A program made the translations under genes and the position numbers. A stretch of DNA of 64,000 nt from Membranipora membranacea (Eukaryota > Bryozoa > Gymnolaemata > Cheilostomatida > Membraniporidae): NCBI GenBank assembly GCA_914767715.1, contig OU612071.1:2854001-2918000 (forward strand). The letters are read 5' to 3'. Below, piece after piece: positions 1 through 64,000 of the stretch (position 1 is its first letter; every line of letters starts with the position of its first letter). The notes below the pieces were generated by a model that was given only the letters and a program-made list of their open reading frames with translations, was not told where the DNA came from and searched no databases.

Positions 1-1
1 A

Positions 2-208
2 GAACAGCCTGGTAGAGGAAGACCCAGCTCAGCTGAAGCAGCAGAGCAGCAAGCTACTCCAAAGCCTAAGAAACAGCCTGGTAGAGGAAGATCCAGCTCA
101 GCTGCAGCAGATGACAATTTGAGCCAGGTAATTGTTACCTCTAAAAAAGGCAAAGCCAAGGGGAAAGCACCGATGAAGGGCAAATCTCTGTCAAAAAAAT
201 CCTCATGA
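2..208 (+). CDS. C-terminal part of an AT-hook, Lys-rich nuclear protein (5' end outside window)
   Basis: An open frame enters from the left edge and ends at TGA 206-208, giving 68 residues with no start codon in view. It contains two copies of a KKQPGRGR-type block, the first followed by PSS and the second by SSS. RGRP in a Pro/Gly/Lys context is the core of the AT-hook, which binds the minor groove of AT-rich DNA. The blocks are separated by an Ala/Glu/Gln-rich spacer. The tail is a basic Lys/Gly/Ser stretch ending KGKSLSKKSS. The composition resembles HMGA-like or other chromatin-binding tails, but no family is assigned. A CAG/GTAATT sequence inside the frame (about 126-134) could be a weak donor, so the true terminal exon may differ. 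The last 48 bases recur many times downstream. Confidence 0.6.
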   Translation, partial: EQPGRGRPSSAEAAEQQATPKPKKQPGRGRSSSAAADDNLSQVIVTSKKGKAKGKAPMKGKSLSKKSS

Positions 209-1975
209 CTTTTCGTTTAAAAAACATAGTCAAGTCAATTTTTATTCCATGTACGCTATATAATTACACATTTTTTATTTTCTACCCGCTGTTGCATCAT
301 TTCCAAGGGGAAAGCACCGATGAAGGGCAAATCCCTGTAAAAGAGATTATCATGACTTTTCATTTTGAAAACACAGTCAAGTTAATTTTTATTCCATGTA
401 CGCTATATAATTACACATTTTTATTTTCTACCTGCTGTTGCATCATTTCCAGGGGGAAAGCACCGATGAAGGGCATATCCCCGCCAAAGAAATCATCGTG
501 ACTTTTCATTTTCATTGTGAAAATAATTTTGAAAACACAGTCAAGTCAATTTTTATTCCATGTACGCTATATAATTACACATTTTTATTTTCTACCTGCT
601 GTTGCATCATTTCCAAGGGGAAAGCACCGATGAAGGGCAAATCCCCGTCAAAGAAATCATCGTGACTTTTCATTTTCATTTTGAAAACACAGTCAAGTTA
701 ATTTTTATTCCATGTACGCTATATAATTACACATTTTTATTTTCTACCTGCTGTTGCATCATTTCCAGGGGGAAAGCACCGATGAAGGGCATATCCCCGC
801 CAAAGAAATCATCGTGACTTTTCATTTTCATTGTGAAAACAATTTTGAAAACACAGTCAAGTCAATTTTTATTCCATGTACGCTATATAATTACACATTT
901 TTATTTTCTACCTGCTGTTGCATCATTTCCAAGGGGAAAGCACCGATGAAGGGCAAATCCCCGTCAAAGAAATCATCGTGACTTTTCATTTTCATTTTGA
1001 AAACAATTTTGAAAACACAGTCAAGTCAATTTTTATTCCATGTACGCTATATAATTACACATTTTTATTTTCTACCTGCTGTTGCATCATTTCCAGGGGG
1101 AAAGCACCGATGAAGGGCATATCCCCGCCAAAGAAATCATCGTGACTTTTCATTTTCATTGTGAAAACAATTTTGAAAACACAGTCAAGTCAATTTTTAT
1201 TCCATGTACGCTATATAATTACACATTTTTATTTTCTACCTGCTGTTGCATCATTTCCAGGGGGAAAGCACCGATGAAGGGCAAATCCCCGTCAAAGAAA
1301 TCATCGTGACTTTTCATTTTCATTTTGAAAACAATTTTGAAAACACAGTCAAGTCAATTTTTATTCCATGTACGCTATATAATTACACATTTTTATTTTC
1401 TACCTGCTGTTGCATCATTTCCAGGGGGAAAGCACCGATGAAGGGCATATCCCCGCCAAAGAAATCATCGTGACTTTTCATTTTCATTGTGAAAACAATT
1501 TTGAAAACACAGTCAAGTCAATTTTTATTCCATGTACGCTATATAATTACACATTTTTATTTTCTACCTGCTGTTGCATCATTTCCAGGGGGAAAGCACC
1601 GATGAAGGGCATATCCCCGTCAAAGAAATCATCGTGACTTTTCATTTTCATTTTGAAAACAATTTTGAAAACACAGTCAAGTCAATTTTTATTCCATGTA
1701 CGCTATATAATTACACATTTTTATTTTCTACCTGCTGTTGCATCATTTCCAGGGGGAAAGCACCGATGAAGGGCATATCCCCGCCAAAGAAATCATCGTG
1801 ACTTTTCATTTTCATTGTGAAAACAATTTTGAAAACACAGTCAAGTCAATTTTTATTCCATGTACGCTATATAATTACACATTTTTATTTTCTACCTGCT
1901 GTTGCATCATTTCCAGGGGGAAAGCACCGATGAAGGGCAAATCCCCGTCAAAGAAATCATGACTTTTCATTTTGA
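206..1975 (+). repeat. Tandem array of about 11 copies of a 152-164 bp repeat holding a duplicated terminal-exon segment
   Basis: The copies start at a GACTTTTC motif next to each stop codon and recur mostly every 164 bp (some 152 bp). Each copy has an AT-rich part (TTTTATTCCATGTACGC, then ATATAATTACACATTTTT), a pyrimidine stretch ending TTGCATCATTTCCAG or ..CCAAG, and about 48 bases closely matching the end of the AT-hook frame at 161-208. That segment encodes GKAPMKG(K/I)SP(S/P)KKSS and a stop. Two sub-types alternate (K..S and I..P), so the array is partly a two-unit higher-order repeat. Each copy carries its own acceptor-like AG. The 71-75 residue frames that span whole repeats are a by-product of the repeat length and not likely proteins. 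Confidence 0.85.
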
Positions 1976-2127
1976 AACATAGTCAAGGGATTTTCAGTTT
2001 TGTGCATTATATACTTATATTCCAAACAATAGACTAAGTGTTCTTATTACTTATCTATCAAATTGTCGGGAAATTCTTCCTCGTCAGGACAGCCAGCATG
2101 GGCTTGGCTTAAATATTCCCGTTGAGT

Positions 2128-2200
2128 AAGGTAATTGTTATCTCTAAAAAAACCAAAGCCGAGGGGAAAGCACCGATGAAGGGCAAAGAAATTATTGTCA
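2128..2200 (+). repeat. Decayed outlying copy of the AT-hook gene 3' end
   Basis: This stretch reads GGTAATTGTTATCTCTAAAA followed by a diverged copy of the segment up to GGGGAAAGCACCGATGAAGG. It matches positions 128-185 of the AT-hook gene more extensively than the tandem copies do, because it keeps about 35 extra bases upstream. The reading frame is broken. It marks the right side of the amplified region. Confidence 0.6.
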
Positions 2201-2230
2201 CAGTTCATTTTCATTTTGAAACCATAGTCA

Positions 2231-2706
2231 TAGCCAGCATGGGCTTGGCTTATTTGCTCCTGTTATCCAACTTGTTAGGATGACCGTGTAAAGCCTAACA
2301 GAAACCTGCCAGTCGAAAAGTCTGTTTCACACGGCTATCAGCCAGGCAATAAAATATGCTGTTTATCAACTTTACTATGATTTTATATGCATAGCAAGCA
2401 TGGGCTTGGCTTATTTATTCCCGCTATCCAACTTGTTAGGATGAACGCATAAAGCCTAACGGAAACCTGCCAGTCAAAAAGTCTGTTCCACACGGCTATC
2501 AGCCAGGCAATCAGACATGCTGTTTATCAACCATACTTTGATTTTTTATGCATAGCCAGCATGGGCTAGGCTTATTGTTCCTGCTATCCAAAATGTTAGG
2601 ATGAACGCATAAAGCCTAACGGAAACCTGCCAGTCCGAAAGTCTGTTTCACAAGGCTATCAGCCAGACAATAAATTATGCTGTTTATCAACCATACTATG
2701 TTTATA
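2231..2706. repeat. Three tandem copies of a 161-bp repeat
   Basis: Copies start at 2231, 2392 and 2553 with TAGCCAGCATGGGCTTGGCT or a close variant. All contain AAAGCCTAAC, GAAACCTGCCAGTC and GGCTATCAGCCAG, and end near GCTGTTTATCAAC. A partial fourth copy of the first 35 bases lies at about 2091-2126. No open frame runs through it, and no transposon ends were recognised. Confidence 0.75.
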
Positions 2707-3219
2707 CAACTTACTATCTAACGCTAACAGAGAAACTAACAGAGAAACGGGATGCAATTTGATTAGTACAGTGGACAAATAATATGCACACATTTGGTTT
2801 AGTTGGCTACATAAAGTGTCAAGAGTGTAAGGTTGCTAAAAATAGTTACAGTCGGAACATTTATAATTGTAATAATAAATTATTATTGTAACCTGTTATG
2901 ACAGACAAAACATATTGAGGGAATTGAATGTCAGAATAGAATGTAATGTCCAGTAATATTGCATAATATCACAGTAAAAACCAAGCTGGAGCAGCATAAG
3001 TGGCTAAAGGACATACATTGGCACAATAACATTTGTATTAACCATCGGTATTCATGCCTAGCACTTTCAGTTGGCAAAGTAATAAAGTCTTTGAATTGAA
3101 ATTAGATATAATGCTATCTACATGTATAGAAAAATTAAGGTGGTTTACAATATGAGCTCCTTAAAACTTGACTAAACAGATGGTACAATATTTAATTTTA
3201 ATATTAATTTAAAAGATTT
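2707..3219. other. Intergenic, no gene recognised
   Basis: AT-rich sequence between the 161-bp repeats and the stop of the minus-strand P2X7-domain gene. No convincing exon, tRNA or transposon end was seen. It should contain the 3' UTR of that gene. Confidence 0.5.
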
Positions 3220-4945
3220 TTAGTTTATTGTCTCGGGAATATATATAGAAAAGTCATGATTGGCGAACTCCTCATCAGAGTCAGTGTCAAAATAGCAAGC
3301 TCTGACCATCATGTATATACATGATGGCAGAGGTCTTCTCTCTTTCTTCCTTATCTCTGGAAACGTCCAAAAGATGATTGATCTATATGCAGCTAGGCGC
3401 TGCTGTCTCCTCTTTAATCTGTTGATCTGGTCTTCAGACCAGACATTACTGGGGACCAGTGTCTCCGCATCAGGATATCGTTCAGCTATGATAAAAAAAA
3501 ATATTGGTAGTGAGATTATGAAGCTAAGTTCAGACATTTCATATTGAATTCCATTGAAAACTTCTGAAATCTCTGTTACATGATCACTCTTTGCTGAGTT
3601 GGCGAGACTTGCCGGTCTCATTTCCAAATCCCTTCATTGATCGAACAAGAAACCTTTTCATTCAACTGTTAGCAAATAATTTGGTTGATTGAGAGGCCAG
3701 AAGAGTGAACACAGTTAGGAAATTGAGAGTGGTAATCAGTGGTTTAAAAACCTCTCACACATTGCAATAAAGAGTGCTCCAGTGATTTCACACAATTAAA
3801 ATTATCTCCCAACACAAACATGAGCAGATTTTGACTTGCATTGTTTTGGCAAGTCTGTATTAGTGTGTTTAATTTAAATTGACTGTTGTTTTGGGGAGCG
3901 ATCAGCAAAATAATTGCTTATTACAACATTACTACGCTAATAGTTACTGAGCGCCTGTACCAAGGAGTAACTTACTGTTACTCTTTGCCTATACTTACGA
4001 TGATGGCAGGCATAATTCCTGTACATAACTCTCAGTGGAGCAGGTCTTAAGAGGTCGTGTACGTCCTGTGAGTCAGCCATACACCTGATGTCTTCCTCTG
4101 GTCTCTTCTGCTCCCAAATCTTGTGCGTAGCACAGCAGTTATTCATGTGGTGATCGGGCCACACATGACACTTCCCACACAAGCACCATTCTGGATTGAG
4201 ATCTACAGCCATCTGCTCCTACAAAATCAGCACAGATATACATAATATATAATCAAGGAGGAATAGAGGAGTTACTCCTTGATATGATATAATATATAAT
4301 TATATATTATATACACCAAAGCTGCGATACAAGGGCACAGTCAAGAGGAGTCTCAAATATCTCGACATTACCAACAAATGGTTGGCAGAAGCTGACAAAT
4401 AACAGAGCGAGTTAGCGCAAATTGATTCAGAAGCAGAAGTCATCATCGGAACCGATGGACTGCCAGTAGTATATGCACCAAGGAGGCAGCTGTAACTCCT
4501 TGTATGCAAACATCCAACACTTGCAGTGTTTCGTATAGTTGATCGCTCTCTATTAGTCTACAGCAAGCCTTCTGTGCTCTGCTCATTTACTCCAACAATA
4601 ATGAAGTTACAGTTTTGTCTAGCCCTGTCTATGTTCTGTCAATGAACTAAACCTCAATCAATGAACTAAGGTTTAGTTCATTGGTTCTGTCCTGTCCAAT
4701 TACTAAGCTTAGTGTTGATAATAATTTTGTCATACCAATACCACAAATTTTATTCCCTGTATGCTATTGAATGGAATTACAAGTCAAGTGACATTTTTAT
4801 TTCCTACCTGCTGTGGCATCTCTTCTTGTTGCTGCTCTTCCTGCTGCCCAACATTCTCTTGCAGCCTTTGTGCAACAACTCTTCTAGGGTGCAAATCCCA
4901 AGGGTTGTCCAGGGCCTCAAGGCTGGAGGAACTAGATGAAGACAT
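3220..4945 (-). CDS. Stand-alone P2X7 cytoplasmic (zinc-binding) domain protein, 3 exons, 207 aa
   Basis: Exons on the minus strand are 4945-4808 (donor GTAGGA, phase 0), 4218-3999 (acceptor TTGTAG, donor GTAAGT, phase 1) and 3485-3220 (acceptor ATCATAG, stop TAA). Frames agree at both junctions (624 nt). The product starts with a run of seven Ser and a Gln/Glu-rich segment (residues 1-48), then the conserved block: PEWCLCGKC (55-63), a CC pair (74-75), C92, YRNYAC (112-117), AAYRSIIFW (151-159), LPSC (172-175). This cysteine and aromatic order is that of the P2X7 receptor cytoplasmic 'ballast', which binds zinc and guanine nucleotide in mammalian P2X7. No channel segments are encoded and all three exons are accounted for, so it is probably a soluble adaptor-like protein. 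The N-terminal start is inferred from the first in-frame ATG of exon 1. Function is unknown. Confidence 0.8.
3961..3987. repeat. Short palindrome with CAAGGAGTAA end
   Basis: This is a 27-bp near-palindrome, CAAGGAGTAAC, loop TTACT, GTTACTCTTTG, lying just inside intron 2 of the P2X7-domain gene. It belongs to a small group of similar hairpins in this window (4254, 4479, 9727, 56491). Confidence 0.5.
4254..4281. repeat. Short hairpin, CAAGGAG...CTCCTTG
   Basis: This 28-bp sequence begins CAAGGAG and ends with the exact reverse complement CTCCTTG. It lies in intron 1 of the P2X7-domain gene and is followed by an AT palindrome region (about 4284-4315). Confidence 0.5.
4316..4495 (+). pseudogene. 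Probable relic of a LINE-type retrotransposon ORF2 C-terminus
   Basis: Read on the plus strand the frame gives PKLRYKGTVKRSLKYLDI, then KWLAEADK, a stop, and further open sequence. The pattern P-K-x-R-Y/F-K-D/G-x-x-K-x-S-L-K-x-x-D-I is common just before the C-terminus of animal non-LTR retrotransposon reverse transcriptases. An in-frame stop interrupts it and no reverse transcriptase core is nearby, so it would be a dead fragment inside intron 1 of the minus-strand gene. The match is from memory of the pattern only. Confidence 0.35.
4479..4502. repeat. Short hairpin, CAAGGAG...CTCCTTG
   Basis: A 24-bp sequence with 7-bp perfect inverted ends, CAAGGAG and CTCCTTG. It directly follows the retrotransposon relic. 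Confidence 0.5.
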
Positions 4946-5384
4946 AATAAAGCAAGGAGTAAATTAAATGTTCTATGGAATGTGTGACTCGTTTTGTTGG
5001 ATTCTTGTCGATGAATGACTTTTAATTTTAATGTCAAATGATAAGTGAATAAATTGCGGGTTGAGGTATTCTCATCCTCACCAATCTTGTTTACAATCAA
5101 TGAGGAAATAGAGCTATAATTCACACACTTTGATTGGCTACTCCTGAGATGCTGGAAAAAAACTTTGCTCGCTAATTCCCTCATAGTATGTCATCACAAT
5201 ATGATCACGTGACGTGATCGGCCATGTTGCAAATGTTACATAATTCCAAGGGGGTTACACCCACTTTTTTCCAGAGATGACAACTCTTGTAAATCAGTGT
5301 TTACACCTGCTGTATCTTGCTCACATGGGATATCAAGTCAAGAAACATAATCCTAACATAATTAACCTACCCTCAAACTAAGTC
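4946..5384. other. Intergenic between the P2X7-domain gene and the peptide array
   Basis: This stretch should hold the promoter of the minus-strand P2X7-domain gene, but no clear TATA box was seen. A half-copy of the CAAGGAGTAA motif lies at 4953-4962. Homology to the array units begins near 5385 with TTTAAGAAAACCAATATCAA. Confidence 0.4.
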
Positions 5385-5720
5385 TTTAAGAAAACCAATA
5401 TCAATCATCATTAAATTATGTCAGTTGTCGATGTCATTAAACCAAGTAGTGTATTTTTTCCCTAATCACACAAAACTTAATATCAATTATTTGACATCTG
5501 GCAGTTTGAAATTATCCACATAATATGACAAGTGTCCAAAACTTTTATTGGCATAATAATTGATCCAACAACTATTAGTATGTAGGCGTATTAAGTCCAG
5601 ATCCTGCACCCTACCTCCTGGGAACAATGATATTTCCCTATCAATCATAATTTATATAGAAATAAACAATATGAAAATAATAACAGCTTCCAGCTCATCA
5701 GATGTTGCCTGTCCTGAAAG

Positions 5721-5728
5721 TATAAAAG
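5721..5728 (+). promoter_or_regulatory. TATA box of peptide gene 1
   Basis: TATAAAAG lies about 30 bp upstream of the expected start of the non-coding first exon. It is conserved in all seven units. Confidence 0.7.
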
Positions 5729-5979
5729 AAGAGACCAATTAATACAAAGATCACAAGACTACAGCCTCACATCACTGCACAGCACTGTCTCAAACCTCTT
5801 AATCCACAGTAAGTATCTGGTTGTAAATTTACTGATCAGGAATTATATGAGGTAATGCCGCGTTGGAAGTAAATTTTTGTATTTGTTTTCTGTATTATTT
5901 CATTGAGGAAGTTTCTATAAATCAACCTGGTATAATGGAATGCATATTCTTTATCTGATGTAGATAGAAGAAACTAGAA

Positions 5980-6486
5980 ATGAAGGTCTTTGCACTTCTA
6001 TCCCTGATCGTTACTGCACTTGGTGAGTTTCACTTCTTCTTGTTTTATATTTTTTCAGTGAATACTGAGACCTGTTCTACATGTGGTATTTAGGTAGATA
6101 TTGGATGACTGATGCATTAATGTTTCCACCGACTGTGGTGTTTTATGATTTTCAAAGACATAATTAAACATATCTGATATAATTAGTTACATTGAGGTCT
6201 AAAATACGAATCACCCCATAGCATTTGATCAGATCACATTCACTCCATAAGCGTGGTTGATCTTGAAATGTAATATAATAGACGGTACAGAATAAACTGT
6301 TTGATGATTGTGATGATAATTTATTTAACATCGCAACTGCAAAAGGATAATGTTCATAAGTTTATAAATTTACACTGCATTTTTATAGCTGTTGTACAGA
6401 TCGAAGCTGGGGTCTTCAGTTCGGTGATAAAGTCAGTAGCTACCGAAGTAGCGAGCGATGCTGTTGTTGACGCAATCGAAGGCTAA
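5980..6486 (+). CDS. Secreted short peptide gene, array copy 1 (4 exons)
   Basis: Non-coding exon 1 runs from about 5752 to 5808 (donor GTAAGT). Exon 2 (5964-6022, acceptor GATGTAG, donor GTGAGT) starts translation with MKVFALLSLIVTAL. Exon 3 (6389-6511, acceptor TTATAG) joins in phase 1, adds AVVQIEA and the mature part, and stops at TAA 6484-6486. A fourth, 3'-UTR exon begins at 6715 (acceptor ATTCTAG) and has AATAAA at 6800 and 6817. The precursor has 46 residues: a hydrophobic signal peptide with likely cleavage after QIEA, then 25 residues starting GVFSSVIKSV and ending DAIEG. The mature part is helix-prone, with net charge about -3, and ends in Gly, a possible amide donor. It has no cysteines and no recognised family. 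A host-defence or signalling peptide is possible but unproven. Confidence 0.75.
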
Positions 6487-9400
6487 ACACCCACCAGCGG
6501 ACCAAATTGAGGTGAGCAGATACAATAAGACTACAATCTTTGTATTATAGATATTGCACATGTATGTACTGATAAGAAAAAAAATTATAATGAAAATTCT
6601 AAAATAATTTTATTGGTTGATGCAACTCTGAATATTTGTTTTTTAATGTTGTGGTAAACAAATTAGTTTTATGCATATGAATCAAATTAATTTATTTTTT
6701 CCAAAACATTCTAGGTTCGAGATATGTCTGCAACCAAGAGAAAATCACACAGGATTTATAAGCTCTTGTCAATCAACTGTGTATGAATCTAATTTAATCA
6801 ATAAATAATATTTAGCAATAAAGCAAAACCTCCTTGCACACAGTTTAATTATTATATTTCAAACACAAATAACAATTCTTAAATTTTTATGGTATTCAGT
6901 TTGGTTATGTCATACCCGTAAGATAGAGAGCGAAACCTCCTCTGCCATTCTACACCATTAAAGGGAGCTGAAACTGATTGTTCAAGCCAAAACAGTGACA
7001 GGACTCACAACATCTGCATGTGCTTACATTGTAAAATCTAAAGTTACTTAAGGGTACCAGAAAGATACAACTTTATACATGGTATACACTGAACTCAATC
7101 CTGGAACAGCAGCTCACTCATAGCCTTATAAACAGTAATCACTCAATTTAGGAATACTTACTTGATTTTATGAACTCCTCAATCCTCTAATAATTTATGT
7201 TAATAGATGTCTATGTGATTTGCTATGTGAAATGCTATGTGAAATGCTATGTGATTGGCTGTCCCTAGTAGAGGGTGTCATCTTTACTGTATGACCACGT
7301 GAAAGTCACCTGACTAAAACCGTTACAACAGGATGCATTCTTCCGGATATAATGCAGTCTCTAATAAAATATTCATTGATTTATGGATTTGTTTCATAGT
7401 GTTTTATTGATTTATATTATCAAGACAGGCACAAAAAAAGTTGTTATGTTCAAATAACCACCAAATAAAAGAAAAATACACTAGTTTATACAAATTGTTG
7501 CTCACAGAAAATTGATTTTTTTATTAATCAAACTTTGCGCAAACTCCAAAAAGCTACTAGGGACTGAGCTCGATGTCAAATGAAAAATTGTGAGAATGTC
7601 TATTGGAAAATACAGCTCCCTGATTGGAGAATGGTGAGTTGAAAATGCTATTCTAAGAATAGTACAATTCAATGATGCTATATTATAGTGACGTAGGGGG
7701 TACCTGCATGGTACATGTCATCTTCATGGGGCTCAGTTATTTAAAGTCAAAAAATGCTCAGTTGTAGTTATCTCCTCCTTACATTTCAAAAAGCTATCTC
7801 CTTCCTACATTTTTTAATTCAGAATAACCCCATTTGGTCACCTGGATCGTTAGTCAATCAGCTTACTATTCATTCATCTTTATCTGCAAAAAACTCCAAA
7901 TCTGACAAAAAATCTCCAAGTTCGTGTTTTTCTGTTTGGGAAGAATTACATTTCAACATGGTAACCCACAGAGATCTGGTTTTTTTTGGAGCATCAGTTC
8001 ATCACATTATCCAAGTGAGGTTTTGAGGGCATGTTTGAAATATTTTTTAAACATATTTAAAATTGCGATTTACTTTTTCATTACGGTGTTTATTTCATCC
8101 ATCAGTGCAGTGGCAATGTAACACAAGGCAGTGCAAAGAGCCTATATATTTGTTGTTTCTATGCCATTGTGCGCAGTTTCAAACAAATTCTAATTGCCTT
8201 TTATCAAAGGGGTGGAGCAATTTACAAATGACAATGGAGATGCTATACTGAACTTAAACAAAAGAATATTTCTGTTGGTTGATATAAGCTTTCAGTATAG
8301 ATTGTGGTGACCCATCAGTCCCCCATCAAATTCTTTCATAATGACTATAGACCGCAAAATAATTATTATTATTAATATTTCCAAACATGGTTTGGATTTG
8401 GCTTTTTCAGTGGATACTGTTCAATGATAGCATTTTCAAACTACACTCAAATGTTTGAGCTTAAATTTTACTTGAATGTCATCCCAATATTTTTATTATT
8501 GAAAAACACTAATGTAACTATGCTGGATGCGTATAGGATTATGATAACTGTGTGTCTGGAGGGCTCAACCTTAATAACACACATGATATTCTATGTGAAA
8601 TATTTTGCTGCATTTTCAGTGAGCTGGTTTCTGTATGTTCGACCTTGGTGTATTTATCACGATTAAGGAATTGCAGTCCTGAAATAACCATTGACAGCAT
8701 TCATGTTACGGTTGAGTTTGTACATTTTCTTAAAAATCGTGCCCTGGGACTGCATCTATACTGCAACAAGTTATAATGTTGTTACTTTTGAGGATTCGGT
8801 CAGCCAAACAGGTGGGCTGCCTCAAAAACAACAAATCTGAGATGGCCTCCAAACAAAATTGGAGGCAATTCTTCACGCAGTGCATTGAAACGATCCAAGT
8901 ACAATTGAGACCTCTGCTGGATGAAGATATCAGTGAGAGCAATTACAGACATTGTTTTCTCAGAGTAAATTTTCTAATCCCTCAAGAAAATCTTATTTGT
9001 GAACAACCAGTTGTATTGCAGTCTCTGTGTTTCATTACAGGGAAAGAATTTGTTACTGTTGTGCCTTGTTTATCTTTTCCAAATGATTTAAAGGCAATGT
9101 AATATTAGAATATCAAAACCTGAGGATAACCTTTGTGTCTCAAGACTGATTAAAATTGAAGGTTGATTTAAATCAGATGTCTTGTCACAAGCCACATCCC
9201 GGAGCATAGGCGGCGAAATTCGTTGCCTTAGTGGCCAGGCCACAATATCTGCGCCAGGTTGCTCTCTGTTTGCACTCATGTTGGAGGACACCTGGGTGCC
9301 AACCAAAGCCCAGTAGAAGACGGACCGCAGATACATTCGATATGAGGCCCTTTCGATAAATTTAAGGTTCAATGATTGCACAGACCAAGGGTACATTGTG

Positions 9401-9726
9401 GCAGGATCATTCAAGGATTGTTATAGTTATTCCTATTGTAAAAACTGCCACAATACTGCCTTCCTAGCTATACCCATCGTATCAATTTAGCTAGGATAGT
9501 TAGGTGTAATTTAAGCGTATAACTTCATGTCTAATTGTGGAGTAAGGCTGTACAAAGAGAAATTTTTAAGGGAGAGCCTGCATATTCTCTTTTTTATTGT
9601 AATCAAAAACTTTGAATTCAGTTCATTCTCCAGAACCCTATAATTGTGACAAATAGATGAAAGGAGTTTTTGGCAACAAGCTTCCCATAACTTTCCCCAT
9701 GACGCAAAGCTTGCAGATACCTTGAC

Positions 9727-9751
9727 CAAGGAGTAAAAAACTCTTTACTTG
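9727..9751. repeat. Short hairpin with CAAGGAGTAA end inside unit 1
   Basis: CAAGGAGTAAA faces CTCTTTACTTG as an imperfect inverted repeat. Cognate copies lie in other array units and in the orphan fragment (about 47,403 and 59,619), so it predates the array expansion. Confidence 0.4.
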
Positions 9752-11279
9752 ACTATTGTTAAAAAATTTACTCTGAATCCCTTTACTCTGTGAAGCAGTC
9801 TATCCACATGCTTGAAACTAAAATGTTTTACACAGATAGATAGATGGGGTGATAACTCTATACTGCAAATGAGCGACCAAATTTCAACAATAAGAGAAGA
9901 CAACTTCTTGGCCTAAGATTTGCTCAAATTGACTTTAATGAACTGAGAAGGTGATAGGTTGTATCCATATCCAATATTTACTTAGAGTCAGTTTTTATTT
10001 CCTAAGTGATGTTTGGGGAATATCTTCTTTTCTTTCAGATAGTTTTTTAATTTTTGGTTGTAAACTGAAACAGGATAGTTTTCTGCCAGGTTTACCTGGA
10101 ATTCTCCCATCACTTGGCCCAGGTCGGGACCATTTCCCCCTTGTGATTTAATTGTGGACAACATTTTAACCAGGTTGTTGGCGGGGGTGGAGTTGGGTTT
10201 TTTATGCTTCTCGGCACTGCGCACTTGGAAACTCTTGGTGAACGGTTATTTACTCTAGGGTGACCCTTTCTAATTAGATTACATAGTTCCTAGCCTGTGA
10301 TGAGACAGTGGCACCTGTGGTGATGTAACTTTGCCATTAGAGGAAATTGTTCGATTTAGACAATTAAACTCTTGAGCATTTAAACACGGCTTGTAAGATT
10401 TGCTTAAGTACCTAGCTTTGTTCTCCAGCGAAGCTGTGTATAGGATTATATCATTGATCAGGTGATACAGCAGTACTTTTAATTGTTTTGGTTGTTCTAA
10501 ATTATTTGGAGCAGATTTCATAAGTTTAATAATTAACAAAGGTTCACAACTTGAGTTTCAGTGTGTTATCCTTATTATGAAAGTATCAATAACAATTTGT
10601 TGACATATAGCAGTTTAAAAACATCCGTACAATGTAACAGAGTTACACAGTGGTTTAGCGAACAAAGAATCTATCACAGATTCTAAGCAAGACTAAATTA
10701 TAGTCCTATCCCCTTGGTTGAAGCTGGAAACAGTAACCAGTCGCAACATTAGAAGGCAGTGTTGTTGAGTTCAACAAGTTTTATTCTTTTTTCTCAATTA
10801 AGCAACATGTCAATCTTTTACAACAACACATGTTGTATTACACTCTCCGAACCCTCCATTATCTGTTTTAGTTACTGGGTTCAAGCGGACGTGGATGGTA
10901 TAGCTGCCACCACAATAAGGTTATCATTATCAGTAAGCTTCAACTTAAGAAAACCAATATCAATCATCATTAAATTATGTCAGTTGTCCATGTCATTAAT
11001 CCAAGTACTGTATTTTTTCCCTTATCACATAAAACTTAATATCAATTATTTGACATCTGGCAGTTTGAAAATATCCGCATAATGTGACAAGTGTCCAAAA
11101 CTTTTATTGGCATAATAATTGATCCAACAACTATTAGTATGTAGGCGTATTAAGTTCAGATCCTGCACCCTACTTCCTGGGAACAATGATATTTCCCTAT
11201 CAACCATAATTTATATAGAAATAAACAATATGAAAATAATAACAGCTTCCAGCTCATCAGATGTTGCCTTTCCTGAAAG

Positions 11280-11287
11280 TATAAAAG
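11280..11287 (+). promoter_or_regulatory. TATA box of peptide gene 2
   Basis: TATAAAAG, in the same context as in unit 1. Confidence 0.7.
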
Positions 11288-11538
11288 AAGAGACCAATTA
11301 ATACAAAGATCACAAGACTACAGCCTCACATCACTGCACAGCACTGTCTCAAACCTCTTAAAACACAGTAAGTATCTGGTTGTAAATTTACTGATCAGGA
11401 ATTGTATGAGGTAATGCCGCGTTGGAAGTAAATTTTTGTATTTGTTTTATGTATTATCTCATTGAGGAAGTTTCTGTGAATTAACCTGGTATAATGGAAT
11501 GCATATTCTTTATCTGATGTAGATAGAAGAAACTGGAA

Positions 11539-12204
11539 ATGAAGGTCTTTGCACTTCTATCCCTGATCGTTGCTGCACTTGGTGAGTTTCACTTCATCTT
11601 GTTTTATATTTTTTCAGTGAGTACTGAGACCTGTTCTACATGTGGTACTCAGGTAGATATTGGATGACTGATGAATTAATGTTTCCACCGACTTTGGTGT
11701 TTTATAATCTTCAAAGACATAATTAAACCATATCTGATATAATCAGTTACATTGAGGTCTAAAATACGAATCACCCCATAGCATTTGATCAGATCACATT
11801 CACTCCATAAGCGTGGTTGATCTTGAAATGTAATATAATAGACGGTAAGGAATAAACTGTTTGATGATTGTGATGATAATTTATTTAGGTAGATATTGGA
11901 TGACTGATGCATTAATGTTTCCACCGACTGTGGTGTTTTATGATCTTCAAAGACATAATTAAACCATATCTGATATAATTAGTTACATTGAGGTGTAAAA
12001 TACGAAATGTAATATAATAGACGGTACAGAATAAACTGTTTGATGATTGTGATGATAATTTATTTATCATCGCAACTACAAAAGGGTAATGTTCATAAGT
12101 TTATAAATTTACACTGTGTCTTTATAGCTGTTGTACAGATCGAAGCTGGGATCGTCAGTAAGGTGATAAATTCAGTACTGTATGACGAAGTGACAGTCAC
12201 CTGA
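11539..12204 (+). CDS. Peptide gene copy 2 with chimeric terminal exon
   Basis: Exon 1 ends at 11,367. Exon 2 is 11,523-11,581, with signal peptide variant MKVFALLSLIVAAL. Exon 3 starts at 12,128 in the same phase. After AVVQIEAGIVSKVINSV the frame leaves the ancestral exon and reads LYDEVTVT and TGA (12,202-12,204). The bases after SV match sequence that in other units lies about 0.8 kb downstream of the gene (for example CTGTATGACCACGTGA near 31,717), so a deletion fused exon 3 to downstream DNA. The ancestral IEG ending and the 3'-UTR exon are lost. AATAAA at 12,254 could serve as a new poly(A) signal. The product would be a 39-residue precursor with an altered, non-Gly C-terminus, or the gene is dead. 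Confidence 0.6.
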
Positions 12205-14201
12205 CTAAAACCGTTACAACAAAATGCATTCTTCCGGATATAATGCAGTCTCTAATAAAATATTCATTGATTTATGGATTTGTTTCGAAGTGTTTTATTG
12301 TTTTGTATTATCAAGACAGGCATTAATAAAAGTTGTTATCTTCAAAATAACAACCAAATAAAAGAAAAAGACACTAGTTTATACAAATTGTTGCTCACAG
12401 AAAAATGAGTTCTTTAATAATCAAACTTTGCGCAAACTCCAAAAAGCTACTAGGGACTGAGCTCGATGTCAAATGAAAAATTGTGAGAATGTGTATTGGA
12501 AAATACAACTCCCTGATTGGAGAATGATCAGTTAACTATTCATTCATCTTTTTGTGCAAAAAACTCCAAATCTGACAAAAAATCTGCAAGTTCGTGTTTT
12601 TCTGTTTGGGAAGAATTACATTTCGACATGGTAACTCACAGAGATCTGGTTTTTCTTGGAGCATCAGTTTATCACATTATCCAAGTGAGCTTTTGAGGGC
12701 ATGTCTGAAATATTTTTTAAACATATTTACAATTGCGATTTACTTTTTCATTACGGTGTTTATTCCATCCATCAGTGCAGTGGCAATGTTGCACAAGGCA
12801 GCGCAAAGAGCCTATATATTTGTTGTTTCTATGCCATTGTGCGCAGTTTCAAACAAATTCTAATTGCCTTTTATCAAAGGAGTGGAGCAATTTACAAATG
12901 ACAATGGAGATGCTATACTGAACTTAAACAAAAGAATATTCCTGTTGGTTGATATAAGCTTTCAGTATAGATTGTGGTAACCCATCAGTCCCCCATCAAA
13001 TTCTTTCATAATGACTATAGACCGCAAAATAATTAATATTATTAATATTTCGAAACATGGTTTGGATTTGGCTTTTTCAGTGGATACTGTTCAATGATAG
13101 CATTTTCAAACTACACCCAAATGTTTGAGAATAATTTTACTTGAATGTCATCCCAATATTTTTATTATTGAAAAACACTAATGTAACTATGCTGGATGCG
13201 TATAGGATTATGATAACTGTGTGTCTGGAGGGTTCACCCTTAATAACACACATGATATTCTATGTGAAATATTCTGCTGCATTTTCACTGAGCTGGTTTC
13301 TGTATGTTCGACCTTGGTGTATTTATCACCATTAAGGAATTGCAGTCCTGAAATAACCATTGACAGCATTCATGTTACGGTTGAGCTTGTACATTTTCTT
13401 AAAACTCGTGCCCTGGGACTGCATCTATACTGCAACAAGTTATAATGTTGTTACTTTTGAGGATTAGGTCAGCCAAACAGGTGGGCTACCTCAAAAAACA
13501 ACAACTCTGAGATGGCCTCCAAACAAAATTGGAAGCAATTCTTCATGCAGTGCATTAAAACGATCCAAGTACAATTGAGACCTCTGCTGGATGAAGATAT
13601 CAGTTAGAGCAATTACAGACATTGTTTTCTCAGAGTAAATTTTCTAATCCCTCAAGAAAATCTTATTTATAAACAACCAGTGTATTGCAGTCTCTGTGTT
13701 TCATTACAGGGAAATAATTTGTTACTGTTGTGCCTTGTTAATCTTCTCCAAAGGATTTAAAGGCAATGTAATTTTAGAATATCTAAACCTGAGGATTACC
13801 TTTGTGTCTCAAGACTTGTCGCTTCTTATGATATTTATGTATTATAGCATTATTACATCAGATTAAAATTGAAGGATCAATTAAATCAGATGTCTAGTCG
13901 CAAGCAACATCCTGGACCACAGGATGCAAGATTTGTTGCCTTAGTGGCCAGGCCGCAATATCTGCTCCAGGTTGCTCTCTGTTTGCAGGCAGGTCGGAGC
14001 ACACCTGGGTTCCAACCAAAGCCCAGTGCTAGATAATTTGTAATTCCTGTTCAGTCCAAATATACTTTCCAACAACCATTCCAAGCCCGAAACCCCAGTT
14101 CTGATACAAAAAATTAAGCCCATATTGAGTGCCCCGTTTTTTATACCAATTTTATTGCATCCAAAATATTATATCATATTATCTAGAATCAATAGGCTCT
14201 A

Positions 14202-14223
14202 CCCAGCAAACACAAAATGTTAT
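14202..14223 (+). repeat. Left terminal inverted repeat of the large element
   Basis: CCCAGCAAACACAAAATGTT begins the element. A further AAAAT match and a shared CCTCGTGATAA block (left about 14,262) show weaker similarity to the opposite end. Confidence 0.75.
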
Positions 14224-14437
14224 GAAAATCTTCTGATAACATTATCATAACAGTAGTGGTCCTCGTGATAACGTCGTGCCACGACATCAAAATAGCAAAA
14301 TGTGTAGACACAATTTTATTGCCGTGATAATAGTTTCGAACGATGTTTTACAAAATGTTTTCATAACAGTTTCACGATAAAATTTTTTATCATTGAAACC
14401 CAGTATCGTGGTGATTCCCTGAGCGCATTTTGCCCGA

Positions 14438-14592
14438 TATTTGAAGAAACCATCTACATAATGTCTTTATAACAATCCAATCCTTCATCGTCGAACTCTA
14501 CTAAAAGCACGTTTTTGCCCGATATTTGGAGAAACCATTTATATAACGTCATCATGACAATCCAATTCGTCAATGCTGAACTCCATTAAAAT
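14438..14592. repeat. Left subterminal direct repeat, two copies of about 76 bp
   Basis: TTTTGCCCGATATTTG begins both copies (about 14,438 and 14,514), followed by GAGAAACCAT, ACAATCCAAT and a TCGAACTC/TGAACTCC block. Confidence 0.6.
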
Positions 14593-14887
14593 TTCCAAAT
14601 TTAAATGACTTGACGATTTGCACGGCACAGCAATGACAGTAAGACAACAGCCATTGCTTCAGCACTACAACTTTCAAAGCTCTGTTTACCTCACAAGTCT
14701 ATCAAATCCTCATATTCGTCATTTGATTAGCAAAGAGTGTAGTGATGTTCCAAGTTGTTTTATTCATTGCAAAATAATGTTCAATGATGATTATATACGT
14801 GTAATCAACAATTTTGTTTATCAAAAGTAAAAAATGAACATTAATGGTGGAGAAAAATAAAATTGGTTAGATATCTATTTTTTTACT

Positions 14888-17800
14888 TTATTGGCTATCT
14901 ATGCTGCAGTCATCGCTGTCCCCATTCAGAGTAAGCTCTGTGATTTTCTAAAAGAAGAGAATAACAACACATTCTTATTACAGTTGTTTTCCTACAATGC
15001 ATTTGGTTCAACTCCACCGATACAATGCTTCTTTCAAGACTCCTTTGTATTTTAAGGAGTTGTCCGCTCTTGTACAGAGGTCTGAGCTCAAAGCTCAAAA
15101 TAGTTATGTGATTCGTTGGATTGAATGGTAACAGAGTCAGATAGTAAACTCAAAGTAGGGCTCCTAAAATAAAAATTTATCATTCATTGAGCATCGGCTT
15201 AGCAATGACCTTTGTTATTTGCTCGCTACTTTTAGTTCTAACAAGCTGCATACATATTTGTAACTTGTTTAGAGAAACTAGGCTAAGACTTACTTGAAAG
15301 ACCTTACACAATCATAATTCTTTCGATTAAACTTGACTACCTGGAGCTTGAACTGCAATTAACCTAAAAGTGCCAGTCTGTGTGCAATTCATTGTACTGA
15401 GCCAGATAGTATGTCTTGACAAGCTTTGTCGGCGCCCCCTCCCCACCCAACAAAGGTTGTCATGACAGGCCATTTGCCACTCAACTTACATTGTTTTTCC
15501 AACACTAAAGTTGATGCCGTCCTTCTGATTAGGTGCGGCTCTACAGAGATCCCCCATCTTCTCTATCACCGCAGTGTCATTGTATCCCAGTGCCCTCACA
15601 GCTCCTTTGAAAGATAAACATATCAATTACTAGAAGGCAGCGCAGGCAGTGCAGGCAGTCAAACAAAACTGGGGTAAAACATAGTGAACATAAGAACTTA
15701 AACAAAGCCCAATATACAGATAAGGCACTTGAGGTTTGACCATTGAAATGTTTATTGGCAATGTTGTTCTCGTTTGGTCTGCAGTCCAGGTTTTATTTAC
15801 TACTTGATCAACTTCAATTGGGTTTTGAGTTTGAAAATTGCATGAGATTGAGCAGCGTTTCACAATCACGTTCGAGTTGTTATTTGTTAAAGAAATCATT
15901 TACCCTATAGGAGTTTAATTTCGCTATCTGGACCTGGAACTAAATTTCGGTAGTAGGCTTACTAGTGAAAATTTAAAAAAAATGTCCTAGCTGGGATTCA
16001 AACCCAGGGCATAATACTCCATATGATTGCAAGGCAGACACTTAGACCACTACACCACGCTAGCTTGCATGCTAGGGAAGGTGTATTCCTGTATAATTGT
16101 ACATTGTTTATGCAACTATGGTGAGTGAGTTTAATTTAAGATACACTAAATTTCGCAACCTAGGAATCAACCGAAATGCGAATCCTAAATGCCGCGAAAA
16201 CTAAACTCCTATAGAGTAGATTAAAATTAATATCAGTTGATCTCGAAAAGCTCAAACTCAAAGCATGATTGATGATAACGCCGTTGCCACTACACATCCC
16301 AATGGTGTAATGGCACCCTAGAATAAATGCATCACTGCTAGTACTCCATTTAATGTCCTGTCTAGATTTATCATAAAATTTTTGAAGTATAGTGAGAACC
16401 ACTACCCCTGCCTGCTCATAAATATCATGTGCTTCTACCCTTAATAACTCACAGAGTAAATAATGAATAACAATTGTCTATGTTGCCCATCACATGAGGG
16501 TTCATACTAAATGCCTTACACAAGTAGATGTCTTCCAAAACCTCATGGGCAGATAACTTCCGCTAATAATTCTGAAAGCACTCATTGAATCAACAAAGGT
16601 GTGTAAATTACGCTTAAGGCAGCATTTTTGTCATCAAAGCCTTTACTTACTTCCTATCGTCTTGAAGACTCTTGTGCCTGCAAGGCACTGTTTTGTCTTT
16701 GTGCCCTGCAGCGTGAAATGCTGCCAAACATGGTTTGAAGCCACTCTCCTCATTGTGGTGAAACCAGCCTCGGTGAGGCTCCTTCCTCCGATAGTCTCAC
16801 AGAATTTTTGCTGCAAGAATAAATTTCATGAAAACTGAAAAAAACACAACATTTTTATAATGGCATATCTGTATATGTGTCATGAAAGTTAAAAAGTCTG
16901 TTTTTTCCGTCCAGGCCCCCATGTAGCCGATCTGCCGATATGGTTGACATTCTGTAATTCGCCTTCTCTTTGCCGTTATGGTTAATAAGAGCAAACTAAT
17001 TCGAGCACAGTCATGATTCATATCAGATGTAGATCATGTGCTGCAGAAATGATTCTTCCCTTGACCCCTAAACTCCAGGCCAAATCTAGCCACCCTTTTA
17101 CATATCCACCTATTTTTGCAGCATGTTTGCTACCCAAAATTTTTGATATTGCAAATTAAAATACTGATTAACCACTGGTCTACTTACAAACTGCTGATAC
17201 TTGGTATCATCCTCTTTGAGTTGCTCGTTGAAAAGCATGAGCTCCTCTGGAGATTCCAGAGGGCTCTCAAACATGTCGAGTATGTTTTTCTCGACTGCAG
17301 AGCAACTGCCACTCTCTCCTCTCTCAAGGTGTCTGATTATCTTGCTGACCTTCATATCAAGGTTTGTCAGCAACCCTATAGAAGAAATATGAAAATCCAT
17401 TCAACCAATTATTCACAAAGTTATTTCCAGCGATACAACCAAAGGCAAAGTCTTTTGTTTCGCAAAGAATATATTGGGGTACTTTGTCCTGTATTTGAGG
17501 GAAGACTGTGGATGAATTACTTTCCCTGATTGTGTTGGTGTTGGCAGTAAGTGACAGCCTAATAATTGACAAACAGATAAAAAAATGTATGATTTAGATT
17601 GAAATGGTCGCTGCCATCCAGGGAGTATTAATCTATTTATCAACATTCAAATAACTCACTTTCAATTTTCTGATTTGAAGTTTCCCCCAACTCCACACAC
17701 GATTGTGAATATCCATCTACAATAAAAACTTGGAATTAAAATATCATAGTATTCCATTCAATGATAAAAGTTCCTTATCAAGGTTCAACAGTTCAATCAG

Positions 17801-20800
17801 GAGCTGTCCACCATTTTTCACAGAGGGGGACAACTCATAAGATATTTATGTATTTCGTTACTAATAGGGTTGTGTTGTTATAGTATACCATTGTTGAGCT
17901 GAAAAAGTGACCAATGCGCTTAAATCTAGTTACATAACAAAGGTAGCGAGGTGGTCCACAGTTTTGATAGGAACAGATGATAAATATCCGTCTAGCAAAC
18001 TTGACTGAGCTATTGTACACCGGAAATTACCGTATCGATTCGGATCAAGTTGGTCCCATTTATCATCAGCAACAAAATTGATTACTCTGCAGTGACCTCG
18101 GCCAATCTATTGGTTGGAATTTATTCAAATATTTGACCAAATTATGTGAATAGGATTTCAGATGATAAGTTTTCAAAAATCTTAAGCTTATCTGTATTCT
18201 TTTTGAAATTGTCCTGCTATAGGTTCAATCCAACTTCATCTTACTGCAATGAACATGTTTTAAAGAGTGCACTGATGTATTGAACCACCTATGCATGTTT
18301 CTGAGGCATTCCAATTAAGTGTTAGAAGCGGAAGCAGATCTCAGCTCCGGTCCAAAGTTGTCTGGCTATTATCTGTTCCAATATTATTCTCTCATTTGAG
18401 CAATACTGTTCAAGTCTCAGAAAAAGCTGGATACTGTATCTTTGTTGCAATGAGCCTGATTTTTGTACAGAGACTAAAAGGAGAAAGGGATACTTACGCG
18501 TACTAGCCGATGGTTCTGGACTCATAATTCTGGGCTTTTTTCTTTCGGAGTTGAAATGAGATCTTCATCTAAAAACAAAGAATTTTTTTGCTAGCAATCG
18601 ATAAATTGTTAGGTACTTATTCTGAAGTCGTATTTTCACTCTCTCTACACTTAACAACAAAACAAAGTGGCTGCTTTTAATGTAACTATGGGTTATCAAT
18701 GAACCGAAATGGATCCATGATATTCATCTTTGGCAGAAACCATCTAAATATTGAACCCATGGTGGACGTTAACTGTCAACGGATGTTAGTTGATATTGAA
18801 GATACCAAGAGAGAAATAGATGTTTAGCACTTCTGGTGTATTTCAATTATTGTTCACAGATGGTCGGAGTTGTCAACCCCTTTCCCGTGACATCGCAACT
18901 CCAAGGCAATGTCAAAAATGGACTTGGCTGATAATAATGATCCCTTCCTGCGACTACAACAACGCCGATTGGGCTAGTTTATTGTGTTGCAAAAATCAGA
19001 GATATCGAATCATTGAACATATATATTGGGAAGAGGCTGCCTCGAGTAACATTATGGGTTATTAAATCAATTCTGAGTCAAGTGCATCTGGTGGGGCCCG
19101 CTATAATGATTCTTCAATAATCGGTCTTTAAGTTGGTAATGCATTTTATCTCATGAATCAATCTTGAGTTATAACTCACCATGAGAGGTCTTTAGATCAA
19201 ATGACGGTAGTGGTATAGCCATACTACTGCCATCATGTGTACTATTGTCATCATTTGTACCATTCCTCTCTTCTCCATCACCATCATCTTTAAAAAATTA
19301 CAACTGAATTCTCAGTCAAATGATTGCACCGGGCACAAAATTGTTTATTATATGGACCACAACAAACCACAGATCATATTTAACGTATTGCCGTATCGCC
19401 GGCAAGGGGTTTGAGTGCAACAAATCGATAATGGTGCTCAATATGGGATACATTTTAATATATATCACAGTATAAAGGAAACGCTGACTAGCAGCAAGAC
19501 CTAGACCAGCCATAACGTGTATAGTAATGATCAACTCACACCAAATATCAAAACACCGATACCGGTACTGCAAATCGTGCATACACATCATGACAGTAAC
19601 CACTCCTTACTGCTATCAGTTCCCAACCAAAGATTTAGTGGTCCTTTTCGCTACATAACCAACCGACACAACCAACCGCAACTGCATGCCCTAAATTAAA
19701 TGTGAAAATAAAAGAATGTTGCATACACTTACTAGGGTCCTTCTGAATTCGCTGGGGAGATGACAGAGTTTGTTTCCTCAAGCTTTGTTCACCAGCTTCT
19801 GTATCTACATAAACACAGTATTTTCAAACCAAAACATCAATGTTAACCTGTTTGTGGTATGAAATCATTAGTTCAGTCTGCGCTTGTTTACCAGAAATAA
19901 ATTGCCTCGCCAATAGTTTATATTGACAACATCCAACAACCCAAATACTTGTAAGAATTCCTAGAATAAATATCCTTGACTCTTTTTACAAGGGAAATCT
20001 TAAGCAGCACCATTTTAAATGTAGCAGTACAGCGACCTGTGAAGCATCGAGATCAAACAGGACTAAATATATACATATACAGTGCTGTTCCCCGAGTTTT
20101 CAATGGTCGAAAGCGCAGACACTTGATTTGAATGTCAGGCCATGTGAATATTTCTTTGAATGATTGACAATTTTTTTAAAAATTACCCCATTCTGATTCC
20201 TGGTTGTTGAGGATAGAAAATTTTGATGTCTCAGCAACACAGAAGAAGCAGTTGAAGAATTTTGGATGAGATTTTACCTTAATCCTTAGTGTAAATATTG
20301 ATGCTTAGTGATAGTAATTAATTCAGACATAGGAAAGGACAGCCTTTAAACCGAACCATTACCTCCAACCTAACAGCAACCACATTGCTGGGGACATCAG
20401 TTATATTTATTTATATTTTTATGTAAATTTTAACTAACCAGTAGTGATATCATCCTTCTTTCTTGCTTGCGACTCATACACCTTGGCCTTTTCGTGTTCC
20501 TCTGGAAAGAAAATGCGTAACATTTTAGTGAGAGGGATGCTGGCATATGTTTGCAACACGATCTTGCTTAATACTGCAAACTTTTGTAGATTGAACTTAA
20601 GTTTGGCTCTATTGTGCATGCGGTGGTCATGTTATGTGTGCAGCGCTCAAATACATATGAATTGACTGAGGTTGCAACTCCGAGTTCTATCCTGTTACTG
20701 AGGAGATATGTATCAGCTGTGCTTTTTTTTTGAAAATCTCTCATTTTAGAAATTGGTTTTTGAGCTATAATCTCCGCTATAACCACCCTCGAAGATTAAA

Positions 20801-21501
20801 AGATTCCACAGCCGATAATACCAAGTGAATGGGATATCCCACAAGAATTTATCAGCGTAATATAGTACTTTTCTAGAGTGTGATGCAATCATGATAAATT
20901 ATTGAAACCAATGCCGTAGACAATGTTAGCTTTGTCTCATTACCTGTAAGCTGCAATATCTTCGCGTCATACAACGTCCAATTGCCAATATCTGGAAATG
21001 CATGCTCCTTCCTGAGGCTTTTTGCGTTTGTGGTGGGTGGTGGCCAATAGCATTTCTGGAAAAAATAATCAGAGCTGCTGTTACACTAGTCAATAAGAAA
21101 GGAATCCAAGATAACATTTGGAATATCCACAGATCAGTAAGGCATATGCACTTGCGAGGCTTTGTCTTGTCAATCCATGTTGGCGCTGCTAAACACCAAT
21201 GTATACCAAAAATCAGTATTTGGGGCATTTCAACCATATGGCACTCTTTTCAAATGAACCAACTTGATAAATCTTAAAAAATAGATTTGAAATCATTAAA
21301 ATAAAACTGCATATTTGAATATTGGAAATTTAAAAAAAAAGTGTTTCACTAAGAAAATTTATGACTCACCACAACTGAGTGTTTTAGCTTGTCCTTTTCC
21401 TTTAATAAAGTTGACTTTTTGATCCAATTACTGCTAACAATGCTTACTTCCTCTCTTCCAAGGGAGCTGACGATGTAATACAATGGTGCTTTTGGAGCCA
21501 T
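14888..21501 (-). CDS. DUF4806-domain protein gene, 12 exons, about 416 aa, one apparent frameshift
   Basis: Minus-strand exons: 21501-21370, 21055-20944, 20501-20439, 19804-19733, 19287-19180, 18568-18498, 17716-17660, 17375-17188, 16810-16651, 15604-15490, 15093-14982, 14947-14888. All junctions agree in phase except that exon 6 needs one more A in its A6 run. Exon 1 starts at ATG with LYYIVSSLGREEVSIVSSNW and exon 2 gives KCYWPPP, the usual N-terminal module of DUF4806 proteins. Exons 3-7 encode a polar linker. Exons 8-9 encode the DUF4806 domain (about residues 236-340): FESPLESPEELMLFNEQL, ETIGGRSL, RRVASNHVWQHFTLQGTKTK. Exon 10 continues plausibly with AVRALGYNDTAVIEKM. The last exon ends DDCSIDSQ, and an AATAAA signal (14,892-14,887) overlaps the stop. 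DUF4806 has no known function. The gene lies wholly inside the inverted-repeat element. Confidence 0.75.
15984..16066 (-). repeat. tRNA-like sequence, probably a tRNA-derived SINE or tRNA relic
   Basis: On the minus strand there is an A-box-like TGGTGTAGTGGTCTAAGTG and a B-box GGTTTGAATCC flanked by a perfect 5-bp T-arm stem (CTGGG/CCCAG). The acceptor ends are only partly complementary (CTAG/CTAG) and the spacing between the boxes is long. It sits in the intron before exon 10 of the DUF4806 gene. A functional tRNA is unlikely. Confidence 0.5.
16543..16571 (-). CDS. Possible alternative last coding exon of the DUF4806 gene
   Basis: After exon 9 (donor GTAAGT at 16,650, phase 1), the acceptor GCTTTCAG at 16,572 opens an in-phase segment KLLAEVICP and stop. 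It would give a shorter isoform of about 330 residues that ends right after the DUF4806 domain. No AATAAA was seen downstream, and the exon at 15,604 gives a better continuation of the family, so this is the weaker of the two 3' ends. Confidence 0.35.
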
Positions 21502-23380
21502 TTTGCTGTACTAGTTTGAGCTACTGATGTTGTTTTCAGATTAGATTTCAATTGAATGAGGTATCCTATGATGGCACAAGTGGTTGATGCCAGCAGGGAG
21601 AATGCCAGCTACAATTATTCGGCTGGCTGTGCTTTACAAGTCTCAAGGGTGCTTATCAATAGTGGTCAATTATAAAATGTTTTGACCACATATTGTAACA
21701 ACACAATTCTTGAAATAAGCTCTATTTCACACAACCCTGTAAATATTTCATGTGGGTGTATGAAACTGTTGTCTGTGTTCATCATGAATAGAAAGTCGGC
21801 ACATGAAGATGTTGTCTCTTTGTGTACCTTAGTACAACAAGAAGCCCAAACGAGTTTTGGTGGCTCCAACCATGTGTGCATAGGAATGATATGGGGTAGA
21901 ATTGCTATAACTGCATGAGATTATCAATAGGCTAATTGTGTCAGACACAGATCATAAATATTTAATTGATTAAAATATATATTTAGCACAAAATTTAAAT
22001 AAGATAGGGAGACTGGGTAAATTAGACAGAAAGATGACTCGTATACTCATTTCCCTGCAAACGTTTAAAAGTCGAATATAAAACTTTCCGAAATAACCAG
22101 GTAACAAGTGTCAAATTAATGGCCAAATTATTCACTCAAAAGATCAAAGCTTGTTTGGAGATGTACTATTTAATTAGTATTATGCTATTGCTTGGAAATC
22201 ATGCTTTGACATGCTTGGACATGCAAGTAGTTAGGTACTGCCTATAATCTGGCAAACATCGAAAAAGCGGAACCAAATCACAGAAAAAGACTGTGTGTTG
22301 ATTACCTGACACCATGACACCAAGTGCCCGCGATTGGGTAAAACATCTGAACAATCGGAAAATACTGTAAAATTTTAGCAAGATGTTTTATGCTAGGGTT
22401 AGATGCATGATGTCACAGGATGCCAGAGGATTGACACTGAGCTAGGTCAATGTGATCCATATGTGCTATTTATAAATTTTGCTATTTATAGATAACATCA
22501 TAGGTCCTGATATCATAAGGTATTTGTTGTGGTCTACACAATGATCATTTGTGTAGTGCCTCTGTATTATGCAGTTAGCATAATTGCAGTTAGCAGTTGC
22601 AGTAAGCATAATTAATCATCAGTGCACTGCAGTGCTAATTCATGTCATAAGGTCTATACTAGTATCAAGTCTCAACCTTTTCCTGTTTCTTTACAAACAA
22701 AGAAATAGTTTTCTTTGGCACTCCACAGATTATTAAAATTATTAAAAATTTTAGTTGACACCCTAGCCTCATTTAATCGTCCTGGGTCAATATAAAATGC
22801 ATGGATGAAGATTTGTCGAGCTTAAATTAGACTAGGAACTGGTAACAGTTAAAAATAAATTATTGAGCAGTAGAATGTGGCGAAAACTAGGAGAACCCCC
22901 CCCCCCCTGTACGTACAGATTTATGTGGCCTAAAAACCTTGTTCATAGACCCCTGGTCAATTTTGGGCTTACTGCTTATTTTGCAGTCACTATTATCTGT
23001 CCTTTTATTGAACTGTTGAAATTGTTTACATCATAATAATTTTGAAACGTGTGGCTGCTGAATCAATCAGTTTCTGGTTTTAGGGAATGTTGGATGAGCC
23101 AATTACTTAGCCTATGGAAATTGAATAATGCGAGATATTATCATGCATAGTCTGTAAGCTAGTTAATCTTGCACCTAAGTGTATGACTCTGACTTATTCA
23201 ATAGAAAGTGCATTCTACAACTATTCTGTCTAAACAGACAGAGGAATTGTACACTATTTCCACAGTCCCTGAGTTCATAAAAAGGACAACATAGTCGAAG
23301 ATTAACCTCCCGCAGTGACAGTTGCCAGATCATGTCAAATGCAAACTTAGAAAAAATTATTACTACAGTCAACAGCATTA
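21502..23380. other. Inside the large element, no gene recognised
   Basis: This stretch is upstream of the DUF4806 start codon and should contain its promoter. Short open frames occur on both strands at 21.67-21.92 kb but lack splice or family support. A run of 12 C lies at 22,896-22,907. Confidence 0.4.
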
Positions 23381-23438
23381 TGATCACATCACAGAGTAAG
23401 GATATATATATATATATATCCTTACTCTGTGATCACAT
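23381..23438. repeat. 46-bp perfect palindrome flanked by 9-bp direct repeats
   Basis: The palindrome 23,388-23,433 has arms starting ATCACAGAGTAAGGATATAT and an alternating AT centre. TGATCACAT occurs directly on both sides (23,381-23,389 and 23,430-23,438), as expected of a target duplication around a minute inserted hairpin. Confidence 0.6.
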
Positions 23439-23761
23439 GCAGGTAGCATACCTGACAAGTCTCCCTTTTTGGTAGGGAGGCTCCCAGTTTTTAGGGGTAA
23501 TTCCCATCCCCTCCCTATCTCCCTTTCTCCTCCCTTTTTCAGCTTCCTTTACTCAGAAAGTTTTTGAAGCTACCCTTTGCAAGAGTTACTGTGTTCTCCT
23601 ACCATCACAGTACACATACCTATGTATTTGCTTATTAACATTACGTATTGTAAGTGGCTATTCAATATTCGAGCCTTACCTACTAGTGTTGTTAAAGCTG
23701 CTCCTCCCAAGTTGGTTAAATCAAGACAATTTCATCCACATATTGAGGTAAAATTATGCAA

Positions 23762-24073
23762 TTAATAAAATTTACAGTCAAGTTTTGGCTTGGAAATATT
23801 ATACACTAGGCCTAAATTGCATCCACACTCTTGGACGCAGAGTGGTAGTCCGGGTTTATAGTTCGTCCTTGGAGACCTCCTGTCCCTGATTTCTGGGTCT
23901 GCCAACTTGTCATGTATGACAGGTAGTCTTACACCATACCTGCATGTGAATGATCGATCATTATCAAGGCAAAGGAATTTCATGATGTTTATCACTTTGA
24001 TCTTATGACTGCCATCACACTTTTCAGCCAGATGAAACCTAGCCAGTAATGGTTTGATAATCTGACCTTGAGG
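23762..24073 (-). other. Unrecognised open frame, about 103 codons
   Basis: The minus-strand frame is open from just after a TAA at 24,074-24,076 to the stop at 23,762-23,764. It includes KIKVINIMKFLCLDNDRSF, then CRYGVRLPVIHDKLADPEI and a Cys pair near the end. Its composition is protein-like, but there is no strong start or recognised family. It could be an exon of an unseen gene, a relic of a former transposase gene, or chance. Confidence 0.2.
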
Positions 24074-25508
24074 TTACATAATACTCAGCCTAATTATATT
24101 CACTCATGTTACCTCTTAATTAAAATATAAGGGCCATGTCCTAGTATACTAGACCAAGTTTGGTCCATTTGCCTGCATTCTGAGTCGCTCCTGATCAACT
24201 GGTTACGCCGCAAAGTTACATAATATAGGCCTATTTCATGTAAATGACAATACTAGATGATGTATGTTTATTTACATTGACAATTTTATAACTGTATGAA
24301 TGGACAGTCAATCATCAACTATATTCAACAGTGGGATCAAAAGCTTAGCAGTGAATTGTATTAGCCCAGTGTTATAATCACAATAATCAGAGGGTGTCAA
24401 CAAACCGTCCCTTATTTAGCACAGATTGAACTGAGGCCAAATTAACACAGAATTTATTAGCCCATACTCATCTGTGATTTTCTCTTGTTCAAAGTCAGCT
24501 AAGCTCCGTAGTTTTTTCACAATAAAATTCAGCTGTGTCTGCTCAAGCTAATTTAATTGATCTCCCTCAGAAAAAACACATCGTTGATATACAGGCGGCC
24601 GATTAAGGTGCTGTCATTTGGAATACTTATGTCATGCTTTAGGTTATTAGGTATGATACCAGGCAGAATTATTCCTGATCTAATTGACAAGCACCTTGAT
24701 TGTATGATAAGATAGATTACAACAAAAAACAACCGACAGGCAGCCCTTAATGGCGCTCGGGATGGCGATCGTGGCTGTAGGTTCCATACTATTTAGGTTG
24801 ACTGCTTTATTCTTTTAGTAATCTGCTTGTGAATTTTCACCTGAGACACTCCTACAAAACCCAGTCAATGCAATGCAAAGGCCCAAAATTGCTCTCTAGG
24901 CTTTGGGGCCGGGGCTATGCGCCGAACCCCGTTGGGTGGGCTTCCAGCGCCCCCTAACCCCTCACCTGGGTTTACTTAGGCACTTTGGTAAAAGATGGCA
25001 GGGTCACAATCAAAAGGGAGAAATCCACCCTGTAAATCATTCTCTTAGGAATCATTTCTGTAGTATGTATCGCTAGAATTTCAATTTCTGATTTTTAAAT
25101 GTGAGCTTTTTACCTTCAGCGCAGACAGCCACGTATAAATGTGATACCAAAATAACTAATTTGTTGTCTAGATTGCCGAATTGTAATGGAGGCGGAAGTT
25201 TTAGGGATACACTTGTAATACATTGTGAACTGATAAATTGCTTGATTGATTGATGGTATTTATCCTCAAACACTTCGCCAGCAAAGTTCTTTTGTTGGAC
25301 TTACCCTTGATTAATTAATTTCTATGTAAGTGTGAGGAGCAAACCCTATCAATCATTATGCATGTCTCAAAGTTGAATTGTCGTTTGCTGAGATTTCAAA
25401 GTGGACATGTAAATGTGATAATTTTTGTACTAAATGTACTTTATAATTCGTTTAAATTTTAGGAAGACTGAATACCAGATTTTAACTTCAAACCATGACT
25501 ATGTAGTG
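24074..25508. other. Inside the large element, no gene recognised; GC-rich patch at about 24,897-24,960
   Basis: Mostly AT-rich. A sharply GC-rich stretch (GGGGCCGGGGCTATGCGCC, then GGGTGGGCTTCCAGCGCCCC) stands out and may be a fragment of another repeat family. No exon was identified. Confidence 0.35.
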
Positions 25509-26098
25509 CAAGGGTGTCCTAATTGGGGCCCATGGGCCAAATGTGGCCCACAACTAGCAAATTTAAGTGGCTCAATTGCCATCGTGACACTCTACAAACG
25601 GCGATAATTCATGCGGGGCGCAAATGTCCTGATAACTCATACCATGCAACATGGTCTGTTTTCTGAAAAAACTTACATGGATTGGCCTACAACTGAATAG
25701 AGAACAGAACTAGAGAACATCAGTCTGCAAGAAAAGGACACCAAAAAAATTCCCACTTGTTGAATTAGTTCTCTACATCAAAAATAATTACAATACGCCC
25801 CTGAATGGTTGTGATTCTCCCGTTTTTATAAGCCGCCCTCTTATTCGCTTATTTGCTAATTTTCCAAATGGAATCAGTTTTGAAAAATCCTCAACCAGGA
25901 ATTGTGATTATTTGGATTAGTCAGTTCACTAGCCCCAAAAATTATTTCCTCATGCAATGTTCAAAATTATGAAGCAAAATATTTGTTATGGGGCCTCCTA
26001 GCGACTATCAATAATCACCAAGCATAACTACTCTTGGCCCACGGACATTTTCTAAACTGCGAATATGACCCATGGTAGGACAAGTTTGGGCACCTATG
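25509..26098. mobile_element. Non-autonomous hAT-type element, 590 bp, 8-bp target duplication
   Basis: The left end is CAAGGGTGTCCTAATT, followed by GGGGCCCATGGGCC. The right end, reverse-complemented, is CATAGGTGCCCAAACTTG. These resemble the well-known hAT ends CAGGGGTGTCCAAACT. ATGTAGTG is duplicated exactly on both sides (25,501-25,508 and 26,099-26,106), the 8-bp duplication typical of hAT insertions. There is no transposase frame inside. It is nested in the large TA-flanked element. Confidence 0.8.
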
Positions 26099-26106
26099 AT
26101 GTAGTG

Positions 26107-27634
26107 ATCACTATTGTTTATTGTTGGTTTGCCTGCAAACTATTTCTACCCTGACTGCCTTCAAGTCAAATCTAGCCATAGTGGTCAATCAGGATTAACG
26201 ATCCGGTTGTGCCCTTCTCAGAGTTTTCTCCTCACAATAGATCAAGAAAAGCTTCGAGCATCGCTTTTTTGATATATAATTTCCACTTATTCAGACAACA
26301 CCAGGCCCTAAAAGTAGTTCAATAGTGCCCAATGAGCAATCCCTCAGGTGATGAACAATTATTGCATGGTGTGGAATCCTTGAACCTTAGGAATTTATTC
26401 GAACAATGTATAAATGTGATTTTTTATGCAAGTTGGAGCAACTCTTTGTTAAGTGTGTGCATAAAATTGTTTACACTAGTTTTACTCCTAATTCAAGGAT
26501 TTCTATTCTACAGTTATTTATGTTGAAGCAAGCAAAGCAATTTATTAAATATAGGGCAGTTGCTGTGCCCACGTATGGCTGATTGTCTTTGTGACATCAG
26601 ATTTTAAACCTTGAAACAGAAATAGAGGTAGTTCTCAAACTTGATACGCTGCTGTGCACATTCCTGCATAGTCAACAAAAAGTCATATTGTATGATTCCT
26701 ATCTTCCAATTTAAAGCAGCTAATATTATTGTACATGATCTTCCTACATGAAGTTAAAATTCCGATGGCATGTGGTCCAACCAGTTTGCGTACGGAATTG
26801 TAGCATTTGTGTATAATTCCTGGGTTATGCTTAGATGATAAACGTAATGCAGTCCCAATGACATTATGGTGCATGAGAGAACAACTCCCAATTCATCATC
26901 GGATGTTCATTTTGCATAAGCCCATGTGACACGCATAAAATGATGGTTAGAAATGTCAATTTTTCAGAACAAATTAGAACTGGTATGGTGGTTATTATTC
27001 GCACTGCTTGTGGACATATGGTAGACGGTGAACATGATATGAACTCGCAACACAAACATAAAACCTCGTTAAACTCAGCTGCGTGCCTTGCAGCAAAATA
27101 CAGCCAATCGTCAATCGTCAAAGCCCAGCATGATGGGCCGCAGCATGACTATCAACCTTTCCAACCTTTCAAGTTGTTCAATCCTGTAAACCACACTCAA
27201 CCGGACGTTGACCCAAGCCTCATTAGCCTAAAATCCTCCCACAACTAAATATGCTATTCAAATGGTGGAAACCACTTATTCACTCACAAGTTGCAGTCAG
27301 AATAAATGTTTCTAAACAGATAAAATGAAAGATAATAAAATATACTATCTGTAATATCTATTGATAAAATTTTGCAAAGCTCTGAGACACAGTAATCATA
27401 TAATTACTGATGATTATTCATTGATATTGTTTTGATCAGGTTACAAAATGATTTTGAGAGAACAATTTTACACCTGTTTTGCCATGATGTTATTGCTGGA
27501 TAAGCTTCAAGAAGTTGTAGTGATGTCATTCCACGAAGTCATTCAGAACATTAACAGAGTGTCATGAAAGCATTTTTGTCAAATTGCCATATAGTCAATT
27601 CCACTAGATGTTACAGTAACAGTCGGTGCACCTT
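26107..27634. other. Inside the large element, no gene recognised
   Basis: Several short open frames occur (26.33-26.53 kb plus, 26.86-27.25 kb both strands) but none has a recognised motif or matching splice sites. Confidence 0.35.
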
Positions 27635-27872
27635 GTTACAACAAGGACATGGCATATCAATCATGCTGGATATTATATCGGAGTTATCATAGCATTTTGG
27701 AAAACTTCTCGTTAGAACGTTATGTCACAACAGGTGGATAATGTTACACAAAATTGTTAAAACAAAGACATTGGATATCAATATTGCTAGATATTATATT
27801 GGAGTTATGGGAACATTTTGGATAGCTTGTCGTTAGAGCGTTATGTCAAAACTTGCTGATAATGTTACAACA
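27635..27872. repeat. Right subterminal direct repeat, two copies of about 121 bp
   Basis: Copies start near GTTACAACAAGGACAT (27,635) and GTTAAAACAAAGACAT (27,756). Both contain GATATTATAT, GGAGTTAT, CATTTTGGA, CGTTAGA and CGTTATGTCA in the same order. This mirrors the presence of direct repeats near the left end. Confidence 0.65.
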
Positions 27873-28052
27873 AATAATTTTGTGAGGTGATGGGAATAAC
27901 ATTTTGAGGCGATGTTTTAAACACAATAATATGATATCTCCAATGAGCTGCGTTTCTGCCAGTCAACCCGATATCATACAACAATATCAGGGAGTATGCT
28001 CTTGAATGCAATGACCCGATCACAACATTATCACGAGGTACAAAACATTTTA

Positions 28053-28074
28053 AAAACATTTTGCGTTTGCTGGG
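28053..28074 (-). repeat. Right terminal inverted repeat of the large element
   Basis: It ends ..ACATTTTGCGTTTGCTGGG, the reverse complement of the left terminus with one difference in 20 bases. TA follows at 28,075. Confidence 0.75.
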
Positions 28075-29821
28075 TAGTGGCTGGCTACTCATATAATTAC
28101 ATTTTTGCAATCGACCATGACACCTTGTCGACATTCAATTATCCACACTCTCTTTACTCAACAAAAACATGGTCCATGCTTCTAAACAGTTATACAAGGT
28201 TGCGATCACTTCACTTTTGGGTAGCCGGGTAAACCTTCTTCCGGGAGTTATTGCACAATCAAGTAGAGGGTGCCCTGGGACTGCATCTATACTGCAACAA
28301 GTTATAATGTTGTTACTTTTGAGGATTCGGTTAGCCAAACAGGTGGGCTGCCTCAATAAACAACAAATCTGAGATGGCCTCCAAAAAAATCTGAAGAATT
28401 TCTCCACGCGGTGCATTGAAACGATCCAAGTACAATTGAGACCTCTGCTGGATGAAGATATCAGTTAGAGCAATTACAGACATTGTTTTCTCAGAGTAAA
28501 TTTTCTAATCCCTCAAGAAAATCTTATTTGTAAACAACCAGTTGTATTGCAGTCTCTGTGTTTTATTACAGGGAAAGAATTTGTTAATGTTGTGCCTTGT
28601 TTATCTTTTCCAAATGATTTAAAGGCAATGTTACATTAGAATATTAAAACCTGAGGATAACCTTTGTGTCTCAAGACTGATTAAAATTGAAGGTTGATTT
28701 AAATCAGATGTCTTGTCACAAGCCACATCCCGGAGCATAGGCGGCGAAATTCGTTGCCTTAGTGGCCAGGCCACAATATCTGCGCCAGGTTGCTTTCTGT
28801 TTGCTCAAATTGACTTTAATGAACTGAGAAGGTGATAGGTTGTATCCATATCCATTATTGACTTAGAGTCAGTTTTTACTTCTTAAGTGATGTTAGGGGA
28901 ATATCTTCTTTTCTTTCATATAATTTTTTAATTTTTGGTTGTAAACTGAAACAGGATAGTTTTCTGCCAGGTTTACCTGGAATTCTCCAATCACTGGGCC
29001 CAGGTCGGAACCATTTCCCCCTCGTGATTTAATTGTGGACAACGTTTTAACCAGGTTGTTGGCGGGGGTGGAGTTGGGTTTTTTATGCTTCTCGGCACTG
29101 CGCACTTGGGAATTTTTGTTGAACGGTGATTTCCTCTAGGGTTACCCTTTCTAAATAGATTAAGTAGTTCCTAGCCTGTGATGAGACAGTGACACCTATG
29201 GTGTTGTAACATTGCCATCAGAGGAAATTGTTCGATTTATACAATTAAATTCTTGAGCATTTAAACACGGCTTGTAAGATTTGCTTAAGTACCTAGCATT
29301 GTTCTCCAGCGAAGCTGTGTATAGGATTATATCTTTGATCAGGTGATACAGCAGTACTTTTAATTGTTTTGGTTGTTCTAAATTATTTGGAGCAGATTTC
29401 ATAAGTTTAATAATTAACAAAGGTTCACAACTTGAGTTTCAGTGTGTTATCCTTATTATGAAAGTATCGATAACAATTTGTCTACATAGCAGTTTGAAAA
29501 GATCTGTACAATGAAACAGAGTTACACAGTGATTTAGCGAACAGAAATATATCACATATTCTAAGCAAGACTAAATTATAGTCATAACTCCTTGGTTGAA
29601 GCTGGAAACAGTAACCAGTCGCAGCATTAGAAGGCAGTGTTGTTGAGTTCAACAAGTTTTATTCTTTTTTCTCAATTAAGCAACATGTCAATCTTTTACA
29701 ACAACACATGTTGTATTACACTCTCCGAACCCTCCATTATCTGTTTTAGTTACTGGGTGCAAGCGGACGTGGATGGTATAGCTGCCACCACAATAAGGAT
29801 ATCATAATCACTAAGCTTCAA
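28075..29821 (+). repeat. Array unit 2, right part
   Basis: Unit sequence resumes exactly where it stopped at 14,201 (GTGGCTGGCTACTCATAT against GAGGCTGGCTACTCATAT in unit 3). It has a deletion of about 0.65-0.8 kb at about 28,800, where TGCTTTCTGTTTGC is fused to CAAATTGACTTTAATG. The same deletion occurs in unit 6 at about 51,795. No gene was recognised. Confidence 0.85.
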
Positions 29822-30157
29822 CTTAAGAAAACCAATATCAATCATCATTAAATTATGTCAGTTGTCGATGTCATTAAACCAAGTAGTGTATTTTTTCCCT
29901 AATCACACAAAACTTAATATCAATTATTTGACATCTGGCAGTTTGAAATTATCCACATAATATGACAAGTGTCCAAAACTTTTATTGGCATAATAATTGA
30001 TCCAACAACTATTAGTATGTAGGCGTATTAAGTTCAGATCCTGCACCCTACCTCCTGGGAACAATGATATTTCCCTATCAACCATAATTTATATGGAAAT
30101 AAACAATATGAAAATAATAACAGCTTCCAGCTCATCAGATGTTGCCTGTCCTGAAAG

Positions 30158-30165
30158 TATAAAAG
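30158..30165 (+). promoter_or_regulatory. TATA box of peptide gene 3
   Basis: TATAAAAG, conserved position. Confidence 0.7.
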
Positions 30166-30416
30166 AAGAGACCAATTAATACAAAGATCACAAGACTACA
30201 GCCTCACATCACTGCACAGCACTGTCTCAAACCTCTTAATCCACAGTAAGTATCTGGTTGTAAATTTACTGATCAGGAATTGTATGAGGTTATGCCGCGT
30301 TGGAAGTAAATTTTTGTATTTGTTTTCTGTATTATCTCATTGAGGAAGTTTCTATTAATCAAGCTGGTATAATGGAATGCATATTCTTTATCTGATGTAG
30401 ATAGAAGAAACTGGAA

Positions 30417-30915
30417 ATGAAGGTCTTTGCACTTCTATCCCTGATCGTTACTGCACTTGGTGAGTTTCACTTCTTCTTCTTGTTTTATATTTTTTCAGTG
30501 AATACTGAGACCTGTTCTACATGTGGTATTTAGGTAGATATTGGATGACTGATGCATTAATGTTTCCACCAACTGTGGTGTTTTATTATCTTCAAAGACA
30601 TAATTAATCCATATCTGATATAATTAGTTACATTGAGGTCTAAAATACGAATCACCCCATAGCATTTGATCAGATCACATTCACTCCATAAGCGTGGTTG
30701 ATCTTAAAATGTAATATAATAGACGGTACAGAATAAACTGTTTGATGATTGTGATGATAATTTATTTATCATCGCAACTGCAAAAGGGTAATGTTCATAA
30801 GTTTATAAATTTACACTGTGTTTTTATAGCTGTTGTACAGATTGAAGCTGGGATCTTAAGTTCGGTGATAGAGTCAGTAGCTACCGAAGTAGCTGTTGAC
30901 GAAATCGAAGGCTAA
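30417..30915 (+). CDS. Secreted peptide gene, array copy 3
   Basis: Exon 1 ends at 30,245. Exon 2 is 30,401-30,459 (ATG 30,417) and exon 3 is 30,830-30,940 (TAA 30,913). The 3'-UTR exon starts at 31,144, with AATAAA at 31,230 and 31,247. All four exons and splice sites are intact. The predicted mature part has 21 residues, GILSSVIESV to VDEIEG: four residues shorter than copy 1 and more acidic (Lys8 is replaced by Glu). Confidence 0.75.
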
Positions 30916-33900
30916 ACACCCACCAGCGGACCAAATTGAGGTGAGCAGATACAATAAGACTACAATCTTTGTATTATAGATATTGCACATATATGTACTG
31001 ATAAGAAAACAAATTATAATGAAAATTCTAAAATAATTTTATTGGTTGATGCAACTCTGAATATTTGTTATTTAATGTTGTCGTAAACAAATCAGTTTTA
31101 TGCATATAAATCAAATTAATTTATTTTTTCCAAAACATTCTAGGTTCGAGATATGTCTGCAACCAAGAGAAAATAACACAGGATTTATAAGCTCTTGTCA
31201 ATCAACTGTGTATTGAATCTAATTTAATCAATAAATAATATTTAGCAATAAAGCAAAACCTCCTTGCACACAGTTTAATAATTATATTTCAAACACAAAT
31301 AACAACTCCTAAATTATTATGGCATTCAGTTTGGTTATGTCATACCCATAAGATAGAGAGCGAAACCTCCTATGCCATTCTACACCATTAAAGGGAACTG
31401 AAATTGATTGTTCAAGCCAGAACAGTGACAGGACTCACAACATCTGCACGTGCTTACATTGTAAAATCTAAAGTTACTTAAGGGTACCAGAAAGGTACAA
31501 TTTCATACATGGTATACATTGAACTCAATCCTGGAACAGCAGCTCACTCATAGCCTTATAAACAATAATCACTCGATTTAGGAATACTTACTTGATTTTA
31601 TGAACTCCTCAATCCTCTAATAATTTAAGTTTATAGATGTCTATGTGATTTGCTATGTGAAATGCTATGTGAAATGCTATGTGATTGGCTGTCCCTAGTA
31701 GAGGGTGCCATCTTTACTGTATGACCACGTGACAGTCACCTGACTAAAACCGTTACAACAAGATGCATTCTTCCGGATATAATGCAGTCTCTAATAAAAT
31801 ATTCATTGATTTATGGATTTGTTTCATAGTGTTTTAATGTTTTATATTATCAAGACAGGCATGAATAAAAGTTTTTATGTTCAAAATAACCACCAAATAA
31901 AAGAAAAAGACACTAGTTTATACAAATTGTTGCTCACAGAAAATTGATTTTTTTATTAATCACACTTTGCGCAAACTCCAAAAGGCTACTAGGAACTGAG
32001 CTCGATGTCAAATGAAAAATTGTGAGAATGTCTATTGGAAAATACAGCTCCCTGATTGGAAAATGGTGAGTTGAAAATGCTATTCTAAGAATAGTACAAT
32101 TCAATGATGGTATATTATAGTGACGTAGAGGGTATCTGCATGGTACATGTCATCTTCATGAGGCTCAGTTATTTAAAGTCAAAAATGCTCAGTTGTAGTT
32201 ATCTCCTCCTTACTTTTCAAAAAGCTATCTCCTTCCTACATTTTTTAATTCAGAATAACCACATTTGGTCACCTGGATCGTTAGTCAATCAGCTAACTAT
32301 TCAGTCATCTTTTTCTGCAAAAAACTCCAAATCTGACAAAAAATCTCCAAGTTCGTGTTTTTCTGTTCGGGAAGAATTAAATTTCGACATGGTAACTCAC
32401 AACGATCTGGTTTTTTTTGGAGCATCTGTTTATCACATTATCCATGTGAGCTTTTGAGGGCATCTTTGAAATATTTTTTAAACATAATTAAAATTGCGAT
32501 TTACTTTTTCATTATGGTGTTTATTTCATCCATCAGTGCAGTGGCAATGTTGCACAAGGCAGTGAAAAGAGCCTATATATTTGTTGATTCTATGCCATTG
32601 TGCACAGTTTCAAACAAATTCTAATTGCCTTTTATCAAAGGAGTGGAGCAATTTACAAATGACAATGGAGATGCTAAACTGAACTTAAACAAAAGAATAT
32701 TTCTGTTGGTTGATATAACCTTTCAGTATAGATTGTGGTGACCCATCAGTCCCCCATCAAATTCTTTCATAATGACTATAGACCGCAAAATAATTAATAT
32801 TATTAATATTTCCAAACATGGTTTGGATTTGGCTTTTTCAGTTGATACTGTTCAATGATAGCATTTTCAAACTACACCCGAATGTTTGAGCTTATATTTT
32901 ACTTGAATGTCATCCTAATATTTTTATTATTGAAAAACACTAATGTAACTATGCTGGATGCGTATATGATTATGATAACTGTGTGTCTGGAGGGATCACC
33001 CTTAATAACACACATGATATTCTATGTGAAATATTCTGCTGCATTTTCAGTGAGCTGGTTTTTGTATGTTCGACCTTGGTGTAGTTATCACCATTAAGGA
33101 ATTGCAGTCCTGAAATAACCATCGACAGCATTCATGTTACGGTTGAGTTTGTACATTTTCTTAAAAATCGTGCCCTGGGACTGCATCTATACTGCAACAA
33201 GTTATAATGTTGTTACTTTTGAGGATTCGGTCAGCCAAACAGGTGGGCTACCTCAAAAAACAACAAATCTGAGATGGCCTCCAAACAAAATTGGAAGCAA
33301 TTCTTCACGCAGTGCATTGAAACGATCCAAGTACAATTGAGACCTCTGCTGGATGAAGATATCAGTGAGAGCAATTACAGACATTGTTTTCTCAGAGTAA
33401 ATTTTCTAATCCCTCAAGAAAGTCTTATTTGTAAACAACCAGTGTATTGCAGTCTCTATGTTTCATTCCAGGGAAAGAATTTGTTACTGTTGTGCCTTGT
33501 TAATCTTTTCCAAAGGATTTAAAGGCAAGGTAATTTTAGAATATCTAAACCTGAGGATTACCTTTGTGTCTCAAGACTTGTTGCTTCTCATGATATTTAT
33601 GTATTATAGCATTATTACATCAGATTAAAACTGAAGGTTCAATTAAATCAGATGTCTAGTCGCAAGCAACATCCCGGACCATAGGATGCAAAATTTGTTG
33701 CCTTAGTGGCCAGGCCGCAATATCTGCTCCAGGTTGCTCTCTGTTTGCAGGCGGGTCGGAGCACACCTGGGTTCCAACCAAAGCCCAGTGCTAGATAATT
33801 TGTAATTCCTGCTCAGTCCAAATATACTTTCCAACCAGCATTCCAAGCCCGAAACCCCAGTTCTGATACAAAAAATTTAGCCCATATTGAGTGCCCCGTT

Positions 33901-36289
33901 TTTTATACCAATTTTATTGCATATAAAATATCATATCATATTATGTTGAATCAATAGGCTCTAGAGGCTGGCTACTCATATATTTACATTTTTGCAATCG
34001 ACCATGACACCTTGTCGACATTCAATTATCCACACTCTCTTTACTCAACAAAAACATGGTCCATGCGATCACTTCACTTTTGGTTAGCCGGGTAAACCTT
34101 CTTCCGGGAGTTATTGCACAATCGAGTAGAGGGTGCCCTGGGACTGCATCTATACTGCAACACGTTATAATGTTGTTCCTTATGAGGATTCGGTTAGCCA
34201 AACAGGTGGGCTGCCTCCATAAACAACAAATCTGAGATGGCCTCCAAAAAAGTCTGAAGCAATTCTCCACGCGGTGCATTGAAACGATCCAAGTACAATT
34301 GAGACCTAAGCTGGATGAAGATATCAGTTAGAGCAATTACAGACATTGTTTTCTCAGAGTAAATTTTCTAATTCCTCAAGAAAATCTTATTTGTAAACAA
34401 CCAGTTGTATTGCAGTCTCTGTGTTTCATTACAGGGAAAGAATTTGTTACTGTTGTGCCTTGTTTATCTTTTCCAAATGATTTAAAGGCAATGTAATATT
34501 AGAATATCAAAACCTGAGGATAACCTATGTGTCTCAAGAATGATTAAAATTGAAGGTTGATTTAAATCAGATGTCTTGTCACAAGCCACATCCCGGAGCA
34601 TAGGCGGCGAAATTCGTTGCCTTAGTGGCCAGGCCACAATATCTGCGCCAGGTTGCTCTCTGTTTGCACGCAGGTCGGAGGACACCTGGGCGCCAACCAA
34701 TGCCCAGTAGAAGATGGACCGCAGATACATTCGATATGAGGCCCTTTCGATAAATTTAAGGTTCAATGATTGCACAGACCAAGGGTACATTGTGGCAGCA
34801 TCATTCAAGGATTGTTATAATTATTCCTATTGTAAAAACTGCCACAATACTGCCTTCCTAGCTATACCCATCGTATCAATTTAGCTAGGATAGTTAGGTG
34901 TAATTTAAGCGTATAACTTCATGTCTAATTGTGGAGTAAGGCTGTACAAAGAGAAATTTTTAAGGGAGAGCCTGCATATTCTCTTTTTTATTGTAATCAA
35001 AAACTTTGAATTCAGTTCATTCTCCAGAACCCTATAATTGTGACAAATAGATGAAAGGAGTTTTTGGCATCAAGCTTCCCATAACTTTCCCCATGACGCA
35101 AAGCTTGCAGATACCTTGACCAAGGAGTAAAAAACTCGGGACCATTTCCCGCTTGTGATTTAATTGTGGACAACGTTTTAACCAGGTTGTTGGTGGGGGT
35201 GGAGTTGGGTTTTGTATGCTTCTCGGCACTGCGCACTTGGGAACTCTTGTTGAACGGTGATTTCCTCTAGGGTGACCCTTTCTAAATAGATAACATAGTT
35301 CCTAGCCTGTGATGAGACAGTGACACCTGTGGTGTTGTAACATTGCCATCAGAGAAAATTGTTCGATTTAGACAATTTAATTCTTGAGCATTTAAACACG
35401 GCTTGTAAGATTTTGCTTAAGTACCTAGCATTGTTCTCCAGCGAAGCTGTGTATAGGATTATCTCATTGATCAGGTGATACAGCAGTACTTTTAATTGTT
35501 TTGGTTGTTCTAAATTATTTGGAGCAGATTTCATAAGTTTAATAATTAACAAAGGTTCACAACTTGAGTTTCAGTGTGTTATCCTTATTATGAAAGTATC
35601 GATAACAATTTGTTTACATAGCAGTTTGAAAAGATCCGTACAATGAAACAGAGTTACACAGTGATTTAGCGAACAGAAATATATCACATATTCTAAGCAA
35701 GACTAAATTATAGTCATAACTCCTTGGTTGAAGCTGGAAACAGTAACCAGTCGCAGCATTAGAAGGCAGTGTTGTTGAGTTCAACAAGTTTTATTCTTTT
35801 TTCTCAATTAAGCAACATGTCAATCTTTTACAACAACACATGTTGTATTACACTCTCCGAACCCTCCATTATCTGTTTTAGTTACTGGGTGCAAGCGGAC
35901 GTGGATGGTATAGCTGCCACCACAATAAGGATATCATAATCACTAAGCTTCAACTTAAGAAAACCAATATCAATCATCATTAAATTATGTCAGTTGTCGA
36001 TGTCATTAAACCAAGTAGTGTATTTTTTCCCTAATCACACAAAACTTAATATCAATTATTTGACATCTGGCAGTTTGAAATTATCCACATAATATGACAA
36101 GTGTCCAAAACTTTTATTGGCATTATAATTGATCCAACAACTATTAGTATGTAGGCGTATTAAGTTCAGATCCTGCACCCTACCTCCTGGGAACAATGAT
36201 ATTTCCCTATCAACCATAATTTATATGGAAATAAACAATATGAAAATAATAACAGCTTCCAGCTCATCAGATGTTGCCTGTCCTGAAAG

Positions 36290-36297
36290 TATAAAAG
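36290..36297 (+). promoter_or_regulatory. TATA box of peptide gene 4
   Basis: TATAAAAG, conserved position. Confidence 0.7.
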
Positions 36298-36548
36298 AAG
36301 AGACCAATTAATACAAAGATCACAAGACTACAGCCTCACATCACTGCACAGCACTGTCTCAAACCTCTTAATCCACAGTAAGTATCTGGTTGTAAATTTA
36401 CTGATCAGGAATTGTATGAGGTAATGCCGCGTTGGAAGTAAATTTTTGTATTTGTTTTCTGTATTATCTCATTGAGGAAGTTTCTATAAATCAAGCTGGT
36501 ATAATGGAATGCATATTCTTTATCTGATGTAGATAGAAGAAACTGGAA

Positions 36549-37046
36549 ATGAAGGTCTTTGCACTTCTATCCCTGATCGTTACTGCACTTGGTGAGTTTC
36601 ACTTCTTCTTCTTGTTTTATATTTTTTCAGTGAATACTGAGACCTGTTCTACATGTGGTATTTAGGTAGATATTGGATGACTGATGCATTGATGTTTCCA
36701 CCGACTGTGGTGTTTTATGATCTTCAAAGACATAATTAAACCATATCTGATATAATAAGTTACATTGAGGTCTAAAATACGAATCACCCCATAGCATTTG
36801 ATCAGATCACATTCACTCCATAAGCGTGGTTGATCTTGAAATGTAATATAATAGACGGTACAGAATAAACTGTTTGATGATTGTGATGATAATTTATTTA
36901 TCATCGCAACTGCAAAAGGGTAATGTTCATAAGTTTATAAATTTACACTGTGTTTTATAGCTGTTGTACAGATTGAAGCTGGAATCTTAAGTTCGGTGAT
37001 AGAGTCAGTAGCTACCGAAGTAGCTGTTGACGAAATCGAAGGCTAA
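36549..37046 (+). CDS. Secreted peptide gene, array copy 4
   Basis: Exon 1 ends at 36,377. Exon 2 is 36,533-36,591 (ATG 36,549) and exon 3 is 36,961-37,071 (TAA 37,044). The 3'-UTR exon starts at 37,275, with AATAAA at 37,361 and 37,378. The predicted protein is identical to copy 3; the only coding change in exon 3 is a silent Gly codon (GGA). Confidence 0.75.
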
Positions 37047-40000
37047 ACACCCACCAGCGAACCGAATTGAGGTGAGCAGATACAATAAGACTACAATCTT
37101 TGTATTATAGATATTGCACATATATGTACAGATAAGAAAACAAATGATAATGAAAATTCGAAAATAATTTTATTGGTTGATGCAACTCTGAATATTTGTT
37201 TTTTAATGTTGTTGTAAACAAATCAGTTTTATGCATATAAATCAAATTAATTTATTTTTTCCAAAACATTCTAGGTTCGAGATATGTCTGCAACCAAGAG
37301 AAAATCACACAGGATTTATAAGCTCTTGTCAATCAACTGTGTATTGAATCTAATTTAATCAATAAATAATACTTAGCAATAAAGCAAAACCTCCTTGCAC
37401 ACAGTTTAATAATTATATTTCAAACACAAATAACAATTCCTAAATTATTATGGCATTCAGTTTGGTTATGTCATACCCATAAGATAGAGAGCGAAACCTC
37501 CTATGCCATTCTACACCATTAAAGGGAACTGAAATTGATTGTTCAAGCCAGAACAGTGACAGGACTCACAACATCTGCACGTGCTTACATTGTAAAATCT
37601 AAAGTTACTTAAGGGTACCAGAAAGGTACAATTTCATACATGGTATACATTGAACTCAATCCTGGAACAGCAGCTCACTCATAGCCTTATAAACAATAAT
37701 CACTCGATTTAGGAATACTTACTTGATTTTATGAAGTCCTCAATCCTCTAATAATTTAAGTTTATAGATGTCTATGTGATTTGCTATGTGAAATGCTATG
37801 TGAAATGCTATGTGATTGGCTGTCCCTAGTAGAGGGTGCCATCTTTACTGTATGACCACGTGACAGTCACCTGACTAAAACCGTTACAACAAGATGCATT
37901 TTTCAATAATGCAGTCTCTAATAAAATATTCATTGATTTATGGATTTGTTTCATAGTGTTTTAATGTTTTATATTATAAAGACAGGCATGAATAAAAGTT
38001 TTTATGTTCAAAATAACCACCAAATAAAAGAAAAAGACACTAGTTTATACAAGTTGTTGCTCACAGAAAATTGATTTTTTTATTAATCACACTTTGCGCA
38101 AACTCCAAAATCTACTAGGAACTGAGCTCGATGTCAAATGAAAAATTGTGAGAATGTCTATTGGAAAATACAGCTCCCTGATTGGAGAATGGTGAGTTGA
38201 AAATGCTATTCTAAGAATAGTACAATTCAATGATGGTATATTATAGTGACGTAGGGGGTACCTGCATGGTACATGTCATCTTCATGGGGCTCAGTTATTT
38301 AAAGTCGAAAAATGCTCAGTTGTAGTTATCTCCTCCTTACTTTTCAAAAAGCTATCTCCTTCCTACATTTTTTAATTCAGAATAACCACATTTGGTCACC
38401 TGGATCGTTAGTCAATCAGCTAACTATTCATTCATCTTTTTCTGCAAAAAACTCCAAATCTGACAAAAAATCTCCAAGTTCGTGTTTTTCTGTTCGGCAA
38501 GAATTAAATTTCGACATGGTAACTCACAGAGATCTGGTTTATTTTGGAGCATCTGTTTATCACATTATCCATGTGAGCTTTTGAGGGCATCTTTGAAATA
38601 TTTTTTAAACATAATTAAAATTGCGATTTACTTTTTCATTACGGTGTTTATTTCATCCATCAGTGCAGTGGCAATGTTGCACAAGGCAGTGCAAAGAGCC
38701 TATATATTTGTTGATTCTATGCCATTGTGCACAGTTTCAAACAAATTCTAATTGCCTTTTATCAAAGGAGTGGAGCAATTTACAAATGACAATGGAGATG
38801 CTAAACTGAACTTAAACAAAAGAATATTTCTGTTGGTTGATATAACCTTTCAGTATAGATTGTGGTGACCCATCAGTCCCCCATCAAATTCTTTCATAAT
38901 GACTATAGACCGCAAAATAATTAATATTATTAATATTTCCAAACATGGTTTGGATTTGGCTTTTTCAGTTGATACTGTTGAATGATAGCATTTTCAAACT
39001 ACACCCAAATGTTTGAGCTTATATTTTACTTGAATGTCATCCTAATATTTTTATTATTGAAAAACACTAATGTAACTATGCTGGATGCGTATAGGATTAT
39101 GATAACTGTGTGTCTGGAGGGATCACCCTTAATAACACACATGATATTCTATGTGAAATATTCTGCTGCATTTTCAGTGAGCTGGTTTTTGTATGTTCGA
39201 CCTTGGTGTAGTTATCACCATTAAGGAATTGCAGTCCTGAAATAACCATCGACAGCATTCATGTTACGGTTGAGTTTGTACATTTTCTTAAAAATCGTGC
39301 CCTGGGACTGCATCTATACTGCAACAAGTTATAATGTTGTTACTTTTGAGGATTCGGTCAGCCAAACAGGTGGGCTATCTCAAAAAACAACAAATCTGAG
39401 ATGGCCTCCAAACAAAATTGGAAGCAATTCTTCACGCAGTGCATTGAAACGATCCAAGTACAATTGAGACCTCTGCTGGATGAAGATATCAGTGAGAGCA
39501 ATTACAGACATTGTTTTCTCAGAGTAAATTTTCTAATCCCTCAAGAAAATCTTATTTGTAAACAACCAGTGTATTGCAGTCTCTATGTTTCATTACAGGG
39601 AAAGAATTTGTTACTGTTGTGCCTTGTTAATCTTTTCCAAAGGATTTAAAGGCAATGTAATTTTAGAATATCTAAACCTGAGGATTACCTTTGTGTCTCA
39701 AGACTTGTTGCGTCTCATGATATTTATGTATTATAGCATTATTACATCAGATTAAAACTGAAGGTTCAATTAAAACAGATGTCTAGTCGCAAGCAACATC
39801 CCGGACCATAGGATGCAAAATTTGTTGCCTTAGTGGCCAGGCCGCAATATCTGCTCCAGGTTGCTCTCTGTTTGCAGGCGGGTCGGAGCACACCTGGATT
39901 CCAACCAAAGCCCAGTGCTAGATAATTTGTAATTCCTGCTCAGTCCAAATATACTTTCCAACCAGCATTCCAAGCCCGAAACCCCAGTTCTGATACAAAA

Positions 40001-42415
40001 AATTTAGCCCATATTGAGTGCCCCGTTTTTTATACCAATTTTATTGCATCTAAAATATCATATCATATTATGTTGAATCAATAGGCTCTAGAGGCTGGCT
40101 ACTCATATATTTACATTTTTGCAATCGACCATGACACCTTGTCGACATTCAATTATCCACACTCTCTTTACTCAACAAAAACATGGTCCATGCGATCACT
40201 TCACTTTTGGTTAGCCGGGTAAACCTTCTTCCGGGAGTTATTGCACAATCGAGTAGAGGGTGCCCTGGGACTGCATCTATACTGCAACACGTTATAATGT
40301 TGTTACTTATGAGGATTCGGTTAGCCAAACAGGTGGGCTGCCTCCATAAACAACAAATCTGAGATGGCCTCCAAAAAAGTCTGAAGCAATTCTCCACGCG
40401 GTGCATTGAAACGATCCAAGTACAATTGAGACCTAAGCTGGATGAAGATATCAGTTAGAGCAACTACAGACATTGTTTTCTCAGAGTAAATTTTCTAATT
40501 CCTCAAGAAAATCTTATTTGTAAACAACCAGTTGTATTGCAGTCTCTGTGTTTCATTACAGGGAAAGAATTTGTTACTGTTGTGCCTTGTTTATCTTTTC
40601 CAAATGATTTAAAGGCAATGTAATATTAGAATATCAAAACCTGAGGATAACCTATGTGTCTCAAGACTGATTAAAATTGAAGGTTGATTTAAATCAGATG
40701 TCTTGTCACAAGCCACATCCCGGAGCATAGGCGGCGAAATTCGTTGCCTTAGTGGCCAGGCCACAATATCTGCGCCAGGTTGCTCTCTGTTTGCACGCAG
40801 GTCGGAGGACACCTGGGCGCCAACCAATGCCCAGTAGAAGATGGACCGCAGATACATTCGATATGAGGCCCTTTCGATAAATTTAAGGTTCAATGATTGC
40901 ACAGACCAAGGGTACATTGTGGCAGCATCATTCAAGGATTGTTATAATTATTCCTATTGTAAAAACTGCCACAATACTGCCTTCCTAGCAATACCCATCG
41001 TATCAATTTAGCTAGGATAGTTAGGTGTAATTTAAGCGTATAACTTCATGTCTAATTGTGGACTAAGGCTGTACAAAGAGAAATTTTTAAGGGAGAGCCT
41101 GCATATTCTCTTTTTTATTGTAATCAAAAACTTTGAATTCAGTTCATTCTCCAGAACCCTATAATTGTGACAAATAGATGAAAGGAGTTTTTGGCATCAA
41201 GCTTCCCATAATTTTCCCCATGACGCAAAGCTTGCATATACCTTGACCAAGGAGTAAAAAACTCGGGATCATTTCCCCCTTGTGATTTAATTGTGGACAA
41301 CGTTTTAACCAGATTGTTGGCGGGGGTGGAGTTGGGTTTTTTATGCTTCTCGGCACTGCGCACTTGGGAACTCTTGTTGAACGGTGATTTCCTCTAGGGT
41401 GACCTTTTCTAAATAGATAACATAGTTCCTAGCCTGTGATGAGACAGTGACACCTGTGGTGTTGCAACATTGCCATCAGAGAAAATTGTTCGATTTAGAC
41501 AATTTAATTCTTGAGCATTTAAACACGGCTTGTAAGATTTGCTTAAGTACCTAGCATTGTTCTCCAGCGAAGCTGTGTATAGGATTATATCATTGATCAG
41601 GTGATACAGCAGTACTTTTAATTGTTTTGGTTGTTCTAAATTATTTGGAGCAGATTTCATAAGTTTAATAATTAACAAAGGTTCACAACTTGAGTTTCAG
41701 TGTGTTATCCTTATTATGAAAGTATCGATAACAATTTGTTTACATAGCAGTTTGAAAAGATCCGTACAATGAAACAGAGTTACACAGTGATTTAGCGAAC
41801 AGAAATATATCACATATTCTAAGCAAGACTAAATTATAGTCATAACTCCTTGGTTGAAGCTGGAAACAGTAACCAGTCGCAGCATTAGAAGGCAGTGTTG
41901 TTGAGTTCAACAAGTTTTATTCTTTATTCTCAATTAAGCAACATGTCAATCTTTTACAACAACACATGTTGTATTACACTCTCCGAACCCTCCATTATCT
42001 GTTTTAGTTACTGGGTGCAAGCGGACGTGGATGGTATAGCTGCCACCACAATAAGGATATCATAATCACTAAGCTTCAACTTAAGAAAACCAATATCAAT
42101 CATCATTAAATTATGTCAGTTGTCGATGTCATCAAACCAAGTAGTGTATTTTTTCCCTAATCACACAAAACTTAATATCAATTATTTGACATCTGGCAGT
42201 TTGAAATTATCCACATAATATGACAAGTGTCCAAAACTTTTATTTGCATAATAATTGATCCAACAACTATTAGTATGTAGGCGTATTAAGTTCAGATCCT
42301 GCACCCTACCTCCTGGGAACAATGATATTTCCCTATCAACCATAATTTATATGGAAATAAACAATATGAAAATAATAACAGCTTCCAGCTCATCAGATGT
42401 TGCCTGTCCTGAAAG

Positions 42416-42423
42416 TATAAAAG
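42416..42423 (+). promoter_or_regulatory. TATA box of peptide gene 5
   Basis: TATAAAAG, conserved position. Confidence 0.7.
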
Positions 42424-42674
42424 AAGAGACCAATTAATACAAAGATCACAAGACTACAGCCTCACATCACTGCACAGCACTGTCTCAAACCTCTTAATCC
42501 ACAGTAAGTATCTGGTTGTAAATTTACTGATCAGGAATTGTATGAGGTAATGCCGCGTTGGAAGTAAATTTTTGTATTTGTTTTCTGTATTATCTCATTG
42601 AGGAAGTTTCTATAAATCAAGCTGGTATAATGGAATGCATATTCTTTATCTGATGTAGATAGAAGAAACTGGAA

Positions 42675-43173
42675 ATGAAGGTCTTTGCACTTCTATCCCT
42701 GATCGTTACTGCACTTGGTGAGTTTCACTTCTTCTTCTTGTTTTATATTTTTTCAGTGAATACTGAGACCTGTTCTACATGTGGTATTTAGGTAGATATT
42801 CGATGACTGATGCATTAATGTTTCCACCGACTGTGGTGTTTTATGATCTTCAAAGACATAATTAAACCATATCTGATATAATTAGTTACATTGAGGGCTA
42901 AAATACGAATCACCCCATAGCATTTGATCAGATCACATTCACTCCATAAGCGTGGTTGATCTTGAAATGTAATATAATAGACGGTACAGAATAAACTGTT
43001 TGATGATTGTGATGATATTTTATTTATCATCGCAACTGCAAAAGGGTAATGTTCATAAGTTTATAAATTTACACTGTGTTTTTATAGCTGTTGTACAGAT
43101 TGAAGCTGGGATCTTAAGTTCGGTGATAGAGTCAGTAGCTACCGAAGTAGCTGTTGACGAAATCGAAGGCTAA
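42675..43173 (+). CDS. Secreted peptide gene, array copy 5
   Basis: Exon 1 ends at 42,503. Exon 2 is 42,659-42,717 (ATG 42,675) and exon 3 is 43,088-43,198 (TAA 43,171). The 3'-UTR exon starts at 43,402, with AATAAA at 43,487 and 43,504. The predicted protein is identical to copies 3 and 4. All splice sites are intact. Confidence 0.75.
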
Positions 43174-46100
43174 ACACCCACCAGCGGACCAAATTGAGGT
43201 GAGCAGATACAATAAGACTACAATCTTTGTATTATAGATATTGCACATATATGTACTGATAAGAAAACAAAATTATAATGAAAATTCTAAAATAATTTTA
43301 TTGGTTGATGCAACTCTGAATATTTGTTTTTAATGTTGTCGTAAACAAATCAGTTTTATGCATATAAATCAAATTAATTTATTTTTTCCAAAACATTCTA
43401 GGTTCGAGATATGTCCGCAACCAAGAGAAAATCACACAGAATTTATAAGCTCTTGTCAATCAACTGTGTATGAATCTAATTTAATCAATAAATAATATTT
43501 AGCAATAAAGCAAAACCTCCTTGCACACAGTTTAATTATTATATTTCAAACACAAATAACAATTCTTAAATTTGTATGGTATTCAGTTTGGTTATGTCAT
43601 ACCCGTAAGATAGAGAGCGAATCCTCCTCTGCCATTCTACACCATTAAAGGGAACTGAAACTGATTGTTCAAGCCAGAACAGTGACAGGACTCACAACAT
43701 CTGCATGTGCTTACATTGTAAAATCTAAAGTTACTTAAGGGTACCAGAAAGGTACAACTTTATACATGGTATACACTGAACTCAATCCTGGAACAGCAGC
43801 TCACTCATAGCCTTATAAACAGTAATCACTCAATTTAGGAATACTTACTTGATTTTATGAACTCCTCAATCCTCTAATAATTTAAGTTAATAGATGTCTA
43901 TGTGATTTGCTATGTGAAATGCTATGTGAAATGCTATGTGATTGGCTGTCCCTAGTAGAGGGTGTCATCTTTACTGTATGACCACGTGAAAGTCACCTGA
44001 CTAAAACCGTTACAACAGGATGCATTCTTCCGGATATAATGCAGTCTCTAATAAAATATTCATTGATTTATGGATTTGTTTCATAGTGTTTTATTGATTT
44101 ATATTATCAAGACAGGCATAAAAAAAAGTTGTTATGTTCAAAATAACTACCAAATAAAAGAAAAATACACTAGTTTATACAAATTGTTGCTCACAGAAAA
44201 TTGATTTTTTTATTAATCAAACTTTGCGCAAACTCCAAAAAGCTACTAGGGACTGAGCTCGATGTCAAATGAAGAATTGTGAGAATGTCTATTGGAAAAT
44301 ACAGCTCCCTGATTGGAGAATGGTGAGTTGAAAATGCTATTCTAAGAATAGTACAATTCAATGATGGTATATTATAGTGACGTAGGGGGTACCTGCATGG
44401 TACATGTCATCTTCATGGGGCTCAGTTATTTAAAGTCAAAAAATGCTCAGTTGTAGTTATCTCCTCCTTACATTTCAAAAAGCTATCTCCTTCCTACATT
44501 TTTTAATTCAGAATAACCCCATTTGGTCACCTGGATCGTTAGTCAATCAGCTTACTATTCATTCATCTTTATCTGCAAAAAACTCCAAATCTGACAAAAA
44601 ATCTCCAAGTTCGTGTTTTTCTGTTTGGGAAGAATTACATTTCAACATGGTAACCCACAGAGATCTGTTTTTTTTTGGAGCATCAGTTCATCACATTATC
44701 CAAGTGAGCTTTTGAGGGCATGTTTAAAATATTTTTTAAACATATTTAAAATTGCGATTTACTTTTTCATTACGGTGTTTATTTCATCCATCAGTGCAGT
44801 GGCAATGTAACACAAGGCAGTGCAAAAAGCCTATATATTTGTTGTTTCTATGCCATTGTGCGCAGTTTCAAACAAATTCTAATTGCCTTTTATCAAAGGA
44901 GTGGAGCAATTTACAAATGACAATGGAGATGCTATACTGAACTTAAACAAAAGAATATTTCTGTTGGTTGATATAAGCTTTCAGTATAGATTGTGGTGAC
45001 CCATCAGTCCCCCATCAAATTCTTTCATAATGACTATAGACCGCAAAACAATTATTATTATTAATATTTCCAAACATGGTTTGGATTTGGCTTTTTCAGT
45101 GGATACTGTTCAATGATAGCATTTTCAAACTACACTCAAATGTTTGAGCTTAAATTTTACTTGAATGTCATCCCAATATTTTTATTATTGAGAAACACTA
45201 ATGTAACTATGCTGGATGCGTATAGGATTATGATAACTGTGTGTCTGGAGGGCTCACCCTTAATAACACACATGATATTCTATGTGAAATATTCTGCTGC
45301 ATTTTCAGTGAGCTGGTTTCTGTATGTTCGACCTTGTTGTATTTATCACGATTAAGGAATTGCAGTCCTGAAATAACCATTGACAGCATTCATGTTACGG
45401 TTGAGTTTGTACATTTTCTTAAAAATCGTGCCCTGGGACTGCATCTATACTGCAACAAGTTATAATGTTGTTACTTTTGAGGATTCGGTCAGCCAAACAG
45501 GTGGGCTGCCTCAAAAAACAACAAATCTGAGAGGGCCTCCAAACAAAATTGGAGGCAATTCTTCACGCAGTGCATTGAAACGATCCAAGTACATTTGAGA
45601 CCTGTGCTGGATGAAGATATCAGTTAGAGCAATTACAGACATTGTTTTCTCAGAGTAAATTTTCTAATCCCTCAAGAAAATCTTATTTGTAAACAACCAG
45701 TGTATTGCAGTCTCTGTGTTTCATTACAGGGAAATAATTTGTTACTGTTGTGCCTTGTTAATCTTCTCCAAAGGATTCAAAGGCAATGTAATTTTAGAAT
45801 ATCTAAACCTGAGGACTACCTTTGTGTCTCAAGACTTGTTGCTTCTTATGATACTTATGTTTTATAGCATTATTACATCAGATTAAAATTGAAGGTGCAA
45901 TTAAATCAGATGTCTAGTCGCAAGCAACATCCTGGACCATAGGATGCAAAATTTGTTGCCTTAATGGCCAGGCCGCAATATCTGCTCCAGGTTGCTCTCT
46001 GTTTGCAGGCAGGTCGGAGCACACCTGGGTTCCAACCAAAGCCCAGTGCTAGATAATTTGTAATTCCTGCTCAGTCCAAATATACTTTCCAACCAGCATT

Positions 46101-48955
46101 CCAAGCCCGAAACCCCAGTTCTGATACAAAAAATTTAGCCCATATTGAGTGCCCCGTTTTTTATACCAATTTTATTGCATCTAAAATATCATATCATATT
46201 ATGTTGAATCAATAGGCTCTAGAGGCTGGCTACTCACATATTTACATTTTTGCAATCGACCATGACACCTTGTCGACATTCAATTATCCACACTCTCTTT
46301 ACTCAATAAAAACATGGTCCATGCTTCTAAAAAGTTATACAAGGTTGCGATGACTTCACTTTTGGTTAGCCGGGTAAACCTTCTTCCGGGAGTTATTGCA
46401 CAATCACGTAGAGGGTGCCCTGAGACTGCATCTATACTGCAACAAGTTATAATGTTGTTACTTTTGAGAATTTGGTTAGCCAAACAGGTGGGCTGCCTCA
46501 ATAAAAAACAAATCTGAGATGGCCTCCAAAAAAATCTGAAGCAATTCTCCACGCGGTGCATTGAAACGATCCAAGTACAATTGAGACCTAAGCTGGATGA
46601 AGATATCAGTTAAAGCAATTACAGACATTGTTTTCTCAGAGTAACTTTTCTAATCCCTCAAGAAAATCTTATTTGTAAACAACCAGTTGTATTGCAGTCT
46701 CTGTGTTTCATTACAGGGAAAGAATTTGTTACTGTTGTGCCTTGTTTATCTTTTCCAAATGATTTAAAGGCAATGTAATATTAGAATATCAAAACCTGAG
46801 GATAACCTTTGTGTCTCAAGACTGATTAAAATTGAAGGTTGATTTAAATCAGATGTCTTGTCACAAGCCACATCCCGGAGCATAGGCGGCGAAATTCGTT
46901 GCCTTAGTGGCCAGGCCACAATATCTGCGCCAGGTTGCTCTCTGTTTGCACGCATGTTGGAGGACACCTGGGTGCCAACCAAAGCCCAGTAGAAGACGGA
47001 CCGCAGATACATTCGATATGAGGCCCTTTCGATAAATTTAAGGTTCAATGATTGCACAGACCAAGGGTACATTGTGGCAGGATCATTCAAGGATTGTTAT
47101 AGTTATTCCTATTGTAAAAACTGCCACAATACTGCCTTCCTAGCTATACCCATCGTATCAATTTAGCTAGGATAGTTAGGTGTAATTTAAGCGTATAACT
47201 TCATGTCTAATTGTGGAGTAAGGCTGTACAAAGAGAAATTTTTAAGGGAGAGCCTGCATATTCTCTTTTTTATTGTAATCAAAAACTTTGAATTCAGTTC
47301 ATTCTCCAGAACCCTATAATTGTGACAAATAGATGAAAGGAGTTTTTGGCAACAAGCTTCCCATAACTTTCCCCATGACGCAAAGCTTGCAAATACCTTG
47401 TCCAAGGAGTAAAAAACTCTTTACTTGACTATTGTTAAAAAATTTACTCTGAATCCCTTTACTCTGTGAAGCAGTCTATCCACATGCTTGAAACTAAAAT
47501 GTTTTACACAGATAGATAGATGGGGTGATAACTCTATACTGCAAATGAGCGACCAAATTTCAACAATAAGAGAAGACAACTTCTTGGCCTAAGATTTGCT
47601 CAAATTGACTTTAATGAACTGAGAAGGTGATAGGTTGTATCCATATCCAATATTTACTTAGAGTCAGTTTTTATTTCCTAATCGATGTTTGGGGAATATC
47701 TTCTTTTCTTTCAGATAGTTTTTTAATTTTTGGTTGTAAACTGAAACAGGATAGTTTTCTGCCAGGTTTACCTGGAATTCTCCCATCACTTGGCCCAGGT
47801 CGGGACCATTTCCCCCTTGTGATTTAATTGTGGACAACATTTTAACCAGGTTGTTGGCGGGGGTGGAGTTGGGTTTTTTATGCTTCTCGGCACTGCGCAC
47901 TTGGAAACTCTTGGTGAACGGTTATTTACTTTAGGGTGACCCTTTCTAAATAGATTACATAGTTCATAGCCTGTGATGAGACAGTGGCACCTGTGGTGTT
48001 GTAACTTTGCCATTAGAGGAAATTGTTCGATTTAGACAATTAAATTCTTGAGCATTTAAACACGGCTTGTAAGATTTGCTTAAGTACCTAGCATTGTTCT
48101 CCAGCGAAGCTGTGTATAGGATTATATCATTGATCAGGTGATACAGCAGTACTTTTAATTGTTTTGGTTGTTCTAAATTATTTGGAGCAGATTTCATAAG
48201 GTTAATAATTAACAAAGGTTCACAACTTGAGTTTCAGTGTGTTATCCTTATTATGAAAGTATCAATAACAATTTGTTGACATATAGCAGTTTAAAAACAT
48301 CCGTACAACGTAACAGAGTTACACAGTGGTTTAGCGAACAAAGAATCTATCACAGATTCTAAGCAAGACTAAATTATAGTCCTATCTCCTTGGTTGAAGC
48401 TGGAAACAGTAACCAGTCGCAACATTAGAAGGCAGTGTTGTTGAGTTCAACGAGTTTTATTCTTTTTTCTCAATTAAGCAACATGTCAATCTTTTACAAC
48501 AACACATGTTGTATTACACTCTCCGAACCCTCCATTATCTGTTTTAGTTACTGGGTTCAAGCGGACGTGGATGGTATAGCTGCCACCACAATAAGGTTAT
48601 CATTATCAGTAAGCTTCAACTTAAGAAAACCAATATCAATCATCATTAAATTATGTCAGTTGTCCATGTCATTAATCCAAGTACTGTATTTTTTCCCTTA
48701 TCACATAAAACTTAATATCAATTATTTGACATCTGGCAGTTTGAAAATATCCGCATAATGTGACAAGTGTCCAAAACTTTTATTGGCATAATAATTGATC
48801 CAACAACTATTAGTATGTAGGCGTATTAAGTTCAGATCCTGCACCCTACCTCCTGGGAACAAAGATATTTCCCTATCAACCATAATTTATATGGAAATAA
48901 ACAATATGAAAATAATAACAGCTTCCAGCTCATCAGATGTTGCCTGTCCTGAAAG

Positions 48956-48963
48956 TATAAAAG
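48956..48963 (+). promoter_or_regulatory. TATA box of peptide gene 6
   Basis: TATAAAAG, conserved position. Confidence 0.7.
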
Positions 48964-49214
48964 AAGAGACCAATTAATACAAAGATCACAAGACTACAGC
49001 CTCACATCACTGCACAGCACTGTCTCAAACCTCTTAATCAACAGTAAGTATCTGGTTGTAAATTTACTGATCAGGAATTGTATGAGGTAATGCCGCGTTG
49101 GAAGTAAATTTTTGTATTTGTTTTATGTATTATCTCATTGAGGAAGTTTCTGTGAATTAACCTGGTATAATGGAATGCATATTCTTTATCTGATGTAGAT
49201 AGAAGAAACTGGAA

Positions 49215-49707
49215 ATGAAGGTCTTTGCACTTCTATCCCTGATCGTTGCTGCACTTGGTGAGTTTCACTTCATCTTGTTTTATATTTTTTCAGTGAGTAC
49301 TGAGACCTGTTCTACATGTGGTATTCAGGTAGATATTGGATGACTGATGCATTAATGTTTCCACCGACTTTGGTGTTTTATAATCTTCAAAGACATAATT
49401 AAACCATATCTGATATAATCAGTTACATTGAGGTCTAAAATACGAATCACCCCATAGCAATTGATCAGATCACATTCACTCCATAAGCGTGGTTGATCTT
49501 AAAATGTAATATAATAGACGGTACAGAATAAACTGTTTGATGATTGTGATGATAATTTATTTATCATCGCAACTGCAAAAGGGTAATGTTCATAAGTTTA
49601 TAAATTTACACTGTGTTTTTATAGCTGTTGTACAGATCGAAGCTGGGCTCAGTTCGGTGATAAAGTCAGTAGCTACCGAAGTAGCTGTTGACGAAATCGA
49701 AGGCTAA
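49215..49707 (+). CDS. Secreted peptide gene, array copy 6 (first of two possible third exons)
   Basis: Exon 1 ends at 49,043. Exon 2 is 49,199-49,257 (ATG 49,215), with the Ala variant of the signal peptide as in copies 2 and 7. Exon 3a starts at 49,625 and stops at TAA 49,705. It predicts a 20-residue mature part (GLSSVIKSV to VDEIEG), one residue shorter than copies 3-5 at its start. After the donor GTGAGC the intron runs not into a 3'-UTR exon but into a second copy of the intron-2/exon-3 segment. Confidence 0.7.
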
Positions 49708-49953
49708 ACACCCACCAGCGAACCGAATTGAGGTGAGCAGATACAATAAGACTACATTGAGGTCTAAAATACGAATCACCCCATAGCAATTGATCAGATC
49801 ACATTCACTCCATAAGCGTGGTTGATCTTGAAATGTAATATAATAGACGGTACAGAATAAACTGTTTGATGATTGTGATGATAATTTATTTATCATCGCA
49901 ACTGCAAAAGGGTAATGTTCATAAGTTTATAAATTTACACTGTGTCTTTATAG

Positions 49954-50030
49954 CTGTTGTACAGATTGAAGCTGGGATCGTCAGTAAGGTGATAAATTCA
50001 GTACTGTATGACGAAGTGACAGTCACCTGA
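49954..50030 (+). CDS. Second third-exon of peptide gene 6 (chimeric form)
   Basis: Acceptor TTTATAG, then the same chimeric frame as gene 2: after GIVSKVINSV it reads LYDEVTVT and stops at TGA 50,028. It joins exon 2 (ending 49,257) in phase. AATAAA lies at 50,080. Exons 3a and 3b could be alternative or sequential terminal exons of one transcription unit. Confidence 0.5.
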
Positions 50031-53000
50031 CTAAAACCGTTACAACAAGATGCATTCTTCCGGATATAATGCAGTCTCTAATAAAATATTCATTGATTTA
50101 TGGATTTGTTTCGAAGTGTTTTATTGTTTTGTATTATCAAGACAGGCATTAATAAAAGTTGTTATCTTCAAAATAACAACCAAATAAAAGAAAAAGACAC
50201 TAGTTTATACAAATTGTTGCTCACAGAAAAATGAGTTCTTTAATAATCAAACTTTGCGCAAACTCCAAAAAGCTACTAGGGACTGAGATCGATGTCAAAT
50301 GAAAAATTGTGAGAATGTGTATTGGAAAATACAGCTCCCTGATTGGAGAATGATCAGTTAACTATTCATTCATCTTTTTGTGCAAAAAACTCCAAATCTG
50401 ACAAAAAATCTGCAAGTTCGTGTTTTTCTGTTTGGGAAGAATTACATTTCGACATGGTAACTCACAGAGATCTGGTTTTTCTTGGAGCATCAGTTTATCA
50501 CATTATCCAAGTGAGCTTTTGAGGGCATGTTTGAAATATTTTTTAAACATATTTACAATTGCGATTTACTTTTTCATTACGGTGTTTATTCCATCCATCA
50601 GTGCAGTGGCAATGTTGCACAAGGCAGTGCAAAGAGCCTATATATTTGTTGTTTCTATGCCATTGTGCGCAGTTTCAAACAAATTCTAATTGCCTTTTAT
50701 CAAAGGAGTGGAGCAATTTACAAATGACAATGGAGATGCTATACTGAACTTAAACAAAAGAATATTCCTGTTGGTTGATATAAGCTTTCAGTATAGATTG
50801 TGGTGACCCATCAGTCCCCCATAAAATTCTTTCATAATGACTATAGACCACAAAATAATTAATATTATTAATATTTCGAAACATGGTTTGGATTTGGCTT
50901 TTTCAGTGGATACTGTTCAATGATAGCATTTTCAAACTACACCCAAATGTTTGAGCTTAAATTTTACTTGAATGTCATCCCAACATTTTTATTATTGAAA
51001 AACACTAATGTAACTATGCTGGATGCGTATAGGATTATGATAACTGTGTGTCTGGAGGGCTCACCCTTAATAAAACACATGATATTCTATGTGAAATATT
51101 CTGCTGCATTTTCAGTGAGCTGGTTTTTGTATGTTCGACCTTGGTGTATTTATAACCATTAAGGAATTGCAGTCCTGAAATAACCATCGACAGCATTCAT
51201 GTTACGGTTGAGCTTGTACATTTTCTTCCTTCTTCCGGGAGTTATTGCACAATCAAGTAGAGGGTGCCCTGGGACTGCATCTATACTGCAAAAAGTTATA
51301 ATGTTGTTACTTTTGAGGATTCGGTTAGCCAAACAGGTGGGCTGCCTCAACAAACAACAAATCTGAGATGGCCTCCAAAAAAATATGAAGAATTTCTCCA
51401 CGCGGTGCATTGAAACGATCCAAGTACAATTGAGACCTCTGCTGGATGAAGATATCAGTTAGAGCAATTACAGACATTGTTTTCTCAGAGTAAATTTTCT
51501 AATCCCTCAAGAAAATCTTATTTGTAAACAACCAGTTGTATTGCAGTCTCTGTGTTTTATTACAGGGAAAGAATTTGTTACTGTTGTGCCTTGTTTATCT
51601 TTTCCAAATGATTTAAAGGCAATGTTACATTAGAATATTAAAACCTGAGGATAACCTTTGTGTCTCAAGACTGATTAAAATTGAAGGTTGATTTAAATCA
51701 GATGTCTTGTCACAAGCCACATCCCGGAGCATAGGCGGCGAAATTCGTTGCCTTAGTGGCCAGGCCACAATATCTGCGCCAGGTTGCTTTCTGTTTGCTC
51801 AAATTGACTTTAATGAACTGAGAAGGTGATAGGTTGTATCCATATCCATTATTGACTTAGAGTCAGTTTTTATTTCTTAAGTGATGTTAGGGGAATATCT
51901 TCTTTTCTTTCATATAATTTTTTAATTTTTGGTTGTAAACTGAAACAGGATAGTTTTCTGCCAGGTTTACCTGGAATTCTCCCATCACTTGGCCCAGGTC
52001 GGGACCATTTCCCCCTTGTGATTTAATTGTGGACATTGTTTTAACCAGGTTGTTGGCGGGGGTGGAGTTGGGTTTTTTATGCTTCTCGGCACTGCGCACT
52101 TGGGAACTCTTGTTGAACGGTGATTTCCTCTAGGGTGACCCTTTCTAATTAGATTACATAGTTCCTAGCCTGTGATGAGACAGTGACACCTGTGGTGTTG
52201 TAACATTGCCATCAGAGGAAATTGTTCGATTTAGACAATTAAATTCTTGAGCATTTAAACACGGCTTGTAAGATTTGCTTAAGTACCTAGCATTGTTCTC
52301 CAGCGAAGCTGTATATAGGATTATATCATTGATCAGGTGATACAGCAGTACTTTTAATTGTTTTGGTTGCTCTAAATTATTTGGAGCAGATTTCATATGT
52401 TTAATAATTAACAAAGGTTCACAACTTGAGTTTCAGTGTGTTATCCTTATTATGAAAGTATCGATAACCATTTGTTTACATATAGCAGTTTAAAAACATC
52501 CGTACAATGAAACAGAGTTACACAGTGATTTAGCGAACAGAAATATATCATAGATTCTAAGCAAGACTAAATTATAGTCATAACTCCTTGGTTGAAGCTG
52601 GAAACAGTAAACAGTCGCAGCATTTGAAGGCAGTGTTGTTGAGTTCAACAAGTTTTATTCTTTTTTCTCAAACAAGCAACATGTCAATCTTTTACAACAA
52701 CACATGTTGTATTACACTCTCCGAACCCTCCATTATCTGTTTTAGTTACTGGGTGCAAGCGGACATGGATGGTATAGCTGCCACCACAATAAGGATATCA
52801 TTATCACTAAGCTTCAACTTAAGAAAACTTATATCAATCATCATTAAATTTTGTCAGTTGCCGATGTCATTAAACCAAGTAGTGTATTTTTTCCCTAATC
52901 ACACAAAACTTAACGTCAATTATTTGACATCTGGCAGTTTGAAAATATCCACATAATGTAACAAGTGTCGAAACGTTTATTGGCATAATAATTGATCCAA

Positions 53001-53152
53001 CAACTATCAGTATGTAGGCGTATTAAGTTCAGATCCTGCACCCTACCTCCTGGGAACAATGATATTTCCCTATCAACCATAATTTATATGGAAATAAATA
53101 ATATGAAAATAATAACAACTTCCAGCTCATCAGATGTTGCCTGTCCTGAAAG

Positions 53153-53160
53153 TATAAAAG
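53153..53160 (+). promoter_or_regulatory. TATA box of peptide gene 7
   Basis: TATAAAAG, conserved position. Confidence 0.7.
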
Positions 53161-53411
53161 AAGAGACCAATTAATACAAAGATCGCAAGACTACAGCCTC
53201 ACATCACTGCACAGCACTGTCTCAAACCTTTTAATCCACAGTAAGTATCTGGTTGTAAATTTACTGATCAGGAATTGTATGAGGTAATGCCGCGTTGGAA
53301 GTAAATTTTTGTATTTGTTTTCTGTATTATCTCATTGAGGAAGTTTCTATAAATCAACCTGGTATAATGGAATGCATATTCTTTATCTGTTGTAGATAGA
53401 AGAAACTGGAA

Positions 53412-53931
53412 ATGAAGGTCTTTGCACTTCTATCCCTGATCGTTGCTGCACTTGGTGAGTTTCACTTCTTCTTGTTTTATATTTTTTCAGTGAATACTGA
53501 GACCTGTTCTACATGTGGTATTTAGGTAGATATTGGATGACTGATGCATTAATGTTTCCGCCGACTGTGGTGTTTTATGATCTTCAAAGACATAATTAAA
53601 CCATATCTGATATAATTAGTTACATTGAGGTCTAAAATACGAATCACCTCATAGCATTTGATCAGATCACATTCACTCCATAAGCGTGGTTGATCTTGAA
53701 ATGTAATATAATAGACGGTACAGAATAAACTGTTTGATGATTGTGATGATAATTTATTTATCATCGCAACTGAAAAAGGGTAATGTTCATAAGTTTATAA
53801 ATTTACACTGTGTTTTTATAGCTGTTGTACAGATTGAAGCTGGGGTCTTCAGTACGGTGAGAAAGTCAGTAGCCAAGTCCGCAGCTGCCGAAGTAGCAAC
53901 CGCTGCTGTTGTTGACGCAATCGAAGGCTAA
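53412..53931 (+). CDS. Secreted peptide gene, array copy 7 (longest mature part, 3'-UTR exon missing)
   Basis: Exon 1 ends at 53,240. Exon 2 is 53,396-53,454 (ATG 53,412) and exon 3 is 53,822-53,956 (TAA 53,929). The mature part is predicted at 29 residues, GVFSTVRKSVAKSAAAEV.. ending DAIEG, with three basic and three acidic residues. It is thus the least acidic copy and has an amphipathic look. The 3'-UTR exon present in copies 1 and 3-5 is absent because the array ends in the intron, so a transcript would need a different 3' end. Confidence 0.65.
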
Positions 53932-54015
53932 ACACCCACCAGCGGACCAAATTGAGGTGAGCAGATACAATAAGACTTCAATCTTTGTGTTATAGATATT
54001 GCAGATATATGTACT

Positions 54016-57000
54016 GCCCTGCTGGTTTAAGGTAATTTATGAGTTACGGCTTATCTCCCCCACGTTGTGTACAATTTTCCTTTCTGGCTCTCCTGCATTT
54101 TTGTATATATTATCATCTAGCAAAAAACATTCACCCCCCTCTGTAATTCTCTTACCTTGATTTTTTTATTCATACCGATCTACTCGTTAGAAAAAGCCGA
54201 ACAAGGATCAATATAAGCACCTGCTAGCGGACTTATAAGACAGACCTGCCATTTAAATCGGTCAAGCGTATCAAACTGATACAGCGCAGGACGGTTGAAG
54301 CTCATAGACTCAATATGAAATATACGCTGAATATTAAACGGAGTATTATCAACTTTGTTACCAGTCTGGGTTTACTCAGCAACTGGTAACTGGGTAAATA
54401 ATGAGATGTCTTTCTATAACCCCTCTCGCAAATAACTGCAGTAGTACATGTAGCCTAATCAGTGTAGTGTAATGTAGTGTATTTGCAGAAGCTGATACTG
54501 CCCACTGGAATATGCACAATATTTCTGGATTTATTATTTGCAAGCAGCCTATTGTCACATCCAACAAAATGCAAGACACACATATCAGTATACCTCAGGC
54601 AAATGAGACGGAGGGCTCGTTCAGTCCTCAATTGCAAGCAGGAAACCAGACGTCAGGATAGAGTTTGAAGATTTGCTTGATGCAATGAATGATGAGATAT
54701 AGGCTATTAAATAAACAACAACTTGCTGAGATTGAGAATGTTCCTGCAGTAGAGCAACTATGCTCCCGTCGATTTGCCAGTAGAGTAAGTACCATTTCAA
54801 TGTATAAATAAATACTTCTATTGGCAACCAAAGCCGTCATATTGGAGATATTTTGCACTCAGTGCCAGAAAAAAATAGCAACAGAAAAACCAGAAAGGAA
54901 ATTGAATAGAAAATCATTAACGTTGTTGATCATGTATATAACATATCGTTGAATAGCAATAAAGGATGTTGACAATTTCAAGTACATCAACCACCCCAGT
55001 GACGGGTCAGGTGTGTTCCAATTACAGATAAATAGCCAAAAATGCTATCTGAGTGAAATGAAGAGGTGTGTTCCCGTTCACAAACCACTCACTGCTAGAT
55101 TGAGCTGTAGGCTTTGTATCCTGAGTGAGCGATATGGAACTGAATATTTCTAATTGAATAACCAAGTAGTTCTGAGCAAGTGATTCTGATGATGAGAGCC
55201 TCATGCAAGCCTCATTTATTCTCAATGTAAGCCTCCCTACCATCAACACTAAAACATATTGAATAACGACTGGGAATTATTTGACCCACAGGTGAATATC
55301 ACGCACTTCAATTTTGCAAGAGTTCTGGGAGTAGGTTATCACAAAATCTCTGACAAAAACAACCGGGCAAAACCAAAAAATGCTAATCCGATGGCGTCTT
55401 GTGTTCCATCGAAAATATGTGTACGATAAACTTCATACCCTAGAGGATTGCACTATTGGTAGGGGATTTGCTATTTCAAGCAAATCAACAGGTTTAATAA
55501 TTTTTACAGAGCACCCTACAGAGACAGTTTTTATTTCTCAGAGATTGAGACCAAATATAAACATACATACATCAACACCAAAATTACTTTATATAGACTC
55601 CCACCACAGCTAGGCAGAATATCAGCTAGCTTACATTGAGTCACCTCACCTAGTTAGATGGCGGTGGAGATGGTTAGGTGGATGTTTTGTGGCTTGTTGC
55701 TAATTGCCTTTATTAATTTCTTCTATCTTTAGAATGATAAGATATAGTATACAGTTCACTGCTGGAGGATATTGAATGTCAGGGAAACTATGAATGAGCA
55801 CCGATTCTATCTTCAACATACTAGGAATAGACAGATTTGTAGCCAGGGATGATATGCCCATGGTGCGTTATATTTCTAGGGTTTTGCAACCAAAATCAAG
55901 CTATGCCCATCATACTTGGATACACAGGTTATTCGTAGACTAAGGTCTGATCAATCTACTTGTGTTTGAATTTGTGTTATCACCAGAAACATACGAATGC
56001 TCTAGACTGGAATGTACAAGCTTGGAAGTTTCCTTACTTATTCAGAGCATTCCTCACGGCGCAGCGACACTGCTCTATCCACTTAGTTGTAGCGTTGCAA
56101 TGATTTTGTATGCAAGTGAATTGAGATATTGAAGGTTACTGTACGCTCAGACTTAGAATGTGGTTGATAATGCCACTGACTCATATTTGGCCAAATAACA
56201 GTATTTCAGCAGTGGAATACAAATAAATCTATAAATCTGTAAACCTTTCAACTGTTCACATAGTTATCCCATCTGTTCTTGTGGTTAAAGAGTTTACTGC
56301 AGAGACCACAGCTTGACCACAGCTTGACAGCTGTGACATTAAATCATAGTCTCTGATAAAACATCGTTTCAAATTTAGCTGCAGGTATATCAGGCATTGT
56401 TAATTGGCCACAGAACTCTATCAGAGACTTGCCGAAGATTATCAAACAGTATCCATCTTGCTATACTAACAAGGCGAGGCGTAACTGAAGCAAGGTGTAA
56501 AGGAACTCTTTTACTCCTTGACTGAAGCAAGGCCGAACAGTGAATGACTTTTTATTGCAGTGGTTTATTTTCTGTCTGACAGAAAAAAGGACAACACTAC
56601 TTAACATTACACTTCTTTTCTTCATTTTCAGGATTTGTTCGGTGCGATAGCTACCTAGCTACTCATCATTCTATTTGAGATGGCATATGGTCTTGAGTTC
56701 TCTCCTGTTTTACATAATGAAACTTTCCTCATCAGGAAAAGAGATGGCGACACAGTTGTAGACTAGGCAGGCATTCCAATCTGATCAAAATCAACCCAAA
56801 TGGGTTTACTTCATAGACTGAATAATGTTATTAAGTCTATGGTTTAATTAAAATTACATACATATTTCATATTCATATTACATTACATATTGTTACATGT
56901 AATCATTACATCAAGAAGAGCCTGCTCTGACTCTAAAGTTATATAATCCAGCACTACAAATAAAATATTAGGGATGTGTTTATTGATAGAGAAGCGTTAC

Positions 57001-57219
57001 TAAATTGTGCACCAGCATGAATAGAAAGTAAAATAATCAATTTCGCTGGGATCTGAAAGTTATGCAGTGAATTCAAGCCTTGTCACAGCGGCCACCCTTT
57101 TTGTAACATGCCAGTAAAAAGTGAATTGTATTATCAGTGGTTTTTCTCTGATTCTAGTGTTGAGACTGCTGCAAGTGCAGTCAGTAGCATTACATGATCA
57201 AATTAGTGTTTGACAATGC
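54016..57219. other. No gene recognised
   Basis: AT-rich sequence beyond the array. Short open frames on both strands (for example 54.38-54.86 kb minus and 55.02-55.25 kb minus) lack recognised motifs or consistent splice sites. Confidence 0.4.
56491..56520. repeat. Short hairpin, CAAGGTGTAAA...TTTACTCCTTG
   Basis: A 30-bp imperfect palindrome of the same type as those at 3961, 4254, 4479 and 9727. CAAGG repeats nearby on both sides. Confidence 0.5.
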
Positions 57220-57272
57220 CTATCTAGCCTTGTCACACGCCTACCAAGAAGCCATGTGACAAGGCTAGATAG
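57220..57272. repeat. Hairpin with 18-bp perfect arms
   Basis: CTATCTAGCCTTGTCACA (57,220-57,237) and its exact reverse complement (57,255-57,272) are separated by 17 bases. Confidence 0.8.
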
Positions 57273-58227
57273 ATCATGCAACAATTAACTGAAGGTTCAT
57301 CTCCCCAAGCTGTCTTAGAATGGTGCATAATTGACCTACATCGATTTTCAATTGCATTATTATTGACGTTTTTTTATTATTTTTATGTGTCTGTGTGCAT
57401 GATAATGAAATAATAAAATCAGAAGAAAAATTGAATCACTGGTTTCTGAGCTGAATTATAATGTTGATCTTTGTCTAGTGCATGTGATCACTGTGGGTAT
57501 GAAGCTTTTCTTTTGTTTTAATGTGCATCTGTTATCAATGGAACAAATTCCCAACGCTGAGTCGCTGACAATTTAAAATTCAAAGATCGATAGCAGGTTG
57601 AGATTTGGTCAGTTTGAGGATGAAATGTTTACAGGTTTGAGAAGAATGCTCAGTTTGTACGTAAATAAATCATAAGATTTAATTGGAATTGATACCTTCA
57701 ATAATGATGAAGCTATGATATATTATGGTAATACTCATAATATACTATAGGGTCTTACAGTATCCTCAGATCAAGAGCTGCTCATTAAAAGAATATAGAA
57801 AAAGTTGCAACATTAATTAGTTCATGAAGTCAGTCTTATTCAAACACTTCCTGGGTATTAACATTAACGTGAATATCAGGCAGGCAGGCAGGCAGGCAGG
57901 CAGATTTATCACAGTGATTTTGATTGATTTCTATTAGCTCTCAGTGATGGGTTGCTGTGTATTGACTTCCTCTTTCCAGTGTTTATTCCACTATCCTGAT
58001 TTACAGCTATGACGCTATGCTATTCCCTGTGTCTACAATATTACAAATCCCAGATTATATTGGTGTGCTATTTATGATATGGATGAACGCAATAAGATGC
58101 ACTCACAAGCCGGTCACAGAATGTTCTAGCTTATAAATATGTATACTTTGAGACATTGCCTTGCTGTCTAGATGGCAAAATTGATCAATCCTTCTGAGCC
58201 ATCTCATTGATGTTCAAAACAGTTGTA
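57273..58227. other. No gene recognised; (CAGG)n microsatellite at 57,877-57,903
   Basis: About seven CAGG units lie in AT-rich sequence. No exon or transposon end was identified otherwise. Confidence 0.5.
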
Positions 58228-58924
58228 CCAGAGACTACAGATATCTATAGTCTCTGGTATCCCCTTGTCCTCACACATGATAAACTTTGTCTGTGTAACT
58301 CATCACAACAGCTGCTAACCTATGTCAGGCCATCATTACCTCACAGTGGGCAACCAATGAGGGAGTTCATTGGGGCAACAATGATGGATTATACTGCCAA
58401 CCCCCCCTTACTTTCTCACAAAAATACAGGCCTGTAAAATATTAATCTCTGGCTAAGAATGCAATAACAAGTTGATAGTGACTTTGTTGCTGCCTGATCT
58501 GGTTTTGTCATCAAGATTGTGGTTAATTGCCTCAAATAACTCAGGTGAAAAACCTGAAATTTTATTGAGAAAGCCATTGCTGTCCAAGGCAGCAACGCTT
58601 ACTTTACGACCAGAAGTAGGCGTGACCGTTAAATAACGCTGATTGACTATTCACATTTTATGCGCAACTGGAAGGTCTCTATACTGCCCTCTGCTGGTAA
58701 AAAGCGTTATCTCATATTTTGATAATTTCAACTCAATTAAACTAATCCCTTAATTAAATGAAAACTGATTATCCAACAATATTCTTCTTTTGGAAATTAA
58801 ATAAAGGATTAGTGACATGACATAATGGGATAATGTAAACTAATTAATAATTGTTTACTCTCAAGGAAATTTAATCTATAGTTGGGTACCTCTGAATTAT
58901 TAAAATATAGTCTATAGTCTCTGG
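58228..58924. mobile_element. Possible small inverted-repeat element, 697 bp, TTGTA direct repeats
   Basis: It begins CCAGAGACTA and ends TAGTCTCTGG, and TTGTA stands directly outside both ends (58,223-58,227 and 58,925-58,929). The first 35 bases also fold on themselves (CCAGAGACTA..TAGTCTCTGG at 58,228-58,258). There is no coding frame inside. The 10-bp inverted repeats and 5-bp duplication are short, so chance cannot be excluded. Confidence 0.4.
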
Positions 58925-59118
58925 TTGTACTGAAAATCCCACGCCATTCGGTAAATACAAGTCATATATTTGCATACAGCTCCATTGTGGCCCAGACGAA
59001 CGGTCAAGCTTTTAAGTGGCTCAATAAAATAGTTCAGAATTTATAGTTATTTTAGTTTGAAATCATATTACTCCAGTGGAATTCAAGTACCTTATAGTCA
59101 AACCTTAGTTCATATTGT

Positions 59119-60331
59119 TCTAGTGGCCAGGCCACAATATCTGCGCCAGGTTGCTCTCTGTTTGCACGCAGGTCGGAGGACACCTGGGTGCCAACCAAAG
59201 CCCAGTAGAAGATGGACCGCAGATACATTCGATATGAGGCCCTTTCGATAAATTTAAGGTTCAATGATTGCACAGACCAAGGGTACATTGTGGCAGCATC
59301 ATTCAAGGATTGTTATAGTTATTCCTATTGTAAAAACTGCCACAATACTGCCTTCCTAGCAATACCCATCGTATCAATTTAGCTAGGATAGTTAGATGTA
59401 ATTTAAGCATAAAACTTCATGTCTAATTGTGGAGTAAGGCTGTACAAACAGAAATTTTTACGGGAGAGCCTGCATATTCTATTTTTTAGTGTAATCAAAA
59501 ACTTTGAATTCAGTTCATTCTCCAGAACCCTATAATTGTGACAAATAGATGAAAGGAGTTTTTGGCATCAAGCTTCCCATAACTTTCCCCATGACGCAAA
59601 GCTTGCAGATACCTTGAGCAAGGAGTAAAAAACTCTTTACTTGATTGACTATTGTTAAAAAATTTACTCTGAATCCCTTTACTCTGTGAAGCAGTCTATC
59701 CACATGCTTGAAACTAAAATGTTTTACACAGATAGATAGATGGGGTGATAACTCTATACGGCAAATGAGCGACCAAATTTCAACAATAAGAGAAGACAAC
59801 TTCTTGGCCTAAGATTTGCTCAAATTGACTTTAATGAACTGAGAAGGTGATAGGTTGTATCCATATCCAATATTGACTTAGAGTCAGTTTTTATTTCCTA
59901 AGTGATGTTAGGGGAATATCTTCTTTTCTTTCAGATAATTTTTTAATTTTTGGTTGTAAACTGAAACAGGATAGTTTTCTGCCAGGTTTACCTGGAATTC
60001 TCCCATGACTTGGCCTAGGTCGGGACCATTTCCCCCTTGTGATTTAATTGTGGACAACGTTTTAACCAGGTTGTTGGCGGGGTGGAGATGGGTTTTTTAT
60101 GCTTCTCGGCACTGCGCACTTGGGAACTCTTGTTGAACGGTGATTTCCTCTAGGGTGACCCTTTCTAAATAGATTACATGGTTCCTAGCCTGTGATGAGA
60201 CAGTGACACCTGTGGTGTTGTAACATTGCCATCAGAGAAAATTGTTCGATTTAGACAATTAAATTCTTGAGCAATTAAACACGGCTTGTAAGATTTGCTT
60301 AAGTACCTAGCATTGTTCTCCAGCGAAGCTG
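59119..60331 (+). repeat. Orphan fragment of the array unit (1.2 kb)
   Basis: From TAGTGGCCAGGCCACAATAT to TCTCCAGCGAAGCTG this matches unit 5 at about 46,905-48,112 in the same orientation. It contains no peptide gene exon. It lies 5.1 kb beyond the end of the main array. Confidence 0.85.
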
Positions 60332-60404
60332 CTCAGGGCATATAAGGTAATTTTGTGAACCCGAGTTATCTCCACATCTCGAAAAGGCCAAAATTCATAT
60401 AAAT

Positions 60405-62650
60405 TATAAAGCGAAAAACTTCTTTTGTGGCTGGCATAAAAAGTTATCAAGCTACAGACCTCAAATTTTCAGGACACACTCACAAACTGTGTATTTCTTT
60501 GCCCCCCATGAAAGTGGAATAATTGCATACATAAGCCGGCAGCAGGGCAGCAATTTATATCATTTTTTAACCGTTTTCCGTAAAGCTTTCGATATGTTGG
60601 TAGATATTTTCCTTGTTTACTAAAGAAAATAACCACTATGTTCCTCAGAAGATGAGCAATCCAATGATATAAAAATTTGTGGTGTCAGACCATTTGAAGC
60701 CATGCTGCTGCTCAAAAGAAAATGTGCTTCTACATTATTTTATTGATTTACGATGATTTAGCTGTGCACAAATATGCTGATTGTGTGTGTATTCATCATC
60801 AGTAATGTAATGTAATTATTGTAATACAGAATTCATGCTCCACTAAATTTAAGGCAGACACTCTTATTTTGATACAACATGTCTGTGTAGCTCAGTGGAT
60901 AATTCTCTATTTCTGGGTTCGAGTTGGTGCCAAACTTTTTATACTCTCAATATGGCTATAAATCATAATGATTGTAAAGAGGAAGCCATTTTCGTTGCAA
61001 ACAAAATAAGTTGTCGAGCTACAGACCTCAGATATTCAGATCATACTCAAAAAATGCCCGCCATGAAAATGGAGTAGTTGCATACATATGCCGGCAGCAG
61101 GGCAGCAATTTTATAATTTTCAAACTGTTTTCACTAAAGCTCTCGAAATGTTGGAAGATGTTTTCCTTTTTTACTAAAAAAATTAACACTATGTTCCTCG
61201 GGAGATGAGGAATCGAATGATATAAAAATTTGTGCAGTCAGACCTTTAGAAGTTATGCTGCTGCTCAAAAGATAATTTGGCTACACATTGTTTTACTGAT
61301 TTGTGATGCTTTAGAAAAAGCTTCTTTTGTAGCTGGCATAAGAAAATATTGAGCTACAGACCTCAGATTTTCAGGACACACTCACAAACTGTGTATTTCT
61401 TTGCCCCCCATGAAAGTGGAATAATTTTATACATAAGCCGGCAGCAGGGCAGCAATTAATATAATTTTTTAACTGTTTTCCATCAAGCTTTCGATATGTT
61501 GGTAGATATTTTCCTTGTTTACTAAAGAAAATAACCACTGTGTTCCTCAGAAGATGAGCAATCCAATGATATTAAAATTTGTGGTGTCAGACCATTCGAA
61601 GCCATGCTGCTGCTCAAAAGAAAATGTGCCTACACATTATTTTACTGATTTGTGATGCTTTAGAGAAAGCTTCTTTTTTAGCTGGCATAAGCGATTATTG
61701 AGCTACAGACCTCAGATTTTCAGGACACACTCACAAACTGTGAATTTCTTTGCCCCCATGAAAATGGAATAATTGCATACATAAGCCGGCAGCAGGGCAG
61801 CAATTTATATCACTTTTTAACTGTTTTCCATAAAGCTTTCAATATGTTAATAGATATTTTCCTTGTTTACTAAAGAAAGTAACCACTGTGTTCCTCAGAA
61901 GATGAGCAATCCAATGATATAAAAATTTGTGGTGTCAGACCATTCGAAGCCATGCTGCTGCTCAAAAGAAAATGTGCCTACACATTATTTTACTGATTTG
62001 TGATGCTTTAGAGAAAGCTTCTTTTGTAGCTGGCATAAGCGATTATTGAGCTTCAGTCCTCAGATTTTCAGGAAATACTCAAAAAATGTGTATTTCGTTG
62101 CCCTCCATGAAAGTAGAATAATTACATACATATGCTGGCAGCAGGGCAGCGATTTATATCATTTTTGAACTGTTTTCACTAAAGCTCTCGATATGTTGGC
62201 AGATGCTTTCCTTGTTTACTAAAGAAAATAACCACCGTGTTCCTCAGGAGATGAGCAATCCAATGATATAGAAATTTGTGCTGTCAGACCATTTGAAGCC
62301 ATGCTGCTGCTCAAATGAAAATGTGGCTACACATTATTTTACTGATTTGTGATGCTTTAGTAAAGCTTCCGTTGGAGCTTGCATAAGCAATTATTGAGCT
62401 AAAGACCTCAGATTTTCAGGACATACTCAAAAAATGTGTATTTCTTTGCCCGCCATGAAAGTAGAATAATTGCATACATATGCCGGCAGCAGGGCAGCAA
62501 TTCTCATCATTTTTTGACTGTTTTTAGTAAAGCTTCTGATATTTTGGCATAATATGTTTTCCTTGTTTACTAAAAAAAATAACCACTGTGTTCCTCAGGA
62601 GATGAGCAATCCAAAGGAATAAGGATTGGCACTGTCAGACCATTTGCACT
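60405..62650. repeat. Tandem array of six copies of a repeat of about 345 bp
   Basis: Copies begin near 60,405, 60,985, 61,315, 61,664, 62,013 and 62,358. The start CTTCTTTTGTAGCTGGCATAAG is clear in most copies but missing or altered in the second. Each contains GAGCTACAGACCTCAGATTT, GCCGGCAGCAGGGCAGCAAT, TTTCCTTGTTTACTAAA and GCCATGCTGCTGCTCAAA, with some variation. No frame runs through it. The interval between copies 1 and 2 is about 230 bp too long and holds a tRNA-like fragment. Confidence 0.85.
60881..60935 (+). repeat. tRNA-like fragment within the 345-bp array
   Basis: TAGCTCAGTGG (60,888-60,898) is a perfect tRNA A-box and GGTTCGAG (60,917-60,924) is the first part of a B-box. They are too close for a functional tRNA, so this is a deleted tRNA or SINE head. 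Confidence 0.5.
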
Positions 62651-63863
62651 GTGTTTCATGCCCAAGAATTGTTCACTTTTGACCAACCAATGTATCATTC
62701 CCAAACCAGTTACCATTACTGTATAATTAACCCTGCCTCCTAAATAAATTACATTCATTATTGCTATCGTAGTTATAGTATGAGCCTTTACAAAGCTAGA
62801 CAGTATTATATAACTGGCTTGGCATTATTGAGTTATTTAGATGACCAGGCAACATAGATGCCGTGATGAATAGTTATTGCTGGGTAAGGTAGCATCAAAG
62901 ACTATGATGGGCGGCGGGAGGCCAAGGTTCAAATCTCCACTGAGGCGAATCTTTCATCATGATCGGACTTCAAAGCATTCTATTCGAAGTGTCTGCTGAT
63001 CCGCTCACAAATTTCGTGAGCACAGAAAACTCTGATTATTGAGTATGATGAGCCAACAAAATACTTTTGTTCAACTCTACTGCGTCTTACCGTACCCTGC
63101 ATTATATTTTTTGCAATCTGTGAATTTTGGCAGCAACTGCATAAATAGAATGCATCAGCTAAATTATGCTGGCAGAATTATCACAAAACTTTGCTACTGA
63201 TAAAAAAATACAACTTCGCTCACCAGTTGAGCGAGTATCTACTTTTTAATATACATCCTGCATGCCTAAGTGGAGAGAAGTGATAATAGAATGAGGCCAT
63301 ATTCTCCACAGAACCACTGACTTTTGAAAATATTCTGGCTGATGCTGATAAAACACATATTTGGCGTCATAGCATGTAGTATTAGTACTGATCATTGGCA
63401 TAGTCTTAATCTACGCTTCTTGGGATTTTTTGAGGGTGGATGGCCTTCAGCTATTTCTTTTTGTTAGTCAAAGATGCTCTGAGCATGCAGTTGGCTCTGA
63501 ATGTTATGGTATGTGGGCTGAGGGAGGCAAAGGTAAATCAACTATTGTAAGCCTGGTATATATTCATTACCTGTCTACAAAGGAGCTCTTGATGTTATAC
63601 TATATCGTTCTCAGCCATCTCCGTTATAAGGTGTACAGGAAGCAATTTTGGCATTTTTCTCTCTCACTCTTGGATGGTAGTTCCCTGGCAGGTGTTGGCA
63701 CTAGTACAGATAGCATTAAATTAAAATGATAGACTGGTGACAACACCATTTACATTAATAAATTTTAATCTGTCAGCTTGGGTATCACAAGCTGGGAGGT
63801 TAGCTCGTAACAGGCGTAATAACTTAATTACTTTGATATTCTTGTTGTAAAATTGTTAATTGT
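62651..63863. other. No gene recognised
   Basis: A B-box-like GGTTCAAATCTC at about 62,930 hints at another tRNA-derived relic. A 99-codon frame at 63,430-63,729 (plus) has no recognised motif and no supporting splice pattern. Confidence 0.35.
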
Positions 63864-63917
63864 CAACCAGTGTGAATTTTACTTAATTGTCCAATTAAGT
63901 AAAATTCACACTGGTTG
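63864..63917. repeat. Perfect hairpin with 26-bp arms and a 2-base loop
   Basis: The left arm starts CAACCAGTGTGAATTTTACT and the right arm is its exact reverse complement. The loop is TC. It is followed by a further TTGTCCAATTAAGTA repeat of the centre. Confidence 0.85.
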
Positions 63918-64000
63918 TCCAATTAAGTATAAATAACACTGTTTGTTAATCCTTCACACACATTCCATTGCGCTTGTCACAAGTGATCATAACACACTTG

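Follow-up and report, generated by a model that had tools for sequence, protein, structure and literature searches.

One unit of an array in the window (the whole 64,000-nucleotide stretch of Membranipora membranacea DNA that was analyzed) is split by an inserted element of 13,873 bp, whose exact coordinates are 14202–28074 and which has TA on either side. Its left end starts at 14202 with CCCAGCAAACACAAAATGTT, and the reverse complement of the right end, at 28074, starts with CCCAGCAAACGCAAAATGTT. The terminal 20 bp of the two ends are identical at 19 of 20 positions in inverted orientation, both ends start with CCC (the terminal sequence is CCCAGC), and the inverted match extends to 34 bp at 85% identity. 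A second inverted block of 18 bp (89%) lies about 60 bp inward from the ends, and beyond about 77 bp the left and right ends are dissimilar. The DNA fold of the left 300 bp was no better than expectation (z = -1.56), and an Rfam search gave no match. The features of the locus are:

14200–14201, no strand: left copy of the 2-bp target duplication (TA), from the sequence and the comparison of copy flanks
14202–14235, forward strand: left terminal inverted repeat, 34 bp, 85% identical to the right one and 19/20 over the first 20 bp, from inverted-repeat comparison
14202–14591, forward strand: CpG-rich left end, terminating in two tandem units of 79–85 bp (14428–14591), from repeat and CpG analysis
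14592–27632, no strand: interior of about 13 kb, CpG-poor and without a long ORF, from ORF, selection, CpG and copy comparisons
17188–17375, reverse strand: exon-like stretch with a weak DUF4806 match below the Pfam cut-off, from a profile search and splice-like borders
27633–27874, forward strand: two 121-bp tandem units (81%) adjoining the right end, from repeat comparison
28041–28074, reverse strand: right terminal inverted repeat, from inverted-repeat comparison
28075–28076, no strand: right copy of the 2-bp target duplication (TA), from the sequence and the comparison of copy flanks
32964–34667, forward strand: uninterrupted (empty) site in another array unit, from joined-flank alignment; likewise 39091–40794 and 45222–46949

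For the window copy, 1 kb of each flank was joined and then aligned to the array. The first 1,730 bases of the joined flanks align without a break to the three array units at 32964–34667, 39091–40794 and 45222–46949 with 95.1–96.5% identity, so that this copy has three empty sites, all without the duplication. The original prediction, made from the letters of this stretch, was that a 13,873-bp insert with inverted ends matching at 19 of 20 positions splits an array unit with duplication of TA, and that units 3, 4 and 5 show the uninterrupted site. Both statements hold, as the coordinates are exact and the joined flanks restore the site.

Genome-wide, the 20-bp end has 78 matches with at most one mismatch, whereas a reversed control has none. 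The assembly contains 37 left and 38 right ends, which pair into 31 complete copies. The 2-bp flanks are identical in 28 of these (TA in 15, AT in 4, AA, TT, CA and CG in 2 each and TC in 1), and the other three have no matching duplication. Taken together, the end matches and the identical flanks exclude chance. Inverted termini with short duplications at many independent sites, and an empty site, are the marks of class II cut-and-paste transposons, and all of them are found here. A search for other full-length copies with TA duplications, which had been suggested as a check, was thus successful as far as complete copies and exact 2-bp duplications are concerned, but TA is only the commonest of several duplicated dinucleotides. 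The second check was for the same cargo between similar ends. The window copy and nine other fetched copies have one interior in common, arranged in the same order, barring deletions and small inserts.

The family is young. Among these ten copies (45 pairs), divergence is 0.25–2.55%. Two pairs of complete copies, C7:6221409/7603413 and C7:6955004/7551893, are segmental duplicates with identical flanks; discounting them leaves 29 distinct complete copies, 26 of which have matching 2-bp duplications. The copies on C11 and C1 have two deletion breakpoints in common relative to the window copy (element positions 1832/3423 and 7169/7249), yet their flanks and duplications differ (TA and CG, respectively). 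Hence, the shortened form itself has moved. The ends are less variable than the interior (28 of 840 versus 523 of 8,327 variable columns, p = 3e-4), a difference that the location of copies via their ends may in itself favor.

Most complete copies (23 of 31) are 13.0–15.1 kb long, and the shortest is 7.7 kb. Near-full length has been kept by most of the 29 distinct copies, although the 7.7-kb form moves too. We considered two longer copies as autonomous forms and rejected them. A 19.7-kb copy on C8 contains a nested LINE, and the 10 kb that was read of a 30.2-kb copy on C7 includes foreign DNA whose ORFs, on visual inspection, are Polinton-like. Polinton/Maverick elements themselves have a 6-bp duplication and carry polymerase and integrase genes, whereas the duplication of this element is 2 bp long and the window copy is devoid of long ORFs.

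The CpG observed/expected ratio is 1.46 in the first 400 bp of the window copy, as compared with a mean of 0.45 and a maximum of 0.98 in host windows. Across the ten copies, the ratio is 1.41–1.62 in the first 400 bp versus 0.36–0.56 in the larger interior blocks, and the right end, at 0.67–0.82, is far below the left end. In its low CpG content, the interior resembles the host part of the window. All 78 near-exact end sites belong either to the 14-kb family or to an older relative, which is present at three loci. The relative's end is nearly identical to that of the 14-kb family, and blocks of element bases 65–5276 recur in it at about 75% identity, so that the interior is old, and the left end and the adjoining interior have long been together. 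Judging from this resemblance, the interior may be a decayed element body.

We found little in the interior that resembles a gene. None of the ten copies has a stop-free frame of more than 160 amino acids wholly inside the element, and ORF lengths vary between copies. ORFs of at least 70 amino acids in the ten copies show no excess of synonymous changes and hence no purifying selection; the longest has 4 synonymous and 18 non-synonymous changes. Comparison with the 75%-identical older relative, which covers parts of element bases 65–5276, showed no three-base codon periodicity. The 47 ORF pieces taken from the window copy contained no recognizable Pfam transposase domain and no recognizable DDE/D transposase, although a non-autonomous member would lack one anyway. 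The exon-like stretch at 17188–17375 lies between AG and GTAAGT on the reverse strand and matches the first third of DUF4806 (PF16064) with an E-value of 0.0025 and 18.5 bits, the Pfam cut-off being 25; chance-looking profile matches in the same ORF set reach E-values of 0.0092 and 0.0095. The rest of the domain was not seen in the element in a rough motif scan, and a protein search with the stretch gave no match at an E-value of 10 or better. We therefore rejected a DUF4806 gene as cargo. The original prediction had described the element as gene-carrying, with a spliced host-like gene inside, and that description has to be given up: at most one weak exon is present.

None of the families tested here accounts for a 2-bp duplication that is most often, but not always, TA. 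Tc1/mariner (IS630) elements follow a strict TA rule. Our element shares with them the length of the duplication and the use of TA (15 of 28 matching copies), but it also uses AT, AA, TT, CA, CG and TC and has no transposase that we could see. With TA in only 15 of the 28, it is not Tc1/mariner-like in its target choice. Members of the CMC superfamily (CACTA, Mirage, Chapaev) have subterminal repeats and CACTA-like ends. The element resembles them in its short duplication and subterminal repeats and differs in its CCCAGC ends; no transposase was seen in it that could be compared with the CMC type. CMC duplications of 2–4 bp are reported in PMC4482050. For the ISL2EU group of PHIS, the same source describes AT duplications inside A|AT|T, ends that usually start with GG and autonomous elements about 4.8 kb long, most of them with two ORFs (PMC4482050). 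A 2-bp A/T-rich duplication is common to that group, as so described, and to our element, in which, however, the duplication is mostly TA (AT in 4 of 28), the ends start with CCC and there are no ORFs.

We think it probable that the element is a large non-autonomous, Pack-TIR-like DNA transposon, which forms a young family of about 14 kb and is moved in trans by an enzyme made elsewhere. Its working parts would be about 0.4–0.6 kb at each end, comprising the short inverted repeat and the subterminal repeats. A transposase encoded elsewhere would bind both ends and excise the element, which would then be pasted into a 2-bp staggered cut, TA being preferred and other dinucleotides accepted, to give the 2-bp duplications. 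The interior of about 13 kb, in which no coding function was detected and CpG is depleted as in the host, would be passenger DNA. Its simplest origin would be host DNA caught by the ends, of the kind seen in Pack-TIR elements; alternatively, it could be what is left of an element body of great age. With at most one mismatch, the 20-bp end occurs only in the 14-kb family and at the three older loci, and no partner came to light. Any partner therefore has at least two differences among the 20 end positions, is one of 18 complete copies whose interiors lie outside those read (two of them 17 kb long), has been lost or is located beyond the assembly.

A serious but lesser possibility is that the interior is what decay has left of an old autonomous element of the same family, that a surviving partner now moves it and that no host DNA was captured. 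The older relative, with its near-identical end and its shared blocks of bases 65–5276, speaks for it, but the part common to the two has no codon signal, the CpG contrast between the left end and the interior is sharp, and nothing transposase-like was recognized. It is unlikely that the element is a large autonomous transposon, as the original prediction had allowed for, from a superfamily not yet described. Its transposase would have to be encoded in many short unrecognized exons, or an intact gene would have to reside in an unread copy. The length of 13.0–15.1 kb in 23 of 31 complete copies, a duplication that matches no tested family, the splice-like borders of the exon-like stretch and the 18 of 31 complete copies whose interiors lie outside those read would all suit such an element. 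The ten copies point the other way, with inconsistent ORF lengths, no frame above 160 amino acids and no synonymous excess, as do the missing periodicity in the shared blocks and the missing Pfam transposase in the 47 pieces of the window copy.

The ends do look like miniature elements, with short inverted repeats and TA duplications, and two of these could have carried the DNA between them as a composite, as had also been proposed. This is very improbable. An inner inverted end that matches a 14-bp end with two or fewer mismatches is absent from the window, and in fetched loci of at least 3 kb the sole match with two mismatches falls outside the element; an 8-base piece of the end, TTGCTGGG, occurs at 20385 inside the element. 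Furthermore, neither end is a copy of the other, the interior is common to the other fetched copies, and no opposed pair of ends is less than 7.7 kb apart in the assembly. With this spacing, and with all 78 near-exact end sites belonging to the family or the older relative, there is no miniature form with these ends. A non-transposon origin, either by segmental duplication or by rearrangement that interrupted ancestral single-copy DNA, is scarcely credible. The two C7 pairs are indeed segmental duplicates with the same flanks, but against this stand the 29 complete copies with distinct flanks, the matching duplications of 26 of them and the empty site.

The size is unusual for a transposon that seems to rely on an enzyme made elsewhere. 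Miniature inverted-repeat elements are a few hundred bp long and have TA duplications. Our element shares their short inverted ends, a 2-bp, mostly TA, duplication and a lack of coding sequence, but it is 13,873 bp long, and the shortest complete copy is 7.7 kb. The spread of non-autonomous DNA transposons is generally attributed to their short length. About 14 kb in length, without detected genes and present at about 29 distinct sites, with a divergence of 0.25–2.55% among ten copies, this family shows that in this genome a large size does not strictly prevent spread.

A survey of animal Pack-TIR elements (Tan et al. 2021, PMC8277862) took only internal parts of 100–5,000 bp, tried a 10-kb limit in humans, which added none, and demanded a parental locus for the interior. 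Four cases in reference genomes were multicopy, with three copies in the one described as an example, and the fly family Ssk-FB4 was found in addition (PMC8277862). Our family resembles these in having transposon inverted repeats around DNA that does not look like a transposon, several copies, distinct duplications and no transposase of its own that was found. The CpG contrast, however, is indirect evidence that the interior is foreign to the transposon, and the older relative shares part of that interior. Our family differs in its interior of about 13 kb and its 31 complete copies. Only tentatively, and with some doubt, would we go as far as to call it the largest multicopy Pack-TIR-like family known to us, very recently or currently mobile, wholly non-coding and mobilized by a transposase from a superfamily that is unusual or has yet to be described. 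Such elements can carry passenger DNA of over 10 kb to new chromosomal sites, a length well above the 5-kb limit of the survey (PMC8277862). The natural deletion forms and the empty sites of the array could be used to find out directly which terminal sequences a transposase requires and how large an element can be and still move in trans.

The insert in unit 2 of the tandem array occupies exactly the 13,873 bp originally noted, with TA on both sides and terminal 20-bp sequences that match at 19 of 20 positions. In an end-to-end comparison, the inverted repeat reaches 34 bp at 85%, and about 60 bp in another 18 bp match at 89%. The proposed uninterrupted site was also recovered, as the 1-kb flanks, once joined, give an unbroken 1,730-base alignment with each of three further array units (95.1–96.5%). 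The window features are as follows:

14202–28074: the insert
32964–34667: empty site, joined-flank alignment
39091–40794: empty site, joined-flank alignment
45222–46949: empty site, joined-flank alignment
362–1973: tandem array near one window end, 164-bp unit, about 10 copies
61055–62644: tandem array near the other window end, 348-bp unit, 4.6 copies

This insert is one member of a family and not a single event. A genome search with both 300-bp ends, the check suggested with the original prediction, led to 31 complete copies, of which nine read besides the window's have a common interior. In the assembly (339 Mb, 18 contigs), the left 300 bp is found in at least 37 places where the match takes in the very end (one of them partial), plus three more distant ones (40 of 46 candidates scored), and the right 300 bp in 38 places (38 of 38 candidates scored). 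The 20-bp end with at most one mismatch occurs 78 times, versus zero for the reversed control; these occurrences are the sum of 37, 38 and 3, and their positions agree with the 300-bp searches. Complete copies were defined by pairing opposed neighbouring ends and are 7.7–30.2 kb long. Twenty-three of them measure 13.0–15.1 kb and the other eight 7.7, 10.3, 11.3, 11.6, 17.3, 17.5, 19.7 and 30.2 kb; a 47-kb end pair on contig C5 and a 717-kb pair on contig C2 were excluded. Partnerless ends occur at 12 sites, among them three loci of an older, diverged relative.

Both junctions were read for all 31 complete copies. The 2-bp flanks are identical in 28 (TA 15, AT 4, AA 2, TT 2, CA 2, CG 2, TC 1) and non-matching in three (C5:15868581, C5:5925257 and C8:21441686). 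Two copy pairs are segmental duplicates, without which 26 of 29 match and TA accounts for 14. As 28 of the 31 have identical flanks and only 15 of these are TA, the cut is a 2-bp staggered one that prefers TA but is not TA-specific. Tc1/mariner elements make a strict TA duplication, a rule that this family does not follow. Nor does it fit ISL2EU, for which Han et al. (PMC4482050) describe AT as the duplicated dinucleotide and GG as the usual start of the ends. A small literature search found no comparable family, although one may nonetheless be in print. In copy C5:15854171-15868581, where the 2-bp flanks are mismatched, the sequences on the two sides are direct repeats of each other at about 90% similarity, which either insertion into a repeat array or later recombination would explain.

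Fourteen of the 31 complete copies lie on contig C7, or 12 of 29 without the segmental duplicates (p = 1.6e-6, C7 being 8.4% of the assembly); with the window's own copy removed the figure is 11 of 28 (p = 8e-6). The excess would be explained by local hopping, or by C7 being unusual as a chromosome (rich in repeats, or a sex chromosome). Two copies carry nested inserts, judged by eye. The 30-kb copy (read at C7:3037201-3047200) holds Polinton-like ORFs, one ATPase-like and one bearing a zinc finger, and C8:21422035-21441686 holds a LINE of about 4.6 kb near its left end, with adjoining endonuclease/reverse-transcriptase-like frames. Nested inserts of these two kinds suggest that the genome is an animal's.

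Interiors were read whole in 11 of the 31 complete copies (the window's, nine others and the C8 copy) and in part in two (one on contig C1 and the 30-kb copy, 10 kb each), with 18 unread; a partial duplicate on contig C11 was read alongside the nine. Content and order are common to the nine apart from deletions and small inserts, the largest deletion, about 6 kb, being in the copy C5b. Ten copies diverge pairwise by 0.25–2.55% (45 comparisons), less than the 3.5–5% between array units, so the insertion probably came after the array had formed. Two deletion breakpoints are common to the copies on C11 and C1, but their flanks and duplications differ; hence a shortened form has been mobile. An AA duplication flanks the 7.7-kb copy at C5:25999881.

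The longest stop-free frame wholly within the element in any of the ten copies is 160 aa; the longer frames listed lie in the flanks or enter from one. ORFs common to the copies show no synonymous excess, and a Pfam profile search detected no transposase domain in the window copy, whose ORFs were screened as 47 pieces. A spliced host-like gene had been predicted inside; a whole spliced gene is unsupported, and its best trace is one stretch:

17188–17375, minus strand: exon-like stretch bordered by AG and GTAAGT, best domain match DUF4806

The match ends at the donor site but is below the Pfam cut-off (E 0.0025), and because presumed chance matches in the same ORF set reach 0.0092 and 0.0095, we do not count the DUF4806 identity as shown. 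The stretch could be a captured host-gene exon.

The CpG observed/expected ratio is 1.41–1.62 in the first 400 bp of the ten copies (about 1.46 at 14202–14600 in the window copy), 0.36–0.56 in the larger interior blocks, 0.17–0.33 just inside the right end and 0.67–0.82 in the last 450 bp. Across the host part of the window the mean is 0.45, and all 124 intervals scored stay at or below 0.98. Thus, end and interior contrast strongly on the left side and weakly on the right; unmethylated or selected ends are candidate explanations for the high left-end values. Among nine copies (C5b omitted, columns gapped in any row dropped), 28 of 840 columns vary at the ends versus 523 of 8,327 inside (p = 3e-4), although locating copies via the left end may bias toward conserved ends. 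Both observations are compatible with short functional ends around a passenger. The word CAAAATGT, chosen post hoc as the most enriched, is found six times within the 900 terminal bases, counting both strands, is absent from the interior, and could represent candidate transposase binding sites.

The older relative (loci L059, L060 and L061) carries a nearly identical end and matches blocks of element bases 65–5276 at about 75%, with no three-base rhythm in the mismatches of these blocks; the exact right end is absent from the 10 kb read at these loci. They have flanks in common, with other DNA beyond, and so are probably one old insertion that was duplicated later. The existence of this relative favours an old decayed body as the origin of the interior, a credible but less probable source than capture of host DNA, which the CpG contrast makes the somewhat likelier one. 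Such capture would be Pack-TIR-like; Tan et al. (PMC8277862), allowing at most 5 kb of internal sequence, counted 370 Pack-TIRs across 100 animal genomes.

The lack of a coding signal in the copies read, together with the mobile deletion forms, argues for movement in trans, and we consider it likely that this is a non-autonomous cut-and-paste element moved in that way. An autonomous transposon encoding its own transposase is improbable, though somewhat less so with 18 of the 31 complete copies unread inside. A partner with near-identical ends was not found in the assembly, where all ends with at most one mismatch belong to family members or the older loci. The copy number of such an element would increase when it transposes as DNA replicates or when repair draws on the sister. 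In the simplest account, a transposase produced elsewhere would mobilise this non-autonomous cut-and-paste element.
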